Virus record (IMG/VR): IMGVR_UViG_3300009194_000008
Location: 1 to 64,000 of that record
DNA length: 64,000 nucleotides
Strand: one strand, 5' to 3'
From: a virus
Below the pieces are notes generated by a model. The model did no database searches. It was not told where the DNA came from and saw only the letters and a program-made list of their open reading frames with translations. This document shows positions 1 through 64,000 of this stretch, one piece after another. How positions within the stretch are numbered: position 1 is the stretch's first letter; every line of letters starts with the position of its first letter. The translations under genes were made by a program, and so were the position numbers.

Positions 1-411
1 ATCAGCAAGCGTCGCGCACCGAAGTTCGTTTCCGCTGGCAGCAAGCCCAAGGCGGAGAAGCTCTCGCTGTCCAAGGCCGACATCACCAAACTGCTGCAGC
101 TGGTGAAGGCTTACGGCGTGCTGATCAAGAAAGCCAACGAGACGATCACCACCGCCATGAAAGGGGTCAAGATCAACTCCTATAATCATGGTGCCAAGAC
201 CGTAAACCGTGGTAAGAAAGCAAGTCCGCAGGAGAAGAAGCAGCGCAACCATATGGCCAACGCTGCGTTCTTCTACGCCCACACCTTCATCCCGTTCATT
301 TCGCGTAGCTTCGGTCACGCAAGTGATTCTGGCCGTGCCCTGCTCAAGCTGGCCGAGCGTGGCATCAGCCAGATGGACGGCGGCAAGGAAGAGAAGAAAG
401 ACGACGAATAA
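1..411 (+). CDS. C-terminal part of a basic protein (5' end outside window)
   Basis: The reading frame is open from the first base, so the start codon lies upstream of the window. The visible 136 residues are rich in Lys and Arg, have a mixed helical middle and end in an acidic/basic tail (GGKEEKKDDE). I do not recognise the family. The basic character and the position before a run of virion-type genes would fit an internal head (inner-body) protein, but that is inference only. Codon choice is strongly biased to C or G at the third position, as in the major capsid gene, which suggests high expression. A terminator-like hairpin follows 13 bases after the stop. Confidence 0.7.
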   Translation: MSKRRAPKFVSAGSKPKAEKLSLSKADITKLLQLVKAYGVLIKKANETITTAMKGVKINSYNHGAKTVNRGKKASPQEKKQRNHMANAAFFYAHTFIPFISRSFGHASDSGRALLKLAERGISQMDGGKEEKKDDE

Positions 412-423
412 GTCGGCATACGT

Positions 424-452
424 CGCCTCCCTACGGGGAGGCGATTATGTCG
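424..452 (+). terminator. Hairpin plus TTATGTC element
   Basis: An 8-bp stem (CGCCTCCC with GGGAGGCG) closes a four-base loop and is followed by ATTATGTCG. It sits between the first gene and the next start at 507. It is the first of many such elements in the window; the trailing TATG may be a late promoter. Confidence 0.65.
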
Positions 453-506
453 TTACTCGGGAAGACTCGATCTTATGATTCGAATCCCATGCTCCAGGAG
501 CCCTCC

Positions 507-2363
507 ATGCCCAATGCCCTGATTCCATTACCCGACGTTTATGAGTCAGTCACTCGTCGTGTCGCGGTAGATGTCATCTCACAGTTGTCCCGTACCTTGC
601 GTCTACCGGGCAATACCGAAGTCTATTTGCCGGGCAATACCGAAAGTGTTCCCATGAACGGTGGGACCTTTGGTGAATGTTGGGACCCCGGTGTCCGTTA
701 TCCTGCCGAGGCACGCTTGATCGTGCGGTTCAACGAAGCGATTAATGAAGATAATGCCCTGACCGCTACCGTTAACAAACCCCAACAGATGCCGTTGTTC
801 TGGGATGAACATCGGGATGTGGTCATTCGTCCCGTGTACCGTTACGTGAACCTCACCGTCAGCATCGAATATATCGCCCCGAACATTACGCTGGCGCAAC
901 GTTGGTTGGATCACATGCGCTCGCAGTATTCCATGGGACGGGCCGAGCTTTACCAGGATCTGGAATACCATTACGCGATTCCCACCCCGGTATTGCATCT
1001 GTTAAAGCATATCCATGAAACCATGGAAGCGTCTCCGGTTCCCACCGGGGAGACCTTCGATGAATATTTTGAGAAGCATCGCTTTGCACCGGTTAAGACG
1101 GCAACTACTCTGTCAGGGAGTTCACCAACACGGGTTGTACCTGAGCACCAGTATGAGGTACTGGGGTGGTTTGACTTTACTGCCACACCACCGACACCGG
1201 AAAAGGATGGGAACGATACGGGGGTCTATACCACTGCATTCACCTATACCCTACACTACAATCGTCCGGTTCAGATGTATTGCAAGTACCCGATGCTGAT
1301 CCACAACAATCCAGTGGGTAAGGCATATCGGCCTCAGGAGCCCTATGAGACGTTTCGTAAATACCCCCGGAGGGTGAGTACCCGTAAGGGGAGTTTCGAC
1401 GAACAGATGGCACTGATGGAGGCTGAGGGGGTACCCTACATCCAGTACCCGGATACCGATGACTGGATTCCGGAATCTATCCCCAAAGACCGTCTGACGT
1501 TCTTTACCGGTTTGCTGGTGGTGAGTCCGAGTGATCCGCATACGCTAATGGACCTGTCCAATCTGGGGGACTTTGCTTTCTCACCCTTCTTCCTGGAATA
1601 TTTCTACACCCAAGGCGATAAGGTGTTCAGTTCCACGGGAAGCATTTTCGAGTTCCGGTTATACGAGAACAATCGACACCATACCTCAGCAACCTTCACC
1701 CTCACCGGTACCACGGTCAGTGTTAATGAAGCACTGGACCCGACTCGCTATTACCACCTCCAGATTTCCTTGCGGAGAAATTGGATGCTGGTAGATTGGG
1801 AGACCCTGGACTGTCTGCGTCGTTATCCCACAGTAGCGTATTGGGCACTTCGTGCCCTGGGGGTGGAACTCGGTGGTCGAGATAAACCCCCGACCAAGAA
1901 TCTACTTGGTGCATCACGTCCCCGTCCGACCTCGGACGACTGTCCGGGTGAAGGCAGTATCATCGGACCACCGCCTGGGCTTTTCCCCGCCCCACCGAAT
2001 TGGGGTGGGTATCCCGACGGCACGTGGCCGTGGCCGTGGTTGGGTGAGGGATGGATCGGTGTTCCTTGGCCGGGTTCGGTTCCCGATGGATGGTTAGAAA
2101 CACCCTGGCCCCAATTACAACCCAATCCCGATGGTGAGTTTACACAAGGGTATCCAGGTATCACTTATCCTGGAACCGCACCTGATGGTTGGCCGGGCAT
2201 TGGTATTTATCCTGGTGGTGTGATCCCAAACAAGGACATGGAAGACGCCCGCTGGGAAACCGATAACCGCGCCGACGACTATATTGACCGCGTGACGGTA
2301 GGACCAATGACGGTACTGTACTCACAGATTCTCACCCAAAACATGACGCCGCAGAGGAAGTGA
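507..2363 (+). CDS. Large virion-type protein with Pro/Trp/Gly-rich C-terminus
   Basis: I choose the ATG at 507 because AGGAG lies 7 bases upstream; an upstream in-frame ATG at 447 sits in the preceding hairpin/TATG element. The 618-residue product is not recognised. Most of it looks globular with beta-rich stretches. A low-complexity region near the C-terminus (about residues 500-580) carries repeated Pro-Trp-Pro-Gly and Pro-Asp-Gly-Trp units. The stop is followed one base later by the next gene, and 507-5689 looks like one cotranscribed set of virion-type genes. Function unknown; structural (baseplate or tail) is my inference from size, context and style. Confidence 0.75.
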   Translation: MPNALIPLPDVYESVTRRVAVDVISQLSRTLRLPGNTEVYLPGNTESVPMNGGTFGECWDPGVRYPAEARLIVRFNEAINEDNALTATVNKPQQMPLFWDEHRDVVIRPVYRYVNLTVSIEYIAPNITLAQRWLDHMRSQYSMGRAELYQDLEYHYAIPTPVLHLLKHIHETMEASPVPTGETFDEYFEKHRFAPVKTATTLSGSSPTRVVPEHQYEVLGWFDFTATPPTPEKDGNDTGVYTTAFTYTLHYNRPVQMYCKYPMLIHNNPVGKAYRPQEPYETFRKYPRRVSTRKGSFDEQMALMEAEGVPYIQYPDTDDWIPESIPKDRLTFFTGLLVVSPSDPHTLMDLSNLGDFAFSPFFLEYFYTQGDKVFSSTGSIFEFRLYENNRHHTSATFTLTGTTVSVNEALDPTRYYHLQISLRRNWMLVDWETLDCLRRYPTVAYWALRALGVELGGRDKPPTKNLLGASRPRPTSDDCPGEGSIIGPPPGLFPAPPNWGGYPDGTWPWPWLGEGWIGVPWPGSVPDGWLETPWPQLQPNPDGEFTQGYPGITYPGTAPDGWPGIGIYPGGVIPNKDMEDARWETDNRADDYIDRVTVGPMTVLYSQILTQNMTPQRK

Positions 2364-2364
2364 T

Positions 2365-3768
2365 ATGGCACTCTTTAATGAAAACCAGGATGGGCCGAAC
2401 GAAGAACCCCAGCCAACGGTGAAGCCCAGGATCGAGCCCCAGGTCTTCGACGGCATTACGGTGGACACGGAATACAACCCATCGTCGGCACTACTCACGT
2501 GGGTCGAAGGCTCCAACTGGACAGTCGATTATTATTCTCAGGTGCTGGGTAGTGACAATGAACCCACCCCGCAGGATATGAACCGCGATCCCATCTATCA
2601 GCAGTATAAGCTGATCAAAGGGATGGACCTGAAAGTTACGGCCCCATTGACGTTTAGCCAAGATGCCCAGATGCGCATTATGGAGGTCCGTGGGTCGGGG
2701 ATTACCTACCCGTTCCTGGTACCGAACAAAGGCGATATGTTCGTAGCCGATGTCGGGGACGGTCGTGTTGGGGTGTTCACCATTACGGAGTCATTGCGCT
2801 CTACTATTCTTCGGGACAGTGTCTACACCGTTGAATACATCATGGTGGCCGAACTGGACCAGGCACGCCTCAGTGACCTGGAACGTAAAACCATCGAAAC
2901 CTTCCATTACTCACGGGATTCGTTAATCCGAGGGTGTGGTCCGTTTGTTACCGAACAAGAGAAAACGCGTGGGGAACGGTACCAGCAGTTCCGCCAAGAA
3001 CTTATCGGTCGGTATTTCACTGACTTCCTGAGTCAGGAACACAGCACCCTCCTGGTGCCGGATCAGTTACGTAAGACGTACGACCATTTTGTTACCAAGG
3101 TGGTATTGATGTTGATTGGGTCCCAGGAAGACCCACGTGTTCGCCGCGTCAAAGAAATGAACATCAGCGCTGAACCCGTCATGTCCCAACGAACCCTGTG
3201 GGATGCGATCGTTCATCTCGACTCGACCCGGATGTATGGGGCTACTCAAAAGGCCACCTGTCTTTCCACCAACTATTTCAGAGGACGCCCCACCCTGCAG
3301 GCGTTAGGGTACACCGGCATCTCCCGCGTGGTGTTTCCGGTTGAAGCATCTACTGGAGTCGATAGTCACTACGATGGTGAAGATACCGATGTTCCAGAGG
3401 GTATCCCGTTCCGGGAAGGACGTCCCCGCCGTCCTGAGGTTGGTCCGTATCGTGACCAAGAAACGCGTAACGCGATTTACTTTCAGCCGACACCCCCGGA
3501 ACTCGGCATGGAGTCGTGGAAGACACCCCCGGATATTCACCCCGTAGTCCATGATCGGTACTATGTGTTATCCGAAGCGTTTTATATGGACTATCCCGAA
3601 TCACAATCCAAGCTGGAACAACTTACCCAGCAAGCCATCCGAAAGGAAGCGTTAAACTTAGACCAGCTGGATCATGTCATCAAACGTGCGCTCGATTGGG
3701 ATAACCTTGAACGGTATTACTACTACCCGATATTGTTTGTCCTGTTGAAGCTAGGAATGCAATCATGA
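2365..3768 (+). CDS. Virion-type protein, 467 aa
   Basis: The gene starts one base after the previous stop, with GAGGAAG just upstream. The 467-residue product is soluble, with no signal peptide or membrane segment. It begins with a Pro/Glu-rich leader of about 25 residues, then a mixed alpha/beta body, then helices near the C-terminus. I recognise no catalytic motif. It overlaps the next gene by 4 bases (ATGA), which indicates translational coupling. Tight linkage to large virion-type genes suggests a tail or baseplate component; that is inference. Confidence 0.75.
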   Translation: MALFNENQDGPNEEPQPTVKPRIEPQVFDGITVDTEYNPSSALLTWVEGSNWTVDYYSQVLGSDNEPTPQDMNRDPIYQQYKLIKGMDLKVTAPLTFSQDAQMRIMEVRGSGITYPFLVPNKGDMFVADVGDGRVGVFTITESLRSTILRDSVYTVEYIMVAELDQARLSDLERKTIETFHYSRDSLIRGCGPFVTEQEKTRGERYQQFRQELIGRYFTDFLSQEHSTLLVPDQLRKTYDHFVTKVVLMLIGSQEDPRVRRVKEMNISAEPVMSQRTLWDAIVHLDSTRMYGATQKATCLSTNYFRGRPTLQALGYTGISRVVFPVEASTGVDSHYDGEDTDVPEGIPFREGRPRRPEVGPYRDQETRNAIYFQPTPPELGMESWKTPPDIHPVVHDRYYVLSEAFYMDYPESQSKLEQLTQQAIRKEALNLDQLDHVIKRALDWDNLERYYYYPILFVLLKLGMQS

Positions 3769-4349
3769 CCCATGCAAAAAAGAATACCGCAGCTTGGCGT
3801 CTGTTCCACATCAAGTACCAGGTACGGGTACCGCAGTTGTTCATGTACGGTAAACCCTACCTGGAAAAACACGGCTACCACGTCAGTGGGGATCAAAGTC
3901 TCGATAATGAACGTCTCATGGAACCGACCGTTATGCGTCAGACCGTGGCGGGTCTGGCGCTGTTGCATGAAGAGGGGGCACCACTGGATATCGTTAATTG
4001 GCGCGACAGTGTGTCAATTTACGAAGATATCCAAGAGCACCTGCGGGACTGGGAAGCCCAAGCCCGTGGGGGCATGCACCCCGGCGAGATCCCCCCCATC
4101 GAAGACTTCCGAATGCTGGAAGCTATCGCCTCGGCGCTTCATCAACATGCCAAGCACTACGAACCGGATGAAGTGACTGGAGATGGCATGCGGGATCGAC
4201 TGATGGCCATGAACCGTCGTCGTAATCCGGTCAAGACCGAACGCTATCTGCGTAACAAGATCGTTAACGAGAAGGGCGAATTGAAACCCTACGTGTCTAT
4301 CGTTGATCGAATCGAACAACAGGTCTATGGGAGTCACGGATGGCAGTAG
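3765..4349 (+). CDS. Conserved-style phage protein, 194 aa
   Basis: The start overlaps the previous stop (ATGA). The 194-residue product begins with basic residues, is then mostly helical, and has no signal peptide, membrane segment or motif I recognise. It overlaps the next gene by 10 bases, so it is locked into the same translational unit. A small tail or baseplate assembly protein would fit the context but nothing in the sequence proves it. Confidence 0.7.
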   Translation: MTHAKKNTAAWRLFHIKYQVRVPQLFMYGKPYLEKHGYHVSGDQSLDNERLMEPTVMRQTVAGLALLHEEGAPLDIVNWRDSVSIYEDIQEHLRDWEAQARGGMHPGEIPPIEDFRMLEAIASALHQHAKHYEPDEVTGDGMRDRLMAMNRRRNPVKTERYLRNKIVNEKGELKPYVSIVDRIEQQVYGSHGWQ

Positions 4350-5689
4350 ATAACACGCTACTGTTGCGGGAGGTGGACGCGATCATTGCGTCAGGCCAAG
4401 GGATTAGCCACTACCGCATCGGTGCCAAGATAAAAGCTGGGGATGAGTGGATCACTCCCACTCGTCTGGACCTGTATTCGCTGGAGCGTGATTACGAAGG
4501 CGGTTATGGTGATGTGCTGGTTCTTGAACTTTTGTTGGGTTTGGGAACCTATGCATACCGCATCTTTCCTAACCGCGATAGCTTGTTTGTGGACGTTACT
4601 TCGACACCGCTGTACGAGAACACCGCGACACAACGCAGTGATATGCCGCAACGGGTAAAACGGTACCGAGCTATCCTGATGGACCAGGATAACCCTGGGT
4701 TGGTGGGACGTACTCCACAGGCGTCATCGGAACAGGACCTTAATATCTCAGGTCCCAAGAAGGTAACGCTACAATTAGTCGAAGAAGGCCTTTACCAGGC
4801 ACGGATGATTACCGTGGGTCGGCTGTACCGCAAGACCACGCCGATCAATGCCCTACGGTCGTTGTTGACCGAAACGACCAAGCTGGTGGATAACAAAAAC
4901 CAACAGCAGATTCTTGGAGTTAACACCGTCGGTGGGTATAACGAGACGGTTCGTGACCATGTGATCATTCCCCACGGTACGTCGCTGTTTAAAGTACCGG
5001 ACCTCATCCAAAACGAGGAAGGGGGACTCTATGCCACGGGGATTGGATGTTACCTACAAAACCAGTATTGGCACATCTTCCCGCCGTATAACACGGAACG
5101 CTTCGACCAAGCCCCCAAGACATTAACGATCCTCAACATACCGCCCAATCGGTACTATGGTGCTGAACGTACCTATCGACGAACGGAACGTCAGGTCATT
5201 ATTGTGACGGCAGGGGACATGGCTGCTCAGGATGAGGCACGTTACCAACAGCTCAATGAAGGTAACGCGGTCCGCTTCACGGATGCCCGTAAGCTACTGC
5301 TGTTCGGGGAAAGCCAGAATAACAAAACACAGGTCCGTCGTCAGGAGAACGTGTTTGAGTTCGAAGGACCCCAGATGGACGGTGGGTTAAGCAATGCCCG
5401 CTGGTCGGCAGAACGGGCGACGTCAAATCCCTTCCCACATTACACCCACATGGCCAAACGCAGTGGGCGGTATGTGATGGTGGAGTGGATGCATGGCGAC
5501 TCTAGCTTGCTTACCCCAGGGATGCCGGTGAAATTCATGACCGCCGCCAACGATGAACTCAAGATCATGTTTGGGACATTGTTGGGGGTCCATGAACAAC
5601 GTATCCCCAGTGAACCTGGAGTGGGGGCCAGTCAGTATCCCGCGTCACTACGACTGAAGGTCTTTCTGTCACGGGATGGCGATGTTTAA
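4340..5689 (+). CDS. Virion-type protein, 449 aa
   Basis: The ATG lies within the end of the previous gene, preceded by GGGAG. The 449-residue product looks beta-rich in the first half and has scattered polar loops. No catalytic or membrane motif is visible. It is the last gene of the tightly packed 507-5689 block; a hairpin follows about 40 bases later. I infer a structural role from context only. Confidence 0.72.
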   Translation: MAVDNTLLLREVDAIIASGQGISHYRIGAKIKAGDEWITPTRLDLYSLERDYEGGYGDVLVLELLLGLGTYAYRIFPNRDSLFVDVTSTPLYENTATQRSDMPQRVKRYRAILMDQDNPGLVGRTPQASSEQDLNISGPKKVTLQLVEEGLYQARMITVGRLYRKTTPINALRSLLTETTKLVDNKNQQQILGVNTVGGYNETVRDHVIIPHGTSLFKVPDLIQNEEGGLYATGIGCYLQNQYWHIFPPYNTERFDQAPKTLTILNIPPNRYYGAERTYRRTERQVIIVTAGDMAAQDEARYQQLNEGNAVRFTDARKLLLFGESQNNKTQVRRQENVFEFEGPQMDGGLSNARWSAERATSNPFPHYTHMAKRSGRYVMVEWMHGDSSLLTPGMPVKFMTAANDELKIMFGTLLGVHEQRIPSEPGVGASQYPASLRLKVFLSRDGDV

Positions 5690-5726
5690 CCCATGGTTTT
5701 TCACATCTACATCATCCTCTTGAACC

Positions 5727-5753
5727 GGACCGCCTAATCGCGGTCCCTTTTAT
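5727..5753 (+). terminator. Rho-independent-like terminator
   Basis: GGACCG pairs with CGGTCC around an 8-base loop and is followed by CTTTTATT. It closes the 507-5689 gene block. Confidence 0.6.
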
Positions 5754-5770
5754 TCACGAGGAGCAATACC

Positions 5771-6151
5771 ATGGCCATCTATGTGGCAATACGTGCGTCA
5801 TGGTCAATGACATGGTTGAGCATGATCCATAACGACGTGGACCTTACCGACCCTGAGTCGCTCGACGTGTTGTATGAGATGACGGGCGAATACCTTTGTC
5901 TGGTGCACCGCATATTGGACGACGAGAAACGACCCCTCTGTCCAGATACTCTTCCGCACCTAACCAGTGAATTATTGTACGGACGTGGTGTAGTGGATAT
6001 CCCCTATTGGAAGTTTACCAATCCGTGGTGGGAACTCTACACCGAACTGAAGTATGTTCTGAACAGGCTTCACCCGTTCTGTGGAATACCGGAAGCCGTG
6101 ATCGATTATAATGGCGCACTGGTGGGTTTCGTGTTTGATGTACCTTCTTGA
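5771..6151 (+). CDS. Hypothetical protein, 126 aa
   Basis: The ATG at 5771 follows CGAGGAG at good spacing. The 126-residue product is acidic and rich in Trp, Tyr and Leu, with no membrane segment or known motif. It is followed after 23 bases by the next gene, which has its own Shine-Dalgarno site. I do not recognise a family. Confidence 0.65.
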   Translation: MAIYVAIRASWSMTWLSMIHNDVDLTDPESLDVLYEMTGEYLCLVHRILDDEKRPLCPDTLPHLTSELLYGRGVVDIPYWKFTNPWWELYTELKYVLNRLHPFCGIPEAVIDYNGALVGFVFDVPS

Positions 6152-6174
6152 TAAAAATGCGCAGGGAGCCAATA

Positions 6175-6927
6175 ATGATTCAACAGCATTACGTGTTAAA
6201 TTCGCTCACGCAATGGTGTGTGCATAAGGCCGGGTGTCAGGTGTGTTTCGATGACTGTATCCACGATCGGGAGTCCCAGCGTTTACTGCGTGGAATGCAG
6301 TTAATGTACCAGGTACTGCGCAAGACCCCCAATACCGATCACATCACCGAGAGTGGCTTTTATTACCGCCTGGCCCTCCCGCGTCTTCAATCGCTTTATC
6401 AGCGTCTCTCTACCAACGTCCTGCTCTGGGATTACCGGACGGCCAACGATTGGTTGACACTGGAAGATCGCAGCTTTCTATCATCGCCGGATTTCGTGAC
6501 CGCACAAACTCTGGTAATGGGCGGCATTCCGATCCATCAAGCACCAACGCTGGGGATCATTGAACCACATGACACCGGTCCTCGAGCACGGTTCCTGCAA
6601 TTCCTGTATGACTATTACGGGTTTACCCGTGTGTACCAGTTCTACCGCACGGGCGTGTTGCGTCCGATCATCGATACCCTGGTGCAGTTAAAAGGGTATT
6701 CATTCCCCCGGGCATTTGCCAATCCCGAGTTCCACCGCAATGTGGATATTCTGACCATTTCGCAGTGCATTGCCAAAACGGAGATTCTGTATGATGAGGA
6801 ACTTGCCATCGAGGTAGTCCTGGATACTTATTTCAGCGACGTACCGCATCTCATCCGTGATGACATGCAGACCCAAACCTGTCAGTACCTCGGCATCATC
6901 AAGACCAACGCCACCCACATCTCTTAG
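6175..6927 (+). CDS. Hypothetical protein, 250 aa
   Basis: I take the ATG at 6175 because AGGGAG lies upstream at good spacing; the in-frame upstream codons at 6148 lack one. The 250-residue product is mostly helical, with several Cys near the N-terminus (residues about 17-25: CVHKAGCQVCFDDC) that could bind metal but match no pattern I know. It is followed by the next gene after 9 bases. Function unknown; grouped with the virion-type block. Confidence 0.65.
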   Translation: MIQQHYVLNSLTQWCVHKAGCQVCFDDCIHDRESQRLLRGMQLMYQVLRKTPNTDHITESGFYYRLALPRLQSLYQRLSTNVLLWDYRTANDWLTLEDRSFLSSPDFVTAQTLVMGGIPIHQAPTLGIIEPHDTGPRARFLQFLYDYYGFTRVYQFYRTGVLRPIIDTLVQLKGYSFPRAFANPEFHRNVDILTISQCIAKTEILYDEELAIEVVLDTYFSDVPHLIRDDMQTQTCQYLGIIKTNATHIS

Positions 6928-6936
6928 GAAACGATC

Positions 6937-7800
6937 ATGACTACCATGGGGCCATTTCCCGCGACCGACCCGATCACTGTGGAACTGTCGATTTACCAAA
7001 CGGAAGACGACCCGAGTCTGGGCGTGATGTATAACCAGATCAGTCGTCGAACACTGATTCAGCAAGCCAGGAAGGCATGGGGTGAGGAAACGGCCCGTGA
7101 CATTCGCTATGTGATCGATGAGGCGTTCAAAGGGTTTTCATGGGATCGTGAGTACCCACGGGAAATCTTCTTGGATCATCAGGAAAACCAAATCTGGGCC
7201 TGTTGTTACAAACGCCCCAAACGTCAAGATCCCAATGGACAGTTCCTGGTCAAAACGATCATCCCTTTCCCGGATTTCCTATCCTTGGATGATCTCCTTC
7301 CGGAACAGTGTCCGCTGTTTAACATCGAGGAGCTGACCGAGTGGGGGAATGAACAGACGGCGTTGGTGGCCTCCCGCGTTCCGTTACTCGGCTTGCCGGG
7401 ATACCAGGAGGACTTCATCAAAGGTAAGATGGCCTCACAACAAATCATCACACTGTCGGAACAACACCACATCACCCGTACCCAGCATCTGGACATGCGG
7501 TGGTATCTGATCCCGACCGACTTCCGTCTCACCGGGGCGGAGTTAGCACGTCGCGTCACCAAGCGGGTGTTCTTCGATAACCTACGGGGTCACTACCCGG
7601 TGGCTAGGGAACATATTGACCGACTCCTGAGCTATCTGAAGCAACATCAGATCGAGCCGCATTTTCTGGTATCGACGGTGGACAAGCAACGCAACCTCTG
7701 CATTCTGTACACCATGGATGTGGAGATGTCCTCAGGGGAAATGGAAGTGGTGTCTGGGAGTCTGAACCTCGCCCAACGCCGTCGCAGTGAATTACAGTAA
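6937..7800 (+). CDS. Hypothetical protein, 287 aa
   Basis: The ATG follows TAGGAAAC at suitable spacing. The 287-residue product is soluble and of mixed fold, with no recognised motif. It ends the first (+) block and is followed by a clear terminator. Probably cotranscribed with the 5771 and 6175 genes. Function unknown. Confidence 0.68.
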   Translation: MTTMGPFPATDPITVELSIYQTEDDPSLGVMYNQISRRTLIQQARKAWGEETARDIRYVIDEAFKGFSWDREYPREIFLDHQENQIWACCYKRPKRQDPNGQFLVKTIIPFPDFLSLDDLLPEQCPLFNIEELTEWGNEQTALVASRVPLLGLPGYQEDFIKGKMASQQIITLSEQHHITRTQHLDMRWYLIPTDFRLTGAELARRVTKRVFFDNLRGHYPVAREHIDRLLSYLKQHQIEPHFLVSTVDKQRNLCILYTMDVEMSSGEMEVVSGSLNLAQRRRSELQ

Positions 7801-7813
7801 CAACGCATAACAC

Positions 7814-7833
7814 AGGTCCCCGCTTGGGGACCT
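7814..7833 (+). terminator. Terminator hairpin
   Basis: AGGTCCCC and GGGGACCT form a perfect 8-bp stem with a GCTT loop, followed by CATTATA. It separates the virion-type block from the accessory block that starts at 7917. Confidence 0.65.
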
Positions 7834-7916
7834 CATTATACCGATTCCAGTACCTTAGAAACCTATATTACTAAGGTGAAGGACAACGAGAAACCGTAAG
7901 AACTAAGGAGTGATCC

Positions 7917-8195
7917 ATGAATAAACTGACGGCTTTTAGTATTGTGTTGGGGTCCTGTGTTCGCCGCGCTTGGGTGAAACGCCCCTACCGCCGCCAGTGG
8001 TTTAGACTGTGGGCATGGAAACTGATGTGGCGTGCAGGTCCAGCACACTATCGCTGGCTGCGCGGATGGACCACAGTGACACAGGACTATGGTCCCAAAC
8101 AAAGTTGTCATCCCTCACACCGGGCGTACGTTGCCATGTGTTACCTGGAAGGAGTAAAGCCGGTAATCATGACCGTCCGAAGTGGGTATTTTTAA
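7917..8195 (+). CDS. Small basic Trp-rich protein
   Basis: TAAGGAG lies just upstream of the ATG. The 92-residue product is strongly basic and unusually rich in Trp, Arg and Tyr across residues 17-52. It has three Cys. No domain is recognised. The sequence does not form a clear membrane helix; it could bind nucleic acid or a membrane surface. It opens a run of small accessory genes. Confidence 0.6.
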   Translation: MNKLTAFSIVLGSCVRRAWVKRPYRRQWFRLWAWKLMWRAGPAHYRWLRGWTTVTQDYGPKQSCHPSHRAYVAMCYLEGVKPVIMTVRSGYF

Positions 8196-8210
8196 CTGAG
8201 GAGGTGTATC

Positions 8211-8621
8211 ATGGGCGGCATTATCTTTCTGGCCCTGTTAGCCCTACTGTTCTATGGCATCATCAGCCTCTACAGAGGCGCGTGGCGGCTGATGGTCGGT
8301 AAGGTAGACCAAGCCCCAGGGAAACGCAAAGAACGCCAGAGAGCAAGCCCTGGGCTTTCTCACATACGGGTCTTCGTCAAGGCCCTGGAAAACGACGGGT
8401 ATTTCGGCCTGGCTAAGCTCCCGGATGCGGAGCTGACTTATGTCGATGACCCGGTACTCAGCCGTATGATCGCCAAGATCGCTCACGAGGTGGAACTCGA
8501 ATGGGTGCTGCCGGAACATGGCCTGCGGTTGAAGAAAGTCCCGGAAGAAGCACCCGAAGCATTCCGGGCGAAGTACCAGTGGGTGGTCATGACTCCCACT
8601 CACGCAATCGGCTATTACTAA
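8211..8621 (+). CDS. Single-pass membrane protein, 136 aa
   Basis: GAGGAGGTG precedes the ATG, a very strong ribosome site. Residues about 3-22 form one hydrophobic helix (GGIIFLALLALLFYGIISLY), followed by a basic stretch and a soluble domain of about 90 residues, so the C-terminus probably lies in the cytoplasm. I do not recognise the soluble domain. It lies in the cluster of accessory genes between virion blocks. Confidence 0.65.
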   Translation: MGGIIFLALLALLFYGIISLYRGAWRLMVGKVDQAPGKRKERQRASPGLSHIRVFVKALENDGYFGLAKLPDAELTYVDDPVLSRMIAKIAHEVELEWVLPEHGLRLKKVPEEAPEAFRAKYQWVVMTPTHAIGYY

Positions 8622-8661
8622 TCAGCCAACTAAAAAGAAAGAATCATAAAAGGAAACTGTC

Positions 8662-9270
8662 ATGACACTCATCGTCGTAGATCAATTCCGCACCACGGCC
8701 GACTCGTACGCTGTGGAAACTACTGAATTTGGGGACACGGTCCACACGGGCTTCCCCAAGATCCTCAAGATGCCTCACCGGGTGGTCCACGGGGAAGAAC
8801 GCTCGTTTCGCACCGTCGCGTTCGCGGGCAGTGCCACTACCTTCGTTACCCTGTGGGAGATGCTCCTCGGGGTGATGTACACGAAGGGCTACCTCGACGT
8901 CGATACCCTTGACGAACACTGCAGTGGCTACCCGGGTGGATTGGTGTTGCTGATCTTCCCGTTCTCCAACGCCTGCATGACCGTACTCGCCGGGGAAAAC
9001 GCCCCGGCCGAAATCCACTGGCACGAAGGCAGTGTCCATGCCTTTGGCAGCGGTTATGTGGAACCCCATGGGGATGTCGTGGAGTACCGCAGCTGGTACT
9101 CGATCTTCTACGATGCCTGGGATGCTGGCCGTATCCATGGTGCCGACATTCACTTCCTTGCCCATGAAGGCATGAGTGAAGCGAAAGAAGATAAGCTCAA
9201 ACCCGAAACCACAGTGAAGCGCGTCCGGCGACGTCTCCCTTGGGGTAATGCCAAACGCCATCGGTCGTGA
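8662..9270 (+). CDS. Proteasome/HslV-like Ntn-hydrolase candidate
   Basis: The 202-residue product matches landmarks of the proteasome beta/HslV fold. Residue 2 is Thr directly after the initiator Met (MTLIVVDQ), which would be the nucleophile. D14 and K33 sit where the catalytic Asp and Lys lie in that family. FAGS (54-57) leads into a helix like the FAG-x-x-x-D-x-x-x-L segment, and AFGSG (127-131) matches the conserved GSG motif. Those spacings are seen in the sequence; family membership is my inference and no search was run. A basic C-terminal tail (about 175-202) is extra. No HslU-like ATPase is in the window. It could act alone, pair with host HslU, or be a non-catalytic relative. Confidence 0.5.
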   Translation: MTLIVVDQFRTTADSYAVETTEFGDTVHTGFPKILKMPHRVVHGEERSFRTVAFAGSATTFVTLWEMLLGVMYTKGYLDVDTLDEHCSGYPGGLVLLIFPFSNACMTVLAGENAPAEIHWHEGSVHAFGSGYVEPHGDVVEYRSWYSIFYDAWDAGRIHGADIHFLAHEGMSEAKEDKLKPETTVKRVRRRLPWGNAKRHRS

Positions 9271-9364
9271 GGAATCTCCCATGCCCACCACTCCGAAACA
9301 TGTCCTGATTGGTGTTCTCCAGAACACCTTAATTGCTCACCATCAGAAACTGAAGGAATCCACC

Positions 9365-10266
9365 ATGTCAAAGATTAACGAAAACCAGTACATCGTACCG
9401 AAAGATGAAAATTTCGATGCCTGTGTCAAAGAACTGTTTCTCTACAAAGCGAAACCGGAAGACCCCGCGGGTATCCGTCGAGTGCGTATCGGTCGGACAG
9501 CGGACAGCCCTCGCTATGTGTACTTCTGGGATGACGATAAGACACTGGACTGTGTGGGTGGCGGTAACGATGAGGTCCTGGCGACATTTCATCAGAACCC
9601 TGTCAACATCGCCATTCTTCATGAACTGCTGGGGATGGAAGTCCTGAAAGTTGGCGACGCCAGTACCACGTATCGTGGGATGGGTACGACTTCCACATCA
9701 CCGAGACATTTCCGCAGGTGGTGGGGAGTGCTGAGGTGGATGGTGGAACTACGCGACACGAGACCGGCGAGGAGTCACATCCCAACACCGCGCAGGAGGA
9801 GGCTGGTAATATCCGTCAATCCACAGACGATACGGAAGACTCCATCGAAAGCGATGTTCGGGTGCAAGAACCCGACGAGGTGGAAAAGAACGTCGAGACG
9901 CTTTACCGCGTACTGATGTGTTCTTTCGATCTGATGGAAGTCGATCCGGCCAGTGCCGCGACCATCACCGCCGGAATGAGCCAACCACGGACGTACGGAG
10001 GGGCGTTCCCGAATGGGGTGGTGAACACGCCGCCGAGCCCGTTTCCGCAGACCACCATGACACTCGTGACACCAATGATCTCTCGGATGCTCGAAGAGAT
10101 CTCCTTCCAGGAGGATTACGAGTACGCACTGTTCCGTCATGGAATGATGATCGCCCAGGACCCGGAAGGCGGTTACAGGGTCAAGCTGAAAATCCCCAAC
10201 ACGAGTGCGGTTGCCGTGGTGGAATACAACCACCGTCGAGCCACACCGCCCTTTTCCCTTCTGTAA
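9365..10266 (+). pseudogene. Gene split by a -1 frameshift near 9661
   Basis: Translation from the ATG at 9365 (AAGGAATC upstream) reads naturally to GMEVLKVGDA near 9661, then becomes Arg- and Trp-rich nonsense ending at 9916. The -1 frame becomes sensible from exactly there (QYHVSWDGYDFHITETF) and runs to 10266. Restoring one C in the run at 9660-9661 would give one protein of about 300 residues. The second half has a Glu/Asp-rich stretch then a globular tail. Function unknown. It may be a real inactivating deletion, a sequencing error, or, less likely, programmed frameshifting, as I see no strong slippery heptamer. Confidence 0.6.
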
Positions 10267-10360
10267 TTGCAACTGAAAGAAAAGTCAGATCTATATCACT
10301 GGGATGAGGAAACCCACCAACGGAGTTTCCCATCCCTAAATTGAAAGAATGGAGACTATC

Positions 10361-10570
10361 ATGTCCAACGAAAACACCAACGATCAGCAGAAGTCCAACT
10401 CCACCGAGCAGACCACTGGCTTCTGGAAAAAGCACGGCAAGAAAATCACCCTCGCCGCCACCGGCGTCGGGATCGCCGCTGCCGGCATAGCAGCCGGTAT
10501 GGCACTGAAAACCGCAGTGGGACCGGTGGCTGAATTCGCTGAAGCCGCCGCCGACAGCGCTACCGAATAA
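10361..10570 (+). CDS. Small glycine-rich membrane peptide, 69 aa
   Basis: I choose the ATG at 10361, preceded by GGAG at 7 bases; another ATG lies 12 bases upstream. The product has a polar N-terminus of about 28 residues rich in Asn, Gln and Thr, then a Gly/Ala-rich hydrophobic helix (about residues 30-52) with repeated small-xxx-small spacing, then an acidic tail. A single-pass membrane peptide is likely. It resembles in style the C-terminus of the protein at 10840. Function unknown. A terminator follows directly. Confidence 0.6.
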   Translation: MSNENTNDQQKSNSTEQTTGFWKKHGKKITLAATGVGIAAAGIAAGMALKTAVGPVAEFAEAAADSATE

Positions 10571-10580
10571 ACGGTCATGA

Positions 10581-10609
10581 AGGGACGGTCAACCACCGTC
10601 CCTTTCTTG
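10581..10609 (+). terminator. Rho-independent terminator
   Basis: AGGGACGGT pairs with ACCGTCCCT in a perfect 9-bp stem, followed by TTCTTG. It closes the unit ending at 10570. Confidence 0.7.
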
Positions 10610-10648
10610 TAGTAAAAAAAAACGAAAGAACTAATAAAGGTGAAACCC

Positions 10649-10795
10649 ATGTTCCGCAAAAAGTCCGAAAAGACCGAGAACGAAAAATCCTGGGAAGACG
10701 ACACTTGCCGCGATCTGAAAAGAATGACCGTGGCGTTGACCGTTATCGCGGTGGGTGCTTTCGCGGCCTCCTTCGTGATCTCTTCCAAGCAGTAA
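10649..10795 (+). CDS. 48-aa single-pass membrane peptide
   Basis: This short frame starts at an ATG preceded by AAAGGTG at good spacing. Its product starts with a charged segment of 25 residues (many Lys and Glu) and ends with one hydrophobic helix (about residues 26-44) and a short SSKQ tail. It sits between two other membrane peptides in the same orientation, which supports it as a real gene. Function unknown. Confidence 0.5.
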   Translation: MFRKKSEKTENEKSWEDDTCRDLKRMTVALTVIAVGAFAASFVISSKQ

Positions 10796-10839
10796 ACCAC
10801 ATCCATATAAACTGAAAGAATTCAAAAAGGAATATCCTC

Positions 10840-11220
10840 ATGAAAACCGTCAAACCGACCGCCAAGTACGACTTCCACAACGCCGCTGTTTCCGAACTGC
10901 TGAAGTTCCGCACCCCCGGAGAATACCGCCTGACGATCGGCGAGATCGAACATCGCTTCGTGGTGGATGAAGAAAGGCAAGTGATCATCTGCGTCGATAA
11001 CGACAAACGTCCCCACGCCGATGTGGTGATCGCCGTCCTCGAGATCTTCGGGCTGGCCGTTGTCCCGGTGAACATCAAGTCGCTGCGTACCGTCGAGTAT
11101 CGTCGCCGGAAGGACACCAGCCGCCTCACCCGGACCGTTGCAGGCGTGGCCCTGGGTGTGGGTATCATCGCTGGTGGTGTCGCCGTCGGAATGCATGTCC
11201 GCGGCACCGCGACCGAGTGA
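10840..11220 (+). CDS. Small protein with C-terminal membrane helix, 126 aa
   Basis: AAAAAGGAATATCCTC precedes the ATG. The first 90 residues form a compact, soluble alpha/beta-looking domain; residues about 97-120 are a Gly/Val/Ala-rich hydrophobic helix (AGVALGVGIIAGGVAVG), then RGTATE. A tail-anchored topology is likely, with the domain in the cytoplasm. The helix is similar in style to the peptide at 10361. No family recognised. A strong terminator follows immediately. Confidence 0.62.
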   Translation: MKTVKPTAKYDFHNAAVSELLKFRTPGEYRLTIGEIEHRFVVDEERQVIICVDNDKRPHADVVIAVLEIFGLAVVPVNIKSLRTVEYRRRKDTSRLTRTVAGVALGVGIIAGGVAVGMHVRGTATE

Positions 11221-11223
11221 GAG

Positions 11224-11250
11224 TAAGGGGCTTCGGCCCCTTATTTTTTT
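11224..11250 (+). terminator. Strong Rho-independent terminator
   Basis: TAAGGGGC and GCCCCTTA form an 8-bp stem closed by a UUCG tetraloop and followed by seven T. This is the most canonical terminator in the window. Confidence 0.85.
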
Positions 11251-11253
11251 GTT

Positions 11254-11276
11254 ACAATACGCATAGCCTGTATTGT
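11254..11276 (+). promoter_or_regulatory. Inverted repeat in the leader of the 11307 gene
   Basis: ACAATAC and GTATTGT form a perfect 7-bp inverted repeat with a 9-base spacer, directly after a strong terminator and before the 11307 gene. It could be an operator or part of a promoter (TTGTTA and TATTGT lie 16 bases apart here). The promoter reading is weak. Confidence 0.3.
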
Positions 11277-11306
11277 GTAGTTGACCGACAAAAGAGGATG
11301 CCCCCT

Positions 11307-11921
11307 ATGTCTAATGTGGTAAACTTCGCGGAACGGAAAGCCCAGCGAGATACCCAACGCGCGATCGATGAGAATATCGAGAACGTAAAGAACGTGGTGA
11401 TTCCTGAAATCCAGGCCGCGATGGAAGAACAAACAGGGGTGGCGGAACAGACCAGTCGTTGTGCGATCGAGGTTCTCCACGGTTTCTTGAGTATCTCACC
11501 CCACATGCTTCCGCTGTTGGTCTTGGAGATCAATCACCACCTGGTCCATTTTTCAATACTTTCCAGAACGGGTGCGGTTATCGGTCAGCCGGAAGAACGT
11601 GCCTTTCTCACAGTTGCCCTGGAGGAATACGACGATACATCTCCCAAGACCTTTTCCTTGGCCCGTCCCGATGAACTCTGCAACCAGGTGCATTTCGAAC
11701 ACGGCTGGCACCTCGGTAAACCCATGATCCAACCGATCGGCTACCTGTGGAGTTTCCTGATGGTAGACAACTGGGTGTTTACGCACCATGAGGTCGATCC
11801 GGTTGCCATGGCGATCACCCAACAGTGGTGTCGTGAAGGGTATCGACTCACCACCACGATGAACCATGACCGCCTGGAGACCACAATCCGGGAATGGGAG
11901 TACCCACTCAATGATCATTGA
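11307..11921 (+). CDS. Hypothetical protein, 204 aa
   Basis: The ATG at 11307 is preceded by AGAGGA; upstream in-frame codons would lie in the terminator. The N-terminal 40 residues are charged and helical, and the rest is of mixed fold with several His and Trp. No motif is recognised. It overlaps the macrodomain gene by 11 bases, so the two are probably translated together, which hints at a shared role in host interaction. Function unknown. Confidence 0.68.
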   Translation: MSNVVNFAERKAQRDTQRAIDENIENVKNVVIPEIQAAMEEQTGVAEQTSRCAIEVLHGFLSISPHMLPLLVLEINHHLVHFSILSRTGAVIGQPEERAFLTVALEEYDDTSPKTFSLARPDELCNQVHFEHGWHLGKPMIQPIGYLWSFLMVDNWVFTHHEVDPVAMAITQQWCREGYRLTTTMNHDRLETTIREWEYPLNDH

Positions 11922-12363
11922 AGAACGCACTGGGAACATCTTTACCTCAGGGTGTCAGACCATCACGGTCACCACCAACTGTGTCGGGGTCATGGGGAAA
12001 GGCATTGCCCTGGAAGCCAAGCAACGTTTCCCCGAGGTGGTTGAACCCTATCAACGGGCCTGTAAATCGGGAGACCATGCAATTGGTAAACCTGTAATGT
12101 ACCAAACGGGACATGACAACTGGCTGTTGTTGTTTCCCACCAAACAGCATTGGCGTAATGCCAGTGAACTCGGATGGATCGAGGAGGGACTGAAGGCCCT
12201 GCGCCGGGACGCCCTCCTTTACCCCTTCAACCAAATCCGTCAACTAGCAATGGCACCGTTAGGGTGTGGTAACGGTGGGCTGGATTACATCCGTGACGTC
12301 CGCCCGCTGATCTACCGCTACCTTGACCCTTGGCCGGTTGAGGTCATTTTGTACAAGTCGTAA
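11911..12363 (+). CDS. DarG-type macrodomain protein
   Basis: The 150-residue product is a complete macrodomain of the DarG/TARG1-like type. Visible landmarks are GNIF near the N-terminus, TNCVGVMGKGIALEAK (about residues 21-36) for ADP-ribose binding, FPTKQHWRNASELGWI in the middle and PLGCGNGGLDY near the C-terminus. These match DarG, the antitoxin that removes ADP-ribose which DarT adds to thymidine in DNA. No DarT toxin gene is adjacent. A phage-borne, stand-alone copy is therefore best read as an enzyme that reverses DarT-based host defence, or that handles ADP-ribosylated DNA or metabolites; that role is inference. The start at 11911 overlaps the preceding gene and leaves a standard N-terminus. 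Confidence 0.88.
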   Translation: MIIEERTGNIFTSGCQTITVTTNCVGVMGKGIALEAKQRFPEVVEPYQRACKSGDHAIGKPVMYQTGHDNWLLLFPTKQHWRNASELGWIEEGLKALRRDALLYPFNQIRQLAMAPLGCGNGGLDYIRDVRPLIYRYLDPWPVEVILYKS

Positions 12364-12377
12364 ACAGGAGCAAGAAC

Positions 12378-12671
12378 ATGTATACCACTGTATCAGACCA
12401 AAAGCACGAGTGGAAAATCCTGGTAGGTGCAACACTGTTGATGTTGCTTCTGTGGGGACTGAGTACCATCCCGACAGTGGTTGCCCAATCACGGGTGACG
12501 CCGGACGTCGGAGACGCCATTACCGTCTTTGTTGAAACGTATGATCTCACCGATCAGGAACGCCAGGAACTCACCGACGTGGTGGCGGACTGGTTGACAC
12601 GTAACCCCTCGCTGGGTGACCAGCCGATATATGTCTACCAGCTGATGAAACAACACCAAAACGTTCAGTAA
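12378..12671 (+). CDS. Membrane-anchored or exported small protein, 97 aa
   Basis: ACAGGAGCAAGAAC precedes the ATG. Residues about 12-36 form one hydrophobic segment (LVGATLLMLLLWGLSTIPTVV) ending in VAQS, which could be an uncleaved anchor or a signal peptide cut after AQ. The remaining 60 residues are acidic and helical and would face the periplasm. No family recognised. It is followed by a hairpin/TATG element. Confidence 0.62.
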   Translation: MYTTVSDQKHEWKILVGATLLMLLLWGLSTIPTVVAQSRVTPDVGDAITVFVETYDLTDQERQELTDVVADWLTRNPSLGDQPIYVYQLMKQHQNVQ

Positions 12672-12681
12672 CTATATATTG

Positions 12682-12712
12682 TCCCTCCCGGATGGGAGGG
12701 ATCGTTTATGTC
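12682..12712 (+). terminator. Hairpin plus TTTATGTC element
   Basis: TCCCTCCC and GGGAGGGA form an 8-bp stem with a GGAT loop, followed by TCGTTTATGTC. It ends the macrodomain unit and may start the next one from the TATG. Confidence 0.65.
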
Positions 12713-12733
12713 ATAACCAAAGAGGAAAGAAAA

Positions 12734-13390
12734 ATGTACAGTAGTCCACTCGATCACCTTACGATTACCGATGGTAAACTCGACAATATCACTAAAGACT
12801 ACGTTGACTTTGTGTTTCGTGATGAACATTACCATAGCCTGACGGTAGACGAAGCGAAACAAGAGGAGTCGATATTTGGTGTTGACCTATCCACTGATCT
12901 CGCCGAAAAGAACCCTTGGTATTGTGTGTGTTTTACCGAGGCCCGTCACCATCCCAGCTATACGCCACGGAGGATATATTGGGTTGTGGTAACGAATGAC
13001 CAACTCATAGAAGTTCGCCACTATCCAGAGCAGACCTGCGGTGGATTAATTACTCGGTCACCTTTTGTAGAGTATTGTCGGTTCCCACTCGTGATAAATA
13101 TTGGTGAAAATATTACCTGGTTAAGCAAATGTAGCTGTGATGAGGACGGGGATGAGATTATCATTCCTGAGGAACTTCACCCATACCACTTACTCTTGAA
13201 AGATTATGTACCCGATGAAGTGGTGGCGTATTATGCCCCTAAACTATTTGAGGAGTTAGACGCTTATTTGCTTATGACATGCGAAACCCCCCGGGACGGT
13301 ACGCATTATGGTGACTTGTTTAATGTAACAATGCCGATCGTTACCGACAACCCTGATATCGCACTTAAGAAAAGCAAGCATCAAAATTAA
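12734..13390 (+). CDS. Hypothetical protein, 218 aa (AT-richer)
   Basis: I choose the ATG at 12734 because AGAGGAAAG lies just upstream; an in-frame upstream codon at 12692 sits in the hairpin element. The 218-residue product is acidic with many Tyr and Asp. Two Cys pairs (CSC near the middle and others) match no known site. By eye the gene uses more A and T at third positions than its neighbours, which may mean more recent acquisition. Function unknown. Confidence 0.65.
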   Translation: MYSSPLDHLTITDGKLDNITKDYVDFVFRDEHYHSLTVDEAKQEESIFGVDLSTDLAEKNPWYCVCFTEARHHPSYTPRRIYWVVVTNDQLIEVRHYPEQTCGGLITRSPFVEYCRFPLVINIGENITWLSKCSCDEDGDEIIIPEELHPYHLLLKDYVPDEVVAYYAPKLFEELDAYLLMTCETPRDGTHYGDLFNVTMPIVTDNPDIALKKSKHQN

Positions 13391-13458
13391 ACTATGCGAA
13401 ACACCTTAATACTATGTCGTGGTGCTTCAGGTTACCTGTCACGTCACCGCGCCATGAC

Positions 13459-13489
13459 GGTCCTCCCTTCGGGGAGGACCTTTTATGCC
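13459..13489 (+). terminator. Hairpin plus TTTTATGCC element
   Basis: GGTCCTCCC and GGGAGGACC form a perfect 9-bp stem with a UUCG loop, followed by TTTTATGCC. The next gene starts 20 bases later, so this looks like terminator and promoter in one. Confidence 0.75.
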
Positions 13490-13509
13490 ACATACCAAAG
13501 GAACCACGG

Positions 13510-13884
13510 ATGACCAAGTTGTTCGTTCACTTAGCCAACGGTGAGGGACAACGTTATTTCGATAACATCATTGAGTATCTAAGCACGGCGTACACCGAAG
13601 AACTCAAACAGCTATATACCGCCGCTGCGGACTATGCCTATTGGCGATTAAAGCTTGAGGGAGGAGAGCGAGCCGAAGAACACCAATGGTTAGTTACTGA
13701 AATAACGTCAGAGGGTGTCCCTAATGTGCCTGAAGCCGTGTTATTCACGGAATGGGAATGCCTCTACTACGTCCTCTATCCGGTATTGATAAGCCACCCG
13801 ATGCACCTGATTGCCTGCATTAGTCCGGCTACTGATGATGATCTTAACCTAATTGGGTTTTTCATCATCTTGCATCCAAATTAA
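13510..13884 (+). CDS. Hypothetical protein, 124 aa
   Basis: The ATG at 13510 is preceded by AAAGGAA and follows a hairpin/TATG element. The 124-residue product is acidic and helical in its first half, with a hydrophobic C-terminal stretch that is not long enough for a sure membrane helix. It is 12 bases upstream of the dihydrofolate reductase gene and likely cotranscribed. Function unknown. Confidence 0.6.
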   Translation: MTKLFVHLANGEGQRYFDNIIEYLSTAYTEELKQLYTAAADYAYWRLKLEGGERAEEHQWLVTEITSEGVPNVPEAVLFTEWECLYYVLYPVLISHPMHLIACISPATDDDLNLIGFFIILHPN

Positions 13885-13896
13885 CAGGAGAACACC

Positions 13897-14457
13897 ATGA
13901 CCGTTAAAGCCGACGACATTAACATCACCCTGATCGCCGCCATGAACTACCGACGAGTACTGGGGGATGGTGAGAAACTCCTCTGGAAAAACCGTGAGGA
14001 CCTCAACCACTTCAAGGAGATGACTGAGGGCCATGTGCTGGTGATGGGGCGTCGGACCTATGACTCACTGCCCTTCGAGGGGGGTTTCCCCAACCGCTGG
14101 AATATCGTGATCAGCCGCACACCGTTGTTTGCTGACACGACAACACTGCGTAACGCCGGTGGGGTAATCAATGCACTGGCATTGGCACGTGACATGGCGG
14201 CTGATCTGTCTAACCGGTTTGACAAGACCCATAAGGTGTTCTGTGTCGGAGGTGGTGAGGTTTATCGTGCGGCACTGGAACATGCCGACCGCATCCTCTT
14301 AACTACCATCCCCAATGATCTCGAAGGGAACGTAACCTTCCCGGTGTTTGAGCAAGACTCTTCTTGGGTACTGGAAAAACAGGAGGTCGGAGATACCCGT
14401 CAAGACGGTAGTGCCAACATCTACACTGTCTGGGAGCGCAATCAAAACACCGCCTAG
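13897..14457 (+). CDS. Dihydrofolate reductase
   Basis: The 186-residue product has the DHFR signature in order: ITLIAAMNYRRVLGDGEKLLW near the N-terminus with the substrate-binding loop, VLVMGRRTYDSLP for the NADPH-binding helix, NIVISR for the next strand and VFCVGGGEVYRAAL for the Gly-Gly cofactor motif. It reduces dihydrofolate to tetrahydrofolate with NADPH in the cytoplasm, which supports thymidylate synthesis during phage DNA replication. Length is slightly above the bacterial norm of about 160. CAGGAG lies upstream. No thymidylate synthase gene is in the window. Confidence 0.87.
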   Translation: MTVKADDINITLIAAMNYRRVLGDGEKLLWKNREDLNHFKEMTEGHVLVMGRRTYDSLPFEGGFPNRWNIVISRTPLFADTTTLRNAGGVINALALARDMAADLSNRFDKTHKVFCVGGGEVYRAALEHADRILLTTIPNDLEGNVTFPVFEQDSSWVLEKQEVGDTRQDGSANIYTVWERNQNTA

Positions 14458-14479
14458 GTCCTTTACGTAAGGATCTTTG
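14457..14479 (+). terminator. Weak terminator hairpin
   Basis: GGTCCTT pairs with AAGGATC (one G-U) around TACGT, followed by TTTG and CTTATACC. It follows the dihydrofolate reductase stop codon. Confidence 0.45.
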
Positions 14480-14505
14480 CTTATACCGTCATTGGAGATA
14501 ACCCC

Positions 14506-15147
14506 ATGTTTAGCGTCTGTAATTTTAAACACCAAGAATTGCAAATCGATACCGACGGCGATACCCCCCGTATCGCCAACATGTCTGCTGCCGTAGCCCA
14601 CTCCATGCTGTCTGACAGTTTGGAAGAGGCTCCAGTAGATCATGAGATCATATGTGGAATAGCCACTCCGCATTTGGGGTCGGCACTGCTGGTTGGTGAC
14701 GATGACCCTGACTGGATCTGCATGCGGGTGAAGGAAGAGTACCGTGAGGCGAATAGCACCGAGTGGTATGTGTTCACCTCCACCCGTGTTCGCAATATTC
14801 AGTATTTCCATAGCCAGGAGTTCCCCTCCATCGGTGGACGTCAAGGGGTCATTGTGGTCCATGACTACCCGTTAGTCCTCCCAACCGCCAAATACCACGA
14901 GTGGTTGAGAAGCCTGAAACCGAATAATCCGGAACTGTCCACCAAGACAATCCCGGAAGGGGAACATGACTACCTGGTTCTCTGGACACTGGAAGACAAT
15001 TACCTGATGTACGTGTCAGAGGCTCCGCTGGAAGATAACTGGGTGGAAAGCATGGTGGTGACGTCCAAGTTGAGCGATTCCACCGAACTCAACCTACCGA
15101 TCGAGGCGTTTATCTCTATCGACGAGGACGAGGTATTCGACGACTGA
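14506..15147 (+). CDS. Hypothetical protein, 213 aa
   Basis: The ATG follows TTGGAGATAACCCC. The 213-residue product is acidic, beta-rich in appearance and ends in an Asp/Glu-rich tail (SIDEDEVFDD). No signal peptide, membrane helix or known motif is visible. It is bounded by a weak hairpin upstream and a strong terminator downstream, so it may be its own unit. Function unknown. Confidence 0.65.
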   Translation: MFSVCNFKHQELQIDTDGDTPRIANMSAAVAHSMLSDSLEEAPVDHEIICGIATPHLGSALLVGDDDPDWICMRVKEEYREANSTEWYVFTSTRVRNIQYFHSQEFPSIGGRQGVIVVHDYPLVLPTAKYHEWLRSLKPNNPELSTKTIPEGEHDYLVLWTLEDNYLMYVSEAPLEDNWVESMVVTSKLSDSTELNLPIEAFISIDEDEVFDD

Positions 15148-15156
15148 CCAACCGGT

Positions 15157-15182
15157 ACCCTCTCCTACGGGAGAGGGTTTTT
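15157..15182 (+). terminator. Strong Rho-independent terminator
   Basis: ACCCTCTCC and GGAGAGGGT form a perfect 9-bp stem with a TACG loop, followed by five T. A second T-tract and ATTATGGTATGG follow at about 15192-15212, possibly promoter sequence for the next gene. Confidence 0.8.
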
Positions 15183-15256
15183 CTCCGCGTCTTTTTTTTT
15201 TGATTATGGTATGGCTAGTAACCGTACTAGAAAAGGACGTATAACAGGAGAATTCC

Positions 15257-15748
15257 ATGCGGACGATGTTTCGTCGATTATTCGGTCACCCTTCGGTGGT
15301 TGATCCCCAACGTGAACAGTTTACCAAAACCTCACATGCCTTTCTTACTGACAGCGATCGTGCCGAGGGAATCAAACGCCTATCTCAGATTTACGAGCCC
15401 TTCAAGGTTATCCAACGCTTCCTGGCCTTATGTGTGGTGTTAACCTATCTCGCCGTCTGGATCATCTGCGTGGCCCTGTTCGTTTTCTACATTGGGCTGT
15501 TTATCATTGATGCCATCCGCAGTGACCTGTCTTTGATGACGCAGGTCAATGACCTGAAGAACAACATTGATGAGGTGTTCTTCTTGAACGCCATTAAAGA
15601 GCTGGCTTCACTCAATCAAGATACGTTGGGACTTCCCGCAGGTCTCGTACTGTCCCTGTATTTCGGTGGGGGCTTTGTTGAAGGGGTAATTGAACGTTTC
15701 CCTAATATGAAAGGTAGCACTAAAGGGACTCCGCCCACTCAGCCATAA
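15257..15748 (+). CDS. Membrane protein with central hydrophobic hairpin
   Basis: ACAGGAGAATTCC precedes the ATG. The 163-residue product has a basic soluble N-terminus of about 50 residues, then a long hydrophobic stretch (about residues 52-85) able to form one or two membrane helices, an amphipathic region, and a weaker hydrophobic stretch near residues 128-145. It could be a holin or another inner-membrane protein; the better-placed holin candidate is at 52779. It converges with minus-strand genes and ends in a bidirectional hairpin. Confidence 0.6.
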   Translation: MRTMFRRLFGHPSVVDPQREQFTKTSHAFLTDSDRAEGIKRLSQIYEPFKVIQRFLALCVVLTYLAVWIICVALFVFYIGLFIIDAIRSDLSLMTQVNDLKNNIDEVFFLNAIKELASLNQDTLGLPAGLVLSLYFGGGFVEGVIERFPNMKGSTKGTPPTQP

Positions 15749-15751
15749 CAC

Positions 15752-15790
15752 GACATAATCCCTCCCCGTGCTGGGGAGGGACGTTATGTC
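15752..15790. terminator. Bidirectional hairpin flanked by TTATGTC on both strands
   Basis: CCCTCCCC and GGGGAGGG form an 8-bp stem between convergent genes. GACATAA lies at 15752-15758 and TTATGTC at 15784-15790, so both strands read hairpin then TTATGTC. It overlaps the stop of the 15789 gene. Confidence 0.7.
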
Positions 15791-15887
15791 ATTTCTGTGT
15801 AGCAATCACAATCCCGGCGGCCACAACCAATCCGATCTGGACACCGACCAACAGTACCTCGAGTTGACGGAATTTAGCGATATTCAT
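15789..15887 (-). CDS. 32-aa membrane peptide
   Basis: The ATG at 15887 lies one base past the stop of the upstream gene (TGATATG), with AAAGGGG 6 bases before it. The product is a short polar start followed by one long hydrophobic helix (about residues 11-30) and ends QK. Close coupling to the membrane protein at 15889 supports it as a real gene. Function unknown; small phage membrane peptides often act in lysis or exclusion, but nothing here proves either. Confidence 0.45.
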   Translation of the reverse strand: MNIAKFRQLEVLLVGVQIGLVVAAGIVIATQK

Positions 15888-15888
15888 A

Positions 15889-16191
15889 TCAGGCCCCTTT
15901 AGTGGTAAAGCCATAAGCATCCGAGAAAGCATCCTTGAGCCACTCGGGGATAGCGAAGCGATGACAACGAAGAAGTTCCATCAACGCATCGAAATATTCA
16001 CTCTCGGTGGTGGGAAGGGGGATCTCCAGTTTACGGAGCTCTTCAAATACCCGCTCACGAATAGCCGCGGTATCGAGTGTTTCAACGGGCACATGACGAC
16101 GCAGTAAGTAACCCACGACTGCCATTCCAATCCCGGCTCCCACTACCAGTGCCGCAGTGCCATAACGCTGTTTCTTTTGCTTGTTGTGCAT
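15889..16191 (-). CDS. Single-pass membrane protein, 100 aa
   Basis: A very strong AGGAGGTG site precedes the ATG. Residues about 11-30 form a Gly/Ala/Val-rich membrane helix after a basic start, then RRH as a positive stop, then a soluble helical domain of about 65 residues. By the positive-inside rule the topology is ambiguous because basic residues flank both sides. It follows a hairpin/TATG element and precedes the 32-residue peptide in one unit. Function unknown. Confidence 0.62.
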   Translation of the reverse strand: MHNKQKKQRYGTAALVVGAGIGMAVVGYLLRRHVPVETLDTAAIRERVFEELRKLEIPLPTTESEYFDALMELLRCHRFAIPEWLKDAFSDAYGFTTKGA

Positions 16192-16271
16192 AATGCACCT
16201 CCTGGAGGTTATAGTGCTATATAGTTAACCAGCCGGGTATTTTGTAAAGTCACCAAAAAGAAACCCCAATG

Positions 16272-16298
16272 ACATAACCCCTCCCCGGAGGGAGGGAT
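16272..16298 (-). terminator. Hairpin plus TTATGTC element
   Basis: On the minus strand a 7-bp stem (CCCTCCC with GGGAGGG) is followed by GGTTATGTC. It separates the helicase unit from the small membrane proteins. Confidence 0.65.
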
Positions 16299-16308
16299 CG
16301 TAACGATA

Positions 16309-16758
16309 CTAGATTTGAACGAGAGTTATCTTGGAGATATCGGTTCCGGGGGTAATTTTCAAGTGGTCCTTACCATCCATAGAGAAGACGAAAAGGCTCA
16401 AGGTGGGATCGTCGCTATCAGGGTCCCCAATGTTCAGTTCGGTGTCATCGCGGGTGGCTTGGGGTAACTGTGAGTGAAGGGCGTTCACCCAGACTGCGAC
16501 ACTACCCCGGATATAGACATCAACGTACAGATCATCCCGGTGGTGGGGTTTCTGCTGTAACCACTCATTAACCACCTCAACGGTTTTATTGATCAGGGGG
16601 TGTGTGGGCTCTATGCCATCCATTTCGTAAAGCTCCCAACGTTGCTCATCAAGAACCTGGGCAAACTCATCGCCCAGGGGTTCTTGGTGGGTAACTAACC
16701 GCTTACACAGCTCACCCATGGCTTCTTTTAATTTCGCATCCTCTACAGTGCCCACCAT
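16309..16758 (-). CDS. Hypothetical protein downstream of helicase, 149 aa
   Basis: This gene overlaps the end of the helicase gene by 16 bases, so it is translated from the same mRNA. The 149-residue product is acidic and soluble, with a helical first half and a beta-looking second half, and no motif I recognise. Coupling to the helicase suggests a replication accessory role; this is inference from position only. Confidence 0.62.
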   Translation of the reverse strand: MVGTVEDAKLKEAMGELCKRLVTHQEPLGDEFAQVLDEQRWELYEMDGIEPTHPLINKTVEVVNEWLQQKPHHRDDLYVDVYIRGSVAVWVNALHSQLPQATRDDTELNIGDPDSDDPTLSLFVFSMDGKDHLKITPGTDISKITLVQI

Positions 16759-18281
16759 GCTTCCTCCTGATCACTACCCAGCTGACCACCACCCGGCATG
16801 GCCAATGTCATCTCTTCATCGCGATCCACATCCCACGGAATGGTACCGATCGGCTTGAACGGCAACACAAAGTATTGGTCTTTTTCCTGGGTGACCACGT
16901 TACGGTGCTTACCCCGTTGCACGGTCAGGAAGGATTCGCCATTGATCACGACCTTATGGATGAACAGTTCCAGATCAGGCTCCTGACCCAGACGCCGGCA
17001 ACCATCGTAGTAACCCTTGTTGGCCACCACCTTAACAAAGTCTTCCACGTTCTCACGAGTCAACTGCAGCGCGTCGGACGAGAGCTGGTGAGGGGTGATG
17101 CAGGTAATGCCACGCGGAGCGGTGTAGTTACGTATCTGACGGAACAGCATCCGAATATCATCGCCAGCCACCTTAGCCTCAAGACCCGCCTTAGAGGCCA
17201 TGGCCAGGTAGTCGATGAACAACGCGACAATCTCATAGCCGTCGGCATACAGACCGTCGAGTTGGGATTTGATAGAGGCACAGGTAAACTCACTGGGATC
17301 AAAGCGATCCATGCGAATTTCAAAGCCGGTTTCGCGTAACCGTTCTGAAACGTAGGCCGCTGCCTCGTTGACGTTGACTTCCGATTCAATCACCGGCTCG
17401 CCAGTGTCGTTCTCTTTGAGGTACTTATAGATCCACAACATGTTGTCAGGGATCTCGTTCTCAAAGGTAATAAAGTATAGCAGGGGTTTACGGGTCTTAT
17501 CGCGCAGGAACGGTTTGTTGAACAGCGCCGCGTGAGTGAACAGTGAGAGCATAAACCCAGATTTGAAGCTATGCTGAAGACCCCCGACCGTTACAAACTC
17601 ACCACGCTTCAGTGCACCAACCTTACCCAGTGCTCGGTTGAGGCCCTTCCACCCCATCTGTAGGGCACCTTCGGTGGACATGGTGTTCTTGACGTTGGTG
17701 AATTGTTTGGCGAGTTCTCCCGCTTCCCCAAAATCGATACTACCCATTTGTGCTGGGTGACGCTGTGTGGTACGGGCTTCCACCAGGGGCTCCAGGCGTG
17801 CCCCCATACTACTGACTTCTTCGACGATGTCATGGATCTGCCCCCGTTTGAACACCATGCGGTGATGGGTGTCCTTGAGGATGGACATGATCTTTTCGTC
17901 GGTCAGGTGTTTGGTCAGGTTATTGCGATAGGACTGAATGGTCTTGACAATGGACTTGACGTCTTCGTACTTTTCCATCAGCGCAGTCATTAACGCTTCG
18001 TACAGAAAGTTCTCTTCGCGACATGCCACTTGAATCTGTTGGAGGACTTCGGTCTCACTCGGGAAATTATCCGCCGTCCGTCCGTTCAACCAGATCACTG
18101 AACTGCGTAATTCCAGAAACGTTTGACGACTGTGATCGTGGTCGATGGTCCCCTCGGGGATCGGTAGCGAATCAATGATGTTCGCCACTAGTTCATTGGA
18201 TGGCGACGTGGCCACCCCTTCACGGTGTTCGAGGCAAAGTAACGTAGCACAGTTGATTAACAGTTGCTTGGGGGAGAACAT
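16743..18281 (-). CDS. DnaB-like replicative helicase
   Basis: The 512-residue product has a helical N-terminal region and a RecA-like C-terminal half. Walker A is visible as GGLQHSFKS (residues 233-241) after RGEFVTV, the form seen in DnaB/gp4-type helicases. FENE near residue 275 would carry the catalytic Glu. Walker B is IVALFIDYLA (about 345-355), followed by RQIRNYT and ITCITPHQLS, which match helicase motifs 3 and 4 in style. It should unwind DNA at the phage replication fork using ATP. Length is normal for the family. The gene lies on the opposite strand from the flanking genes and diverges from 18409. Confidence 0.75.
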   Translation of the reverse strand: MFSPKQLLINCATLLCLEHREGVATSPSNELVANIIDSLPIPEGTIDHDHSRQTFLELRSSVIWLNGRTADNFPSETEVLQQIQVACREENFLYEALMTALMEKYEDVKSIVKTIQSYRNNLTKHLTDEKIMSILKDTHHRMVFKRGQIHDIVEEVSSMGARLEPLVEARTTQRHPAQMGSIDFGEAGELAKQFTNVKNTMSTEGALQMGWKGLNRALGKVGALKRGEFVTVGGLQHSFKSGFMLSLFTHAALFNKPFLRDKTRKPLLYFITFENEIPDNMLWIYKYLKENDTGEPVIESEVNVNEAAAYVSERLRETGFEIRMDRFDPSEFTCASIKSQLDGLYADGYEIVALFIDYLAMASKAGLEAKVAGDDIRMLFRQIRNYTAPRGITCITPHQLSSDALQLTRENVEDFVKVVANKGYYDGCRRLGQEPDLELFIHKVVINGESFLTVQRGKHRNVVTQEKDQYFVLPFKPIGTIPWDVDRDEEMTLAMPGGGQLGSDQEEAWWAL

Positions 18282-18340
18282 GAAAGCGTATCCTTACCTG
18301 GGTTGTCTCTCGTGGCGTAGGATATTTAACCTGGGTAGTT

Positions 18341-18362
18341 TTTCACCCTCTATGTTTATGAC
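18341..18362 (+). promoter_or_regulatory. TATG-containing leader between divergent genes
   Basis: The 127-base gap between the helicase (-) and the 18409 gene (+) holds CTCTATGTTTATGAC, after a small GGGT/ACCC hairpin. It resembles the TATG part of the recurrent element and could start the capsid transcript. Confidence 0.3.
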
Positions 18363-18408
18363 ACACGAATAACCGCGTGATAGCCCTACCATTTTATAGG
18401 ATACCCGC

Positions 18409-18936
18409 ATGCCGAAACTGCTGGTGGTTCCCCAGGACGTCGTTCGTATGATGGACGATGAGGGGATTCCGTTGTCAACGTTGGGCGATATTGATCGTAT
18501 GAGTGACGCGTTATCCGCGCATGATATGGCAGAGATCCATTTAGCGCATAAGGCGTTCCCTTTCGAATTCGATCAATCCCTCCAGATTGAGCCGGCCCGA
18601 TCACCCCTGGTCGAACTGGCAGAAGTCAAAGCACACGAGGAATTGTACCATCGTGTGAATGAACGTATACAGACGTTAAAGCTTCAGGACGAAAGTTCTA
18701 CTGAACGCTTTACTCCTGTGTACACGCTTAATCCTGTAGACGAAACGCTCTGGGTCGTAGTGCTGCAGAGGCAGGGCTCACCGGAAGGCGATCCTTACCA
18801 AGCGTTGCTCTCAGCTAATCGGGGTTTCTTTGATTCCCTGATGGCGCAGGCTTTACACCTCCACCCGTTCGAACGAGTGTGTAGCACTAACCTCTTCACC
18901 TATTATGTAGGAGCACTGCCCGTTAAAGCGGCGTAG
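18409..18936 (+). CDS. Hypothetical protein upstream of capsid, 175 aa
   Basis: The ATG at 18409 follows TAGGATACCCGC. The 175-residue product is soluble and of mixed fold with no recognised motif. It lies directly upstream of the major capsid gene, with 69 bases between them including a TATG motif. A scaffold or head-assembly role is possible from position but not visible in the sequence. Confidence 0.65.
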   Translation: MPKLLVVPQDVVRMMDDEGIPLSTLGDIDRMSDALSAHDMAEIHLAHKAFPFEFDQSLQIEPARSPLVELAEVKAHEELYHRVNERIQTLKLQDESSTERFTPVYTLNPVDETLWVVVLQRQGSPEGDPYQALLSANRGFFDSLMAQALHLHPFERVCSTNLFTYYVGALPVKAA

Positions 18937-18946
18937 TTTGTACCTA

Positions 18947-18960
18947 GATAGTATGTTGAA
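18947..18960 (+). promoter_or_regulatory. Possible late promoter of the capsid gene (TATG)
   Basis: AGATAGTATGTTGA lies in the short gap before the major capsid gene. phiKZ late promoters are reported to carry a TATG core; the match here is short, so the call is tentative. Confidence 0.3.
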
Positions 18961-19005
18961 GTGCGTTACCTTAAACCCTTCCTACGCGTAAGGAAAAAAC
19001 GACTC

Positions 19006-21270
19006 ATGAATACCAACCTGAAGAAGCTGTTTGCATCACGTCACGATGCCATGAAGAAGGACTTCGATCTGGGCGGCTTCGTCGCCTCCATGGAATCGGC
19101 CCAAGACACCGTCGGCAGTGTGCTGGCTGGTGGTAAGGAACTGGCCTCCCGTGTCTCCGTCGAATCTTTCGGCGACCTGGGCATGGAAGAAGCTCAGACC
19201 TGTCAAGAGCTCTACGCTTCCATGGAAGAAGCCCTGGAGCATGAAGGTTTCGAATCCTTCAACGCCAAGCGCGGTGATGACGCTTCCCGTATCGGTGAGA
19301 ACCAGATCATGGCAGCCACCCTGGCTTCCATCGCCGGTAACGAAGAAGTTCGCTACAAGCGCGCCATGCGCGGCATGACCACCACCCCGCAGTCCAACAA
19401 CCCGAACGTCATCTCCATCGCTCCGATGATGGATGGCCCGCACGGTCAGATGCCGGTGCTCTCCGAAGGCCAAGGCCTGGAGAACTACAACGAGAAGTCC
19501 CAGCGTGACTTCCGCGTCATCTCCGTCGCCTACAACCTGGCCGCTGCTCGTCAGGATGCCTTCGGCGAAGCCATCTACCCGACCGTCGTGGTGAACCCGA
19601 CTGAAGGTGGTGTGACCCAGAACCTGACCTACGCTGCCGTCCTCAAGGACGTCTTCCATGAAGTCACCGGCGCGCTGTTCGACACCCGTGAAGTCAACAT
19701 GGTCGAAGCCTTCCGTGACCCGTCCGTCCTGGAAGATGCCAGCACCAAGCTGGTTCCGGTCGTCGACGATGCCGACAAGAACGCTCGCGTGTTCGTGGAC
19801 CCCGCCATCATCGCTCCGGTCTCCATCGACCTCGAGAAAGGCGGTACCGTCAACACCGCTCCGCTGAAGATCGGTGAGAAGTTCGACCTGATCGGCGTGT
19901 CCAACCGTCAGCAGCTGATCGCTGGCAACATGCTGGACGTGTCCGACACCATCGACCCGGCCATGCGTCTGAAGAACCTGTACGTCCGTACCGGTGGCGC
20001 CTCCCCGAAGGTCATCAAGTTCACTGTCGAGCGCATGCCGACCGCAGTGTTCCAGCCGAGCCTGACCAACGATACCCGTCTGGCCCAGCTGAACTTCACC
20101 ACCGAAGACCTGGTGCTGTCAGCCTCTACCAAGGCCATCGACGGTTCTACCAACACCGCTATCGACGAGCTGGCCAACCGTAACTGGACCATGCGCGTCT
20201 CTGTCAGCGCTTCCGGTAACGTCTCCCTGTCCAAGGGTGATGCCTGGATCCACGCCACCCCGGTGGTGATCGAGAAGCTGCTCGACGAAGATGGTACCGC
20301 CCTGGACAAGTCCGCTGGCGATGCCGCTACCGTTGTTGACGCGTTCGGCGACATGACCGTTGTCGGTTACGACCTCGACGCCCGCTTCACCAACACCAAC
20401 CGTCGTGAGCGCGGTCAGCTGGTGCAGACCCGTACTCTGCAGTTCCGCTACCCGATCCCGATGCACAGCCCGATCACCCTGCCGATGTCCACCATGGACG
20501 AGTCTGGTCCGGGCGATGTGGTCAAGACCCTGACCGTGGCCACCAACATCCGTAACAGCAACAACGCTGTGACTCGCCTGCTGAACTACCTGGCTCAGCT
20601 GCGTGAAGTGGTGACCTCTGGTTACGACCGTCCGAAGTTCGGTGCTGTCGAAGGTGCCCTGTCCGCCATGATCCGCCCGACCTACCGGTCCGGCACCCTG
20701 GATCTGGAAGCAGCCATCGATACCGTCCGCTCCAAGGACCGTTGGGAAGACGTCTGCCAGACCATCCTCAACACCATCAAGAGCATGCTGTTCCCGGCAT
20801 ACCGCGACTCCAACATCGAGGCGGCCTTCCAGACCGTCACCGGCAACGCTGATGAGCGTCCCAAGTTCATCATCGCCACCGATAAGGAAATCGCGCATTA
20901 CCTGATGCTCAAAGGTGATGACCGGACTCTGGGTTCTTACCTGAAGTATGATATCGTCTCCACCAACAACGAGCGGTTCGATGGCAAGATCGTCATCATC
21001 CCGACTCGCGAGAACCCGGTCGAGAACGACATCCTGAACTTCGGTCAGTTCTACTACGTCCCGACCATCGTGGCCGATCTCCCGATCAGCCGCAACGGTC
21101 AGACCTCGCGTGAAATCGCTGCCGTGCCGTTCAACCTGCACGTCAACAACATCCCGTTCGCTATCGAGCTGGACGTTGTGGGTCTGGACCGCGTCATGGG
21201 TTCTTCTCAGTACAACAGCCTCCCGGGCTTCCAGACTGAGCAAGTGACCATCGAGCAGACCGCTCCCTAA
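19006..21270 (+). CDS. Major capsid protein (phiKZ gp120-like)
   Basis: I choose the ATG at 19006 (MNTNLKKLFA), preceded by TAAGGAAA; it gives 754 residues, close to the phiKZ major head protein. The N-terminal 110 residues are helical and charged, like the propeptide region of phiKZ-type capsid proteins, and the rest is a long alpha/beta body rich in Val, Thr and Asp. Codon usage is extremely biased to C or G at the third position, as expected for the most abundant virion protein. Sites of the S/A/G-x-E type used by phiKZ prohead proteases occur at residues 51-53 (SVE) and 157-159 (GLE). A strong terminator follows. The family call rests on my recall of phiKZ-like capsids. Confidence 0.8.
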   Translation: MNTNLKKLFASRHDAMKKDFDLGGFVASMESAQDTVGSVLAGGKELASRVSVESFGDLGMEEAQTCQELYASMEEALEHEGFESFNAKRGDDASRIGENQIMAATLASIAGNEEVRYKRAMRGMTTTPQSNNPNVISIAPMMDGPHGQMPVLSEGQGLENYNEKSQRDFRVISVAYNLAAARQDAFGEAIYPTVVVNPTEGGVTQNLTYAAVLKDVFHEVTGALFDTREVNMVEAFRDPSVLEDASTKLVPVVDDADKNARVFVDPAIIAPVSIDLEKGGTVNTAPLKIGEKFDLIGVSNRQQLIAGNMLDVSDTIDPAMRLKNLYVRTGGASPKVIKFTVERMPTAVFQPSLTNDTRLAQLNFTTEDLVLSASTKAIDGSTNTAIDELANRNWTMRVSVSASGNVSLSKGDAWIHATPVVIEKLLDEDGTALDKSAGDAATVVDAFGDMTVVGYDLDARFTNTNRRERGQLVQTRTLQFRYPIPMHSPITLPMSTMDESGPGDVVKTLTVATNIRNSNNAVTRLLNYLAQLREVVTSGYDRPKFGAVEGALSAMIRPTYRSGTLDLEAAIDTVRSKDRWEDVCQTILNTIKSMLFPAYRDSNIEAAFQTVTGNADERPKFIIATDKEIAHYLMLKGDDRTLGSYLKYDIVSTNNERFDGKIVIIPTRENPVENDILNFGQFYYVPTIVADLPISRNGQTSREIAAVPFNLHVNNIPFAIELDVVGLDRVMGSSQYNSLPGFQTEQVTIEQTAP

Positions 21271-21304
21271 CGGTTAGCCGTTAGCAGGAGTAGTTAGCTC
21301 ACGT

Positions 21305-21336
21305 AGAGCCCCGCCTCCGGGCGGGGCTCTATGCCG
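21305..21336 (+). terminator. Strong terminator plus TATGCC after the capsid gene
   Basis: AGAGCCCCGCC and GGCGGGGCTCT form a perfect 11-bp stem with a TCCG loop, followed by ATGCCG. It should stop most capsid transcripts before the lyase gene. Confidence 0.8.
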
Positions 21337-21403
21337 TCCGGAAGGAATACCCGCCAGGCTAATCATTTGCAGTATGTCTACATCCACTAACACCAAGGAC
21401 GTT

Positions 21404-22576
21404 ATGAAAGCCACAATTTCGTTAACCAGTGATCAAGGACAGACATTGGACGAGAAGACTGTTACCCTTGAAGTCCCGGCGCATGATGCGCTGGAGTATG
21501 CCGAAGTGGTACCTGAGGTGGTGAGTCGATGGAACGGTGGGGCCGTTATTGAACTGACCGTACATAACCACATGGTAACCCCCATACGTAACCCTCAAGT
21601 TAGCTTTTCCCTTAATGGGTCGCTGGCCGAGGTGTGGAACGGCAACATTGTGGTGAGTCAAGCACCCTATCATCAACTGCGGCTCGATGAAGAGATCATC
21701 GCCACCGGTGACAGTGGTCGGTGTCGAGTCAAGGTTTATTTAACCAACGATGTATTGCCGGAACAGTATCGGGTGTTGACTACCCTACCCGGTCCGAGTA
21801 CAGCGCCAGTGTCTCCTGACAACGTAGATAGTAACAACGACCTTGACGACTACCATCTTCTGACAACACTGATTCCTGACTACGATGAATTTGATCGTGT
21901 CATGGAAGTGCGGGACGTGTCGTCTGTCTGGGGTGAAGAGAACACTCACATTATCCCCGGTACGACAACACCGGATCGGGAACGTGGATTCCGGACAACG
22001 GTTAAAGAAGGCACCTCCTCCAATGGTGACAATGGTGTTGGGGGCACGGGCTTCGATTTCAATTTCCAAGGGTATACGACTGCTATCCTGGCGTACCGCA
22101 TTCGCTTTGAAGCGGGGTTTGATTTCGTTAAGGGTGGCAAGCTCCCCGGGTTAGCTGGCGGCGATACCCCCAGCGGCGGTCAATCCGCCGAGAACGGATT
22201 CTCGATGCGACTGATGTGGCGCGAAGAGGGCTACGGTGAAGTCTATCATTACGGACCGTATCGTGAGAACCACTATGGTGATAGCATCGGTCGGGGTAAC
22301 TTCCGCTTCGAAGCAGGTCGTTGGATGAACATCATGCAGCAGATCGTGCTCAACACGATCGGTCCTGACGGTACCCCCAATGCCGATGGGATACTGCGAC
22401 TGTGGGTTGACGGGAAGCTTGTGATTGAATCCACTTCCATGGTCTATCGCAACAAGCCCGAGGTATTGATCAGTGCCTTGATGTACACCATCTTCTTTGG
22501 TGGTACTGGGGAAGAGTGGCGGACACCGAGGGATCAGTACATCGATACCAGCAATTACGAGATTTACGTACTGTAA
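21404..22576 (+). CDS. PL14 polysaccharide (alginate/glucuronan) lyase with CBM2-like domain
   Basis: I choose the ATG at 21404 because AAGGA lies 5 bases upstream; the ATG at 21374 overlaps a TATGTC motif. Residues about 30-115 look like a CBM2-type carbohydrate-binding domain (W-x-G-G near 43, paired strands, IIATGDSGR). Residues about 150-390 match polysaccharide lyase family 14. Residues that I recall as catalytic in the Chlorella-virus enzyme vAL-1 are present with matching spacing: K246 in KGGKLPGL, S267 and R269 in GFSMRLMW, Y281 and Y283 in VYHY. The enzyme should cleave uronic-acid polymers such as alginate or glucuronan by beta-elimination. As a virion part it would degrade host capsule or biofilm; as a free enzyme it could spread into the matrix. 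No signal peptide is visible. Confidence 0.8.
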   Translation: MKATISLTSDQGQTLDEKTVTLEVPAHDALEYAEVVPEVVSRWNGGAVIELTVHNHMVTPIRNPQVSFSLNGSLAEVWNGNIVVSQAPYHQLRLDEEIIATGDSGRCRVKVYLTNDVLPEQYRVLTTLPGPSTAPVSPDNVDSNNDLDDYHLLTTLIPDYDEFDRVMEVRDVSSVWGEENTHIIPGTTTPDRERGFRTTVKEGTSSNGDNGVGGTGFDFNFQGYTTAILAYRIRFEAGFDFVKGGKLPGLAGGDTPSGGQSAENGFSMRLMWREEGYGEVYHYGPYRENHYGDSIGRGNFRFEAGRWMNIMQQIVLNTIGPDGTPNADGILRLWVDGKLVIESTSMVYRNKPEVLISALMYTIFFGGTGEEWRTPRDQYIDTSNYEIYVL

Positions 22577-22649
22577 GGAGTACTGTGGGATAAAGAAAAA
22601 ACCACGCGGGGGGGCTATGTAATGTAGACCCCCACCACAGGAAACGTAC

Positions 22650-23423
22650 ATGCTGACCACAGCACTTCGATGGAATGACAATGACCGACATTTCGGTCCT
22701 TTTTTATTTTCTCGCCGTCAGCCCGATGGTTTTACTGCCACTGGACTTGTACTTGAGTCCAATCCCGATTATGACAATGACGATAAAGCCCGTTGTTTCC
22801 TACGGTGTCATCTTGTTGGTCATACCGTAATCGTCTGGCTTCCCACACTCTTCAAGCCATACCGAGAAACGTTGCCAAGAGAGCACAGTGCACTAACCGA
22901 ATCCGAGCGTTATGATGAATACCCGAGGGAATTCGGGGTAACGCTAAACCGGGCGTTTCTGCAGGTATTTTACGGGCGTCAAACTGACGACAGTAGTACC
23001 ACCCGGAGCTGGTCGGCGTTCCTGCCTTGGACAGAAACCCGGTTAGTCAAACAGAACTTGATCGACACCCAGGGAAATGAAATCGCGAACGACGGCGCAC
23101 TACTGGCCGATGATCAATATATCCAAAACTTCACGTTTGAGGATACCGACGGTGCGGTCATCCATGCACGGACGTATTTACGCAGTCTCGAATACCGGCG
23201 CGGGGACGGTTGGTTCAAGTGGTTGGGTTACGTGACACCAATGCCCCCGGTTCGTCGGATACTGGACATCGAGTACAGTGTCGAAGTGGGGAGCGGAAAA
23301 AACGATTGGAAGGGAGGCGTGTTGGGGTGTAGCATCGAAGCGCACCCAAGAGAACTCCATGAGTCCGCGTTTATCCGACATTGTAAGAAACGTGGTCTGA
23401 CGTACCCAATCCCCGCAACGTAA
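22650..23423 (+). CDS. Conserved-style phage hypothetical protein, 257 aa
   Basis: ACAGGAAACGTAC precedes the ATG. The 257-residue product is soluble and rich in Arg, Trp and Asp. Its C-terminal half (RTYLRSLEYRRGDGWFKWLG, then DIEYSVEVGSGKNDWKGG and HESAFIRHCKKRGL) recalls uncharacterised proteins found in many tailed phages, but I cannot name a function. It is the last protein gene before the tRNA/HNH region. Confidence 0.65.
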   Translation: MLTTALRWNDNDRHFGPFLFSRRQPDGFTATGLVLESNPDYDNDDKARCFLRCHLVGHTVIVWLPTLFKPYRETLPREHSALTESERYDEYPREFGVTLNRAFLQVFYGRQTDDSSTTRSWSAFLPWTETRLVKQNLIDTQGNEIANDGALLADDQYIQNFTFEDTDGAVIHARTYLRSLEYRRGDGWFKWLGYVTPMPPVRRILDIEYSVEVGSGKNDWKGGVLGCSIEAHPRELHESAFIRHCKKRGLTYPIPAT

Positions 23424-23459
23424 AGAAATACCCAACGTCCCTATGTATTGAAGGGAAAT

Positions 23460-23484
23460 GCCCCGGTGGTGGAATTGGTAGACA
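23460..23484 (+). tRNA. Truncated tRNA-Leu 5' end
   Basis: These 25 bases match the first third of a tRNA-Leu gene: a 7-base acceptor strand GCCCCGG, then TG and a leucine-type D-arm (GTGGAATTGGTAGACA). No matching 3' part (CCGGGGC followed by ACCA) is found downstream, and an HNH endonuclease gene starts 19 bases later. It looks like a tRNA cut off by insertion of that gene, and is probably not functional. Confidence 0.6.
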
Positions 23485-23502
23485 GAACGAAAGGTAACTT
23501 CC

Positions 23503-23991
23503 ATGCTGACCATGCCTGATTGGCAGAAAGTCTATGGACCATACACCCGTAAGGATGGTAGAAAGCATGTTGTTGTTGTGACTAAAGATCCTGCCACTGG
23601 TGCAACGGTTTCCAGACAGACGATCTCGTACCCGAAGTACGTGGTTGAAGGCGTGTTGCTTGAAACATTGCCCGACGACATGACGGTTGACCACATTGAC
23701 CGCAACTTTAAAAACGACTGTCTTTCAAACTACCGGGTAGTTGATAAACCAACACATTCCCGTGAAGATGCAAGACACCGTCGTAAAGATTTAGTTGCGT
23801 GCATTGAATGTGGCGTTAACTTCATTCCGTCAAGTAATCAAGTTAACAATTGGAGTCGCTCTAAGGCAGGTCCTTTCTGCAGTAGGAGTTGTACTGGTCG
23901 TTATGGCCAAAGAGTGCAAACTACAGGAAACCGAGTAAAGCGCAAGGTTGTTGACGTGGAGTATTACTATCTAGACAAACAACTTAGATGA
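23503..23991 (+). CDS. HNH homing endonuclease with zinc ribbon
   Basis: The 162-residue product has the HNH core VDHIDRNFKNDCLSNYRVV (residues 62-80), with the DH pair, the N-rich turn and the final strand in the usual spacing. A second region has C100, C103, C126 and C130, a likely zinc ribbon for DNA binding. It lies between a truncated tRNA-Leu start and an intact tRNA-Leu, 6 bases before the latter. Free-standing HNH genes often target and interrupt tRNA or other conserved genes. It would cut a tRNA-Leu-bearing allele lacking the insert; the target is inference. Confidence 0.82.
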   Translation: MLTMPDWQKVYGPYTRKDGRKHVVVVTKDPATGATVSRQTISYPKYVVEGVLLETLPDDMTVDHIDRNFKNDCLSNYRVVDKPTHSREDARHRRKDLVACIECGVNFIPSSNQVNNWSRSKAGPFCSRSCTGRYGQRVQTTGNRVKRKVVDVEYYYLDKQLR

Positions 23992-23997
23992 AATTTA

Positions 23998-24084
23998 GGG
24001 GCGTTGGCGGAATTGTTATACGCACGTCACTTAAAATGACGCGACCGGAAGGTCATGTGGGTTAGAGTCCCACACGCCCCACCA
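23998..24084 (+). tRNA. tRNA-Leu (anticodon UAA)
   Basis: An 87-base cloverleaf is complete. Acceptor GGGGCGT pairs with ACGCCCC, the D-arm is of leucine type, and the anticodon arm GTCAC-TTAAAAT-GTGAC-like stem (GTCA/TGAC) carries TAA. A long variable arm CGACCGGAAGGTC-type hairpin and a T-arm with GGGTTAGAGTCCC follow. The 3' CCA is encoded. It reads UUA and related leucine codons. It follows the HNH gene by 6 bases and precedes the structured non-coding region. Confidence 0.93.
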
Positions 24085-24090
24085 TTTTAA

Positions 24091-24780
24091 ACAACCCGGC
24101 AAGCTGTGGGTGGATTACCGGGATACTGCAGCCTCCTAAGATGAGCGGGTATTGTGAGTTGGGGATAAGACTTGGGCAGTGTCCCTCAGCCATGATACCG
24201 AAACCCTCATTGAGTCCCATCACTGAGATTGTCTGTCGTCTGAGTGATTACGCATAGACAGGCTAGTGGTCCATCTGCTTTGCCTAACGCGCTACGGCGC
24301 TGCAAAACACAGGACAAAGTTTACACGCCTACTGGGTGGTCCACGAAGGGGTGGAGGTTAGGCATGCTGGTCCGATACATGCTGACCTTACGAAAGCTGA
24401 GACTGGACAAGTCGTGGGGCGTTCGCCTTTAATTGGGAAATTATTGGCGAGCTACTGAGTGTTAGTAGGTTACTGCTGGGAGCTGCCCGGTGCTGATACG
24501 AAAACCTTAAAACCCACGGCGGGCCTATTACGCCCTGGATGTTACTTCGGTAACGCGGGGCATTGGTGGTACCACATCTGGTGGGCCACACTACCTGTGT
24601 TCCAGCACAGTTGAACCCACGAACATGCGACTGACTGGAGAGTCGTATACAAGGCTAGAAGTAATCCAACTGTATCGGCGTCCCTCGGGCCCTTGAACCG
24701 ATACGACAGCGATGAATTGGTGAGTTGGGAGCCTGAACCCAATGCCCCTGGGTAACCAGGGTGCGCGAGATGCACCAAGC
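24091..24780 (+). ncRNA. Candidate giant structured RNA (GOLLD/ROOL-like position)
   Basis: About 700 bases lack any gene with a ribosome site but are packed with perfect helices. Examples are CCCGG/CCGGG (24095/24118), a nested pair ATGAG-GGTAT with ATACC-CTCAT (24141-24210), ATCACT/AGTGAT (24219/24243), TTTGC/GCAAA enclosing GCGC/GCGC (24279-24306), GCCTA/TAGGC enclosing CCAC/GTGG (24327-24363), GTTAC-UUCG-GTAAC (24541), CTGTG/CACAG (24595), CGACT/AGTCG (24628), GTATCGG/CCGATAC (24672/24698), TTGGG/CCCAA (24725), CCCTGG-GUAA-CCAGGG (24746) and GGTGC/GCACC (24760). UUCG and GNRA loops are hallmarks of folded RNA. It lies 3' of a tRNA, as GOLLD and ROOL often do, and ends at a terminator. Class membership is unproven; it could be a new class. 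Confidence 0.65.
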
Positions 24781-24814
24781 GACATAATACCCTCCCTTCG
24801 GGGAGGGGTTATGT
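24781..24814 (+). terminator. Hairpin with TTATG on both sides, ends the RNA region
   Basis: CCCTCCC and GGGAGGG form a 7-bp stem with a UUCG loop, followed by GTTATGTTT. GACATAAT on the left gives ATTATGTC on the other strand. It marks the 3' limit of the structured region. Confidence 0.75.
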
Positions 24815-24887
24815 TTACGTGGAGTCCATGAGATTTGACATCTACATTATTACGGTGAGCTTAACCCAACCGTAAGGAGTCTTACTC

Positions 24888-25595
24888 ATGGATTTTCGTC
24901 AAGAAGGCCTGTGCCTGTATTATCAGGACGCCCTCAATTCCATTCAGCATACCACCGACGACCGTACCGATCGCACGGAGAAATCCGTGACCACGTATGC
25001 CGTCACTACCTATCAGATCGAACTGAGCGACGACGATCTGATCGAGGAGATTTGTGAAGTCGCTGATGTACCCCAGTGGGTGAAAGATCAGTGGTGCGAT
25101 CAAACCGGTTCTGTGCTGGTCGCCGAAGAACTGATCACCAAGGAGGCGACTCTTCAGGAGTCGTCTTTTCGTGATAACACTCGTGACGAGGACCACCAAC
25201 CCAAAGCACCCGTCTTTGAAGTCCGTTGCAAGATGTCCGAAAAACAGCGCAGATTGCAGTACCAAACCGCACTCCTGCGCAGCCGAATCAACGATCTTGG
25301 CAGGGGAACACACCATGGGCCACCACCGCAAGGGGAGAACCCCCTACAAAAATTTACCGAGCGGACAGGCGATCACATCCGCGTCTGTCCGCTCCAAACC
25401 CCAACAGGACGATCCTTCGATGACACAGAAACACGCTGGCTCGCAGGACTCTTCCTCGACAGCCAAGCGCGAGAAAACCAAGCGCTTTCCCAACAAGACG
25501 TTCGGACGGAAATTCCGCCCCGCAAACTGACGTCTCTTAACATGTCGGTGGTGTCCGTCTGTATAGGCGGCGCCACCTTTAACATGGACGGATGA
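24888..25595 (+). CDS. Hypothetical protein, 235 aa (boundaries uncertain)
   Basis: TAAGGAGTC precedes the ATG. The first 85 residues read as a natural acidic protein (through SDDDLIEEICEVADVPQWVKDQW). After that a terminator-like hairpin with a TCTTTT tail (about 25144-25170) lies inside the frame, and another plausible small gene overlaps in a second frame from 25315. The true gene may therefore have been shorter, with the downstream frame open by chance, or the hairpin may be incidental. No domain is recognised. Confidence 0.5.
   Translation: MDFRQEGLCLYYQDALNSIQHTTDDRTDRTEKSVTTYAVTTYQIELSDDDLIEEICEVADVPQWVKDQWCDQTGSVLVAEELITKEATLQESSFRDNTRDEDHQPKAPVFEVRCKMSEKQRRLQYQTALLRSRINDLGRGTHHGPPPQGENPLQKFTERTGDHIRVCPLQTPTGRSFDDTETRWLAGLFLDSQARENQALSQQDVRTEIPPRKLTSLNMSVVSVCIGGATFNMDG
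25315..25530 (+). CDS. Possible overlapping small basic protein, 71 aa
   Basis: An ATG at 25315 follows CAGGGGAACACACC. It opens a 71-residue frame whose product is basic and polar (GHHRKGRTPYKNLPSGQ then KREKTKRFPNKTFGRKFRP). It overlaps the 24888 frame completely. The good ribosome site and the natural basic composition argue for it; the overlap argues against. If real it could be a small nucleic-acid-binding protein. Confidence 0.35.
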   Translation: MGHHRKGRTPYKNLPSGQAITSASVRSKPQQDDPSMTQKHAGSQDSSSTAKREKTKRFPNKTFGRKFRPAN

Positions 25596-25601
25596 CACAA
25601 C

Positions 25602-26801
25602 ATGGCTCGACAACTCGATCACATCTTTGCCAGCCTAGTCTCAGAGGTGTTACCGGGTCCCGTGCCACTCCCCCAAGGGCGACGCCTACGCAGCTCGTTT
25701 CATCTTGAGTTCACTAACACCATGCGGGTTCCGGTCTTCTGGCGCAATGCGCTGGGGATTGTGGTGAGTGAGCCCAGTAGTTCATCCACTTCCGGTGGGG
25801 AATACTTTTACATCAGAATTGAGTATGAGTTCGAACCCGGAGTAAAGATTGACGCACGTGAACTATTGGATGAGCTAGAGCTGCCATCGAACCACGCTGA
25901 GTTAGGCGGCATTGTTAAAGCCCTGGAGGCACTCGAGAAAGATCCTAACTGGTATCAGCAACGTAAGTTTTCGTATCAGCTGGGGATCTCTCGTGAGGAC
26001 CTGGAAAACGCTGGAGGCGTGGCATATCTCAACGATGTTGATCTAGTGGTCGGATTTGAGCAGCACCGCGATGTTGCTCTCCATCCGTTCTCACCACCCG
26101 GTCAGCGTCAACGCCTTAGCGAAGTGCTGGACCCACAACAGGGGTTTCAGCAGCGCTTTGTCTTGATTGATAATTCGGGCATCATTGGCCCACGTTGGGT
26201 CAACACGGGTTATGGTACCTACGAGATAACACCGGTCGCCGATCCCCAGTTACGGGACGGGGTTTATGTTTCCGTATGCCATCACCGCCTGTCCGAACCA
26301 AAAACCACTCATTATCCCATGGAGGAAGCTGAGAAAGCCTTGGGGCTTTACCGCAATCGGGCCGAAGCCGAAGCGTTTGGGAGCCCCGAAGAGCGTTTCA
26401 AGGCGGAACTCAAAGAAACTGAACAACAGATTGCTCGCGACAAGGTCGAGCTGGGGAGACTGAAACAAGAGGTAGACCGAGAGAAACACGAAGCAGAAAC
26501 AGAACGACGTCGTGAAGACGAGCGGCGAGCGCAGGAACAAGCTGAAGCCGATGCCCGCAACAGACGAGAAAAAGAAGCCTTGGAGCGTGAACGCGATCGA
26601 CTGACGCTCGAAAAGGAACGGATGGACTTTGAACGACAGACGTTCCAGGAGCGACAGAAGTTTGAATACGACATGCGTTCTCGTGATCGGAAAGACCAAT
26701 CCGATACCCACAAGGCCGCCTTGGATTATGCCAAGGCCATTCTCGGCATCGTCAGCATAGGGCTATCACTCTACGCAGTGATCAAGAAAAACCAAAAGTA
26801 G
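25602..26801 (+). CDS. Coiled-coil protein with C-terminal membrane helix, 399 aa
   Basis: The 399-residue product has a globular N-terminal region of about 245 residues, then a long charged coiled coil (about residues 255-365) dominated by Glu, Arg, Lys and Gln heptads, then one hydrophobic helix (about 372-393) ending KKNQK. It is 8 bases upstream of the RNA polymerase subunit gene. The architecture suits a membrane-tethered or virion scaffold protein, but I recognise no family. Confidence 0.7.
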   Translation: MARQLDHIFASLVSEVLPGPVPLPQGRRLRSSFHLEFTNTMRVPVFWRNALGIVVSEPSSSSTSGGEYFYIRIEYEFEPGVKIDARELLDELELPSNHAELGGIVKALEALEKDPNWYQQRKFSYQLGISREDLENAGGVAYLNDVDLVVGFEQHRDVALHPFSPPGQRQRLSEVLDPQQGFQQRFVLIDNSGIIGPRWVNTGYGTYEITPVADPQLRDGVYVSVCHHRLSEPKTTHYPMEEAEKALGLYRNRAEAEAFGSPEERFKAELKETEQQIARDKVELGRLKQEVDREKHEAETERRREDERRAQEQAEADARNRREKEALERERDRLTLEKERMDFERQTFQERQKFEYDMRSRDRKDQSDTHKAALDYAKAILGIVSIGLSLYAVIKKNQK

Positions 26802-26809
26802 GATATCTA

Positions 26810-28435
26810 ATGGATAACGCGTTGCTGGAGCGTGTCAAAGCCGTGACACCCGAGTTCAACCCGTCCATCGCCAATGGACTGGCCGTTGAGCACATGATGT
26901 CTGTGTCTCCCGAAACGGGGACCATTTCTGCCGTGGCGTACATCGACCGTCTCATCAGCATCAACCAAGAGCTCTTTCCCGAAGGACTCGTCTATGACGG
27001 GAGCCAGGTTTGTACGCCGTCCCAGCAATTTGAGGAGGTGACACGCGAGTATGATGCCAAACGCAAAGCCAATATCGCTCGTTCTGATACGTACATGGTC
27101 AAGTATCAGTTCTCTTTTAAAGGAGAAAAACTGTTTCCGCGCTATGTCCTACTCCCGTATGTGCGTGACGGGGGTATTTTAAATCTTAACGGTGCGCTCT
27201 ACAATATCTCGCCGGTATTGACTGACGTAGGCTTCTCTGTGCTGAAGGGTAGTATTTTTATCCCGTTCCGACGCACCAAGTTGACCTTTAATCGCGTGGA
27301 CCATCCCTTCTATGCGAATGGGCGACGTGAGATTGTTTACGTTATCTGGAGCATGATCCATCAGCAGATGCGTGAAGTTACAAAACGTGATCTGGACAAT
27401 CGCCGGTACATCGAGTCCTGCCTCGCCCACTACTTCTTCTGTCGCTTTGGGGTCACCGAGACCTTTAAACGCTGGGGACACGCCAACGTGATGGTGGGGT
27501 GGAACAAGGACTTCCCGGAATCGGAATACCCACGTAGTCAATACACCCGTTTCGAGTCAGTCCACCTGAAGGGGCGACACCCCAGTGGTGAGATGTGTCT
27601 AATCGTACCCAAAGAGGAAGACACGGACTTTGTACGGATGTTGGTGGGTGGTTTCTTCTACGTGGTGGATACCTTCCCCGACCACTTCCGGGAGCCGAGC
27701 TGGGTTGACGCCACTACCAATTGGCGTATCCTGCTGGGCCATCTGGTGTTTGGGGACTACCGTCATGCCGGTAAGCTACAAGAAGACATCGATACCCACC
27801 TGGCGGGGTTCGAAATCTCCCTCGATGAAATCACCCGTGATGATCTCAAGGGTCGCCACATCTATGTGGACAACATCTGGGAGTTGCTGTACACCATCAT
27901 GACCGACCTGGCATGCCATTTCTATCAGACCAGTACCGATGAAGCGTCGATGTACAACAAACGTCTCATGGTACTGCGCTACGTCATGGAGGAGTTCAAT
28001 AATCAGATTTCGAAGTTCGGCTACTTCTTCCAGGGGCGCAAGGATAAGGAGTGGACTGCCGATGACCTCAACGAAGCATTAAAGAAGCACTTCAAGCTGA
28101 GTACCTGTGTCGGACGACTGACATCGGAGCATGGGGAAATCAACACCGTCAGCTATCCCGGGGATAACAAAATCTTCCGGATCACGTCGATGTTGATCCC
28201 GCAGGATAAAGCCCGTAAGAGCCGTGGATACAGCAAAGGCTTGATCGACGATGCGTCTCGCTTGCTACATGCGAGTATTGCCGAGATCGGTCAATTCAAT
28301 AACCAACCCAAAAATAACCCGGATGGGCGTAGTCGTGCTAACCCTAACAAGCGCGTTAGTGTGGAAGGACTGGTACAACGTAACCCAGAACGGGAAGAGT
28401 TGATCGAGTCCGTTCAGAAACGACTGCATCGCTGA
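26810..28435 (+). CDS. Split RNA polymerase beta-like subunit (phiKZ gp123-like)
   Basis: The 541-residue product resembles the N-terminal half of the bacterial RNA polymerase beta subunit as split in phiKZ-like phages. The clearest local match is RYVLLPYVRDGGILNLNGAL (about residues 104-123) followed by YNISPVLTD, which parallels the beta-subunit segment with its G-x-F-x-I-N-G-x-E core. The position between capsid and portal genes equals that of phiKZ gp123, a subunit of the non-virion polymerase that transcribes late genes. Other subunits are not in this window. The call rests on motif style, length and synteny. If right, it should read the TATG-type late promoters suggested elsewhere here. 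Confidence 0.6.
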   Translation: MDNALLERVKAVTPEFNPSIANGLAVEHMMSVSPETGTISAVAYIDRLISINQELFPEGLVYDGSQVCTPSQQFEEVTREYDAKRKANIARSDTYMVKYQFSFKGEKLFPRYVLLPYVRDGGILNLNGALYNISPVLTDVGFSVLKGSIFIPFRRTKLTFNRVDHPFYANGRREIVYVIWSMIHQQMREVTKRDLDNRRYIESCLAHYFFCRFGVTETFKRWGHANVMVGWNKDFPESEYPRSQYTRFESVHLKGRHPSGEMCLIVPKEEDTDFVRMLVGGFFYVVDTFPDHFREPSWVDATTNWRILLGHLVFGDYRHAGKLQEDIDTHLAGFEISLDEITRDDLKGRHIYVDNIWELLYTIMTDLACHFYQTSTDEASMYNKRLMVLRYVMEEFNNQISKFGYFFQGRKDKEWTADDLNEALKKHFKLSTCVGRLTSEHGEINTVSYPGDNKIFRITSMLIPQDKARKSRGYSKGLIDDASRLLHASIAEIGQFNNQPKNNPDGRSRANPNKRVSVEGLVQRNPEREELIESVQKRLHR

Positions 28436-28473
28436 TCCTACCGACCCGTAACGAGAACGAAAGGACACCTATC

Positions 28474-30627
28474 ATGAGTTACCAGGCCAACAACCAACAG
28501 CTTCCGGTCCGCTACGACCAACCGGACCAGAGGACGTTCAATCCTTCGTTGCCGCACAACAACGAAGTGACCCCGCCGGTGAATCCCCCGCCGGGGCTGG
28601 ATCCGCAGGTGATGACCCAAGTGGCAGCGATGTTCCGCACCCGGTGCCAGAACAGTTCGCAGAAGACCCCGCTTCACACGTTCACCTATAACCTGCTCAG
28701 TCACAACTTCTTCCAGAATGAGCGCTACACCCACTGGGTCCAGTACACCATGGACTTCACGGCGTTTCTCATGCAGGCCCGGGGTTACCAGCCTCAACAG
28801 GCAGTGGAGAAGGCCGTTGACCTGATCTATACCGGGATGCTGGCGATGATTGCCGCAGAGTACCCGGCGATCGTCGGTCTGATTGACCAAGGCATCCATC
28901 AAGACCTGATGGGGGCCGCCCAGGCGCTGGAGACCATCAAGAACGACCTCAATGCGTTTCACCAGCAGCGGGGTCAGGGGGGAATGCCGCCACAGCAGGG
29001 CGGTTATCAGCAAACGATGCCTGGCTATCATCAGCAGGCACCTAGCCCGACCATGTCCTACGGGCAGTCGTCGCAGCGTCAGCTCCCGCCGGTGGGTGCT
29101 GGTGGCGGCTACCCGCAACAGGGAGGTGGTATCGGGAACACGGCACCCACACCGTATCAGTTGGGAGGTTCGGCCCCGGGTGGTTATAACCCCCCGCCGC
29201 AAACCGGTGGCGTAACGGCCGGTGCACCGGCGGGTGGACGTTTTGCAGATGCACCAGCGACACCGTCACAGCCGATGCCGCAAACCCCGGCCGATAGCTG
29301 GACGGCTGGTCAACCTGTGAACCGTAGCATGGCGAACATCCAACCGCCTAACCTCGGTGGTGGCCCTCAGGTGCCGCCCCCGCAACCGGAGGCACCCTCC
29401 ATGATGTCGAATCAACCCGCACCGCATTCGGTCGATGAGATCGACCTTATCGCCCATGCCGCCGCAAATAGCTCTGAGCGGCCGTATGACGAGATTCACA
29501 TCCCAGGCGGGGTCGTGGCACGCCCAGCCCACCTTTCGGGCTGGAAACGCACTCGTAGCGACGCTAAGCCCTATGCGATCGCCTACGATCCCCAAAAGTA
29601 CATCCTCTTCCATGTGAAATGGCCCGATGGCGTGGTGGAAGAGAAACTGGTGGAGTATCAGTCAGTGAAAAACATGGATTACCTCCAGCACGAGATCAAC
29701 GCCCGTCTGCGGGGGGAGAAGATCAAGCCGGAAGGCAAGGTCATCCCCACCCACCACAAGGTGATCGATTTCGACGAACCCCTCAAGCCGGTGGAGGAAG
29801 TGAAGGAATCCCTGGACAAGGGGTTGATCGACAAGGATGCGCTGCGTCCGGTGGTCCTGGAAGGAATGTTCACGGCGTCGTCGGATCTGGAGAACGAGGA
29901 AACCGCCCTCCAGCAGGTGGCCGAGCAGTTGGGGCTGTCCAGTGAGGAACTGACCCATGTTCCGGCACACGAATACACCAGTGCCAACATGCATCCGCTG
30001 AACCTCCCCGAAGAAGGTCAGGAACGGCTGAAGATGCTGGCCACCACGGACTCGCTGGTGGGTCTGGCCACGGGCCTGGTCGAGGCAGTAAACGATGGGT
30101 TGATGTCCCAGCGTTACTTCCGGTTCTTCGATGAGCGCCTGACGCGGATGATCAACTGCGCACTGGCCGATAACATGGGCCTGGATCAACTCAAGATCGA
30201 CAGCTTCGTCGAGGACATCGAAGGATTGTTCCCGTATCTGGCCAACCACCACGGTCCGGAACTGGTGGAAGTTCTGAAGTCTCGGACCAAGGGCCTGTTG
30301 ATGCAGTGGATGTCGCTGCAGTACGAGGAAACCGAGGACGAGGGTGCAGGGGGTACGCTCTTCCTGGCGGACGAGTATGTCAACCTGCAACTGCCCTGGA
30401 CCAGTGACGAAATGGCGTCACTGAACCTGACCGACGAACCGGTGCTGCTGCAATCGTCTACCCATCCCAAGATCACTCGGGTGGTGAACGAGATGCTCAA
30501 GCGCCACGACCGTAACGGCACCCTGCTGGGACGGTTCTTCCGACTGATTACCGCTGACGGGATCTACCTCACGGTCCTGCGGGGATGGTTGGTTGAACAA
30601 TCCGTCCTGCTCAAGCGTGTCAACTAA
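28474..30627 (+). CDS. Virion-type protein with Pro/Gln/Gly-rich linker, 717 aa
   Basis: CGAAAGGACACC precedes the ATG. The product has a helical N-terminal domain (about residues 45-160), a low-complexity linker rich in Pro, Gln and Gly (about 165-310), and a globular C-terminal region (about 320-717). The linker suggests a flexible tether between two modules. Codon bias is strong towards C and G, fitting high expression. It lies between the polymerase subunit and the portal, among head genes. No family recognised. Confidence 0.72.
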   Translation: MSYQANNQQLPVRYDQPDQRTFNPSLPHNNEVTPPVNPPPGLDPQVMTQVAAMFRTRCQNSSQKTPLHTFTYNLLSHNFFQNERYTHWVQYTMDFTAFLMQARGYQPQQAVEKAVDLIYTGMLAMIAAEYPAIVGLIDQGIHQDLMGAAQALETIKNDLNAFHQQRGQGGMPPQQGGYQQTMPGYHQQAPSPTMSYGQSSQRQLPPVGAGGGYPQQGGGIGNTAPTPYQLGGSAPGGYNPPPQTGGVTAGAPAGGRFADAPATPSQPMPQTPADSWTAGQPVNRSMANIQPPNLGGGPQVPPPQPEAPSMMSNQPAPHSVDEIDLIAHAAANSSERPYDEIHIPGGVVARPAHLSGWKRTRSDAKPYAIAYDPQKYILFHVKWPDGVVEEKLVEYQSVKNMDYLQHEINARLRGEKIKPEGKVIPTHHKVIDFDEPLKPVEEVKESLDKGLIDKDALRPVVLEGMFTASSDLENEETALQQVAEQLGLSSEELTHVPAHEYTSANMHPLNLPEEGQERLKMLATTDSLVGLATGLVEAVNDGLMSQRYFRFFDERLTRMINCALADNMGLDQLKIDSFVEDIEGLFPYLANHHGPELVEVLKSRTKGLLMQWMSLQYEETEDEGAGGTLFLADEYVNLQLPWTSDEMASLNLTDEPVLLQSSTHPKITRVVNEMLKRHDRNGTLLGRFFRLITADGIYLTVLRGWLVEQSVLLKRVN

Positions 30628-30705
30628 CGTCCTTTCGGGGATGTGACCGGCCTGGCATGTCCCCGATGTTGGCCGGGAGTCTCTGAAAGGAGCATTGCGG
30701 CACAC

Positions 30706-30734
30706 AGCCCTCCCCGGTTGGGGAGGGCTTTTTA
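30706..30734 (+). terminator. Rho-independent terminator
   Basis: AGCCCTCCCC and GGGGAGGGCT form a perfect 10-bp stem with a GGTT loop, followed by TTTTAT. A second weaker CGGGGA/TCCCCG hairpin lies at about 30638-30665 after the previous stop. Confidence 0.82.
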
Positions 30735-30796
30735 TATCGTCTATCTTAAATTACCCATCTGTACCATTAACCCTTTTTTCAAACAGGAATCCCACC

Positions 30797-31351
30797 ATGC
30801 CCGCATCCAAGAGCACCGCCTCAGTCTATATGGCTACCCGTCCCACGATGCACACCATGACCGCTGAAGAAGCCCACCGCCTGGACCTCCACATCCATAA
30901 CGAGACAGTACAAGAGCGCAATCGGGTGGGCATCAACTACACGATCCGTGACATCCTCGAACGTCTCCCCAACTTGGAAAAAGAATACGAGCTGATCCAC
31001 TCCAAGGAGAATAAGGAGAGCGATTGTCCCGTCCTTGGGTTCGTGACGCTGGATGGACTAGTTAACCCCCAGCGCATTCCGATTAAATACCGGTTACCTC
31101 TGGGGGAAGACCTTGACCTTCAACGGACACAGTTTAAATGGCGGGAAGATGGCTCGGGGGTGTTGATCATCCACACGGGCCATAACGTGATCAAGTTGAT
31201 CGACCCGCCAGTGGATCACACGGGTTTGACGTTTGTCGACCTCAGTTTGGGTCCCTACTCACCCGATACATCAATGATGACGATCGCAACACTCGCCGTC
31301 AAGGATTCTCAGGATAACGAATACAAGATCAATATACCCAGTAGTCAGTAG
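30797..31351 (+). CDS. Hypothetical protein, 184 aa
   Basis: I choose the ATG at 30797, preceded by ACAGGAAT; in-frame codons further upstream lie in or before the terminator. The product begins with a Ser/Thr-rich leader, has a helical segment to about residue 70, then a beta-rich domain. No motif is recognised. It is a single-gene unit between two terminators. A small virion protein is possible. Confidence 0.65.
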   Translation: MPASKSTASVYMATRPTMHTMTAEEAHRLDLHIHNETVQERNRVGINYTIRDILERLPNLEKEYELIHSKENKESDCPVLGFVTLDGLVNPQRIPIKYRLPLGEDLDLQRTQFKWREDGSGVLIIHTGHNVIKLIDPPVDHTGLTFVDLSLGPYSPDTSMMTIATLAVKDSQDNEYKINIPSSQ

Positions 31352-31359
31352 GGGTGGAC

Positions 31360-31399
31360 GACATAAAGTCGGGGTCCTGTGGGGACCCCGTTTATGCCC
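31360..31399. terminator. Bidirectional hairpin with TTTATGYC on both strands
   Basis: CGGGGTCC and GGACCCCG form an 8-bp stem between convergent genes. TTTATGCCC follows on the plus strand and CTTTATGTCG on the minus strand. This symmetric case shows the TATG tag is tied to the hairpin. Confidence 0.72.
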
Positions 31400-31413
31400 G
31401 ACCTTCTTTTTTT

Positions 31414-31887
31414 TTATTCTTGGGTGATACTCAGTTCACCCACCCAACGCAGTGAACGCGGATGGGCTTTCATGGCGTACGCTTCGCCAGGCGGAATCAT
31501 TTCATGAATCACATCGTCCTTATCAAACACCACCCCGGTCCGTTGGGTCAGGTATTTGGTTAGTTCAATGGTAGATGTCATGGCTTGTTCCGCCGGAATG
31601 ATAACGGGTCCTCCGAAGAAGCGGTTCAGATCCAACCGCCGGTAGATGACGGTCATCTGTCGGGTAGGAGGCAGTAGGTTATAGAGGATGGTGCTGGGCC
31701 TTAATGCCAGCGTGATTTCCATGCGGTCGTCGTCCATGGGGTCAAGGGCCACCAAGGACGTCATATTAGGATCGATCGTCATGTGATAGCGACGATTGAT
31801 CAGTTCAATGATGGCCTCCCACGGAGGGAGGCGCAACAAGTCACGAGTTAAACTCACGAGAGTATCCTCTAGGTAAGATCCGGCCAA
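31414..31887 (-). CDS. Virion-type protein, 157 aa
   Basis: The gene overlaps the end of the larger upstream gene by 19 bases, so the two are translationally coupled. The 157-residue product is soluble with a helical N-terminus and beta strands after. No catalytic motif is visible. The pair forms a minus-strand island between head genes on the plus strand; a baseplate or tail role is inference from the partner. Confidence 0.65.
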   Translation of the reverse strand: MAGSYLEDTLVSLTRDLLRLPPWEAIIELINRRYHMTIDPNMTSLVALDPMDDDRMEITLALRPSTILYNLLPPTRQMTVIYRRLDLNRFFGGPVIIPAEQAMTSTIELTKYLTQRTGVVFDKDDVIHEMIPPGEAYAMKAHPRSLRWVGELSITQE

Positions 31888-34040
31888 TCGCTGTCAGGGT
31901 CGGGGTATTGATAATGGCCAAGATCATTCGTGTCCGGGTCGGTATCATGGATAGTCACCGACATGCTCCGAACACCGATGTTCGCTACATTGAGTCGTGC
32001 CGTCCCCAACGTCCGGGGGCGTTGACGAATCCCCACCGTGGGGTTGTAACGAAGCCCATGATTGGCGTGCATGTCCACACTGAACGGCGGCTCTGCCAGA
32101 ACATCATGAATATCGAGTGTCTCTTCATGTTGGTTCCGTGAGGAAAGCACCGTGACATGTGGATGCGGAACCCGGAACTCAGAAGCTTCCTCATTACTGA
32201 TATCCCCTAACCGAATCGTGGGGGTACCAATATACCAGAAATCCTCTTCGTTGATGGTCCGCAGGTATTGGACACTGTACGAGCTAAGCTGGCGCATTAA
32301 CCCCAGCATCGACTTTTGTAGTTCTGACAAGGTCTTGCGATTGATCAGATCCTCACCGGTCGCGGCCTTGACGCAATCCACATATAACTGCTCCATGTCA
32401 AAGGTGGAAAGATCGGCAACCCCATACCCTTTCTCTTTGAACCATTGCTCGAACGAGATGACCTCGTCTACCAGGTTACACTTGATGTGCATGAAATGCC
32501 GACGAACTAACTGTTCGGCCATGACACGGTTCATGTAGTGTTCCTGGAACGAGTAGAGTTCCCAGAGTTTCAGGTATTCCTGGTGGAGGTTGGCACAGTC
32601 GTTATAGAACTTCTCGGTGGTGATGTAGCTGGACAGCGGGCTGATACGGTCGCGAATCGCCTCAATCAGTCCGTTGGGGACGTAACGTCGGTCGATAATC
32701 GATTCAAGCTCGTTGTGGGACGGCAGAGGGTCCCTCAGGACGTCGTAAGCGATGACCCTGGGGATGGTATCGAATTCGATGCCGCGCGCCTTGTTGAAGG
32801 CCCACAGGCCCACAATGAAGGCATCCCTTACTGTCATCGACATATACTGACCGGTACCCGGGTTAGGAACGTTGATAAAGGCGTTATAGCGGTTATGGGT
32901 GGACAGATACAACCACTCGTAGAGCAGTATGCTTCCCAAGGACCGGATAGAGGAATTACTGCGATCCACCACTTCCGATTCCAGTACCTTGGTGGGAAGA
33001 CTACTGAAGCGTTGACTTTGGGTGCGTTCGGTGATCTCCAACTCGGCACTGTTCTGTACCACCGCGTTTTCGCGTGCAACACTCCGCTCACGGTTAAGTA
33101 TCGTATGGACCGAAGCGGTATCGCGGCCACTCTGGTTATAGCCGAAATTGATGGGGTATTTCGCTAACTCCACATCCGGGTAGATGTTGTCCGGTAATGC
33201 CTCGACGTTGTGTTGCAGTTTGTACCAGGCCAGCGGTAGCCCGCGGGCGGTCATGATGTTATCGACCAGTTTGTCGAAGACTTCCTGTTTCCCCACATTG
33301 CGGTTGAGATGACGGATATTGCGGTACAGGTACAGCTGCTGGCGTTTGTTCAGATGACTCATGTACCCGTCCAGACGACCATTGGACGACAGATATTCCC
33401 GCACATGGAAACTGTGGGCGTAGGGGGTCTTGGCGTTGCGTAACCGAATCAACTGCACCACATAGGGGAGGTTAGCATACAGGATACCCAGAAACGCCGG
33501 AATGTACAGGTCGTCCGCCAAGCCATATTGCACATTGTACCAACGACTAAAATACGCATAGAGCCACTGCTGTAACCGGTTGATGACGTTGGTTTCGTTA
33601 GGCTCCAGGAACGTCGGATCGTAATACAAAAGCGTTCCATCATCTGCATCCACTGCAGTTTGTTTATCGATGGGGGACAAGATCCCGTTGATCAAAGGTA
33701 CTTGAGTCGGGTAACGGCGTGTCAGGTCGGTGTAGTAACGGGTACCGAATTGATACTCCCGATACGTAGCCCGATGTAGGCGCAGGTTCTCTTTGGTGAA
33801 CGCGATCTCTTCCAGGGTATCCATGGACCTGACGGTCATGGGTTCGTCAGTGAGATGGTATTCACCGGCCAGGTTTTTGTAGTATTTCCAGCTGTGTGGG
33901 TCGTCAGGGTTCACCGGAACCCCAACGGCTTTGAGTTCGTTATTCAGTGTCTCAGCGCTGCCCGCACACTTCACCACCAGGGTGCGCACAAAGTCTAAGA
34001 CCTCATCGCGATATAGCCGATAGTAGGTATTATTGCTCAT
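31869..34040 (-). CDS. Large virion-type protein, 723 aa
   Basis: The 723-residue product is rich in Tyr, Arg and Asn and mostly helical in the first 600 residues, with a beta-looking C-terminal 120 residues ending in an Asp-rich tail. No signal peptide, membrane helix or catalytic motif is visible. It is divergent from the portal gene, 51 bases away. By size and place it should be a structural protein, perhaps baseplate or tail, but I recognise no family with confidence. Confidence 0.7.
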   Translation of the reverse strand: MSNNTYYRLYRDEVLDFVRTLVVKCAGSAETLNNELKAVGVPVNPDDPHSWKYYKNLAGEYHLTDEPMTVRSMDTLEEIAFTKENLRLHRATYREYQFGTRYYTDLTRRYPTQVPLINGILSPIDKQTAVDADDGTLLYYDPTFLEPNETNVINRLQQWLYAYFSRWYNVQYGLADDLYIPAFLGILYANLPYVVQLIRLRNAKTPYAHSFHVREYLSSNGRLDGYMSHLNKRQQLYLYRNIRHLNRNVGKQEVFDKLVDNIMTARGLPLAWYKLQHNVEALPDNIYPDVELAKYPINFGYNQSGRDTASVHTILNRERSVARENAVVQNSAELEITERTQSQRFSSLPTKVLESEVVDRSNSSIRSLGSILLYEWLYLSTHNRYNAFINVPNPGTGQYMSMTVRDAFIVGLWAFNKARGIEFDTIPRVIAYDVLRDPLPSHNELESIIDRRYVPNGLIEAIRDRISPLSSYITTEKFYNDCANLHQEYLKLWELYSFQEHYMNRVMAEQLVRRHFMHIKCNLVDEVISFEQWFKEKGYGVADLSTFDMEQLYVDCVKAATGEDLINRKTLSELQKSMLGLMRQLSSYSVQYLRTINEEDFWYIGTPTIRLGDISNEEASEFRVPHPHVTVLSSRNQHEETLDIHDVLAEPPFSVDMHANHGLRYNPTVGIRQRPRTLGTARLNVANIGVRSMSVTIHDTDPDTNDLGHYQYPDPDSDWPDLT

Positions 34041-34091
34041 GGGGTCCCTATTGATTGAATCAAAATGTCATGTGAAAAGGAGTGACCGAGT

Positions 34092-36764
34092 ATGGCATCC
34101 CGTAGTCAACCCCGTTTTCCGAAGTTGGCGTACAGCCGTAATGCTTCGGACGACGTCAAGTCCGTAATGAGTAAGTTGGTTCGGGATCCCGAACAACCGA
34201 AACAGTCCGCTAAGGGGTCGCATCAAGACATAGCGGTATCGCGTGATATGTTCGAGAAGCTCTCGAAGGCGACCGCGCAAGATGCTATCGATGCCGATTC
34301 GGTTTTCCAGTTACTTCCCGATGTGGAACTGGCCGAACAGATCCTGGTGGGGAGTATCCTGTCACCCAAGGACATGACCAACGTCGAGTTGGGCATTACA
34401 GTGGCAGAGGGCTTATTCGACAGTGAAGTCGCCCGCCCGCTGCTGACGATATTGGAGGAGTACTTTAAGCACGACTATAAGATTGACGACCGGCTGGACG
34501 GGATGCTGGAGGAGATCCTGTTCAAGAAGGGGGCCCATATCCTGGCCGTGCTCCCCGAGAACAACCTGGACCAAATCATCAATGGTCGGGAGCGTCTCTC
34601 CACGGAACGGTATCATCAAGCCGTGAGTCGGATTCAGCAGTCCTTACCGTTGGGGTTTCTGGGTCATCCCCGAGAGGAACGGGTGGCCATGGAGTCCTTC
34701 CGGCGTCGGGAATCAGCACAGGGCATCCAAGGGTATGTCACGGGACGTCGTAACAAACAGTACGAAATCAAGATCCCCCATGTGGCTGTCACGGATAACT
34801 TCGATCTGTTAAAGACCCCGGAGATCCACAAGCGGGGACGTCAGTCTGCCCTGGGGAGTCTGTTAGGGCGTCACAACGTGTCAATGGAAGCCGCAGCCAA
34901 GGGCATGACCCCCGAGCAGATCGATGCGTTGTATGATCGTCCTAAACAGCAGGCGCAAACCACCCACACGGTGATCCCTCAGGGATACATGGATCGTCCC
35001 TCCGTCGGCCATCCGATGGTCATGAAACTGCCCATCGAGTCAGTGATTCCGGTCCACGTACCGGGACAGCCAGAAGAACACATTGGCTACTTCGTGATGA
35101 TCGACCAGAACGGTCGTCCGGTGGTGCGTGATGAGAACCGGGATTACTACGGAGAACTGCGGACCAGCTTTAGCTCCAATACCCAGGACAACACCTCGGA
35201 ACTGGTGCGTCAGACCAAGGAAGCCATGGGCGGTGTCCAACCTGATAACAGCCAGGATATCGACCAGATCCATCAGGCGTATGCGGCGATCATCGAGAAC
35301 GATCTGATCAACCGACTACGTAACGGTATCTACCAGGAAGAGTTTGAGGTAGGCACCAGCGATGAGATCTATCGGATCATGCTGCATCGCTCCCTCAAGG
35401 CCCAACAGACGCAACTGTTGTATATCCCGGCCGAGTTGATGACCTACATCGCCTTCGACTATAACGACCGGGGGATTGGTCAGACGTTGTTGACCCAGTC
35501 CAAGATCCTGTCGTCGATGCGCAGTGTGTTGTTGTTTGCTGAGACCATGTCTGGGGTGCGTAATGCCGTGGGACGTAAGCGGGCCAATATCAACGTCGAT
35601 CCGGATGACCCTGATCCGCAGAAGACCATCAGTGATATCCAGGCGGCTGTTCTGGAATCTGCTCACCGCGGGTTCCCGTTGGGGTCTCCTGACCCGGGTC
35701 AGACCCTGGACTACCTGAACCGGGCCGGGTTTGATTTCTCGATCAACGTGGAGTCGGATAACTACCCCACCACCAAGGTGGAGTTTGACGATTACAACAC
35801 CCAGCAGCAGGCGGGTAACCCGGAACTGCAAGACCGGCTACGTCGCATGCATATCTCAGGGATGGGGATTAACCCGGAGTTGGTTGACCCGAGCCAGTCC
35901 CCGGAGTTTGCCACCAGTGTGGTCAACAACAACTTGATCATGACCCGTCGTGTGATGCGTTATCAGAAACGCTTTACCCGTCAACTGACCAAGTTCATTC
36001 AGACGTTCACGACCCACTCGTCCACACTGAAGGCAAAACTGCTGGAGGAGGTCAAAAGCAACCACAGGAAGCTGAACAAGGAGCATAAGAAACTCTCGCA
36101 TGAAGAAGTGGTTGACGAGTTTATTGCCTCCCTGTCGGCCTCTCTCCCGGCACCAGACACCACCCGCATCGATCAGCAGCTCCAGGCGTTTGAGCAATAC
36201 ACCAACCTACTGGATCGGTCGCTGGAATCCTACATCACCGCTGATCTGTTCCCGTCGGAGATGCTCCAGCGCGAACCTGATGTGGTAAACCACGTCATTT
36301 CGGTGGTGCGGGCGTACTACCAGCGGTTGTGGCTGGAACGCAACAATGTCCTGCCGGAACTGGACCAACTGACCCAGATGGATGGTAAGAAGTCCGGCTT
36401 TAACCTGCTGGATATTCAGGAGGGTCAGTTCAATAGTCTGGGTGAGGCCATCCAGTCCTATCTGGAGGGTATCAACAAGACCAAGGAGAAGTGGTCCGAG
36501 AAGTATCAGGAACAGATGGACGAAGAAGACGGGGCTGGTGGGTTTGGTGATACCACCGAAACCGACGATTTTGGTGGGTCCACGGATGACTTCTCAACAG
36601 ACGACACCGGTGGTGATCTGAACGAGGAAGAAGACTTCGGAGAAGAGGAAACGGAGGAGGAGGTGGAAGAAGAAACCCCCGAATCCGAAGAAGAAACGGA
36701 AGAGGAGGAATCCGAAGAGGAAGAAGGCGAAGGTGAAAAGGACGACGCGTCCAAAAAGAAATAA
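34092..36764 (+). CDS. Portal-like protein with acidic tail (phiKZ gp129-like)
   Basis: AAAAGGAGTGACCGAGT precedes the ATG. The 890-residue product has an N-terminal helical region, a central part with YIPAELMTYIAFDYNDRGIG (about residues 452-471) leading into a long helical segment, and a C-terminal tail of about 65 residues that is almost all Glu and Asp. The central part resembles large-phage portal proteins (T4 gp20-like and phiKZ gp129), and its place after capsid and polymerase genes equals that of the phiKZ portal. A portal forms the dodecameric DNA gate of the head. The acidic tail is unusually long and ends KKK. I rate the portal call as likely, not certain. Confidence 0.65.
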   Translation: MASRSQPRFPKLAYSRNASDDVKSVMSKLVRDPEQPKQSAKGSHQDIAVSRDMFEKLSKATAQDAIDADSVFQLLPDVELAEQILVGSILSPKDMTNVELGITVAEGLFDSEVARPLLTILEEYFKHDYKIDDRLDGMLEEILFKKGAHILAVLPENNLDQIINGRERLSTERYHQAVSRIQQSLPLGFLGHPREERVAMESFRRRESAQGIQGYVTGRRNKQYEIKIPHVAVTDNFDLLKTPEIHKRGRQSALGSLLGRHNVSMEAAAKGMTPEQIDALYDRPKQQAQTTHTVIPQGYMDRPSVGHPMVMKLPIESVIPVHVPGQPEEHIGYFVMIDQNGRPVVRDENRDYYGELRTSFSSNTQDNTSELVRQTKEAMGGVQPDNSQDIDQIHQAYAAIIENDLINRLRNGIYQEEFEVGTSDEIYRIMLHRSLKAQQTQLLYIPAELMTYIAFDYNDRGIGQTLLTQSKILSSMRSVLLFAETMSGVRNAVGRKRANINVDPDDPDPQKTISDIQAAVLESAHRGFPLGSPDPGQTLDYLNRAGFDFSINVESDNYPTTKVEFDDYNTQQQAGNPELQDRLRRMHISGMGINPELVDPSQSPEFATSVVNNNLIMTRRVMRYQKRFTRQLTKFIQTFTTHSSTLKAKLLEEVKSNHRKLNKEHKKLSHEEVVDEFIASLSASLPAPDTTRIDQQLQAFEQYTNLLDRSLESYITADLFPSEMLQREPDVVNHVISVVRAYYQRLWLERNNVLPELDQLTQMDGKKSGFNLLDIQEGQFNSLGEAIQSYLEGINKTKEKWSEKYQEQMDEEDGAGGFGDTTETDDFGGSTDDFSTDDTGGDLNEEEDFGEEETEEEVEEETPESEEETEEEESEEEEGEGEKDDASKKK

Positions 36765-36769
36765 GCGAT

Positions 36770-36811
36770 GACATACACCACCGGACTTGAGGGTCCGGTG
36801 GTGTTATGCCG
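36770..36811. terminator. Bidirectional 11-bp hairpin with TATG flanks
   Basis: CACCACCGGAC and GTCCGGTGGTG form a perfect 11-bp stem between the convergent portal and protease genes. TTATGCCG follows on the plus strand and TATGTC on the minus strand. Confidence 0.8.
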
Positions 36812-38080
36812 TTAACTGCTGGGTGTCAGACCGGGGATCTCTTCAAAGGCGATCGTGGGATCCAGATAAAGAATATGATCGGCCATGCGGTGGATCTCGT
36901 TATCAGGATCACTGGGATCGGGAACCACCGACCCTGGGGCGTAACCGCGTTGTAACTCACCGCGGGTGGCATTGGCTTTTAGCTTGTCCTTCAATGCTCG
37001 AACTTCAGCCCGGGTCGACAGTCGGTCATAGCCTTCCAACATACACGCCAACACGCCGACCACATATGGCGTCGAGTAGCTGGTCCCGCTACCAATGGAT
37101 GCATAGTAACCGCCATCCTCGGGACGCATCGCCACCACGACATCCTGTCCAGGGGAGACCACGTCAATGGGTGACCCAAAGCTAGTGCCCCAACCATCAA
37201 AGGTGTAATAGGGTCGGTCACGAACATTAAGACCACCACAGATAATCGCATCGGGATCGCCCTCGGCTGGAAACATCTGCACCTGATCCAGATCGAGGAT
37301 ACTGTTACCCGCAGGGAAACAACACGGCAAGCCGACATCAATGCAATCCGTGATCGCGGCATTGATAGTGCTGCCAAACCCACCCCAGGAACAGAACAAC
37401 ACACCGGGTCGATTACTGGCAGCGTTTTGTTCGTAGTCGTCCTTGATGGCCCCCATGGCGGTAATAAAGGCGACCGAACTTACCCCCTCACCCGAGCCAT
37501 GGAATTTGTAGGAGTACATCTGGACTTCGCGGGCAACCCCGAAGGTTCGACCCCCGACTGCCGAGAGACATGCTGTGCCATGACCCGTCCCATCCAGCGG
37601 TGTGTCGAGTACCCCGTCATACATCCAGGGTTGTTGAGCCCGACCCTCAAACTGATCATGGCTCACATAGCACCCAGAATCGATCATGAAGACGTCGACG
37701 CCAACCCCGGTACGTAGGCAGGGGAACGTCGCTTCGGCCGCTGTGGTGTGGTTAGGGGCCCGCCACGGCGACTTACGACGGATAATACGAGCAGGTGCCC
37801 AGCCCCCGTGTTCGATGGTGTTGTAACCCCCCGCCATTTGTTCGGTCATCGGGGTGGCTTGCGGTTGATTGGCTTCGGGATGCAGGGGCGTATCTCCCGA
37901 CTCAATGGTTTCGATCCCCACATAGTCCCGCAATGGAAAAGCGTCAGGGGTCATATCTGCGAACACAAAGAACCGGGGGAGTCCTTTGATTCGAGATGCC
38001 ACCAAACCCTGCTCGTCCAGTAGCGTTTCAAATTCAGTAACCAGGTCACGTGATTTCAGCACTACAATGGTTTCACTCAT
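36812..38080 (-). CDS. Subtilisin-like (S8) serine protease
   Basis: The 422-residue product has the full S8 triad in order: D134 in VFMIDSG, H167 in DGTGHGTAC and S334 in SGTSYSTPYV, with the oxyanion Asn N259 in FPAGNS. The first 115 residues look like an inhibitor-type prodomain plus linker. No signal peptide is visible, so it should act inside the cell or in the virion. It is the first gene on the right of the portal and overlaps the next upstream gene by 4 bases, within a set of fibre genes. Likely roles are maturation of tail fibres or digestion of host surface protein; both are inference. Confidence 0.85.
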   Translation of the reverse strand: MSETIVVLKSRDLVTEFETLLDEQGLVASRIKGLPRFFVFADMTPDAFPLRDYVGIETIESGDTPLHPEANQPQATPMTEQMAGGYNTIEHGGWAPARIIRRKSPWRAPNHTTAAEATFPCLRTGVGVDVFMIDSGCYVSHDQFEGRAQQPWMYDGVLDTPLDGTGHGTACLSAVGGRTFGVAREVQMYSYKFHGSGEGVSSVAFITAMGAIKDDYEQNAASNRPGVLFCSWGGFGSTINAAITDCIDVGLPCCFPAGNSILDLDQVQMFPAEGDPDAIICGGLNVRDRPYYTFDGWGTSFGSPIDVVSPGQDVVVAMRPEDGGYYASIGSGTSYSTPYVVGVLACMLEGYDRLSTRAEVRALKDKLKANATRGELQRGYAPGSVVPDPSDPDNEIHRMADHILYLDPTIAFEEIPGLTPSS

Positions 38081-38679
38081 ACGGCGACATACTCCACCAC
38101 TTCAATGGCCATATAGCTGTACGGGGAGGCAAGAATATCGTTCACTACGGTACTACCGCTGACATTGACACGCAGTTCGATCACATCCCCATATTCAACG
38201 GCGATTGGAGGACCCGCCAAGGAGTGTAGGTTACTGGACCAACCATCAGTGCTCTGACGAACGTTACTGACCGGACAACCATGAAACTCGGCATTATTCT
38301 TACGGAAACTGATATGGGCACTATGCGTATCCGTACTCGCAGTCAAACTCAGGCCAGCATACAGACGCACCTTAGTAACCCCTTGGGGAATGACCAGTTG
38401 GGTCGGTAAGCTTAAGGTAAAAAAGCCATCGGTGTCATACTCGGCAGCGTCCCACTCCACTACGTAGGGGAAGTCCACGTTTGACTTGATAGCATTTAGT
38501 CGTAGCATTGCCCCACGGAACGGCGTCTCGATGGTTTCGGCATTGACCAGTCCCGCCAAGGCGGTGGCGATTTTCCCAATCGTGGTTCGACGACTGTTGC
38601 CGTTTTTGACGAGGTAGATTTCTTCAGCGCCGGTAATAGGACCGACGAGATCTAAGCCATCCAAAGATGAATCGGGCAT
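38077..38679 (-). CDS. Fibre-type protein with beta-rich head, 200 aa
   Basis: The first 45 residues resemble tail-fibre leaders (LVGPITGAEEIYLVKNGNSRR style). Residues about 60-200 form a beta-rich domain rich in Ser, Val and Asn that resembles C1q/TNF-like jelly-roll heads of phage fibres in style. It overlaps the protease gene by 4 bases (translational coupling), which supports the protease working on fibres. A receptor-binding or trimerising tip is likely; the exact family is not recognised. Confidence 0.65.
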   Translation of the reverse strand: MPDSSLDGLDLVGPITGAEEIYLVKNGNSRRTTIGKIATALAGLVNAETIETPFRGAMLRLNAIKSNVDFPYVVEWDAAEYDTDGFFTLSLPTQLVIPQGVTKVRLYAGLSLTASTDTHSAHISFRKNNAEFHGCPVSNVRQSTDGWSSNLHSLAGPPIAVEYGDVIELRVNVSGSTVVNDILASPYSYMAIEVVEYVAV

Positions 38680-38690
38680 AATTACGTTCC

Positions 38691-38909
38691 TTAAATCAGC
38701 AGTGCGTCGTTACCGGTCTGCTGGGCATCGCCCGAGAGCAGTAGACGACTTTGGTTGTCAGGGTGGAGTTCATCGAAGTTGGATAACAACATGGCACCCT
38801 GAGGTGTCAGGTTATAGGTAGGTGCTTCCCAAACCACATTACCGTTCAGGGTCATCCGGACGGCAGTTTTGCCGTTTAAGGTAACACGTTCAATATCGTT
38901 TAGGTTCAT
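38691..38909 (-). CDS. Small fibre-associated protein, 72 aa
   Basis: The 72-residue product begins MNLNDIERVTLNGKTAVRMT, a small beta-hairpin-like motif with repeated LNG, and has no membrane segment. It overlaps the next upstream fibre gene by 4 bases. It may be a short fibre adaptor. No family recognised. Confidence 0.6.
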   Translation of the reverse strand: MNLNDIERVTLNGKTAVRMTLNGNVVWEAPTYNLTPQGAMLLSNFDELHPDNQSRLLLSGDAQQTGNDALLI

Positions 38910-39190
38910 TGATTCACCTCGATATATAACGTATCGGGATCAGCCGGTACGGGTATGCCACCGACTGGAACCACCGCAATATGTTTAAACCCACTGGCTT
39001 GGGCATACTGGGGGTGGGGATCACTCTCACCAACGTGACGGTTGACAGATTTCATCGTGTGTCCGCCCGGTGTTGCGCCGTCATGAACACGTAGTTCACG
39101 AGCTTCATGGTCGATAGTGATTTCACCACCTTCACCAGTATAAGCGTCGTTGGCTTGGGTATCCCCTCGCGAGTGTAAAAACTTTTTCAT
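38906..39190 (-). CDS. Short fibre protein with Mtd-N-like module
   Basis: I choose the ATG at 39190 because the product then aligns with its paralogue at 45102. Residues about 5-45 carry the module shared by six proteins here: R-G-x-T-Q-x-N-D, then a G-rich turn, I-T-I-D and L-R-V-H-D-G-A-T-P-G-G. This resembles the N-terminal domain of phage major tropism determinants and many fibre adaptors. A second segment (HVGESDPHPQYAQ) is a common fibre motif. It probably attaches a fibre to the tail. Confidence 0.68.
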   Translation of the reverse strand: MKKFLHSRGDTQANDAYTGEGGEITIDHEARELRVHDGATPGGHTMKSVNRHVGESDPHPQYAQASGFKHIAVVPVGGIPVPADPDTLYIEVNQ

Positions 39191-39250
39191 AGGGTATCTC
39201 ATTTAACGAAGTGAATGCCATATGATCCATCCGCAACCCCATGGAAAGAC

Positions 39251-39280
39251 GACATAAACGCCGAGCCTCAGCCCGGCGTC
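39251..39280 (-). terminator. Hairpin plus TTTATGTC element
   Basis: On the minus strand a stem with ACGCCG/CGGCGT outer pairs is followed by TTTATGTCG. It ends the unit of the 39287 gene. Confidence 0.65.
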
Positions 39281-39286
39281 ATTTGG

Positions 39287-39679
39287 TTAGCCGATACTAC
39301 CCTGATCCAGCGTCCAACTACCGCTGGCATCACTGAAACCCATGGCTTCGAGCGTCTCGCGAACCGCAGTCTGTGCTCGGGTGTCGGTGAAGTAGAGGTT
39401 GGTGGCGCCTTCCGCCAATTCATCGGTCGTTTCAGGACCACTGCCGCTACCACCAGCCCCAGACAGGTTGATGTACGTGCTGCCTGACCAGCGGTAGAGC
39501 TGGTTGGTATCCAGAGCGACATAGATGATACCGGCATCCCCTTCAGCGGGGAAGGACGCTTGGTCCGCGAACTCCCGTACGTCATCCACATATGCCGGTA
39601 GCTGGGTATTGGGAACTTGCCCAGTGTCATCCAGTTGAGACAGGGTATAAACCTTATCCCGAATATGAAGCTTTAACAT
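39287..39679 (-). CDS. Fibre protein sharing C-terminal DQGSI tag, 130 aa
   Basis: The product has a segment LPAYVDDVREFADQASFP, then IYVALDTNQLYRWSGSTYI, then EGATNLYFTDTRA, all typical of phage fibre shafts. The same segments occur in the protein at 48974. It ends WTLDQGSIG, close to the ends of the 48974 and 49837 proteins. It lacks the Mtd-N module that the longer paralogue has, so it may be a trimmed copy. Likely a tail-fibre component. Confidence 0.68.
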   Translation of the reverse strand: MLKLHIRDKVYTLSQLDDTGQVPNTQLPAYVDDVREFADQASFPAEGDAGIIYVALDTNQLYRWSGSTYINLSGAGGSGSGPETTDELAEGATNLYFTDTRAQTAVRETLEAMGFSDASGSWTLDQGSIG

Positions 39680-39690
39680 GAAACTCTCCT

Positions 39691-39715
39691 AAAAAAGGGT
39701 CCCCGAAGGGACCCT
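39691..39715 (-). terminator. Canonical terminator with T-tract
   Basis: AGGGTCCC and GGGACCCT form an 8-bp stem, followed on the minus strand by six T. It ends the 39738 gene. Confidence 0.8.
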
Positions 39716-39737
39716 AGCTTTATTGCTTAACTGCCTA

Positions 39738-40760
39738 TTAGTCAATCAATTCCAACACAGGTCGCCACGCAGATTCTGAATTACCTGCGGTATTCTCAGT
39801 TTCGTTGTTAGAATACCCGACACGACGACCAATACGGTAATCAAGGCCATTTTCTGTACGGCCTGCTTTTTCCTGCACCCACGCCTCGCCCGATCCAATG
39901 TCACCGCTTTCCAGTGACGCCCACTTGGGTTCGGTTTCATTGGGGTTCGGTCTTGCATCGACCTTGATCATCAGACGGTCCCATTCCGAACCGACCTGAC
40001 TTGCGTGGTCTTCCAGACCACGCCATGAGTCGGCATCCACGACCGGATCCTCGGTAGAACCACTCATCAGACGTACCCGATAGTTGTGACCCCAGAGGTG
40101 GACCACACGGTTTTGGTTAACCGGATCACCATACGGGTGGGTACCGGGCCCATCGACACCATAGACCAGGCCTTTCTGGTACAGTTCCTTATAGGTAACA
40201 TCCTGAAGGACGGGTTTCATGGACATGAACAATGTCTTGCCATCCAATGAAAACTTCAACCAACCACCATCCGGACTCGGGTTCCTCCCCTTAACACCTA
40301 ACATATCGGTTAAGAGTCGATAGTCAATCAGTTGTGATTGTTCCACCTGCCCATAGTAACCTGCTGTGGTGTCGCCTGCTACGACGGCTGAAGCTCCCGG
40401 TATGAAAACATGTTCCGGGATATCCAGAGCGACCCATCGTCCGTTCTTACGACCAAGTACCATGTCGTTGTGTGGGTCCCGTAAGTAAGAATCATGACGC
40501 ATGTATTCTTCGGGAAGGATACCATTGTCGTTGAGACCGGGTACTACCGAACCAACATCGGCCTTATCGAACTTATAGGTCAGTTTTTGGTTGATTAATC
40601 CCGTGGTAGGTGCCTCATTGGGGAGCACCACACCACCAGGGGTCTGACCATTGTGGACACGCACCGTTTGGAATGTGGTGTCAAATACCATCTCTCCGGG
40701 TTCGCCCACATACGCGCCACTCTCGGGGTATGCCATGTGAGGCATGATCAACTTATTCAT
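39738..40760 (-). CDS. Fibre/adhesin protein with Mtd-N-like and shared C-terminal domain
   Basis: TAAGGAGTAATCA precedes the ATG. The N-terminal 45 residues carry a diverged form of the shared module (V-R-V-H-N-G-Q-T-P-G-G). The C-terminal half (about residues 165-340) is a domain also found at 40771 and 51875: K-F-x-x-D-G-K-x-L-F, then Y-R-V-R-L-x-S-G, then S-E-W-D-R-L-M, ending in Y-x-P-V-L-E-L-I. The shared domain in three fibre-type proteins suggests a receptor-binding or capping role. No enzyme motif is visible. Confidence 0.7.
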   Translation of the reverse strand: MNKLIMPHMAYPESGAYVGEPGEMVFDTTFQTVRVHNGQTPGGVVLPNEAPTTGLINQKLTYKFDKADVGSVVPGLNDNGILPEEYMRHDSYLRDPHNDMVLGRKNGRWVALDIPEHVFIPGASAVVAGDTTAGYYGQVEQSQLIDYRLLTDMLGVKGRNPSPDGGWLKFSLDGKTLFMSMKPVLQDVTYKELYQKGLVYGVDGPGTHPYGDPVNQNRVVHLWGHNYRVRLMSGSTEDPVVDADSWRGLEDHASQVGSEWDRLMIKVDARPNPNETEPKWASLESGDIGSGEAWVQEKAGRTENGLDYRIGRRVGYSNNETENTAGNSESAWRPVLELID

Positions 40761-40770
40761 TGATTACTCC

Positions 40771-43020
40771 TTATGCGTAAACATGGATGCTCGGCATGCG
40801 TTCTGCTTCGGGGAGATCAACCAGTTCAAGTACTGGCCGATAACCGATATCTCCGGCGATGGTATCAACCGAAATGGTTTCAATGGCAAGCGGATCCCCT
40901 GTGTTACCACGCAGAACGGCTTCTCCAGCGGTAGAACCTAATTCCTGAACCCACTGGCGGCGCCCATCAACGCTAGTATCGAACCCGAGTTCCTCAGCCG
41001 TAAATGACCCCCAACGATCTGCTTCAGGTACATCACTACCTGACCATAAGTGACGCATGACCATGTCCCATTCTGACCCTGCAGTTGACGCCCCATCGGT
41101 ATAGGGGTCTTCATTAGTCCCAGATAAAAGACGGAACTGATATTGGTAGATCGCATCACTCTGGTAATGAACTGCCGGATCTGTGACAACAATCTCCTTT
41201 GCCAGGATTTCATTATAGGTCACGTTTCGAGTGACTTGTCGAAGTGGCATGTAGCAAATCTTACCTTGATAAGAATACTTTACCCACGCTACCTCTCGGG
41301 GTGGTTGATCAACACGGTCACTGTAGGACTTACGGAGATCGTAAATATCACCTAATGAAAAAAGACTAATGACCGCCTGTGTATCCAAGAAACCGTAGAA
41401 CCCAAACTCCGCGTCGCCTTTCTGTAACACTGCAGGACCAACACCTGTTGCCGGTACCGGGAAATACGAGTGAGGATCAAAGGGTCGAGAAACCGGCGCG
41501 GCATTAAATGTCTGTTCAGGAACCCCGATACAACCTGACCAATTTTTCCCCCACGTCCGTATTTCGCCGTTCATTAGCATGGCGATGGTACTATAGTGGT
41601 CATTACGCACCCAACGTACTCCCGACATAATAAACGTCGGTGAACCTGTACCACTAATGTTATCATCTTCGGTGTAGGTGTCCGTGGTCGGGTCATACCC
41701 CCAAGAACCATCACCAACTTCAGCCCAGTAGTTGTGTCCCCAGCCATAGAGGTCGCCGTTCTTGGTGATGGCGAAGTACGCGCCCTCAAAACCCGTTACA
41801 ACATCAACGACGTTCTTACCCATGAGGAAAGGGGTGGGGTTGTGGAAATACTGTGCCCTGTCCCATCCATCAGTATCGGCCGTCTCATCGCCTGGGATGG
41901 TCCCAAAAATATAGGCGTCACCGTTGGTTTTTACGGCAACAAATCCGGTCCAATCACCTATACCGGACAAGAAGTCCCAGTCATTGTCATTTCCCAGGCG
42001 CTCCCAAGTCATACTGAGGCGGAATTCCGTGACCGTGTCCTGCTCCCAACCGGTATCTGTCTCACCGGCATAATACAGATAGCCTTGCTCGTCAATCAGT
42101 AGACCGACGTAACTACCGAAAGCCATGCGGCGTTTAGGAGTTGCTTTTGGAGCACTACTCACCAGAACCGGGGTGTAGGCATCTTCTTCGTGTCCTTCGC
42201 CGGTGGCAGACCCATAGTAGTTATACCCCCAACTATAAATGTTACCCGTGTTGGATACAGCATACCCACGCCAATAGAGGCTATCCACATAAACGACGGG
42301 TTCGGGAATGGGTAGGAGGGTAGGAATTGGATCGTTCCCGGTTTCTGTTTCACGCCCAATTGCACCCATCGAATCATCACCCCACGACCATAAAGTGCCG
42401 TCAGCTTTGATACCGAAGGATGCGCCATATTCTCCAGCATGGACGAAGGTCCAGTCATCGCCAGGGATTACCGTTTCAGGCGGCCAGATAATTTCTCCCG
42501 CACGGTCGCTAGGGATGCCGTACTCGCCTTCGTATTCTTCTTCACCTGCAGTCCAGATATGTCCTTCCGTATCGAGCGCCATCAGTCCAGATGACCATGG
42601 GTCTGAGGTCACCATTTTGAACCGCTTTTCGGGCATGATTTCGACATACCCGTTAAACGCTACGTCCCAGAACGAACCGGTAACGAAGAGGCGACCGTCA
42701 TCGTCAATATAAGCGCTGTGGTATTCAGCTACTGCTGCTTGATGATGGTGGAGGTGGTAGGAAGGCTGTGAAAGTGATACGGGGGTAACGGCTTCACCAC
42801 CTTCTACTTGAACCCACTCCCCGTCTTTACGTACATAGGCCACCCCATCCTTGGGTGCTTCACTGGGGATGGACGTTCCACCGGGCGTATTACCGTCATG
42901 AAGACGGAGCTCACCCACGTCGGTGTCAATACTCAATGTCCCGTCTTCCCCCGTGTAGAACTGGTGTTCAATACCAGTACCACGAGGGAACTTGGGTGTG
43001 TTGGGTTTATCGTTTGCCAT
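40771..43020 (-). CDS. Fibre/adhesin with RCC1-type beta-propeller
   Basis: TAGGAGAACAGAG precedes the ATG. Residues 1-50 hold the shared Mtd-N-like module (L-R-L-H-D-G-N-T-P-G-G). Residues about 85-515 contain at least six RCC1-like repeats with the pattern D/N-G-x-L-Y/W-x-W-G-x-N, for example GTLWSWGDDSMGAIG and GDLYGWGHNYWAEVGDG, which should fold as a beta-propeller. Residues about 570-735 are the C-terminal domain shared with the 39738 and 51875 proteins. RCC1 propellers usually bind proteins; on a phage fibre this would be an unusual host-binding head. Confidence 0.78.
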   Translation of the reverse strand: MANDKPNTPKFPRGTGIEHQFYTGEDGTLSIDTDVGELRLHDGNTPGGTSIPSEAPKDGVAYVRKDGEWVQVEGGEAVTPVSLSQPSYHLHHHQAAVAEYHSAYIDDDGRLFVTGSFWDVAFNGYVEIMPEKRFKMVTSDPWSSGLMALDTEGHIWTAGEEEYEGEYGIPSDRAGEIIWPPETVIPGDDWTFVHAGEYGASFGIKADGTLWSWGDDSMGAIGRETETGNDPIPTLLPIPEPVVYVDSLYWRGYAVSNTGNIYSWGYNYYGSATGEGHEEDAYTPVLVSSAPKATPKRRMAFGSYVGLLIDEQGYLYYAGETDTGWEQDTVTEFRLSMTWERLGNDNDWDFLSGIGDWTGFVAVKTNGDAYIFGTIPGDETADTDGWDRAQYFHNPTPFLMGKNVVDVVTGFEGAYFAITKNGDLYGWGHNYWAEVGDGSWGYDPTTDTYTEDDNISGTGSPTFIMSGVRWVRNDHYSTIAMLMNGEIRTWGKNWSGCIGVPEQTFNAAPVSRPFDPHSYFPVPATGVGPAVLQKGDAEFGFYGFLDTQAVISLFSLGDIYDLRKSYSDRVDQPPREVAWVKYSYQGKICYMPLRQVTRNVTYNEILAKEIVVTDPAVHYQSDAIYQYQFRLLSGTNEDPYTDGASTAGSEWDMVMRHLWSGSDVPEADRWGSFTAEELGFDTSVDGRRQWVQELGSTAGEAVLRGNTGDPLAIETISVDTIAGDIGYRPVLELVDLPEAERMPSIHVYA

Positions 43021-43035
43021 CTCTGTTCTCCTAAA

Positions 43036-43059
43036 GAAGAGCGCCCCTAAAGGCGCTCT
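43036..43059 (-). terminator. Terminator hairpin
   Basis: AAGAGCGCC and GGCGCTCTT form a perfect 9-bp stem downstream of the 43069 gene on the minus strand. Confidence 0.7.
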
Positions 43060-43068
43060 TTATTGACA

Positions 43069-45078
43069 TCAAGCTTGTGTAACAAAACCATGAAGAACAA
43101 CACGGACCTTATGGTCAGTACCAGTACTTGCGGCTGCAACAGATACTTCAAGTGAGGTGGTTCCGTCGAGGAGCAATGGTTCATGTGTTTCGCGACCACC
43201 CGCCACCGTGCTAGTGACGAGTGTATTTCCCAGGTAATTACCCGGAGTGGTGTTGTCAGCACCAATCTGGATCGCAGGATCACCAGCCACATCACTGGCG
43301 GATACTACTACAACATCAAAACGGTCCACATACAGCGTTTTCCCATCACTTACCGGGAATGTCGCTACCGCCGCGGAATCCGCTAAGTCAACGACATCAC
43401 TCAACATTACCACCGGTTCAACAGCAGGCTCGGGCTCTGCAGGCGGAACCGGGTGCTTGAGGACACCCACTTGTTGTTGCGGAACCGACAACTTCTGCTT
43501 TCTCGGGTCGTAGGGTAACTGCTGAATACCATCCCCAACGCTACCGTAGTAAGACTGGTCCTTGTGGGAGAAGACACCAAATTTCCACGGGGAAAGACCG
43601 TTGATATCAGAAACTTTTGTGTTGCTCAAGAGGGTTCGGGAGTCGAGGTCGTAGGTTAGGACATGAGAATTTGTAAAGAAAGTAACTGTCCCATTGTCTT
43701 CGTCAATTGCAGCGGTGTCCTTGACTTTACCCAGATCCATCTCCTGAGTACCGTCTGCTGGGTACCAAACAGTTTCCTCAACCAGATCAATGATCCGGAA
43801 CAAGTGGACACCAGTACCACAGTCGGCAATAGTGACTACCCACGCATACCGGTCATCCCGAACAAATACCGCACCACTTTGTACATCGCCAGTGGAGTTG
43901 TCAAGGTCCTCCTGAGCTGAATCGATGTTTTTATTAAGGGTGTATGTTCCGGTTAGGGTATCGTAGTCAAATACCAGTGCGGGGTTAACAATACCCGACC
44001 AAATGTGAGTGGCCACCAACTTATTCAGCGACGGCACAACCGCAAGGTTACGCGTCACTATGGTTTCCCCAGTTGCGGCGTAATGTTCAGCCGTGTAAGG
44101 TATTTCTGGAAGACTGATGGACCAATCCGACGTGTCCAACACAGTGAAACCGTGAACGTGTTCACGTCCGTCGTTAGTTTCATTCCATGCGTTGTTTTCT
44201 GACGTGATTACGATTTTCGTGGTACCGTCAATAAAGGCGAGGTCACGAGGGCCCCAGCAGTACATTAAGTCGAGGAACTGTTGTTCATCGGCGCGGACCT
44301 CTCGCTCCAGCGTCCAATCCGCGGTGCTGTAACACCGAATTACCCCGGAACCTTCCCATTTATCGTCGGGATTAACATTAGTTGAATAGTACCCTAAGAC
44401 GATAAACAACCGACTGCCGTCCGGGGAAAACACAGCGGAGTACGGATCTACACTAGTATCAGCTGGAACACCGGGGAGTTCAGCAGTGAGTGAATTGGTG
44501 TCCGTGTCATAGACCCGAGCGGTCGGTTTCGTGTTGTCGTCGTACGTCGAGTCCAGGACAACCAAGTATTTTTCGTCGGGGGAAAGTGTCACCCGTCGGG
44601 AAGTGGACCCAATAGCGGTTGCCCATTCGAGAGTTTCAGCGCTACCCATCACGGGTAGTTTCTTGAATCCGTCATCTAGGGCGATACTCGTTGCCGTGCC
44701 ATCACCGTGGACTTCCACCAGACCTGAGTCGTCAAATGCCGACCAAGTCCCCGCCCCGGTGGCGAGCAGTTCCGCGGTGAAGCGCAGTTCGACCTTGGTG
44801 CCAACCTCCCAGCCTTCGGCCGGACGGGTGGTACCTTCCAGCCCACCCACAATCGTCAGGGTATTACCACTAACACCAGTGACGTCGATGACCTCACGGG
44901 CGGTTTCAACGTATTGGGAATCGATCACTTCGGTCTTGAACAGAGTCAGACGATACCGGTAATCTTCACTTGCCCCCACCAGACGATCACCACCATCGGC
45001 GAGTTCCAGTGTAGTGGCATCTACGGCCAGCGGCTGTGCGAGTGCCGCCTTAAAAGCATTTAAAAATCCATAACGCAT
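43069..45078 (-). CDS. Fibre protein with WD40/YVTN-type beta-propeller
   Basis: The N-terminal 110 residues are a common phage tail module (MRYGFLNAFKAALAQPL, then TLTIVGGLEGTTRPAEGW and V-E-L-R-F-T-A). Residues about 145-500 have repeats such as LSPDEKYLVVLDS and FSPDGSRLFIVLG with D-T-x-x-x-x-L between, as in YVTN/lactonase-type seven-bladed propellers. Residues 560-669 form a beta-rich C-terminal domain. It is next to the RCC1-type fibre, so two different propeller adhesins lie side by side. Ligand unknown. Confidence 0.75.
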   Translation of the reverse strand: MRYGFLNAFKAALAQPLAVDATTLELADGGDRLVGASEDYRYRLTLFKTEVIDSQYVETAREVIDVTGVSGNTLTIVGGLEGTTRPAEGWEVGTKVELRFTAELLATGAGTWSAFDDSGLVEVHGDGTATSIALDDGFKKLPVMGSAETLEWATAIGSTSRRVTLSPDEKYLVVLDSTYDDNTKPTARVYDTDTNSLTAELPGVPADTSVDPYSAVFSPDGSRLFIVLGYYSTNVNPDDKWEGSGVIRCYSTADWTLEREVRADEQQFLDLMYCWGPRDLAFIDGTTKIVITSENNAWNETNDGREHVHGFTVLDTSDWSISLPEIPYTAEHYAATGETIVTRNLAVVPSLNKLVATHIWSGIVNPALVFDYDTLTGTYTLNKNIDSAQEDLDNSTGDVQSGAVFVRDDRYAWVVTIADCGTGVHLFRIIDLVEETVWYPADGTQEMDLGKVKDTAAIDEDNGTVTFFTNSHVLTYDLDSRTLLSNTKVSDINGLSPWKFGVFSHKDQSYYGSVGDGIQQLPYDPRKQKLSVPQQQVGVLKHPVPPAEPEPAVEPVVMLSDVVDLADSAAVATFPVSDGKTLYVDRFDVVVVSASDVAGDPAIQIGADNTTPGNYLGNTLVTSTVAGGRETHEPLLLDGTTSLEVSVAAASTGTDHKVRVVLHGFVTQA

Positions 45079-45101
45079 GTCGTGTTACTCCTAAATCGAT
45101 T

Positions 45102-45356
45102 TTACCCGAGCGTGGTGGTGCCTAACGCGTAACCACCCACTGTTTTAGACTGCCCCATCATTGGGATGTCCACATAATCTGCCAAGAAACCCCCATCCAT
45201 TGATCCCGAACTGGAAACCAATGAACCACCGGGGGTGATACCGTCATGGATGCGCAGTTCCCCACGCTCACTATCGATAGTAATTTCGCCGTCACCACCC
45301 ACGTACAGGTCGTTCTTTTGCGTAGTACCCCGACGGTGTAAGTACTGCTTCGTCAT
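45102..45356 (-). CDS. Short fibre adaptor, Mtd-N-like module, 84 aa
   Basis: AAGGGG lies before the ATG. Nearly the whole protein is the shared module (RRGTTQKND, then EITIDSERGELRIHDGITPGG), plus a Gly/Ser-rich end. It is the clearest copy of this family in the window. It probably caps or attaches a fibre such as that encoded just downstream at 43069. Confidence 0.66.
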   Translation of the reverse strand: MTKQYLHRRGTTQKNDLYVGGDGEITIDSERGELRIHDGITPGGSLVSSSGSMDGGFLADYVDIPMMGQSKTVGGYALGTTTLG

Positions 45357-45381
45357 TGTATCTTACCCCTTTTCAATATAA

Positions 45382-45420
45382 TGCCACCCTCACTCTACAC
45401 ATTTAATTGGAGTGAGGGTG
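45382..45420. terminator. Long inverted repeat between fibre genes
   Basis: CCACCCTCACT and AGTGAGGGTGG form a perfect 11-bp stem with a 17-base AT-rich loop. It lies between the 45440 and 45102 genes and works on either strand. Confidence 0.65.
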
Positions 45421-45439
45421 GGATCATATCCTTTATTTG

Positions 45440-45892
45440 TTAGGCCAGTTCACCGGCATCCACGGTGTTCTGCCAAACACTGTCGGGCAGATCCGTTTCA
45501 GCGTTCTGTACGGTGTAGATGGAGGCGATACGAGCAACGGAAGCCGCTACCATACTGGAGTCCCAGTACGCTGCCAGCATGCCATTACGCGGAGTGGCAA
45601 TACCACCACGCGTCACCAGACCAAACCCAGGAGTGTCGGCATCGGTAGTCGGACGGTCGTTGAGGGCGATGGAGAGACTGAACTCACCGCTGCCTTCATC
45701 GGACACCGCCAGGACGTTCCATACCGCACCACCTGGCTCGATCATGACGTCGCCCACGGTGATGGGGTTATCGACAGGGTTCTGGCCCTGCGGATAGTTG
45801 ACCCGAACCCCAATGTTGTCCCACTGACCATTGACATCGTCAAAGGACTGCAGGCCATTGAAGCCCAGGATTTCGATACCTGCTAAAATCAT
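45440..45892 (-). CDS. Virion-type protein, 150 aa
   Basis: The ATG at 45892 is preceded by GGTGA; a GTG lies 9 bases upstream. The 150-residue product looks beta-rich (NYPQGQNPVDNP, then VGDVMIEPGGAVW) with a helical C-terminal part. It starts just after the collagen-like fibre gene and is likely cotranscribed with it. Codon bias is strong, so it may be abundant in the virion. No family recognised. Confidence 0.65.
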   Translation of the reverse strand: MILAGIEILGFNGLQSFDDVNGQWDNIGVRVNYPQGQNPVDNPITVGDVMIEPGGAVWNVLAVSDEGSGEFSLSIALNDRPTTDADTPGFGLVTRGGIATPRNGMLAAYWDSSMVAASVARIASIYTVQNAETDLPDSVWQNTVDAGELA

Positions 45893-45904
45893 AGTGGTCA
45901 CCGT

Positions 45905-46756
45905 TTAGAAGTGGATGATAAGGTTCAGCGCATCGTTGCTGGACAGCTGGGTGATGATCACGGTGTTCTCATCCAAAATCTGCATGTTGCGCACACCGGT
46001 GGGGTACAGGGCGGTGATCGGAGACACTTCGGTCACATAGCCGAACCAGTTAACCGGATACTTGCCCTGGTTGTGGGTGATCTTCAGGGAGGTACCATCG
46101 TACTCCTTGGCCACAGTCACGCCATCGGGAACCACGAAGTCATCAGCCGCCCAGCTGATAACGTCGATACGGATCGGCACGGTGCCAGCAGGACCCTGCG
46201 GGCCTTGAGCACCCTGATCGCCTTTATCACCCTTGAGGGAGGCCAGCCAGTCGGTAACACTACCGGTATAGCCTTCGTTGACCGCGACTTCATAGGCCGA
46301 CATGCCATCGGGACCGACCGGGCCCTGGGGACCTTCTTCGCCTTGAATCCCCTGGATGCCTTGTTCACCCTGGACACCCTGCTCACCTTGGTCGCCTTTT
46401 TCGCCTTGGACACCCTGCTCACCCTGCTCGCCCTTCAGGGAATCCAGCCATTCTTGCAGAGTACCGGTAAAGCCTTCACCGACAGCGGCCACATAAGCGG
46501 ACTCACCGGCCGGACCTTCCGGACCCACGAGGGAATCCAGCCATTCCTGGCGGGTACCATTGAAGCCTTCGATTTGGGCCAGCTCGTAGGCGGACTTACC
46601 TTCAGCGCCTTGCTGACCGATCAGCAGGTCGGTACTGATACGACCATTGATGAACGGGCCAGAGTCGCCATCACGGTGGATAACTTCGACGAACTTCTGA
46701 CCGGACAGATCAGGAAGTACCGTCAGTTCCGAGAGCTTTAAACCATTTGCATTCAT
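45905..46756 (-). CDS. Collagen-like tail-fibre protein
   Basis: I choose the ATG at 46756, preceded by AGAGGAAAG; an upstream TTG in frame lacks a site. The product has an N-terminal anchor (SGQKFVEVIHRDGDSG), then collagen Gly-x-y repeats in two blocks (about residues 110-155 and 180-195). It also has three copies of a 26-residue unit with S-A-Y-E-x-A-x-x-x-G-F-x-G-T and E-W-L-x-S-L-x-G. A beta-rich C-terminal head of about 90 residues follows. It should form a trimeric fibre. Related 26-residue units occur in the 49837 protein. Highly biased codons suggest it is abundant. Confidence 0.82.
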   Translation of the reverse strand: MNANGLKLSELTVLPDLSGQKFVEVIHRDGDSGPFINGRISTDLLIGQQGAEGKSAYELAQIEGFNGTRQEWLDSLVGPEGPAGESAYVAAVGEGFTGTLQEWLDSLKGEQGEQGVQGEKGDQGEQGVQGEQGIQGIQGEEGPQGPVGPDGMSAYEVAVNEGYTGSVTDWLASLKGDKGDQGAQGPQGPAGTVPIRIDVISWAADDFVVPDGVTVAKEYDGTSLKITHNQGKYPVNWFGYVTEVSPITALYPTGVRNMQILDENTVIITQLSSNDALNLIIHF

Positions 46757-46836
46757 CGTTACTTTCCTCTTTCTAAAAGACAATTGGCATTGTTGCCAGT
46801 CCTACACACCTTAAAAGACCCTAGCCTTTTAAACGA

Positions 46837-47385
46837 TTAGGCGGATTCCAGCATACGGAAATGACCATCTTCCATAAGGCGGCCAATACCGGTACCATCT
46901 TCCATCAGACGCACATCATCAACCGAATCCAGCGACACCAGGCTGACTTCCACCGTGACTTCACCGTACCAGACATAGGACGTCGGCTTGGCCTTCAGGG
47001 TAAACTGGAACGGGTTTTGGCGGGAATGGACCTTGATGCGGTCGAAATCCACGTCACGGGAATTGAGGTTGAACCCCAGCTGACGGTTGATCTCTTCCGC
47101 GATCGAACGATGCGTGGGAGTCCGATCGTCGCGATGGGTAATACTCACCACCGGACCCATGGCAACTGCCATGTCCAGACGCCGATAATACAGAGACTCT
47201 TTACGGCCTCGATCCTGGAGGTACATTTCGATGTAGGTACGACCCGGATCGGTATCGGTAGGAACCGGGATGGGGTCTTCGAAGGACACATTGTAGTCCA
47301 TCACCCCCAACCGCGGATGGGTCTCTTGGATGAGATCTACGAGCGCATCCCGACCCCGCTTTGTGTAACTGTAAATCACTGACAT
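46837..47385 (-). CDS. Virion-type protein, 182 aa
   Basis: TGGAGTCACACGT precedes the ATG, and TATGTC spans the start. The 182-residue product has a helical start (YTKRGRDALVDLIQETHPRLG), a beta-rich middle and a C-terminal repeat-like end (RLMEDGTGIGRLMEDGHFRML). This style occurs in structural proteins of large phages, but I cannot name one. It precedes the collagen-like gene on the same strand. Confidence 0.65.
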   Translation of the reverse strand: MSVIYSYTKRGRDALVDLIQETHPRLGVMDYNVSFEDPIPVPTDTDPGRTYIEMYLQDRGRKESLYYRRLDMAVAMGPVVSITHRDDRTPTHRSIAEEINRQLGFNLNSRDVDFDRIKVHSRQNPFQFTLKAKPTSYVWYGEVTVEVSLVSLDSVDDVRLMEDGTGIGRLMEDGHFRMLESA

Positions 47386-47480
47386 ACGTGTGACTCCATG
47401 AACATTTCTCGGTGTTGGCGGACATCTGACTTAGATAAACGTTCGCTGCCATACCATTGTCAATCCCGCCGCGTGTCGCC

Positions 47481-47918
47481 TCAGTAGTTCTCTCGTTTGA
47501 TAAATCCCTGTTCGATCATGATGATTGCATAGTTGCGCCCATCCGGCAGAATGATGTCGGCTTCAACGCGGTTGTAAACTGCCCAGCCATATGAACGTAC
47601 GATAAAACGCTCAGGCAACAGGTCCTGAGCATAGACCGTGGCTTCCTCACCATGGAGCTTTTCTTCCTCGGTCCCTGGACGCCAGGTTTCCGGTGCGTCG
47701 TAGTCACGGATGCGAACCCGGACATCCATCAATACCCCCAACCCCATGCTCAGTCGAACATCGAAGGTGTCGGCATCCACGACATTTATCAACTCACCGA
47801 TGTAATACTGCGTTTCCTCCACATGGTTAAACAGGGGGGTTTCGTCAACATAGGCCTGCGCGGCGAACGACATCACCCAGCACAGTAGCCCGAGAATAAA
47901 ACAACGTAACGTTTTCAT
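47481..47918 (-). CDS. Exported SNase-like nuclease
   Basis: I choose the ATG at 47918 because a signal peptide then starts at residue 1: MKTLRC, a hydrophobic core to about residue 19 and a likely cut after QA (residue 22). The mature part is a staphylococcal-nuclease-type domain. VVDADTFDV carries the calcium-binding Asp residues (D48, D50), RVRIRDYDAPETW carries catalytic Arg and Glu, GEEA follows, and RVEADI keeps the second Arg (R117). It should cut DNA or RNA in the periplasm or outside. In a lytic phage that suggests nutrient recovery, damage to competing DNA, or modified function; these are inference. Confidence 0.8.
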   Translation of the reverse strand: MKTLRCFILGLLCWVMSFAAQAYVDETPLFNHVEETQYYIGELINVVDADTFDVRLSMGLGVLMDVRVRIRDYDAPETWRPGTEEEKLHGEEATVYAQDLLPERFIVRSYGWAVYNRVEADIILPDGRNYAIIMIEQGFIKRENY

Positions 47919-47972
47919 TTTACCTACCACCTTCAGTTCGTAAACCCTATAACATATCATTCCACGGATTGA

Positions 47973-48003
47973 CGGCATAAAGCGGGTGGGGACAACCCCA
48001 CCC
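47973..48003 (-). terminator. Hairpin plus TTTATGCCG element
   Basis: GGGTGGGG and CCCCACCC form an 8-bp stem, followed on the minus strand by GCTTTATGCCG. It ends the first endolysin unit and precedes the SNase gene. Confidence 0.75.
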
Positions 48004-48011
48004 TAGCTTAC

Positions 48012-48869
48012 TTATGTCACACAGGGCCGACTGAAAGCAGCGAAGTGTGCCAAGAGTTTTTCACTCACCGCATGCTTGTGGCCGGCGGGCCCGTTGTAGC
48101 GTCGACTAAAGGCGGTCCACTCGCGGTTTCGTAACGCCTCGTGGAGTACCGGGTCAGCTTTTATAAAACGACTAATGGTCAGTAATTGATGACGTTCACC
48201 TCGCTTCATTTCCGTTACCAGGTCATGAACCGATGCAAACCCGAGGCGTTGCCAATGATACCCCATCAATTGAAACAACCCCCAACCGGTTGATTCCAGA
48301 GCTGCTTCTTCATTGATCGCTGCGGCACGTACCAAGTGGTCGTAGCCTGCCTGGTCCACATGACCGCCGTCGGGATGGCGACCGATGAGGTCAGGGTACT
48401 TACTCAGGTAGTGGGTGGGATCAATCCCTTTGTCTGCCAGCCGCTGGCGCATGATGTGGCGTTCATAGACCACCGTTGGTCGTTCACTGTCAAGAAACCC
48501 AAGTCCTCGCGATTCCACCGCATTGAAAGTCATGACTGTAGCGACGGAAACACCAAGAATTACAGCAGCGTTTTCAACATCCGTTTGCGACAACCAGTGT
48601 GGATCACGTGGATGGCCAGTTAAACACGCCTGCGTCTTAGGGCCCACACGTCCATCTTCTACAAGTTGGTGTTTACGTTGAAACGCTTTTACCGTACGCA
48701 ATAAGGCGTCGTCGAAATGTTCAGTTACGGCAATGGAATGGCCCTGTTCCTGTAGTTGACGTTGTATCCGTGTCACGTTATCGCCGCTATCACCGAAAAC
48801 CGTATGGGGTACCACACAAGGAATAAAGTTGACACTGTTCCACCAGTCAATATCTTGGTAGCTCGACAT
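48012..48869 (-). CDS. Endolysin: peptidoglycan-binding domain plus N-acetylmuramidase (copy 1)
   Basis: The 285-residue product has an N-terminal PG_binding_1 domain (about residues 25-85; GDSGDNVTRIQRQLQ and DGRVGPKTQACL). A muramidase domain of the DUF3380 type follows (about 100-280), with the catalytic Glu E119 in NAVESRGLGF, then RPTVVYERHIM and STGWGLFQLMGYHW. It should cleave the glycan chain of peptidoglycan at lysis. No signal peptide is visible, so it relies on a holin. A second, related endolysin is encoded at 50418. Confidence 0.87.
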   Translation of the reverse strand: MSSYQDIDWWNSVNFIPCVVPHTVFGDSGDNVTRIQRQLQEQGHSIAVTEHFDDALLRTVKAFQRKHQLVEDGRVGPKTQACLTGHPRDPHWLSQTDVENAAVILGVSVATVMTFNAVESRGLGFLDSERPTVVYERHIMRQRLADKGIDPTHYLSKYPDLIGRHPDGGHVDQAGYDHLVRAAAINEEAALESTGWGLFQLMGYHWQRLGFASVHDLVTEMKRGERHQLLTISRFIKADPVLHEALRNREWTAFSRRYNGPAGHKHAVSEKLLAHFAAFSRPCVT

Positions 48870-48934
48870 CTGACCACCTCATCGTGCGCATTATCGCTGT
48901 TGTTGGCAGGTTGACCATATGATAGTTTTGTTAC

Positions 48935-48968
48935 GGCATAAAACCCCTTCCCTTTGGTGGGAAGGGGT
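48935..48968 (-). terminator. Hairpin plus TTTTATGCCG element
   Basis: CCCCTTCCC and GGGAAGGGG form a 9-bp stem, followed on the minus strand by TTTTATGCCG. It separates the fibre gene at 48974 from the endolysin gene. Confidence 0.78.
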
Positions 48969-48973
48969 GTCTA

Positions 48974-49792
48974 TTACGCGATGCTACCTTGGTCCAGCAC
49001 CCAGTCGCCACCGGCATCGCTAAAGCCCATGGACTCGAGCAACCAACGAGTGGCTTGCGGGGTCATGTTGGCGGTCTCCACCGCCGCGGCTTCGGCTTCG
49101 GCTTGGGTAGCGTTGCCTTGGTTCTCCACGCTATCCAGACCCACGTCGGCTTTCACCAGGGTCACTGCACCGGATTTACCCGCAACGGTGGTGACAGACT
49201 CGGAGAAGCTGATCACACCGGTGCCACCGTCGTAGGACAGATCACCGCTGACACTGATGGCGTTACGAGCACGGGTATCAGTGAAGTAGAGGTTGGTAGA
49301 GCCTTCGGCCAGCCCATCGGTGGTGGCCGGACCTGCGTTGGCCTCGGTCATGTTGATGTAGGCACTGCCGGACCAACGGTAGATGTCGTTGGTGTCCAGG
49401 GCGATGTAGATGACGCTGGTCTCACCAGTGGCGGGGAAGGACGCCTCATCGGCAAACTCCAGCACATCATCCACGTAGGCGGGCAGCTGGGAAGACGGGA
49501 TCTTGCCGGAGCTGTTCAGGGTGGCGATACCATCGGCCACACCCACCTGGTCCACGGCAACCTTGGCTGCCAGGGCGGTTTCCAGACCACTTACTCCGGA
49601 GATACCCAGTTCGTCCAGCTGTTGCTGAATGGCCTGGATGTCACCCGGGACCGGCACCAGGAAGCCACCTTGAGTTGCCCCGTCATGAATGCGAAGCTGG
49701 TTGAGTTCGGTATCCAGGGAGAGGGAACCCGCTGCCCCGGTGAAACCATCATTCTGAACCGTTGTGCCGCGCCGAAACTGAATCTTTAACAT
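48974..49792 (-). CDS. Tail-fibre protein with Mtd-N-like module and DQGSI tag
   Basis: TAGGAGAACTAAC precedes the ATG. Residues 1-45 hold the shared module (RRGTTVQND, L-R-I-H-D-G-A-T-Q-G-G). The middle has IPSSQLPAYVDDVLEFAD, IYIALDTNDIYRWSGSAYI and EGSTNLYFTDTRARNAI, all classic fibre-shaft segments. A GAVTLVKADVGLDSVEN repeat unit follows, and the protein ends WVLDQGSIA. The 39287 protein is a shorter paralogue. Codon bias is strong. It lies between the two endolysin genes. Confidence 0.76.
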   Translation of the reverse strand: MLKIQFRRGTTVQNDGFTGAAGSLSLDTELNQLRIHDGATQGGFLVPVPGDIQAIQQQLDELGISGVSGLETALAAKVAVDQVGVADGIATLNSSGKIPSSQLPAYVDDVLEFADEASFPATGETSVIYIALDTNDIYRWSGSAYINMTEANAGPATTDGLAEGSTNLYFTDTRARNAISVSGDLSYDGGTGVISFSESVTTVAGKSGAVTLVKADVGLDSVENQGNATQAEAEAAAVETANMTPQATRWLLESMGFSDAGGDWVLDQGSIA

Positions 49793-49836
49793 GTTAGTTC
49801 TCCTAACGTATTGGTTGGTACTTCGTAAACATTGCC

Positions 49837-50406
49837 TTAATTAGGCAAGGACCCCTGGTCATGTACCCAGGTATCGTCGTCGGGATCGTGAACAATCCCT
49901 ACTTCACCCATTTTACCGGTGAAATATTGACCGAACTCCTCGGTATTAAGCTTAGCATCCAGTGCTTGCTGTGTGGCGGTGGAAACCGGTTTGTCCATGT
50001 CCGATGTGTTGTCGACTTGGTCCAGTCCCAGGTGGGCTGGGGTCAAGACCATCCACCCTAGGTTTTGACCGTCATTGGTCATCACCTTGCCTGCATCCTG
50101 CGGTTCCAATTGGTAGAGGGCTTCCATGGTCCGAATCCAATCGTCTCGGGTGCCCTGGAATCCATTCTCCACTGCCGCATCAAAGGCGGATTTGCCTTTT
50201 AGTGAACTTAGCCACTGGATTTCCGTTCCAGGAAATCCATACTCGACCGCGATCTCATAAGCGGACTTGCCTTTAAGACCCGTGCGGAGTGTCTCGACAC
50301 TGATTCGGCGGTTCACCCATTTCAATCCCGAGCGGGAGATGATTTCTAGCCAACCTTCCGTCGGGATCTGCGTAAGTGGATCGAAATCCGAAATACGATA
50401 TCCCAT
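49837..50406 (-). CDS. Fibre protein with 26-residue repeats and DQGSL tag
   Basis: TTAAAGGGGTTACAA precedes the ATG. The 189-residue product has an anchor like that of the collagen-like fibre (EIISRSGLKWVNRRIS). Two copies of the G-K-S-A-Y/F-x-x-A-V-x-x-G-F repeat with an x-W-L/I end follow, then a shaft unit (TPAHLGLDQVDNTSDMDKP), and the end is WVHDQGSLPN. It lacks the collagen blocks. It lies 11 bases downstream of the second endolysin gene. Confidence 0.72.
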   Translation of the reverse strand: MGYRISDFDPLTQIPTEGWLEIISRSGLKWVNRRISVETLRTGLKGKSAYEIAVEYGFPGTEIQWLSSLKGKSAFDAAVENGFQGTRDDWIRTMEALYQLEPQDAGKVMTNDGQNLGWMVLTPAHLGLDQVDNTSDMDKPVSTATQQALDAKLNTEEFGQYFTGKMGEVGIVHDPDDDTWVHDQGSLPN

Positions 50407-50417
50407 TTGTAACCCCT

Positions 50418-51284
50418 TTAAGTCGGTCGCGTCTCACTGTACCGGGTGAATGCCGCGGCGAGCTTTTCATCGTAGCGGTTTTTCTCGTACGCAGGACCGT
50501 TATATCGACGGGCATAACGCGCCCAATGTTGCGTCCTCAGTGCATCAAGCAAAACCGGATCACGTTGGTTGAATTTAACAAACGCCATCAGATGATCACG
50601 TTCGCTACGTTTCATCGCACTCACGTAGGTTTGAGCTGAAGTGTACCCCAGGTGTTCCCAGTGGTACCCCATGATCTGGAAAAGTCCCCAGGAAGCAGAC
50701 TCCAGTGCCGATACCTCGTGCAGTTGCTGTGCTGCATTCAGACGCTGGTGTTCGTCAAGACCGCCCTTATAGCCACCCGGGCTTGAATTAACCAGATGCG
50801 GATACTGATCCACATAGTCGTCAACCGCAATACCGTGGTGCTTCATACGACGGCGCATGATGTGACGCTCGAACAGGATCGCTGGGGTATCAGGAGCGAA
50901 GAAACCGCTACCGCGTGACTCAACGGCGTTCACGGCCATGATCGCTGCCACGGGAACATCCAGCATCCTCGCCGCGTCTTCCAGGTCTTCCTGAGAGAGA
51001 ACCGTGGGGTCCTTGGGGTGTTTCTCCAGACAGGCGAACGTCTTGGGACCGACTCGACCATCCTGTACCAGCCCGACGTCTTTCTGGAAACGACGAACCA
51101 CACGTTCGGTGCCAGGACCAAAGTCCCCGTCCACCGAGATGGCGTAACCCGCTTCCTTCAATAGCCGTTGGATGCTCTGAACCTCGGGGCCGTTATCCCC
51201 CAGATCGATCATGACAACTTGCTGTGGGACCACATCGACCTGCTCCCACCAATGGGGGGCACTGTCATCGAAAGTGTTTGACAT
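50418..51284 (-). CDS. Endolysin: peptidoglycan-binding domain plus N-acetylmuramidase (copy 2)
   Basis: The 288-residue product has the same architecture as the 48012 protein. PG_binding_1 spans about residues 28-88 (GDNGPEVQSIQRLLKEAG, DGRVGPKTFACL). The muramidase domain has the catalytic Glu E122 in NAVESRGSGFF, then PAILFERHIMRRRM and SASWGLFQIMGYHW. The two copies are clearly homologous but well diverged, so the duplication is old or one copy was acquired. It is next to a solo PG-binding gene, a DUF1353 gene and the spanins, so this is probably the main lysis endolysin. Confidence 0.88.
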   Translation of the reverse strand: MSNTFDDSAPHWWEQVDVVPQQVVMIDLGDNGPEVQSIQRLLKEAGYAISVDGDFGPGTERVVRRFQKDVGLVQDGRVGPKTFACLEKHPKDPTVLSQEDLEDAARMLDVPVAAIMAVNAVESRGSGFFAPDTPAILFERHIMRRRMKHHGIAVDDYVDQYPHLVNSSPGGYKGGLDEHQRLNAAQQLHEVSALESASWGLFQIMGYHWEHLGYTSAQTYVSAMKRSERDHLMAFVKFNQRDPVLLDALRTQHWARYARRYNGPAYEKNRYDEKLAAAFTRYSETRPT

Positions 51285-51285
51285 A

Positions 51286-51507
51286 TTACATTACCTCGGG
51301 TCGCTGATTCTGCGCACACCGTTCGAGCTTGTCCAGTGTTGCGTCATCACAGGCGCCAGTGGGGGATAGCTGAAGGTCGCGTTGAAAAGCCTTCAGTGAC
51401 CGGAAGGTCTGGGCATCGACTTCCCCATGAATCGGGGACGAGTACCCAACACGCCGGAGGAGGGACTGTACATAACGACAATCGCTATCTAGATGATCAA
51501 TCGCCAC
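51286..51507 (-). CDS. Solo peptidoglycan-binding domain protein, 73 aa
   Basis: I choose the GTG at 51507, 6 bases after CGGGAGA; it overlaps the end of the upstream gene by 11 bases. The product is one PG_binding_1-like domain (SDCRYVQSLLRRVGYSSPIHG, then SLKAFQRDLQLSPTG and DDATLDKLE). It has no catalytic domain. It starts one base upstream of the endolysin gene's own leader, so both are translated together. It may help hold lytic enzymes at the wall. Confidence 0.62.
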   Translation of the reverse strand: MAIDHLDSDCRYVQSLLRRVGYSSPIHGEVDAQTFRSLKAFQRDLQLSPTGACDDATLDKLERCAQNQRPEVM

Positions 51508-51856
51508 GAAAGGTCTCCCGATAAAAACCGTAAACCCCCACGGCTGCCGACATCGTTTTACGCCGCCATTTCGATACCCCGGACGACAATAACGCTTCAC
51601 GAAACTTTCGATTGGCTACCCGCCAACCCACACCTGATTTCAACAGGTAATCGTGTACCACAGCCGCTGGGAAATACCGACACACCGGGGGGAAGAACAA
51701 CCAGAAAATACGCGGAATGGTTGCGCCATCGGTAATGAAAAGCCGGGGTACTTCTTCACCAACCACCCGCATGACTTCGTGCAGACGATATCGAACCGGT
51801 TTCCACCACCGATCTGGTAATAAGATGTCTACCGGAAAACACGTTTTTTGGGTCAT
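51497..51856 (-). CDS. DUF1353 family protein
   Basis: The 119-residue product has the DUF1353 pattern: FITDGATIPRIFW (about residues 41-53), then FPAAVVHDYLL (about 63-73) and W-R-x-A-x-x-x-F. This family of unknown function is often found in phage lysis regions, as here, next to an endolysin and PG-binding protein. The conserved D-G and H-D-Y residues suggest metal binding or catalysis, but the activity is not known to me. Confidence 0.78.
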   Translation of the reverse strand: MTQKTCFPVDILLPDRWWKPVRYRLHEVMRVVGEEVPRLFITDGATIPRIFWLFFPPVCRYFPAAVVHDYLLKSGVGWRVANRKFREALLSSGVSKWRRKTMSAAVGVYGFYRETFRGD

Positions 51857-51874
51857 GTCACATCCCCGCTATAA

Positions 51875-52627
51875 TTACACCAACCGCAGGCACGGACGCC
51901 ACCCATAGGCAAGGTCGGTTGCCGATGAGACATCAGCGTTGAAGTCAGTCACATCCGTCGTCCCACCACGCAGAATCCGCTGGCCGGCATCCAGGTCAGA
52001 GACTTCTTGGGTCCAGGACGCACTACCGTCACCTGATCCGACAATCAAATCGGCGTTGGTATAACCAACACCCCAACCCAGGCCGGTGGGATCATCCACG
52101 TGCACCGGGTACATCAGTCGGTTCCACTCACCACCTGAGGCGGCTGCAGGATCACCATCACCACCCGTCAACAGGGTGACTCGGAATTGATAACCGTCAA
52201 TAGTGATGATCGGTGCGCCACCATCATTGAGTACGACGCCTGCAGCGCTGAGGGCATCCCAGGACACACTGTTGTGAATCGGCTTCTTAGCGACAAAGAG
52301 GATCTCACCATCTTTGACAAACTTCAGCCAGGCGGATTCTGCATCGTGCCGCAGAGTCCCTTCGGTAACACCCACCTCGGTGGCCAAAGCACCATAAGTG
52401 ATCATATCGGCTCCGGCGACCTCGCCGAAGAATCCGGTAGTGCCGTCACCGTTAGCCAATGCTGCCGGACCAGGCGCCAGCGACCGGGTGCTCACCTCAA
52501 CACCCCCTAAGGTAACACCGTCATGGAGACGCAGGGTGTTGCGCTCCGTATCCACTGACAACTCACCTGGACTTAATACCAGTTGGTTGTTCTTGGCGGT
52601 GTTACCGCGCAATAACTGTATCCTCAT
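51875..52627 (-). CDS. Fibre/adhesin with Mtd-N-like module and shared C-terminal domain
   Basis: TAAGGAGTGATCC precedes the ATG. Residues 1-45 hold the shared module (LRGNTAKNN, L-R-L-H-D-G-V-T-L-G-G). From about residue 95 to the end it has the domain shared with the 39738 and 40771 proteins (KFVKDGEILFVAKKPI, YQFRVTLLTGGDGD, GGEWNRLMYPV, ending YGWRPCLRLV). It has almost no shaft between them, so it may be the minimal form of this adhesin type. It lies in the lysis region. Confidence 0.72.
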   Translation of the reverse strand: MRIQLLRGNTAKNNQLVLSPGELSVDTERNTLRLHDGVTLGGVEVSTRSLAPGPAALANGDGTTGFFGEVAGADMITYGALATEVGVTEGTLRHDAESAWLKFVKDGEILFVAKKPIHNSVSWDALSAAGVVLNDGGAPIITIDGYQFRVTLLTGGDGDPAAASGGEWNRLMYPVHVDDPTGLGWGVGYTNADLIVGSGDGSASWTQEVSDLDAGQRILRGGTTDVTDFNADVSSATDLAYGWRPCLRLV

Positions 52628-52733
52628 GGATCACTCCTTATGCACCCATTTCATTGGAAACGGAAGAAGCTCCCGTTATCCGTCGGTTGACTGTTGACCA
52701 AAATCACATCTCTGTCATACCATCGGTGTTTTT

Positions 52734-52764
52734 CGGCATAAACAGGACCCCACTTAAGGGGTCC
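52734..52764 (-). terminator. Hairpin with TATG on both sides
   Basis: GGACCCC and GGGGTCC form a 7-bp stem. On the minus strand TGTTTATGCCG follows; on the plus strand GGTGTTATGTTAC follows. It ends the spanin/holin unit. Confidence 0.72.
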
Positions 52765-52778
52765 GGTGTTATGTTACT

Positions 52779-53162
52779 TCACAGAAAAAACTTGAAAACG
52801 GCAAGAGTATTTCCGATTATGCCATTAATCAGTTCACTCACTCCAGTACTTTTCGGTGTAACGATTTCGGCCACCGCCAACGCAACCCCGAAAATACCCA
52901 TCAGCCCCGAGACCGCTAGTAACACGGTTCGGTAGCTGTCCCGACCTCGCACCTGTCCAACTTCGCGTTCCAGTAGTCGTTCCTGTAACGATGTGTCCGG
53001 TAGCTGATAGACCAATGATAAGACTTCTTGACCAGTCGTTTCCCGAGACACGCTATTATTGCCAGGGAGGTAGGCATTGAGAACCAGTAACAAGGTACTG
53101 GAGTAAGGACTACGTCGCAGGGGTTTATCACCCAATTCGATTAGGGCGGCTTCGACATTCAT
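52779..53162 (-). CDS. Holin candidate with C-terminal hydrophobic segments
   Basis: The start overlaps the stop of the outer-spanin gene (ATGA). The 127-residue product has a soluble helical N-terminal half, one clear membrane helix (about residues 76-101, VLLAVSGLMGIFGVALAVAE) and a second amphipathic or hydrophobic segment at the very C-terminus (ELINGIIGNTLAVFKFFL). Its place beside spanins and endolysins suggests a holin or holin regulator. The topology is not typical of any holin class I know, so the call is tentative. Confidence 0.5.
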   Translation of the reverse strand: MNVEAALIELGDKPLRRSPYSSTLLLVLNAYLPGNNSVSRETTGQEVLSLVYQLPDTSLQERLLEREVGQVRGRDSYRTVLLAVSGLMGIFGVALAVAEIVTPKSTGVSELINGIIGNTLAVFKFFL

Positions 53163-53530
53163 TCGCTCGCCTCCATGTCCTGTTGTAAATCATACCACCC
53201 CCGAAGACCTTCCAGTTGATTATTGCAATTACCCAATTCCTGGGTTTGTTCATTCCAGTGGTCTGTCATTAACAGGAAACGGGCTTCCCACACATTTTCG
53301 GCTTGTGGGTAATAGCTGTCCGCGGTTACTAACATCTCACGGCTTGGAGGTGACGCTACATAACATGGCTTAGTCAGACTGATTGGCGGTACAATCAGCT
53401 GAGGTTCCTCCGGCACGGCAGTATGTGTCGCGCATCCCGCGAGCCAAACGGTCAAAGTGGTCAGTAGTAACAGCCCGATCAGGTTCGGGGGTGGGACTCT
53501 GGGCTTCAGGCACTCGGGGAGGCGTCTCAT
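53159..53530 (-). CDS. Outer-membrane spanin lipoprotein (Rz1-like)
   Basis: I choose the ATG at 53530, which puts the lipobox LAGC at residues 30-33 after a hydrophobic core (LIGLLLLTTLTVW). Cleavage before the Cys would yield an outer-membrane lipoprotein. The mature part starts ATHTAVPEEP and is helical at the end. About 160 bases overlap the inner-spanin gene in another frame, the classic nested Rz/Rz1 layout. Together they fuse inner and outer membranes at lysis. A longer form from 53635 is possible but has no better ribosome site. Confidence 0.78.
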   Translation of the reverse strand: MRRLPECLKPRVPPPNLIGLLLLTTLTVWLAGCATHTAVPEEPQLIVPPISLTKPCYVASPPSREMLVTADSYYPQAENVWEARFLLMTDHWNEQTQELGNCNNQLEGLRGWYDLQQDMEASE

Positions 53531-53915
53531 TAACTGCTGGAGCCGCTTCAGCCACTTCGGTAGGGGTAGGGTCTGGGGTCGGAGTGACAGGCACTGAGGT
53601 GTCTTCTGCTGCGTTTTTAAAGATAAGGTAGTCACGAATCAGTTCCTCGCGATCCAGGCGTTGTTGATGGCGGTTTTCTACCAAGTCTTGAGTGACTGTG
53701 GCGACCACGGTCTGATCTATTTTTTGGCGTTCTTGGGCGTTAGCATGAAGTGCCACCGCCTGTTGGACGGCTTCTTCACTGACATGCAGGTCCCCTGCCA
53801 GTGACTCGACCCGTTGGGTTTGAAGGTACAGCGCCAGCCCAAGTAACAGGAGAGCCCCTAGGAAAACACCTTCGTACCACTTTGGACGTATCTTGGTCAA
53901 TAACCCGCGTAGCAT
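53370..53915 (-). CDS. Inner-membrane spanin (Rz-like)
   Basis: CAAGGAACCAACT precedes the ATG at 53915. The 181-residue product has one N-terminal membrane helix (about residues 13-33, GVFLGALLLLGLALYL), then a charged helical coiled-coil region, then a Pro/Thr-rich linker (about 105-150) and a Cys-containing C-terminus. This matches an inner spanin with a periplasmic C-terminal part. The Pro-rich linker is longer than usual. The outer-spanin gene is nested in another frame at its 3' end. Confidence 0.78.
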   Translation of the reverse strand: MLRGLLTKIRPKWYEGVFLGALLLLGLALYLQTQRVESLAGDLHVSEEAVQQAVALHANAQERQKIDQTVVATVTQDLVENRHQQRLDREELIRDYLIFKNAAEDTSVPVTPTPDPTPTEVAEAAPAVNETPPRVPEAQSPTPEPDRAVTTDHFDRLARGMRDTYCRAGGTSADCTANQSD

Positions 53916-53938
53916 AGTTGGTTCCTTGAGCAGCACAC

Positions 53939-54505
53939 TCAAATCATGAAACGTAAGTAGTGTAGCCCGACGGCTGTTGCATCAACAGCATGTTCGTCCA
54001 GTGTGTCAAGGCCCACTCCCCACTCTAGATCACGTCGCAACGCCAGAGCGTCACGTACGATGCTTTTCTTATCTTTCATTTTGCGCATTGCTGACAGATC
54101 CACCCCTGCTGCCATCTTGGCCACATTGGGTTCTACCTGATACAGCGGTAGATACGCATCATACGCCATAAGCGCTTGACGAACAACCGCCAAGCATTCA
54201 GTTAGGGCCGCAAAAGTTTGCACAAAGCGACCCTGATAAGGCGATTCGGCAATCACCGCTTGTGGTCGGATGCAATGAAGTAAGTAGAGCAGCTCGTCAT
54301 GGTGTTGTTGCAGTCGTGCTGTTCGTCCACCATGGAGTTCTTCAATTGCACCGTACCCATTGGTGTTGTTGGTCGCCTTTAACGTAAAACCGTCTTCCAC
54401 TCGATACTTCGGTGACTCAAGGTCCCAGCTAAGAATGGACACCCCCAAGGTGGAGGTGCCCGGATCTATGCCCATGACCGTGAAGGGTCGAGTGGAGGTG
54501 GGCAT
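53939..54505 (-). CDS. RuvC-like Holliday-junction nuclease
   Basis: The 188-residue product has the RNase H/RuvC fold signs: GIDPGTSTLGVSILSW near the N-terminus with the first catalytic Asp (D14), AVIAESPYQGRF with a catalytic Glu in the middle, and DEHAVDATAVGL near the C-terminus with the last Asp pair. It should cut branched DNA in a metal-dependent way, serving recombination or clearing branches before packaging. I use the ATG at 54505; a GTG at 54514 just after the previous stop is possible. Confidence 0.75.
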   Translation of the reverse strand: MPTSTRPFTVMGIDPGTSTLGVSILSWDLESPKYRVEDGFTLKATNNTNGYGAIEELHGGRTARLQQHHDELLYLLHCIRPQAVIAESPYQGRFVQTFAALTECLAVVRQALMAYDAYLPLYQVEPNVAKMAAGVDLSAMRKMKDKKSIVRDALALRRDLEWGVGLDTLDEHAVDATAVGLHYLRFMI

Positions 54506-54516
54506 TACCAGCACGG

Positions 54517-55404
54517 TTACAGGAAGGTCGCGTTGTTGACGTCCTGCTCACCCAGCATCGGTTCAACCCCACCCACGTCCAGCGTGAAGGTTGCCCCGTT
54601 GGTGGCGTACCCGATCGCATGATAGGTCGCGACATGCACATTCACCTGACAGGCAATGCACTCTTGGTAGGTGAACGTCCCGGCACCACCCGAACTGCCC
54701 TGGACTTCCTTGTCGACACCGGAACACAGGGCGATCTCGGAGATCACTGGTGAGCGAACGGACCCTGTACGGATTTTGTGGGCATTGAGGATTTCGGCGA
54801 TATCATCCGGACCCAACTCAACGGTCATCACCGCTGAAGCGGACTCAGAACTACTGGAACCGAGGACGATACCAGTGTTTGAGATAGCGGGGCGTTCCGG
54901 GTTGAGGTTATCGGTAGTCGGGGTAAAAGGCGTGGTGGTTGCCACCCCATCAGTCACCTCTACACGCTGTAGCTGCGCTACCACATCGTCCATGGTAATA
55001 CGACGCAGATAGTAGGCCACATAGTTCACCCCATCGTGGGTTTCCAGCACCCGTAAGGCGTAACGGTCACGAACATGCGCCGGGAGATCATTGGTGACTT
55101 CACGTAACACAAAGGGGATCTGTCCATAGAGACCCGCATCAGTAGCGCGATGCGGGACCGGTACGGTTTCATCACTACCATCGTCAGCCTTGACGGTAGC
55201 GTGGCCCAGGTTACCGATCGCGAAGTAGCGCATGGCTGGGGTCTGTGTCGCAGGCGGAGTAACACCGGCCTGAACATCGAAACGTTCATTGAGAGTGGTG
55301 TTCTCAATCAATTCAAACGGGATGCCCAGGTTTTTGATCGTTTGCAAATACGTCCCGTAAACAGTCCGCGTGACGCCAATGATTTCTTGGTCCATAGAGG
55401 CCAT
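54517..55404 (-). CDS. Virion-type protein, 295 aa
   Basis: GGAAAGGAATACATC precedes the ATG. The product is soluble and beta-rich, with a Ser-rich loop near residue 180 and a C-terminal domain with paired Cys (ECIACQVNVHV). Strong codon bias suggests an abundant virion protein, for example tail sheath, tube or an inner structural protein, but no family is recognised. It lies directly upstream of the RuvC-like gene. Confidence 0.68.
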   Translation of the reverse strand: MASMDQEIIGVTRTVYGTYLQTIKNLGIPFELIENTTLNERFDVQAGVTPPATQTPAMRYFAIGNLGHATVKADDGSDETVPVPHRATDAGLYGQIPFVLREVTNDLPAHVRDRYALRVLETHDGVNYVAYYLRRITMDDVVAQLQRVEVTDGVATTTPFTPTTDNLNPERPAISNTGIVLGSSSSESASAVMTVELGPDDIAEILNAHKIRTGSVRSPVISEIALCSGVDKEVQGSSGGAGTFTYQECIACQVNVHVATYHAIGYATNGATFTLDVGGVEPMLGEQDVNNATFL

Positions 55405-55474
55405 GATGTATTCCTTTCCTTAATTCGTGTGGGACTAATATCGTCAAAGGATTAGTGGTGTTTTGTTAAAGTAA

Positions 55475-55960
55475 TCAACGTAACCTAAGGTTGATCCCAT
55501 CAAAATGGAAGCGGTCTTCTACTGTTTCGTTCCACAACAACTCCACAGGATGACTGTACGAGTCTTCGATTGACCGTAGTTCACGAATCAACACCCCCCA
55601 CTGTTTTTGAAAATATCGAACGGAGGAGAACGAATCTCCACGGTCGATGTAGCGAATAAGATAATCATCCAGTAGGGATGGGTGTGGATACACTCGGTAA
55701 TGAAAAATTTCCTGATTGATGAGTTGTTGAATGATGGGCATCTCAGTCGCAGCGAAGATAATCCTTGCGGTTGATAGATGACACTTTAACATTCTAATGT
55801 AGTTTACCGGAAAAGTCGGATCACCGCGGTATCCATTTGTATCGAGGTCTATCACCGTATCATCCGGTATGGATTTCGTGTGATATAGTTGGTTTTGTAT
55901 TGACCGGAACATCCGGGACTTTCCCACGCCCGGAAAACCACAGACGACATGTGGTTGCAT
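55475..55960 (-). CDS. P-loop NTPase/kinase-like protein, 161 aa
   Basis: The product starts MQPHVVCGFPGVGKSRMF with a Walker A at residues 8-15 (GFPGVGKS). VIDLDTNGYRG (about residues 36-46) could be a Walker-B-like or substrate Asp, as in small phage kinases. The remainder is helical. It is the last gene of the radical SAM operon, 5 bases after the 2OG-oxygenase gene. It may phosphorylate a small molecule or peptide, but this is inference. Confidence 0.68.
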   Translation of the reverse strand: MQPHVVCGFPGVGKSRMFRSIQNQLYHTKSIPDDTVIDLDTNGYRGDPTFPVNYIRMLKCHLSTARIIFAATEMPIIQQLINQEIFHYRVYPHPSLLDDYLIRYIDRGDSFSSVRYFQKQWGVLIRELRSIEDSYSHPVELLWNETVEDRFHFDGINLRLR

Positions 55961-55965
55961 GAGGG

Positions 55966-56517
55966 TTACCCGAATGTGAAGTCAGTGGTTAATGCTACCC
56001 GAAACTCCCCTGGGTGGGGGAGTACATAGTGAGGGATGTAACACGGAAAGATCACCATCATACCCGTTGTCGGGGAAATGTGGTGATTCGCGAAATATCC
56101 ACGTCGAACCGGTGTGGGGTATGATCGACATGCCGCACCACGGGGATCCATCAGGGTGAGGTCCCCTGGCGCCGCCGCAAGATACAACACCGTGGTCAAC
56201 AGTGAATGACCGTGGATATGGGGTTCAATCCCGGCGTTGTTATGTCCATGAACCGCCCAACTGTGATAGGACATTGTTGATTCGTCAATTGGGTAATCCC
56301 AGCAGTCTTTTGTGTACTGTAAGACGGCTGGTACGATTACCTCGCGCCGCAAGCGCCACAAGTAGGGCGTGTGTTCCTCACTAATGATCTCTTGCTCGTC
56401 CGCACCCCACTGGGCCATTTGCGGACTACTAAAGATTTCAGTAATGGCGCGTTCTTCGTCGATGTCCTTTATAACCTGTTGTCCAATCTGTGTGCGCCAC
56501 GGTTCATGGTATTCCAT
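55966..56517 (-). CDS. 2-oxoglutarate/Fe(II) oxygenase
   Basis: The 183-residue product matches the small phage 2OG-Fe(II) oxygenase type. EPHIHGHSLLTTVLYL carries the first iron ligand (H100 or H102), LTLMDPRG carries a conserved D-P-R, VIFPCYIPHYVLPH carries the distal His (H163), and R173 should bind 2-oxoglutarate. It overlaps the radical SAM gene by one base (ATG/stop), so the two are coupled. Family members hydroxylate peptides, nucleobases or small molecules; here a peptide or protein made by the same operon is the most likely target, by inference. Confidence 0.8.
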   Translation of the reverse strand: MEYHEPWRTQIGQQVIKDIDEERAITEIFSSPQMAQWGADEQEIISEEHTPYLWRLRREVIVPAVLQYTKDCWDYPIDESTMSYHSWAVHGHNNAGIEPHIHGHSLLTTVLYLAAAPGDLTLMDPRGAACRSYPTPVRRGYFANHHISPTTGMMVIFPCYIPHYVLPHPGEFRVALTTDFTFG

Positions 56518-57611
56518 TACGCCTCCCGGCTAGTGGCAATTAAACCACTCTCATTAACGTAGGGGGTAGGTTCCAGCTGACCTGTCATCCCATTAGCTTC
56601 GATAATGTCTGGTGCTAGACGTTTCATTTTCTGACAATGGTGTTCGACCAGACCCAAGGCCTTATGGTCGTGGGTTGTCTTTTTGCAGGAATTACAAATC
56701 GAAAACATGGGACACCCATAACAGCTATACTTCATCACGCTGATTTCGGGGTCGTTCTGTAGTGGTGTGGTCAACTCTCCGGTCATTTCACTATTAAAGT
56801 CAATCGCGTATTTTTTATCGTCAGCAAATGCTGGACAGCTATAGTAGTCGCCGGATGGTTGTAGCGTACGTATCCCTGCATCACACTGTCGCGACAATGG
56901 GCAAGTAGTGAGTTCCCCTCTCAACTTACGTACCATCTGCTTTGTATTATATTCCCACTCCGTGAGGCCGGCTTTCCATATATCAACGTAGTGTCCATAC
57001 ATGTCAGCAAGTAGGTAAAGGGATCCCTCATTGCCCATTTGTCGGCCTTTGATCTCTACCGATGGCCCCGATGACATTGCGTAGTTGGCTTTACATTCAA
57101 CTTCCATCTCACGGGCCAGACGGACGTGATCCAAAACCCGGTCGGCATTGTCTTCATCGATAACCGAAATGAAGTCTGGCCGGTAACCACAGATATCCAA
57201 CATGCAATCGGAGACTTTCCAGAACTCTTCTTCGGTAAAGGGGGTAAAATCCCCCTTCAGTCGCTTATCGCCGTACTGGAAACTGGTAATTACCGAGAAC
57301 TTTGGGTGTTGAAAAACCGCCCGCCAACGCTCGGGTTTCTTGTAGAACGGCCACAGGTTACTGGTGATACTTACAATAACATCAAGGTTCTCATCATCGA
57401 GGTAGTCCAGCAGTTCTTGGTAATAGTCAGGGGTCATCATCAGCGGATCGCCACCGTTGACAATAATTGTCTCTGTCTCCGGGAACCTAACCAGGAAGGC
57501 TTTGATTTGATCCAATGACAACTCATCCCCTGCATCATCGGCAATCGACGTACTGGAACAGAAGGTGCATTTGAAATTACACCGTTCTGTTGGTTTAATT
57601 ACGAGATCCAC
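56517..57611 (-). CDS. Radical SAM enzyme with SPASM-like Cys cluster (second)
   Basis: I choose the GTG at 57611, 5 bases after AAGGAG. The product has the radical SAM triad CNFKCTFC (C11, C15, C18) for the 4Fe-4S/SAM cluster, then TIIVNGGDPLM in place of the usual GGEP loop, and a C-terminal Cys-rich region (CDAGIRTL, YYSCPAF, CYGCPMFSICNSC) of SPASM type with extra clusters. Such enzymes modify peptides, for example RiPP precursors. GGDP instead of GGEP is a variation. It lies four genes downstream of the first radical SAM gene in the same operon. Confidence 0.85.
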   Translation of the reverse strand: MDLVIKPTERCNFKCTFCSSTSIADDAGDELSLDQIKAFLVRFPETETIIVNGGDPLMMTPDYYQELLDYLDDENLDVIVSITSNLWPFYKKPERWRAVFQHPKFSVITSFQYGDKRLKGDFTPFTEEEFWKVSDCMLDICGYRPDFISVIDEDNADRVLDHVRLAREMEVECKANYAMSSGPSVEIKGRQMGNEGSLYLLADMYGHYVDIWKAGLTEWEYNTKQMVRKLRGELTTCPLSRQCDAGIRTLQPSGDYYSCPAFADDKKYAIDFNSEMTGELTTPLQNDPEISVMKYSCYGCPMFSICNSCKKTTHDHKALGLVEHHCQKMKRLAPDIIEANGMTGQLEPTPYVNESGLIATSREA

Positions 57612-57620
57612 ACCCACTCC

Positions 57621-58682
57621 TTAGTCGGCCCACCCGACTTTAACTGGATTGCCTGACGCACGGTTGGCCAGTGCCCAGAAAACCAGATTCGTGGTAAACA
57701 TGCGCGATTCCATGGGAGGAACAATGAGCGTCAACCGATCCAACTGCGTATAAGCGTCAATATACCCGTCCACTATTTCGTCGTCGGGGAGTTCGAGAAG
57801 TTCAATCGGCACAGTCATTTCACGCACATTTGTCTCGAGGTACGTGTTGGTGTTGATGGTGTTAAGGAGTTTGCGGAGATCGTGTTGATATCCTTCCTTA
57901 AACGCCACGATTTTCTCAGAAGATGAAAATACATCTTCAAGGTCAACCTCACGCGACACTACCTTGAGTCCTTCGATATCACGCAGTGGGGAATTCATAG
58001 TCAGTGTAGCGGTGGGGAGCTCCCCTAGCATCTTTTTAATATGTGGCGAGAAATACAGATACCCCAACTTACTCCGTTGTGTTTCTATTTGATCATTAAT
58101 TGCCCGATAAAGGCGATGACGTAGTCGTGTGGGTAAGGTAGTATCCTCTTCACCTGCCATATGGCCGAGCAGGCGGTATTCCACCGGGAGGTGTTCGTGG
58201 TGGTTGTTCAAAAACTCAAATACTACATCGGAGCGCGACATTTCTGTCATGCACCGTTTGATAAAGTTAGGTGTTGTCGTTTCACTACCCCAAATGAACG
58301 TTGATTCAGAGCGTTCACGGTTAAGGAACAGTAAGAACGCAAGTTCACACAGCGCGCTATGGGAAAGCTTTGGGAACAGGTGACGAACCCAGAAACAGAA
58401 AAGCTTGACATAGGCCTCGTCGTCACAGAAGATAACCACGGGCCTGTCGCGGTCACATAACAGTTCTAACTCATCAGGAAAAACACTCGTAATAAAGTCA
58501 TCGACGTCCTTGGTATAATAACAGGTCTGTGCGAGTTCTGGAATACCTAACGACTTCGACAGTCGATCATCTTCGGATTCTAGAAAATGATCCTCAATAC
58601 CACTACCAATGATGTATCGTTGGGTGTTACTGTTGAGGTGGTCAATATGGTCAACATAAACGTCGTCAAATAACAGGTACAT
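57621..58682 (-). CDS. Unrecognised protein in radical SAM operon, 353 aa
   Basis: I choose the ATG at 58682, preceded by TTAGGAG. It overlaps the upstream gene by 17 bases. The product is soluble and acidic, with an N-terminal Rossmann-like or receiver-like stretch (MYLLFDDVYVDHIDHL) and helices after. No catalytic motif is recognised. Being locked between the radical SAM genes, it is a candidate for a precursor-binding, leader-recognition or partner protein of the modification system. AT content by eye is higher than in flanking fibre genes. Confidence 0.68.
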   Translation of the reverse strand: MYLLFDDVYVDHIDHLNSNTQRYIIGSGIEDHFLESEDDRLSKSLGIPELAQTCYYTKDVDDFITSVFPDELELLCDRDRPVVIFCDDEAYVKLFCFWVRHLFPKLSHSALCELAFLLFLNRERSESTFIWGSETTTPNFIKRCMTEMSRSDVVFEFLNNHHEHLPVEYRLLGHMAGEEDTTLPTRLRHRLYRAINDQIETQRSKLGYLYFSPHIKKMLGELPTATLTMNSPLRDIEGLKVVSREVDLEDVFSSSEKIVAFKEGYQHDLRKLLNTINTNTYLETNVREMTVPIELLELPDDEIVDGYIDAYTQLDRLTLIVPPMESRMFTTNLVFWALANRASGNPVKVGWAD

Positions 58683-59397
58683 TCTCAACTCCTAATTCAC
58701 TAACCGCTTTATTGAACCGAGCGATAAACTCTTTCTCATCAAACTCGCCCTGCTGTATCCCGATGCCGATCAGGAATACCGGATTTTCAGCATTACACCA
58801 AAAAAGTTCCAGTGTACTTCCCCGGTAAAGGGGTTTATCGTAAAGATCCTGATAGTAACACAACGGAATAATGGGGGTGCCATCCAGGAGTAATGGGAAC
58901 AGATCGTGGCCGATTAGTTTAATATAGTTAATTCCCGTTAGATCCCGATCGGTTACTACCTCGTGTTGTTTGAAAATATAGTCCTCATTGACCCCGGTCC
59001 ATTTCATGTTGTAGAGACTGAGTGACTCGATAATACTCAGCCAACGGTAAATAATGTCACGGTTTTGAGGGTCGATGATAAGATCGTGGTAGTCGATCCC
59101 CGACTCACTGGCAAACCCTTTAATTTGTAGTAATACTTCTAGGACGCCACGTTCCAGCTGAGGTAGGTCATGCACCATAGGAGAGCGCATATACGCCAGC
59201 AACAGAGAAAAATAATCATCGGTTGATGTAAAATCTAACGTTACTTCCATTCCGAGGTTGGTCAAATACGTCAAAAATACTTGCCCTTCAAGTTTCGACT
59301 CCGCTACGTCGATAACCACCTCAGGCGTGGGCTTCTCAGCCACCAGTCTTTTGATAACATCGGTGGGGACTGGAACTACCGTATTAATTGCTTGCAT
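58666..59397 (-). CDS. Unrecognised protein in radical SAM operon, 243 aa
   Basis: AGAGGACAACCTAG precedes the ATG. The 243-residue product is acidic and mostly helical with a few strands, without membrane segments or known motifs. It lies 25 bases downstream of the CHxS-repeat gene and overlaps the next gene. A partner or immunity-type role in the modification system is possible but unproven. Confidence 0.66.
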   Translation of the reverse strand: MQAINTVVPVPTDVIKRLVAEKPTPEVVIDVAESKLEGQVFLTYLTNLGMEVTLDFTSTDDYFSLLLAYMRSPMVHDLPQLERGVLEVLLQIKGFASESGIDYHDLIIDPQNRDIIYRWLSIIESLSLYNMKWTGVNEDYIFKQHEVVTDRDLTGINYIKLIGHDLFPLLLDGTPIIPLCYYQDLYDKPLYRGSTLELFWCNAENPVFLIGIGIQQGEFDEKEFIARFNKAVSELGVENVPVI

Positions 59398-59422
59398 CTA
59401 GGTTGTCCTCTATACTTAGTTT

Positions 59423-59995
59423 TTACACACCACCACCGTTACCTGGACCGTCGCCATGACAGCTAGAGTGGCAACTATAATGGCAGCTAGAATGACAGAA
59501 TGTTTCGCTGATGGATACCGTTGAATTCCGTACATTGACCACCTTATTCTTTACCGCCGTCATGTACGATCTCAGATCGCCATAATCGACCGGATTTCCA
59601 GCGGCCGTGCCACTGCCTCCAGGATCACTAATACCTGTCCTATAACCACTATGTAGATGACCAATGCGGGTCTCATTAGCAAATACATAATACCTGGAGT
59701 TATTGTTGTACCGCATATACACTGAAACACGGCGGATTGCTGTGTACAGCGCGGCATGTGCGACAATACGACTGCGCATGGTAGACGAGTCAATATTACC
59801 GGAGAAGTCACTGGTACTTGGACTATTGTAAAGTCCATTTTTCGACCCAGTGAAGTACGACTCGTATGTACTCCGGGCATAGCCGTTGTAATCAGGTGGG
59901 TAATTGCCACTTCCCCAACTAATTCCCGAATTCAGAGGATTTCGAATGTAGGCGTTAAACAGGTTAACGACGTGCTGTGATGTAACATCGGTCAT
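59423..59995 (-). CDS. Putative modified protein with (CHxS)3CH tail
   Basis: The 190-residue product starts with a polar, Tyr/Ser/Asn-rich domain of about 160 residues. It ends with a strikingly regular tail: Cys at 167, 171, 175 and 179, each followed by His, with Ser before each later Cys, so the unit is Cys-His-x-Ser repeated three times then Cys-His. A Gly-rich end (GDGPGNGGGV) follows. The H-x-S spacing recalls HxsA of His-Xaa-Ser RiPP systems. It lies between a radical SAM gene (6 bases upstream) and other operon genes. I infer it is the substrate of the radical SAM enzymes; the N-terminal part may be a virion domain. Confidence 0.72.
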   Translation of the reverse strand: MTDVTSQHVVNLFNAYIRNPLNSGISWGSGNYPPDYNGYARSTYESYFTGSKNGLYNSPSTSDFSGNIDSSTMRSRIVAHAALYTAIRRVSVYMRYNNNSRYYVFANETRIGHLHSGYRTGISDPGGSGTAAGNPVDYGDLRSYMTAVKNKVVNVRNSTVSISETFCHSSCHYSCHSSCHGDGPGNGGGV

Positions 59996-60001
59996 GTTTC
60001 A

Positions 60002-61042
60002 TTATCCTTCAATCATCGTAAGTGGGATGAGGTTGTCGCCGCCTCTCTGGATGTAACGCAAAAGATTTTTCAAACCACCGCACCGGTCACCCTGCCAGGG
60101 AAGTTGATGACAATCACCGCCACATAGATGAAACACATCACACTGTAAACAGTTGGGGTGAAAATTCAACTCGTGGGTGATTTCAGCAAGTCGCCCATCG
60201 CTGGTAAGAAAGGTTTCAACACTGTCGTCAATCGTGGCATGTTTATTACTTGCTGCGGTGTTGGGACATCCAGCGAGTGACCCATCGGCGTTCATTGTTA
60301 CTAGATTCTGTTCGCAGTTACGGCAGTTGGTGTCTGTCTTAACCACCTGTGTATCAAGCTTCTCCTCAATTATATCTAAGGTGCCGATTGAGAAATTCCA
60401 ATGGTACTGTGGATCCTTGTATAATTTATAGACCTCGACAAACCAATTATCTTGAGCTTCGTTATCCGGAAAGATCGCCGGGTTGCGCACGGCGTTACCA
60501 TCCAGCGTCAGGCGTTCCAGTTTGATGTTCTCCGGCGCTACCTGTTGCATCTCATTAAGGAACTCCATTATCTCCATATTCACCAGTTCGGTGTTGACCG
60601 AAACAAAAACACACCGTGGAATCCCTTCGTTCTTCAAGATGGCAACATTCTTTTCCCATAGCGCCTTTTGGTTATGGGTTTCAAAACGAATCCCTACATC
60701 CCAGCTGGTACCGACAAACCCAATGCGGCGTAAGAGCGCCAGTTTCCGATCATCCAACTTCAACACGAGGTTCGTCGTAATTGTAATTGCAACATTTGGT
60801 TGTTTTTCATAATAGGCAACGAATCGTTCCAAATCCTCTATGGGGGCAAGAAGTGGCTCACCTCCATGTAGGATCAGCATCACCTGTTCCCCTTCTGGGT
60901 AGTGGGCGATAAATTGATCAATCCAGGCAATGGTGGCGTCTGCATCCCACTTGACTTTACTCCCGTTGCGTCCGTTAGTAAAGCAGTGGTCACAATGCAG
61001 GTTACAAGTATCGGACGTCTTAACATAAATTGCCTTACTCAT
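60002..61042 (-). CDS. Radical SAM/SPASM peptide maturase (first)
   Basis: GAGGATGT precedes the ATG. The 346-residue product has the radical SAM triad CNLHCDHC (C13, C17, C20), the HGGEPLL loop (about residues 59-65), and a C-terminal SPASM region with CRNCEQN, a further GCPN, and CLQCDVFHLCGGDC followed by DRCGG. This is the layout of anaerobic sulfatase maturases and RiPP maturases. It should make radical-based changes such as thioether or C-C links in a peptide. It lies 6 bases upstream of the CHxS-repeat gene, its likely substrate. Confidence 0.88.
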   Translation of the reverse strand: MSKAIYVKTSDTCNLHCDHCFTNGRNGSKVKWDADATIAWIDQFIAHYPEGEQVMLILHGGEPLLAPIEDLERFVAYYEKQPNVAITITTNLVLKLDDRKLALLRRIGFVGTSWDVGIRFETHNQKALWEKNVAILKNEGIPRCVFVSVNTELVNMEIMEFLNEMQQVAPENIKLERLTLDGNAVRNPAIFPDNEAQDNWFVEVYKLYKDPQYHWNFSIGTLDIIEEKLDTQVVKTDTNCRNCEQNLVTMNADGSLAGCPNTAASNKHATIDDSVETFLTSDGRLAEITHELNFHPNCLQCDVFHLCGGDCHQLPWQGDRCGGLKNLLRYIQRGGDNLIPLTMIEG

Positions 61043-61048
61043 ACATCC

Positions 61049-61750
61049 TCACGTCAGCGGAGGGAGTTTAGTGTCGTCGATCAGATGTTCTCTGAACCAC
61101 TTGATCACTACGTACTTGGTGTGGGTGACTACAGGTGTAGACAGGTGGTGGGCCTTATTGTCGGCTGTCGCAAGGGGGTAGTTAAAAAACAACAACGACC
61201 CTTTTTTTGGGTAAACGCAAATACCCAAGTGATCAAAGCAGGTACCGCCATCACCATGTGTGTCATTTAAATACATGACCATGGTACCGACCCGTTGTCC
61301 TCCATTATCAAGTGCCCGAGAACGGTTTTTTCCTTCGCCAAAGAAATCATGGTGTCCACGGATACCTTCGTCGTAGTCGTACCGAACAAAACTACTACGT
61401 TCCGTTTTAAACCGTGGCCATAATGTAATCGCCTCAAGGCGTTCTTCAAACCTCTTCATAATCGGACATGAACTACGTTTTAGAGCTTTCCCATATGCAG
61501 TGCGACGCTCGTCAATAACCTCATTACCTTCATGGTCTAAAAGAAAACCCATGCGTTTGAGACCGGTGTTGTATTTTTCGATGAGGGTATCGCATTCAAC
61601 ATCGGTTAGAAAATGATCGATAACTCTAACATGCGGGTCATCAATGGAGAGACGTACACAACAGTCATCTGGAAGTAGGTGACGTGCACTGTTTAGGGAG
61701 TGCTCACTGATGGTTGGTGCCACACGGTACGGGGGTATCGGGTATGACAT
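61049..61750 (-). CDS. Prolyl-4-hydroxylase-like 2OG/Fe(II) oxygenase
   Basis: I use the ATG at 61750; an in-frame ATG at 61834 lies right after a hairpin/TATG element and could add 28 residues. Motifs fit P4H-type enzymes: VIDHFLTDVECDTLI near the N-terminus, RYDYDEGIRGHHDFF with the H-x-D iron ligands, VMYLND and GGTCF after, and HHLSTPVVTHTKYVVIKWF with the distal His and the 2-oxoglutarate-binding Lys. It should hydroxylate a Pro or other residue in a protein. It is the first gene of the eight-gene modification operon, 6 bases before the first radical SAM gene. Confidence 0.82.
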   Translation of the reverse strand: MSYPIPPYRVAPTISEHSLNSARHLLPDDCCVRLSIDDPHVRVIDHFLTDVECDTLIEKYNTGLKRMGFLLDHEGNEVIDERRTAYGKALKRSSCPIMKRFEERLEAITLWPRFKTERSSFVRYDYDEGIRGHHDFFGEGKNRSRALDNGGQRVGTMVMYLNDTHGDGGTCFDHLGICVYPKKGSLLFFNYPLATADNKAHHLSTPVVTHTKYVVIKWFREHLIDDTKLPPLT

Positions 61751-61830
61751 TAATAGGTACTCTGGGTGGAGTGATGGTATTTCTATAATATTCCCTAACG
61801 GGGTATTCCTCCACCAACCCGGATAGACCC

Positions 61831-61858
61831 ACATAGTGGGCGGTCCTTAGACCGCCCA
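61831..61858 (-). terminator. Hairpin plus CTATGTG, start of the modification operon
   Basis: TGGGCGGT and ACCGCCCA form a perfect 8-bp stem, followed on the minus strand by CTATGTGG. It lies between the 61871 fibre gene and the modification operon, and may end one unit and start the other. Confidence 0.68.
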
Positions 61859-61870
61859 CCTTGTGGTGCC

Positions 61871-63157
61871 TTATTGCCACTGTGGCGGCCACACGGTTCG
61901 CCATGAACCACTAACCCGTGCCTGGAGCTGTCCATTGTAAACTCTCAGGCTGGTTTCGTCGCTGGAGTTTTTGATCACGTAACGACTATCGTGTTCATTA
62001 CCCGCAATGTGGTCATTCAGTGCCTGACGAACACGCTGCGGTGTCATGAAACGGTTGCCGGCGGTACCATTCACAGCATCACTGTAAGAGGCAGTCGGGT
62101 AGTTGTCTACATTACCTAACCCCACCTGAGCTTTCGTAACGTTGTGTGGGTTGTTGGTGTTAGTGGTATGTTGCTCCAACTGCCGTCCCGCTTGGAAATC
62201 AATGGCTTGCGCGGTGCGCAGTGGGGTCATATACCGATCGTTACGATCCCCAACTTCAGCCTCGCCCTGGGATGAAAGAGTAAAATCCTCCACCCGACCA
62301 AGACCCACTTGAGTTTTCGTGACGTTATGGGGGTTGTTATAATCATCACGGTGACTACGAAAGTCCCGACCTAGATGAAAATCAACCCCGTGGACCAAAC
62401 CCTCTACGGTTATAAAGCGGTTATTCGCGGTTCCTGTTTCAACTTCCAGTAACGTTGCGGTAGGGTAGTTATTCACTGAACCCAAACCCACCTGGGCTTT
62501 CGTGACGTTATGGGGGTTCGTTGAGTTGGCTTTGTGGTCCTGGAACCGACCATCGAGAGCATCGGTATAGTCCTTCCCAACGTCGAGCAGTTCCCGGGCG
62601 TACGCCCGTACTTCGTCATGAATTGACTGATCACCCACCACAATCGCTTGGACAACGCGTTCTAACTGGATGACCAGATACTCAAATCCATACAACTCCC
62701 ATAGCGCATGTAGATGCCCTCCTGGGGGGTATTCCGATGGCTTACCAATGATCTCGGCCCATTCAACTGGTCGATCATCATCTTTCAGGGTTTGAAGTAC
62801 CTGCTCCAGCGCGGCTGTTGAAATTGCAAAGTCACCACCCACCGCCTGGTAGTCGACGGTGACTTCTGAGGTAACATTGGGGTCAATAACAACCAATGTA
62901 CCACAAACTTCCAGACCGCTGCGGGTAGTAGCATCCTCGTATAGGTAGGTGGCAATGTAATGGACATCGGGTTTTAACCGAAGGCCCGAAGAATCCCTAA
63001 GGACCAAGGACTCGGTATAAAACGCGCCATTGTTAGGAACAAATACACGCATGCCATCACGTGAGTTTTCCACCAGGGTATGGCGTTCCCCAATGACCAG
63101 ATTGTCTGGATTTCGTCCAGTCAGGTCCAACGGATACTTACGAATTAACGGGGTCAT
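61871..63157 (-). CDS. Tail-fibre protein with NPHNVTKAQVGLG repeats
   Basis: GTGGAGTAATCG precedes the ATG. The 428-residue product has a beta-rich N-terminal domain (about residues 1-110), a coiled linker, then three repeats of about 55 residues. Each has H-x(6)-N-P-H-N-V-T-K-x-Q-V-G-L-G near its centre followed by a helix with R-F/Y-x-T/V. The end is a short beta part (LRVYNGQLQARVSG). This is the classic long-fibre repeat of tailed phages. It likely forms a trimeric side fibre. Confidence 0.83.
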   Translation of the reverse strand: MTPLIRKYPLDLTGRNPDNLVIGERHTLVENSRDGMRVFVPNNGAFYTESLVLRDSSGLRLKPDVHYIATYLYEDATTRSGLEVCGTLVVIDPNVTSEVTVDYQAVGGDFAISTAALEQVLQTLKDDDRPVEWAEIIGKPSEYPPGGHLHALWELYGFEYLVIQLERVVQAIVVGDQSIHDEVRAYARELLDVGKDYTDALDGRFQDHKANSTNPHNVTKAQVGLGSVNNYPTATLLEVETGTANNRFITVEGLVHGVDFHLGRDFRSHRDDYNNPHNVTKTQVGLGRVEDFTLSSQGEAEVGDRNDRYMTPLRTAQAIDFQAGRQLEQHTTNTNNPHNVTKAQVGLGNVDNYPTASYSDAVNGTAGNRFMTPQRVRQALNDHIAGNEHDSRYVIKNSSDETSLRVYNGQLQARVSGSWRTVWPPQWQ

Positions 63158-63175
63158 CGATTACTCCACTTATCA

Positions 63176-64000
63176 TTAGGCCAGTAGTGCTGTTGTTGCA
63201 TCACCAAATACGGTATCCAGTTCCGATACGACATCGGTCATTTGTTGGTCAATATCGGAAAACTCGGCATCATACAGTCCAGTCACCGTAACCATAGTTG
63301 GTGAGTCCAATGTGTCGGCGGAGACAATCGCTGTAGGGTCTTCGAGCTCAGTATTGTACAACTCGGCGATCGGAATGAGGTTAATGTTCTCAATCACACC
63401 TGCGGGTTGTATCCAAAGTTCCTGGCCGTTTTCCACATTCATGGTGGTGGCAATATTCAAATCAAACTCACCGCCATTTAGAATCGTGGCACTTGCAGGA
63501 GTTCCTGGCTCACCCATATGGATTTGAAGAATAGCATCTCGACCATTAACGTGTCGACCGGTTAACAAGAACGACGCATTACCGGATTCGATTACCGAGT
63601 TGTCGTCTGCAAGTTGTTGCGGGCGAGTCAGTAGACGGATATACTGCGTCCCAGTTGCGTTATTGACATCAAATGAGAGGAAACGGACGAAATTGTCAGT
63701 CAATGGTCCGACAATAAGGTCAGGTACTGTTAAGCCACCCACCCTATCACTGTCAAACGCAGTTCCAGTAAGGATGTCGGCCGCTAAATCGGGTTTAAGC
63801 AAACCAAACACACGACTTGCGTCATAAGCGACACCGTCTGTGGGCAGAAGTCCAGTGGTTATGGAGTCGATCTCCGCAATGGTGTATGCCCCTACCTGTT
63901 CCGCCGATACCTGGTGTGGGTTTTCAAAATCGTTAACATGACTTTCCAGAACCGTCCCAGTTACCGCTGCGATGGCCTCTTTTGTTGTCATCGGGGTCAT
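63176..64000 (-). CDS. Fibre-type protein, N-terminus at or beyond window edge
   Basis: The frame runs to the window end, where an ATG is the last codon; the true start may lie outside. The visible 274 residues have HVNDFENPHQVSAEQVGAYT, a fibre repeat related to those in the 61871 protein, then a beta-rich shaft or head (GGLTVPDLIVGPL, RLLTRPQQL). It lies 18 bases upstream of the 61871 gene and is likely part of the same fibre assembly. Confidence 0.68.
   Translation of the reverse strand: MTPMTTKEAIAAVTGTVLESHVNDFENPHQVSAEQVGAYTIAEIDSITTGLLPTDGVAYDASRVFGLLKPDLAADILTGTAFDSDRVGGLTVPDLIVGPLTDNFVRFLSFDVNNATGTQYIRLLTRPQQLADDNSVIESGNASFLLTGRHVNGRDAILQIHMGEPGTPASATILNGGEFDLNIATTMNVENGQELWIQPAGVIENINLIPIAELYNTELEDPTAIVSADTLDSPTMVTVTGLYDAEFSDIDQQMTDVVSELDTVFGDATTALLA

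Follow-up and report, generated by a model that had tools for sequence, protein, structure and literature searches.

The stretch analysed here (the window) covers positions 1 to 64,000 of the IMG/VR virus record IMGVR_UViG_3300009194_000008, a fragment of 98,858 bases with a single PL14 polysaccharide lyase gene. The gene order around it, dnaB (on the - strand), gp119, capsid protein and, beyond a variable stretch, gp122, gp123, and gp124, agrees with that of phages phiKZ, Psa21, Phabio, and PhiPA3. The capsid protein is at most 57% identical to those of isolated phages, the nearest of which infect Pseudomonas, and 78 to 88% identical to those of seven sister contigs from IMG/VR. From this phiKZ-like gene content we infer a jumbo phage, the record itself being a fragment. 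The region around the lyase gene contains the following features:

18961..21270, + strand: phiKZ-type major capsid protein gene (PhiKZ_MCP; PF25620, E 2.6e-219)
21302..21333, + strand: terminator-like hairpin of 14 bp, 3' of the capsid gene (region z -4.95)
21404..22576, + strand: PL14-type polysaccharide lyase gene, 390 aa, without signal peptide (PF21294, E 8.5e-49)
22650..23423, + strand: Acb3-like CBASS inhibitor gene of the accessory slot, directly 3' of the lyase gene (PF25187, E 7e-50)
23503..23991, + strand: HNH endonuclease gene of the accessory slot (phrog_14913, E 8.7e-18)
23998..24084, + strand: tRNA-Leu(taa) of the accessory slot (ARAGORN; Rfam RF00005)
25602..26801, + strand: gp122-like gene, conserved right border of the slot (kept in contigs L008-L013)

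The capsid gene, whose true start is probably an ATG near 19006, is the immediate upstream neighbour of the lyase gene. The preliminary description had considered this adjacency notable, and the order itself holds. However, hairpins similar to the one between the two genes follow the capsid gene in contigs L008, L009, and L013 as well as in phiKZ, Psa21, and Phabio, and this conservation indicates that the lyase gene is probably a separate transcription unit. Moreover, the slot that holds it, bounded by the capsid gene and gp121/122, is accessory and variable in content; in the window it also contains the CBASS inhibitor, the endonuclease, and the tRNA. No PL14 match was found in the seven sister contigs (all of them fragments) or in four isolated phages. 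Since the slot is variable and the seven sisters lack the lyase, its position next to the capsid gene means little.

The end of the capsid gene itself differs among these phages. In eight Pseudomonas phiKZ-like phages (phiKZ, L003:8227-8310, and L004, L005, L006, and L082-L085) it ends in TGA, past which the frame stays open for 26 to 30 codons and encodes a conserved peptide (GKGxxRxLEDGTxRYLEDG...RxLE), the other frames not being conserved. In the sister contig L007 (10399-11013), the frame continues past the TGA into an Ig-like (Big_2) domain, while the gene ends in TAA in the window and in those sisters that have no extension. This pattern suggests readthrough of the capsid TGA, giving a minor extended capsid protein in these phages; one literature search returned nothing.

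Several other genes of the window deserve mention. A DarG-type macrodomain (DNA ADP-ribosyl glycohydrolase), possibly an anti-defence function, is encoded at 11866-12363, no DarT having been noticed next to it; L009 and L013 have genes like it close to their capsid region. On the - strand are a subtilisin-like (S8) serine protease (36812-38080), a 749 aa RCC1-repeat (beta-propeller) protein among probable tail-fibre genes (40771-43020), and two related peptidoglycan-binding muramidases less than 2.5 kb apart, an apparent duplication (48012-48869 and 50418-51284). Genes for a 2OG-Fe(II) oxygenase and two radical SAM proteins, also on the - strand (56517-61834), form a cluster of lower GC, unusual in a phage, that resembles a cassette for modifying a peptide or metabolite.

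A PL14 lyase with a CBM2-like N-terminal domain

The lyase open reading frame is complete and its frame intact. An alternative ATG lies upstream, at 21374; we prefer the start at 21404 because a Shine-Dalgarno-like AAGGA (21395-21399) precedes it by 4 nt. Compared with the homologues from a bacterial operon (see below), the N-terminus lacks a hydrophobic stretch. At 0.52, the GC content of the gene is ordinary for this phage, as is its GC3 of 0.58, and neither gives a sign of recent transfer. Within the gene we located the following:

21515..21715, + strand: CBM2-like N-terminal domain, residues 38-104 (PF00553, 23.8 bits; alignment; fold search)
21983..22549, + strand: PL14 catalytic domain with jelly-roll fold, residues 194-382
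22139..22141, + strand: codon of the catalytic lysine K246 (K in 32 of 32 aligned sequences)
22202..22210, + strand: codons of S267, M268, and R269, S and R being substrate/catalytic residues (32-row alignment)
22244..22252, + strand: codons of Y281, H282, and Y283, the tyrosines being catalytic (32-row alignment)

Residues 194-382 matched the Pfam family Polysacc_lyase_14 (PF21294) with 166.6 bits, the cut-off being 27; this is far above chance, although the score alone cannot tell PL14 from PL36. In a phmmer search against the PDB, the best match was AkAly30 (5gmt, PL14; 5e-20, 75 bits), followed by vAL-1 (2e-11, 47 bits) and the PL36 enzyme Aly36B (2e-10, 43 bits). The AlphaFold model, with a pLDDT of about 90 in the catalytic part and poor over roughly the first 165 residues, retrieved 5gmt first in Foldseek (E 8e-17), before Aly36B (E 4e-14), vAL-1, and the glucuronan lyase 2zzj. 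PHROGs, NCBIfam, and PADLOC gave no family assignment.

The residues that the preliminary description had listed as catalytic and intact are indeed present, positions 246, 267, 269, 281, and 283 being K, S, R, Y, and Y. In an alignment of 32 sequences (the phage lyase, AkAly30, vAL-1, and bacterial homologues), K and R do not vary and S, Y, and Y hardly do: S267 is replaced by T in two rows, and both tyrosine exceptions fall in one divergent phage contig. The motifs GGK, SMRLMW, and FFGG are likewise retained. The correspondence with vAL-1 was computed by alignment, and the roles given to the five residues are those that we take their vAL-1 counterparts to have. By family profile, fold, and catalytic residues, the phage protein is a member of PL14, as had been proposed.

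For the N-terminal domain, CBM2-like is the most fitting label. The PF00553 (CBM_2) match to residues 38-104 reached 23.8 bits, narrowly under the curated cut-off of 24, and three relatives of the same architecture gave weak matches as well (19.3, 22.7, and 14.4 bits). W43 and W78 align with CBM2 tryptophans, presumably those of the binding face, and are invariant in four relatives with the CBM2-PL14 architecture; a third tryptophan was not found. When the domain was modelled alone from two sequences, confidence was low (pLDDT 54), and the best fold matches of this model included the CBM2 structures 6qfs, 3ndy, 1exg, and 6f7e and the chitinase 6bt9, with E values of merely 2e-3 to 1e-1. Compared alone with the prophage proteins described below, the domain showed weak homology (11.6 bits, the best of 2000 shuffles reaching 6.1). 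The earlier proposal of a CBM2-like domain ahead of the catalytic part is thus backed by relatives and fold search, while the Pfam score stays below its threshold. CBM2 domains in general bind cellulose or chitin.

Halomonadaceae homologues and their probable exopolysaccharide operon

Scans of viral contigs with the single protein or with AkAly30 returned nothing; matches came only from alignments with Halomonadaceae sequences, and combining all five PL14/PL36 types gave too divergent an alignment for scanning. Among bacteria (one genome per species, 84,980 species), 35 loci were recovered, mostly from Halomonas, Billgrantia, and Vreelandella; the nearest were nearly all from Halomonadaceae, with at most 53% identity to the phage lyase. 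Of 201 Halomonadaceae genomes, 74 contained PL14, vs 10 of the 273 from the rest of the class.

The homologues belong to an operon with a UDP-glucose-type dehydrogenase (Ugd), a GT2 glycosyltransferase, a PilZ+HlyD protein, PL14, a PL5-like lyase (PF05426), and a Sel1/AlgK-like protein, in this order, and all 42 high-scoring-type Halomonadaceae loci share it within the stretch available. The operon resembles alginate synthase machinery and probably makes the exopolysaccharide (slime) of the Halomonadaceae themselves. Its dehydrogenase scores 544 bits to UDP-glucose dehydrogenases vs 219 bits to GDP-mannose dehydrogenase, which suggests a glucuronan-type polymer rather than alginate; by eye, none of the neighbouring open reading frames could be recognised as an epimerase or acetylase. 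In five loci from Billgrantia and Halomonas (L018, L030, L032, L037, and L039), a second PL14 gene lies just after the Sel1 gene, in some of them accompanied by a second PL5-like gene. The literature library searched contained no paper describing a lyase of this sort in a Halomonas jumbo phage, or a glucuronan operon in Halomonas.

Three Halomonadaceae genomes (G127, G029, and G135), each of which also holds an operon-type PL14, encode extra lyases of 423 to 432 aa outside the operon. None of these has a signal peptide, and their alignment to the phage protein spans about 370 residues and takes in the CBM2-like part. The copy in G029 matches the lyase of the IMG/VR contig L081 (50,661 bases) exactly and adjoins an integrase; further along, this prophage carries an O-like replication protein, a holin, an endolysin, and a terminase. 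In G127 an integrase lies about 3 kb from the lyase gene.

In the tree of the 32 sequences, the phage lyase, a long branch, fell among Halomonadaceae and Caenispirillum (support 99/99). With the prophage type added, it joined that type in one tree (support 88/87) but was not placed firmly in a second (54/77), for which grouping the phage lyase with the operon type gave an AU p of 0.49. An origin among Halomonadaceae-type lyases is supported by these phylogenies, which do not decide between the prophage and the operon type as its closest kin.

Proposed function and rival readings

We favour, with a confidence somewhat better than even, the reading that the protein is an accessory depolymerase, with CBM2-like and PL14 domains, that cleaves the polyuronate matrix of a Halomonadaceae-type host and is probably freed at lysis. 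The CBM2-like domain would bind carbohydrate, and the PL14 domain would use beta-elimination to cut a 1,4-linked polyuronate, its active site including K246, R269, and Y281/Y283; this mechanism is taken from the PL14 family. The nearest relatives sit in a Halomonas-type slime cluster, and for this reason the phage probably dissolves its host's matrix with the lyase; judging from these relatives only, it most likely infects Halomonadaceae. In a DNA search of window positions 1-20000 against 275 Halomonadaceae genomes, nothing resembling a CRISPR spacer was matched; the hits were a conserved folA stretch and short ones at chance level. The target would be the polymer, glucuronan- or alginate-like, that the host operon (Ugd - GT2 - PilZ/HlyD - PL14 - PL5-like - Sel1) makes. 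A uronic-acid polymer of the host matrix, alginate or glucuronan, had been suggested from the first inspection of the sequence: the operon context of the homologues agrees with a host-matrix target, while alginate is now less favoured than a glucuronan-type chain. Having no signal peptide, the lyase would probably stay in the cytoplasm until lysis sets it free, carriage on the virion being a less likely route. Its accessory position and the location of the prophage relative next to an integrase speak for lysis. Once released, it may degrade the matrix polymer of neighbouring cells. Soluble depolymerases freed at lysis are a known class, and alginate lyases of Pseudomonas and Azotobacter phages have been listed (PMC5380687).

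Alternatively, the lyase might be a virion depolymerase for entry, fixed to capsid or tail with the N-terminal beta domain as its anchor. The protein studied for virion wall degradation in chloroviruses contains a vAL-1-like domain (PMC8145301), two phage contigs (L050 and L051) carry PL14 among tail-region genes, and both the place of the gene next to the capsid gene and the missing signal peptide would fit. We nevertheless consider it unlikely, as the conserved hairpin separates the two genes, the slot is variable and empty of the lyase in the seven sisters, the prophage relative adjoins an integrase and not structural genes, and the N-terminal domain resembles a carbohydrate-binding module. 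Slot, hairpin, and prophage position together weaken any capsid-linked function.

It is quite improbable, in our judgement, that the target is a polymer foreign to the host, such as algal alginate or a plant or algal cell wall nearby, cut for diffusion or nutrition; the general affinity of CBM2 domains for cellulose or chitin would speak for this, yet the operon that houses the nearest homologues is biosynthetic rather than degradative. The same reading can draw on the characterised PL14 and PL36 enzymes, which act on alginate or glucuronan (PMC8618178; PMC8145301). An inactive remnant or mere binding protein, to which the long branch and the weakly CBM2-like N-terminus could point, is very hard to reconcile with an intact frame with its own Shine-Dalgarno-like site and with catalytic residues and motifs all kept, and we give it very little credence.

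Returning to the depolymerase that we favour, a broader scenario can be put forward tentatively, at somewhat less than even confidence. CBM2-PL14 proteins without signal peptide may form a phage-borne family, derived from the host's operon lyase and traded between lytic phiKZ-like and temperate Halomonadaceae phages. The target of these proteins would be a glucuronan-type matrix, so far undescribed, that the Ugd-GT2-PilZ/HlyD-PL14-PL5-Sel1 operon produces. The analysis would tie this uncultivated phiKZ-like phage to the Halomonadaceae as its probable host group and to a concrete host polymer, and makes it plausible that the phage employs a relative of a lyase that is kept in the biosynthesis operon of that polymer. 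This operon, which encodes a PilZ (c-di-GMP-type) domain along with two lyases, occurs in about a third of the sampled Halomonadaceae and predicts a polyuronate exopolysaccharide in biotechnologically relevant halophiles; the phage and prophage enzymes would be tools for identifying and cutting it.

Comparison with known systems

PL14 lyases are already known from algal viruses and from a Vibrio phage. The best solved match by both sequence and fold, AkAly30 of Aplysia kurodai (PDB 5gmt), is 35% identical in the alignment and has the same K/S/R/Y/Y residues, but it is a polyM lyase of a mollusc, an animal and not a phage, and leaves the CBM2-like domain unmatched. The chlorovirus enzyme vAL-1 (PDB 3a0n) shares the fold, the catalytic residues, a viral origin, and action on polyuronate, and is described as cleaving 1,4-linked glucuronic acid chains (PMC8145301); it differs in its identity of about 30%, its green-alga virus, and the absence of a CBM2-like domain from the matched region. 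Aly36B (6kcv/6kcw; PL36, a family described with Lys as both base and acid, PMC8618178) and the PL20 glucuronan lyase 2zzj belong to the same jelly-roll group and rank high by fold, but with lower scores, 2zzj being only 11% identical.

Among phages, PL14 is rare rather than unique, occurring also in vB_VmeM-32 and in contigs L050 and L051. The Vibrio phage protein VmeM32_00041 has a PL14 domain (79 bits) but differs in length (522 aa), in its signal-peptide-like start, in its T4-like phage (Straboviridae), and in an identity of 27% over 41% of the query. In L051 (66-1715), PL14 is fused behind a GH5-cellulase-like domain, among tail-region-like genes.

The operon PL14 of the Halomonadaceae (L015-L033 and L056-L071) is up to 55% identical over the catalytic domain, but has a signal-peptide-like start, no CBM2-like domain, and a biosynthetic setting. 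The prophage or island CBM2-PL14 proteins of the same family (L073, L074 = L081, and L075) have the architecture of the phage lyase, likewise without signal peptide, with 32 to 34% identity over about 370 residues, and differ in residing in a temperate phage or island, with an integrase adjoining (L074/L081) or about 3 kb away (L073).

Follow-up and report, generated by a model that had tools for sequence, protein, structure and literature searches.

The window analysed here is the first 64,000 nt of a 98.9-kb IMG/VR contig (IMGVR_UViG_3300009194_000008). Judging from the identity of its major capsid protein to known capsids, and from a 541-aa protein (26810-28435) from a PHROG family with a polymerase annotation, aligned with phiKZ gp123, the phage is a phiKZ-like jumbo phage. 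The capsid gene is followed by a slot that contains a polysaccharide lyase-like gene, the CBASS inhibitor Acb3, a tRNA remnant, an HNH gene, a tRNA-Leu, and the RNA described here (Table 1). The RNA region is 730 nt in length, is poor in open reading frames (ORFs), and begins immediately 3′ of the encoded CCA of tRNA-Leu(UAA), the sole tRNA found in the 98.9-kb record. A preliminary description of this DNA had placed a non-coding RNA directly behind a tRNA, with a terminator at the end of the region, and both placements are right. The homologues of the RNA end in a terminator of identical type.

Table 1. Features of the RNA locus in the window. R1 is the model of the 3′ domain; L001 is a related jumbo phage record.
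Feature	Position	Strand	Remarks
Major capsid protein gene	18961-21270	+	Left border of the slot; ~55-57% identity to Phabio, Psa21, and phiKZ capsids
Acb3 CBASS inhibitor gene	22650-23423	+	Pfam PF25187, E 7e−50; same putative cargo slot as the RNA
TATG, candidate late promoter for tRNA plus RNA	23442-23445	+	Precedes the tRNA start by 15-18 nt, both here and in L001
Remnant 5′ part of a second tRNA-Leu, then intron-like bases	23460-23484	+	Matches the 5′ exon of the split tRNA-Leu of L001
HNH endonuclease ORF	23503-23991	+	PHROG 14913, E 8.7e−18; between tRNA remnant and tRNA-Leu
tRNA-Leu(UAA)	23998-24084	+	ARAGORN; CCA encoded; directly 5′ of the RNA
Long-form structured ncRNA, including terminator	24085-24816	+	Homologous to L001:3191-4003, same genomic place
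5′-domain nested helix	24148-24200	+	Outer part retained in L001 with compensatory changes
5′-domain hairpin	24219-24248	+	Three compensatory pairs, window vs. L001
UUCG-loop hairpin	24541-24554	+	Stem conserved in L001; loop there UUAA
Hairpin, loop UUCCAG	24595-24610	+	Proposed to pair with the 24625-24648 loop; loop covariation
Partner hairpin, loop GACUGGAG	24625-24648	+	8-bp stem, compensatory changes to L001
Inserted helix GTATCGG/CCGATAC	24672-24704	+	Within a gap of L001
Conserved 3′ domain, three-way junction	24717-24778	+	Model R1, 80.3 bits
3′-domain outer stem	24717-24722/24773-24778	+	Part of the three-way junction
3′-domain hairpin UUGGG-AGCCUGAA-CCCAA	24725-24742	+	Part of the three-way junction
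3′-domain GNRA hairpin	24746-24761	+	GUAA loop; part of the three-way junction
Intrinsic terminator	24784-24816	+	CCCTCCC-TTCG-GGGAGGG hairpin inside a longer stem

The polysaccharide lyase family 14-like protein (21374-22576) adjoins the capsid gene and has a weak match to a cellulose-binding domain. At 23460-23991, a remnant of the split-tRNA-Leu type and the intron-like bases GGTAACT run into the HNH ORF. The intact tRNA-Leu(UAA) downstream differs from the tRNA of the remnant, and the split tRNA has apparently been replaced. In L001, tRNA-Leu(UAA) (2890-3191) is split by a 217-nt group I intron in the anticodon, after its first base, and the joined exons fold as a normal tRNA-Leu. The well-known tRNA-Leu intron of cyanobacteria occupies this insertion site. 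The genomes of these jumbo phages frequently contain group I introns (e.g., G000:94477-94898), with up to seven matches in one record.

The longest ORF within the RNA region is at most 78 aa. We found no conserved coding frame, hidden or otherwise, in the window RNA compared with L001; the frame matches are short or interrupted by stops, thus the region is not a gene, in agreement with the preliminary description. The claim of dense structure made there is another matter, since a large number of perfect helices is a weak argument taken alone. The folding energy (MFE) of the region has a z-score of −3.2 with 20 shuffles, −2.5 with 60 shuffles, and −1.5 without the terminator, but the z-scores of ten coding controls taken from the window span +0.2 to −3.8. 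Folding energy was discarded as evidence of structure, and because the coding controls score as low, the support for structure is covariation, not stability. On covariation, the claim stands.

Relatives were gathered by searching with the neighbouring proteins, which yielded related jumbo phage contigs. The RNA is carried by five close lineages and two distant jumbo phages, with the 3′ domain present in all seven. The close lineages have it between the capsid gene and the following small gene, in one of two forms. Long forms measure 730-812 nt. L001/L006 have the long form, at ~75% identity to the window in the core, and in the window and L001 it follows tRNA-Leu(UAA), also the only tRNA found in the L001 record. 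Short forms (~270-285 nt) occupy the same place in L003, L004/L005, and L010; they consist of the 3′ part alone, without the 5′ domain and without a tRNA. The RNA is modular, and it is accessory: it is missing from the corresponding slot in L002, L007, and L009, and the post-capsid slot is empty in most relatives.

A motif scan (GAGTTGGGAGC...TGA...ATG) over 2.9 million viral contigs recovered the known loci and the two distant carriers, L026 (G001, 279.8 kb) and L027 (G002, 283 kb). Their RNA is ~785-800 nt and lies in another place of the genome, ~25 kb from a capsid gene whose product is 35% identical to that of the window. Two unrelated gene neighbourhoods host the RNA. A stricter motif matched eight contigs, every one a jumbo phage bearing the RNA, and had zero matches in 85,000 bacterial and archaeal genomes. 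BLASTN returned no homologues of the RNA in 50,697 phage records; with L001 as the query, the matches were mainly across its group I intron. Among the carriers found, the RNA appears to be confined to jumbo phages.

Several candidates were rejected. Three hits of the motif scan in viral contigs are chance matches within coding sequence. The two bacterial matches of a looser motif, L070 and L071, have no outer stem and score 13-14 bits; together with L019, L020, L022, and the 5′-motif match L069, they are coding sequence or lack the structure. The phiKZ gap at 114628-115314 has neither the motif nor an R1 match. Besides an HNH_3 gene and a relative-looking small membrane protein, the 3.9-kb slot of L043 (=L008) has a stretch poor in ORFs (L008 ~2960-3740); this stretch may hold another RNA, and has no R1 match.

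The 3′ domain covaries. The outer stem, the UUGGG/CCCAA hairpin, and a second hairpin at the three-way junction are all found in it, with compensatory changes. The first hairpin, UUGGG-AGC(C)UGA(A)-CCCAA, is nearly invariant across 3′ domains. The second, which the preliminary description had listed for its GUAA loop, has a GNRA loop in 5/5 close lineages, and is strongly supported because it is kept in all five despite different stem sequences. In five distinct sequences, 100% of the cells of the domain are paired and 10/17 pairs are altered on both sides with pairing retained. These values were reached by 0/500 shuffles, and sliding the partner by 1-3 columns lowers the pairing to 20-44%, with doubly altered pairs near zero in these controls. 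With L026 and L027 added, in an alignment fitted to the model, 99.1% of cells are paired and 25 are double-change cells. The R1 score is 74-83 bits for the close lineages; for the distant two it is 27-30 bits (E 1e−4 to 4e−4 per genome), and there the link is ~60 nt of 3′ domain originally picked up by the motif. Another 17 records covered by that search, phiKZ, Phabio, and Noxifer among them, do not have R1 (a single match at E 0.7 is noise), nor do ICP1, phage K, FLC9, Eowyn, D6, RVTF4, PA1C, and SPN3US. In the distant phages the domain lies at least ~230 nt upstream of the terminator, and so is not a terminator accessory.

Compensatory changes, proposed earlier as a check on homologues, are present in each group of related phages: 31/176 pairs in the two-sequence consensus of the window and L001, 16/56 in the three short forms, and 14/164 in the consensus of L026 and L027. 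For the 5′ domain, the comparison covers two distinct sequences, the window and L001. Nested helices had been reported at 24141-24210, and their outer helix holds up (Table 1). The reported UUCG hairpin is present, and pairs 476-505 and 478-503 (alignment columns) of its flanking stem are compensatory against L001; its stem is kept there, but its loop is not. The reported GTATCGG/CCGATAC helix also exists, but it is lineage-specific because the insertion that contains it is absent from L001.

The loop of the hairpin at 24625-24648 covaries with 24600-24605. UCCAG(U)/(A)CUGGA in the window becomes UCCAAC/GUUGGA and UCCAAU/AUUGGA in relatives, and we propose that this loop and that of the 24595-24610 hairpin pair with each other. 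A self-complementary GTGGTACCAC at 24566-24575 is identical in L001 and is a possible RNA dimerisation site. In the RNA of L026 and L027, the hairpin that precedes the 3′ domain has a GAACGA loop, for which a conserved TCGTTC ~200 nt downstream is a possible pairing partner. The fold has been kept in related phages while the letters change, thus the RNA is real; we have very little doubt that 24085-24816 is a conserved structured RNA.

When 4227 Rfam covariance models were searched, only tRNA reached threshold in the window, and the homologous RNAs gave the same outcome except for the tRNA intron of L001. That match (RF00028; tight bounds G003:46167-46366) sits in the tRNA. These phages thus have group I introns, one in the tRNA-Leu next to the L001 RNA and others at further sites of the genomes, but not in the RNA, and the group I intron core (P3-P8, P7) has no match in the window RNA. 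HEARO, RNase P, and tmRNA were rejected, with no covariance-model match. With filters relaxed and a cutoff of E ≤ 10, the GOLLD model (RF02032) found nothing in the window, and seven whole records searched at E ≤ 1 were negative too; the ROOL model (RF03087) likewise gave no match. A positive control was run for ROOL, whose model finds ROOL in a known carrier, plasmid pMP118, at 130.4 bits. The preliminary description had suggested a member of GOLLD or ROOL or else a new class in jumbo phages. The covariance models speak against the former. The latter agrees with what we found, a covarying structured RNA in jumbo phages only, without an Rfam match.

The likeness to these two classes is one of plan. 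ROOL is a multimeric RNA nanocage. To our knowledge, GOLLD and ROOL are both large ornate phage RNAs without a known function. GOLLD is a large phage and prophage ncRNA, often near tRNAs, whose 3′ region is conserved and whose 5′ region varies; it forms a 14-mer RNA nanocage, and its expression rises during lysis (PMC12286853). The RNA described here is, in its long forms, likewise large and near tRNAs (directly 3′ in the window and L001; ~1.5-2.5 kb away in G001 and G002, which have two tRNAs each per ~280-kb genome). It also shares the conserved 3′/variable 5′ plan, with a 5′ domain that differs or is missing among the seven lineages and a conserved 3′ domain of ~60 nt, which grows to a few hundred nt in close relatives if the loop-loop hairpins are counted. 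Unlike GOLLD, some phages here keep only the 3′ part, and the carriers seen are jumbo phages only. ROOL is ~580-660 nt, phage-borne, and often near tRNA islands (PMC12286853), similar in size and setting to our long forms, but without a model match.

Other large phages have comparable RNAs that are likewise unclassified. An ~800-nt ncRNA of ICP1 is its most abundant transcript (PMC7567579), and phage K has lncRNAs near tRNAs (PMC9241854). These are of similar length and also occupy ORF-less gaps in large phage genomes, and they illustrate that such gaps can yield very abundant transcripts; the genomes differ in that they are without the 3′ domain of the jumbo phage RNA. In the literature, we found no large structured RNA described for phiKZ-like phages. 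Grad-seq of phiKZ gave two ncRNA candidates, one a ~100-nt 3′-UTR fragment (PMC8545117). On these comparisons, we regard the RNA as a class of its own within a known kind of large phage ncRNAs.

The late promoters of the phiKZ non-virion RNA polymerase (nvRNAP) are TATG, with +1 at the G; the motif is short and is insufficient alone as a promoter (PMC4666361). The window and L001 have a TATG before the tRNA, thus one transcript would cover both, and 3′ processing of the tRNA would release the RNA. In 3/3 short forms, a TATG is placed so that the predicted RNA start precedes the first helix by 2-3 nt (predicted +1 at L004 3185, L003 3593, and L010 9638). With a TATG start, a terminator end, and no ORF between, the short forms resemble complete transcripts, and they appear to have their own TATG late promoter. 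At operon ends in the window and relatives, many terminators continue directly into TATG(C/T)CGTC. Late terminators and TATG starts may overlap in the clade of the window.

We think it probable that the RNA is a free-standing, late-expressed structural RNA, the folded shape of which is the product. Measured from the capsid end to a 399-aa gene, and including the small gene, the slot is ~600-700 nt without the RNA vs. 2.0-4.3 kb with it, and it is small or empty in phiKZ, Phabio, D6, RVTF4, and PA1C. The enlarged post-capsid slot is restricted to RNA-bearing lineages, except for L039 and L043, where the content is other. The gene just upstream of the RNA in 4/4 short-form records is Tad3, a Thoeris inhibitor found in 0/16 other records searched, and Acb3 is the protein inhibitor just upstream in the window. 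Its gene content makes the slot resemble a site for counter-defence cargo, and these neighbours suggest a counter-defence role for the RNA. It may be anti-immunity cargo and serve as a decoy for, or sponge up, a component of host defence, e.g., an RNA-binding effector, a tRNA nuclease, or a toxin-antitoxin RNA. RNA mimicry has a precedent in phage PhiTE, which mimics the defence RNA of ToxIN (PMC3475682). We hold this role to be possible, and tentatively so; it is compatible with a stand-alone structural RNA and partly overlaps it. The argument is one of guilt by association, and the slot also carries the polysaccharide lyase, the HNH gene, and tRNAs. Moreover, the Tad3-RNA pairs are all from one clade and therefore amount to about one event. 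No anti-defence gene was recognised next to the RNA in the distant phages, and ToxI-like repeats were looked for in the RNA and are absent. That the RNA class itself counters bacterial immunity, as a decoy or an RNA-only particle, the long version released from a tRNA and the short one started on its own, is a rather doubtful extension.

Large structured RNAs commonly have protein partners, and the RNA, which adjoins the capsid gene in close lineages and would be late, might serve a phage protein as a packaging, capsid, or phage-nucleus RNP component. This is unlikely given that the RNA is accessory and is absent from most phiKZ-like phages including phiKZ, that it is ~25 kb from the capsid gene in the distant phages, and that no protein gene is consistently paired with it. 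We find it harder still to credit a cis-acting 3′ UTR or leader, i.e., a stabiliser, attenuator, or processing element of the neighbours. Its length is great for such a role, the short forms seem to own a TATG start directly before the first helix, and the two gene neighbourhoods are unrelated, although the RNA does sit in an intergenic space with a terminator at its end. That the region is a decayed mobile element, or the relic of a ribozyme such as a group I intron, is very improbable and largely refuted by covariation: the adjacent L001 tRNA does have a true group I intron and there are HNH genes in the slot, but no homologue has an intron match in the RNA, bar the stretched assignment of P7′ for the tRNA intron of L001, and maintenance of helices by compensatory change is unexpected for a relic.

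For the free-standing structural RNA that we favour, the best reading, by analogy, is a GOLLD/ROOL-like way of working in a separate and accessory class. It would be transcribed late by the phage nvRNAP from the TATG. The long form would be made together with tRNA-Leu and released by normal tRNA 3′-end processing, with termination at the intrinsic terminator. The variable 5′ domain and the conserved 3′ domain would then fold into a compact particle that features the three-way junction with its GNRA hairpin and, in close lineages, the loop-loop contact. The particle would act in trans and, like GOLLD and ROOL, serve as an RNA scaffold; it would probably be an optional (accessory) helper in particular hosts. 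The short form is without any 5′ domain, thus a large cage may not be general.

The RNA adds a separate class of large RNA in relatives of the nucleus-forming phiKZ group. Its natural short form of ~270 nt makes structural and genetic work much easier than an 800-nt RNA does, and the neighbours Acb3 and Tad3 point to a part in overcoming host defences that can be tested. More broadly, the finding suggests that jumbo phage genomes hold RNA classes that are missing from Rfam.

Follow-up and report, generated by a model that had tools for sequence, protein, structure and literature searches.

The question raised by this locus is why a phage should carry, in one operon, two radical SAM (rSAM) enzymes and two Fe/2OG oxygenases together with a 190-aa protein ending in Cys-His-x-Ser (CHxS) repeats, and what these enzymes act upon. 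The window (the whole 64,000-nt stretch of viral DNA analysed, from IMG/VR record IMGVR_UViG_3300009194_000008) is a phiKZ-like jumbo-phage contig, with the cassette at 55475-61834 on the minus strand (Table 1). The initial annotation had described eight minus-strand genes separated by a few bases or overlapping, and every one of these ORFs was found at the position given for it, with intergenic distances, in transcription order, of +6, +6, +25, -23, +3, -1 and +5 nt; P4 starts with TTG, rSAM-B with GTG, and the other six with ATG. The domains it had recognised also hold, since the matches to PF13640, PF13759 and (twice) PF04055 all exceed the Pfam cut-offs, while P4, P5 and the CHxS protein belong to no Pfam family. 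The tail-fibre gene setting was likewise confirmed by the virion structural protein encoded directly upstream.

Table 1. Features of the cassette and its upstream neighbour, with positions in the window.
Feature	Coordinates	Strand	Evidence
Tail-fibre-like virion protein	61871..63157	-	phrog_2163 virion structural protein, 1.2e-126; directly upstream, genomic context
P4H-type Fe/2OG oxygenase	61049..61834	-	PF13640 39.6 bits (cut-off 27); HxD + distal His
rSAM-A, radical SAM/SPASM	60002..61042	-	PF04055 36.4 bits (cut-off 29.5); TIGR04085 29.0 bits (cut-off 27); Cys motifs; 77/77 linkage
CHxS protein, proposed substrate, 190 aa	59423..59995	-	C-terminal motif; AF2; Atu_ph07 structural match
(CHxS)3-CH motif DNA, residues 167-180, CHSSCHYSCHSSCH	59456..59497	-	Read from sequence
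P5, phrog_20767	58666..59397	-	Conserved, unknown fold; AF2 pLDDT 93.1
P4	57621..58688	-	Conserved, without known family; usually after P5
rSAM-B, second radical SAM, SPASM-like Cys	56517..57617	-	PF04055 40.3 bits (cut-off 29.5); TIGR04085 23.4 bits (cut-off 27)
Second Fe/2OG oxygenase	55966..56517	-	PF13759 42.9 bits (cut-off 27)
P-loop protein, phrog_4182	55475..55960	-	AAA/helicase matches only, below Pfam cut-off

Both rSAM enzymes carry CxxxCxxC at residue 13 and keep the C-x9-15-G-x4-C element; further downstream, rSAM-A has the Cys motif CX2CX5CX3C and rSAM-B CX2CX5CX2C. With its seven-Cys pattern rSAM-A meets the SPASM model TIGR04085, and rSAM-B, with the variant motif, is borderline; the latter is 56-60% identical to jumbo-phage relatives. 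The P4H-type oxygenase has HHD at residue 161 and HH at 229, and 2OG genes recur in related cassettes. In the slot upstream of rSAM-A, 144 of the 150 canonical loci encode a JmjC-type cupin; the window has the P4H-type enzyme there and no cupin. Seven of eight upstream cupins tested exceeded the JmjC_2 cut-off (PF08007, 28.4-48.2 bits against 22), the other (L055) falling below it at 13.8 bits. They thereby resemble the JmjC ribosomal oxygenases YcfD/RoxA, NO66 and MINA53, which hydroxylate Arg or His, but the phage cupins are 150-205 aa long and lie inside an rSAM operon.

The CHxS protein comprises a body (residues 1-166), the (CHxS)3-CH motif and a Gly-rich end; its C-terminus reads CHSSCHYSCHSSCHGDGPGNGGGV, with FCHSSCHYSCHSSCHGDGPGNGGGV as the (CHxS)3-CH ending, matching the three units plus Cys-His first noticed there. 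Residues C167, H168, C171, H172, C175 and H176 were invariant across 48 to 57 aligned homologues, an invariance that arises by construction in the pattern-derived set, the set derived from rSAM-A being the unbiased one. When the tail codons of the window were compared with those of a relative (L008), all six changes at C, H or S codons were synonymous and all three at x positions nonsynonymous. As judged from the codons, then, the Cys, His and Ser residues are kept by selection, and the body diverges. The CHxS proteins of six operon-bearing phages are 23-28% identical to that of the window, the tail being common to all. Across relatives the bodies span about 110-290 aa and the whole proteins 130-300 aa, with the motif C-terminal, and of about 199 distinct CHxS ORFs regarded as genuine, 192 have CHxSCHxSCHxx-R[GSA]RR at the stop codon. 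The tail in the window, unlike most, lacks RGRR. A connection between the cupin and RGRR, both absent from the window and L008, is not claimed, its support coming from one clade only.

A search with the window's CHxS protein alone (BLAST and pattern scan) found nothing, because only the tail is conserved. A viral scan with rSAM-A alone as query, the tail not being used, returned 80 loci, and wherever downstream DNA was available (77 of 77) a CHxS tail lay within two genes (73 strict, 4 relaxed), usually in the next gene and usually ending CHxSCHxSCHxS-RGRR-stop. All 32 large CHxS contigs carry rSAM genes, 30 of them four or more, with up to 15 per contig, and none was found on the 31 contigs that match the CHxS DNA pattern by chance. 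Given these two counts, 77/77 and 0/31, the association of rSAM genes with the tail is far beyond chance. On sequence evidence, hundreds of large phages carry the conserved cassette, which is found in three or more kinds of myophage, in the order tail fibre, JmjC-type cupin (P4H in the window), rSAM-A, CHxS, P5, P4, rSAM-C/B/D/E.

CHxS homologues without rSAM neighbours would have refuted the original proposal of a modification operon; they were looked for and not found. Tandem-pair and other contigs with no rSAM-A neighbour still had rSAM genes in 23 of 25 cases, the other two being fragments; their near-identical or same-family counterparts, known from longer contigs, have five or six such genes. 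While rSAM-A is the regular partner of single-copy CHxS genes, other rSAM genes adjoin CHxS at the tandem-pair loci, so a single enzyme-substrate rule does not cover all. No isolate was found by tblastn with two marine CHxS proteins. Cellular genomes gave at least 120 pattern stretches, with the canonical tail in three among the matches listed, each on a MAG contig that may be viral.

The remaining proteins are less readily interpreted. P5 adjoins the CHxS gene in most loci and lies near it in tandem-pair loci, and its predicted structure and sequence gave no meaningful match in the PDB. Neither P4, P5 nor the P-loop protein matched any NCBIfam model. The P-loop gene had been counted as an operon member, but it was present only in the window and L008 among the cassettes compared, and is probably not core to the cassette.

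Two rSAM enzymes adjoining a protein with short, His-containing C-terminal repeats recall the His-Xaa-Ser (HXS) system (HxsA-HxsB-HxsC-HxsD), as the initial annotation had remarked. The resemblance stands, but membership is ruled out by the curated-model cut-offs. The HxsC model scored 29.3 bits against rSAM-B (cut-off 267.9), HxsB was absent from the best 25 NCBIfam families for either rSAM enzyme, and there was no match to HxsA, HxsB or HxsD among the matches listed; no HxsD was found in the operon, P4, P5 and the P-loop protein being without a model, and the CHxS protein had no NCBIfam match at E 0.1. The phage repeats also differ by their Cys frame, a distinction made at the outset and borne out by the tail sequence, and by their mostly RGRR end, and the cassette by its structural-gene context, its oxygenases and its many rSAM genes (up to 15 on one contig).

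Comparison with RiPP maturases, also proposed earlier, did bring up relatives, all scoring far below the family cut-offs. The sactipeptide/ranthipeptide and cyclophane maturases (PapB, YhhB, FxsB, DynA) share with the phage enzymes a SPASM rSAM core, an adjacent ribosomal substrate and a Cys-rich or small-residue motif; their substrates, however, are leader-core peptides, whereas CHxS is a folded protein with a C-terminal motif. Among the PDB and NCBIfam relatives of rSAM-A, anaerobic sulfatase maturase (anSME) ranks with the best (TIGR03942, 59.5 bits), and such an activity could convert tail Ser or Cys to formylglycine, with reactive aldehydes binding host surface amines. This is very improbable: the NCBIfam score falls far short of 349.45, the cut-off, an equal 59.5 bits is reached with the cyclophane maturase YhhB, and the sulfatase-type CxPSR motif is absent.

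Resemblance to RiPP maturases might instead mean that the CHxS tail gives rise to a RiPP-like toxin or signal, secreted or injected, and not to a virion part. RGRR might then mark a site for processing or recognition, and in one locus (L137) an intein/Hint domain follows the tail. The pathway criteria (short leader-core precursor, protease, exporter) are nevertheless not met, as no protease, transporter or exporter was seen among the recurrent cassette families and the body is confidently predicted to be folded (AF2 pLDDT 87.7, the tail end disordered). The gene moreover lies in a structural block, adjoining fibre, spike and baseplate genes, and a toxin or signal is quite unlikely. Although the CHxS protein had no meaningful PDB match by sequence or fold, its body matched Atu_ph07 A0A2L0UZF9 structurally (E 1.3e-5), and the predicted fold is common to both, the Atu_ph07 protein being probably gp170 (YP_009611835). 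The Atu_ph07 CHxS gene is CDS 170 (numbering checked), the first in the cluster of virion proteins, CDS 170-215, defined by mass spectrometry (PMC6102473); that gp170 itself belongs to the particle is inferred from this gene position.

The initial annotation had left open whether a virion protein or a toxin-like peptide results. The former is favoured because of the tail and spike gene location (tail, spike, PAAR and baseplate genes neighbour the cassette in relatives), the Atu_ph07 cluster, and the closest relative (L008), whose CHxS protein ends in an S74 fibre chaperone. Presence of the CHxS protein in the virion is accordingly inferred to be likely.

A virion location would also suit an unmodified tail serving as a metal-binding tip, with Cys and His as ligands of, for example, Fe or Zn, and the rSAM enzymes acting on other virion proteins. 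Metal-ligand residues occur in phage tail-tip proteins (T4 gp37, P2 gpV, Mu gp45 and PAAR proteins), with His-liganded iron at the fibre or spike tips of the first three. The adjacent Cys-His pairs in a Ser-rich C-terminus, the nearby spike and PAAR genes of relatives and the S74 fusion, suggesting a trimeric fibre part in L008, are all compatible with this. The CHxS repeat, however, has a period of four, a different body fold and a link to radical enzymes. If the tail were not a substrate, it would be difficult to account for its linkage to rSAM-A and for the presence of rSAM genes on every large CHxS contig. A tip without modification is therefore unlikely, though metal binding and modification are not mutually exclusive.

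The preferred reading is a cassette for virion-protein maturation, in which a tail or baseplate protein has its CHxS repeats modified by the enzymes. It is considered probable; the operon, its linkage and conservation, the selection on the tail, the enzyme motifs and the predicted body fold are established, but no modified peptide, reaction or tail structure has been observed. That the rSAM enzymes act on the tail is very likely, if only by inference, and the earlier idea of a modification operon with a CHxS substrate gains support from a linkage conserved in several phage groups. Under this scheme a small protein, probably fibre- or baseplate-associated, would be translated first, and its folded body would then present the flexible (CHxS)n tail at its C-terminus to rSAM-A, encoded alongside. 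This enzyme would begin to modify the Cys, His and Ser residues of the repeats by radical chemistry, the likeliest products being thioether or C-C cross-links centred on Cys. Other rSAM/SPASM enzymes of the operon, and its Fe/2OG or JmjC oxygenases, may add bonds or hydroxyl groups. P5 and P4, which have no assigned function, would probably act as scaffolds, chaperones or partners that bind the peptide. Once finished and built into the particle, the tail would form a rigid tip that resists proteases, may bind metal and makes contact with the host. Cys-based cross-linking is only a tentative inference, and a role at the tip is equally conjectural. In its fullest version, which has about an even chance of being correct, a tail protein receives a heavily cross-linked Cys-His-Ser tip through the action of about 2 to 15 rSAM enzymes together with Fe oxygenases, helped in some cases by phage-borne A-type Fe-S carriers. 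We know of no virion with a post-translational Cys-His-Ser tip cross-linked by radical chemistry.

Literature searches on the CHxS tail strings returned only unrelated papers, and none was found on radical SAM-dependent post-translational modification of phage baseplates; the system, as first supposed, is apparently undescribed within the searchable literature. Counts of eight or twelve rSAM genes have been reported for jumbo phages and marine T4-like phages, and one paper described this as 'highly unusual'; the relevant passages give no substrate or CHxS tail (PMC12390700, PMC5332604). The six of pPa_SNUABM_DT01 were explained by roles in DNA repair and in the metabolism of the host (PMC8541153). 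The multiple genes of 332-Vera, inside a structural cluster (PMC12390700), and the 12 of the T4-like EVG (PMC5332604) very probably represent the same phenomenon, judging from the rSAM genes.

One conserved substrate is proposed here for multiple phage rSAM enzymes, which would explain why these phages carry so many of these genes and turns an auxiliary-metabolic-gene puzzle into a testable question of particle assembly. If true, chemists would gain a large untapped SPASM enzyme family with an easily spotted substrate motif, the Fe-S carriers of some phages may serve a viral need, and radical-generated modifications would enter virion biology.

The initial annotation had proposed an operon of eight minus-strand genes, and all eight ORFs were recovered at the positions listed in the table, spaced by -23 to +25 nt. 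Pfam searches bore out the P4H-like oxygenase (PF13640), the two radical SAM (rSAM) proteins and the second oxygenase (PF13759), while the P-loop assignment was left with only sub-cut-off support. No Pfam family matched P4, P5 or the CHxS protein, the proposed substrate with its C-terminal (CHxS)n tail; among PHROGs, both rSAM proteins fell into phrog_1802 and P5 into phrog_20767. The IMG/VR record containing the window comprises 98,858 bases, and its phage is read as putatively phiKZ-like from matches of its major head protein, polymerase and virion proteins to phrog_3231, 2943 and 3004. Ahead of the cassette, upstream of the window, lie genes for SbcC, a spike-type baseplate protein (phrog_3216) and a fibre, much as in phages pPa_SNUABM_DT01 and FLC6.

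Coordinates of the cassette genes and of related features
Feature	Location	Strand	Remarks
P4H-type oxygenase	window:61049-61834	-	PF13640
rSAM-A	window:60002-61042	-	radical SAM/SPASM enzyme
CHxS protein	window:59423-59995	-	190 aa
P5	window:58666-59397	-	conserved cassette protein
P4	window:57621-58688	-	conserved cassette protein
rSAM-B	window:56517-57617	-	second radical SAM enzyme
Oxygenase	window:55966-56517	-	PF13759
P-loop protein	window:55475-55960	-
Tail-fibre-like protein	window:61871-63157		repeated NNPHNVTK-AQVGLG units; just upstream of cassette
DHFR-like ORF	window:13897-14454		judged by eye; away from cassette
Two DHFR genes, phage FLC6	L006:14406-15583		inside cassette
Two DHFR genes, phage SURPRISE13	L007:14319-15532		inside cassette
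Tandem pair of ~130-aa CHxS proteins	L247:3107-3930		similar in L188, L219 and others
Expanded tail	L014:10036-10737
Expanded tail	L029:10034-10714
Intein/Hint domain after tail	L137:1-1248		Hom_end_hint 2e-15; cut by contig end

The CHxS tail is tightly linked to rSAM-A. A tblastn search with this enzyme returned seven isolate records (Pseudomonas pPa_SNUABM_DT01, Sinorhizobium Phosso, two of Agrobacterium Atu_ph07, and Burkholderia SURPRISE13, FLC8 and FLC6), and in all five distinct loci read the protein encoded next had (CHxS)3 plus RGRR or RSRR at its C-terminus. The bodies of these five proteins share only 23-28% identity with that of the window and went undetected by BLAST with its CHxS protein. 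A scan of 2.9 million viral contigs with an rSAM-A alignment yielded 80 loci for analysis, three of which were excluded because their DNA ended too early to show downstream genes; the remaining 77 all carried a CHxS tail within two genes downstream, 73 with the strict motif and four with relaxed variants (e.g. CHTQCHSNCHNSRGRR, CHSNCHINRSRR). DNA-pattern scans added many further loci, for which counts cover the matches listed and are lower bounds. In all, at least 202 distinct ORFs were collected, three of them chance matches; 192 ended in CHxSCHxSCHxx-R[GSA]RR-stop, an ending that no scan required, and tail position 4 was Ser in 191 of these 192. Since the search pattern fixes C and H in those ORFs that came from the pattern scans, the invariance of these residues must be judged from the rSAM-A-derived set. 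The matches listed also include canonical tails on three contigs assigned to MAGs of Rickettsiales, Bdellovibrionaceae and Euryarchaeota (L363, L381, L315), which may be misbinned phage.

All 32 large CHxS contigs carried rSAM genes, up to 15 each, and all but one or two (30 conservatively) had four or more. Contigs showing no rSAM-A neighbour in the stretch examined, mainly of the tandem-CHxS subtype, had rSAM genes in 23 of 25 cases; the other two were fragments with CHxS near the contig end, and longer contigs with the same CHxS had five or six. Among 32 contigs matching the DNA pattern by chance, one carried rSAM genes, its motif lying at the contig end beside a P5 gene, which identifies it as a real member; setting it aside left 0 of 31. 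Control contigs were smaller on average than CHxS ones; two exceeded 220 kb.

The commonest cassette order was tail fibre, cupin, rSAM-A, CHxS, P5, P4, rSAM-C, rSAM-B, rSAM-D and rSAM-E (C to E being further rSAM genes), with 2OG oxygenases interspersed. The cupin preceded rSAM-A in 144 of 150 canonical loci among the matches listed. Of eight cupins tested, seven scored above cut-off for JmjC_2 (PF08007), the family to which ribosomal oxygenases hydroxylating Arg or His belong. The window and L008 have a P4H-type oxygenase instead of the cupin, and their tails lack RGRR; being one clade, these prove nothing alone. Among cassettes compared, only these two had the P-loop gene. A second cassette type has the tandem CHxS pair followed by rSAM-E, a 366-aa protein without a PHROG match, P5 and more rSAM-E genes. 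A-type Fe-S carriers (PF01521), which might feed the rSAM enzymes, occurred on 8 of the 32 large contigs (G074, G073, G082, G079, G081, G007, G083 and G012). Dihydrofolate reductase (DHFR) genes were also seen in some of these phages (table).

Among the matches listed, L008 is the closest relative of the window (rSAM-A 71% identical, CHxS protein 54%). Nine tail codons differ between them, six synonymously at C, H or S and three nonsynonymously, all at x; across 177 distinct tail DNA sequences listed, both Cys and both His codons were freely used. The tail is therefore under selection as protein sequence. No Cys lay outside the tail in 176 of 264 canonical ORFs listed. Expanded tails in L014 and L029, with several CHxS blocks, SNVPV or SNVV spacers and then RGRR, are useful natural variants for studying enzyme processivity.

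The CHxS body was predicted by AlphaFold with pLDDT mostly >90, whereas the tail, which departs from the last strand at residue 167, had low confidence. A PDB fold search gave no match; in BFVD, six phage proteins matched below 0.001, including Atu_ph07 A0A2L0UZF9 (296 aa), by its length very probably gp170. Three 500-660 aa proteins of Myoviridae sp. ctijX18 (A0A8S5USJ8, A0A8S5USJ7, A0A8S5USV2) share this fold. P5 also has a confidently predicted fold, without a PDB match. CHxS neighbours include tail-fibre, spike, PAAR and baseplate-wedge genes, and in L008 the CHxS protein is extended by a Peptidase_S74 chaperone (1.5e-11), which is a domain known from trimeric fibres of phages. In L137 an intein/Hint domain directly follows the tail; inteins favour conserved functional sites. 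For Atu_ph07, clusters of virion genes have been delimited by mass spectrometry, and CDS 170-215 form one of them (PMC6102473). CDS 170 is the CHxS gene, the numbering having been checked against the gp198 portal and gp215 capsid. Evidence for this protein in the virion is strong but indirect.

The CxxxCxxC triad is intact in rSAM-A and rSAM-B alike, as are cysteines of SPASM type. Among curated families, rSAM-A comes closest to cyclophane and anSME maturases, yet all scores lie far below the family cut-offs, so it stands on a branch of its own and its bond type cannot be deduced. We favour, by inference, cross-links centred on Cys: what is conserved most strongly is the set of three or four Cys with its fixed spacing, and rSAM enzymes commonly form thioethers on peptides rich in Cys. 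The rSAM enzymes would make these cross-links on the tail, and the oxygenases may add hydroxyls to it; a function at the tip is likewise inferred.

Earlier papers remarked on the multiplicity of rSAM genes in phages of this kind, naming no substrate in the portions accessible (PMC12390700, PMC5332604), and those of pPa_SNUABM_DT01 were assigned to DNA repair and metabolism (PMC8541153). No description of the CHxS tail was found in openly licensed PMC papers, although one may exist as a preprint or behind a subscription. The cassette is best regarded as a form of the known rSAM/SPASM maturase-substrate type, and there is a real chance that it represents a new type of virion maturation.
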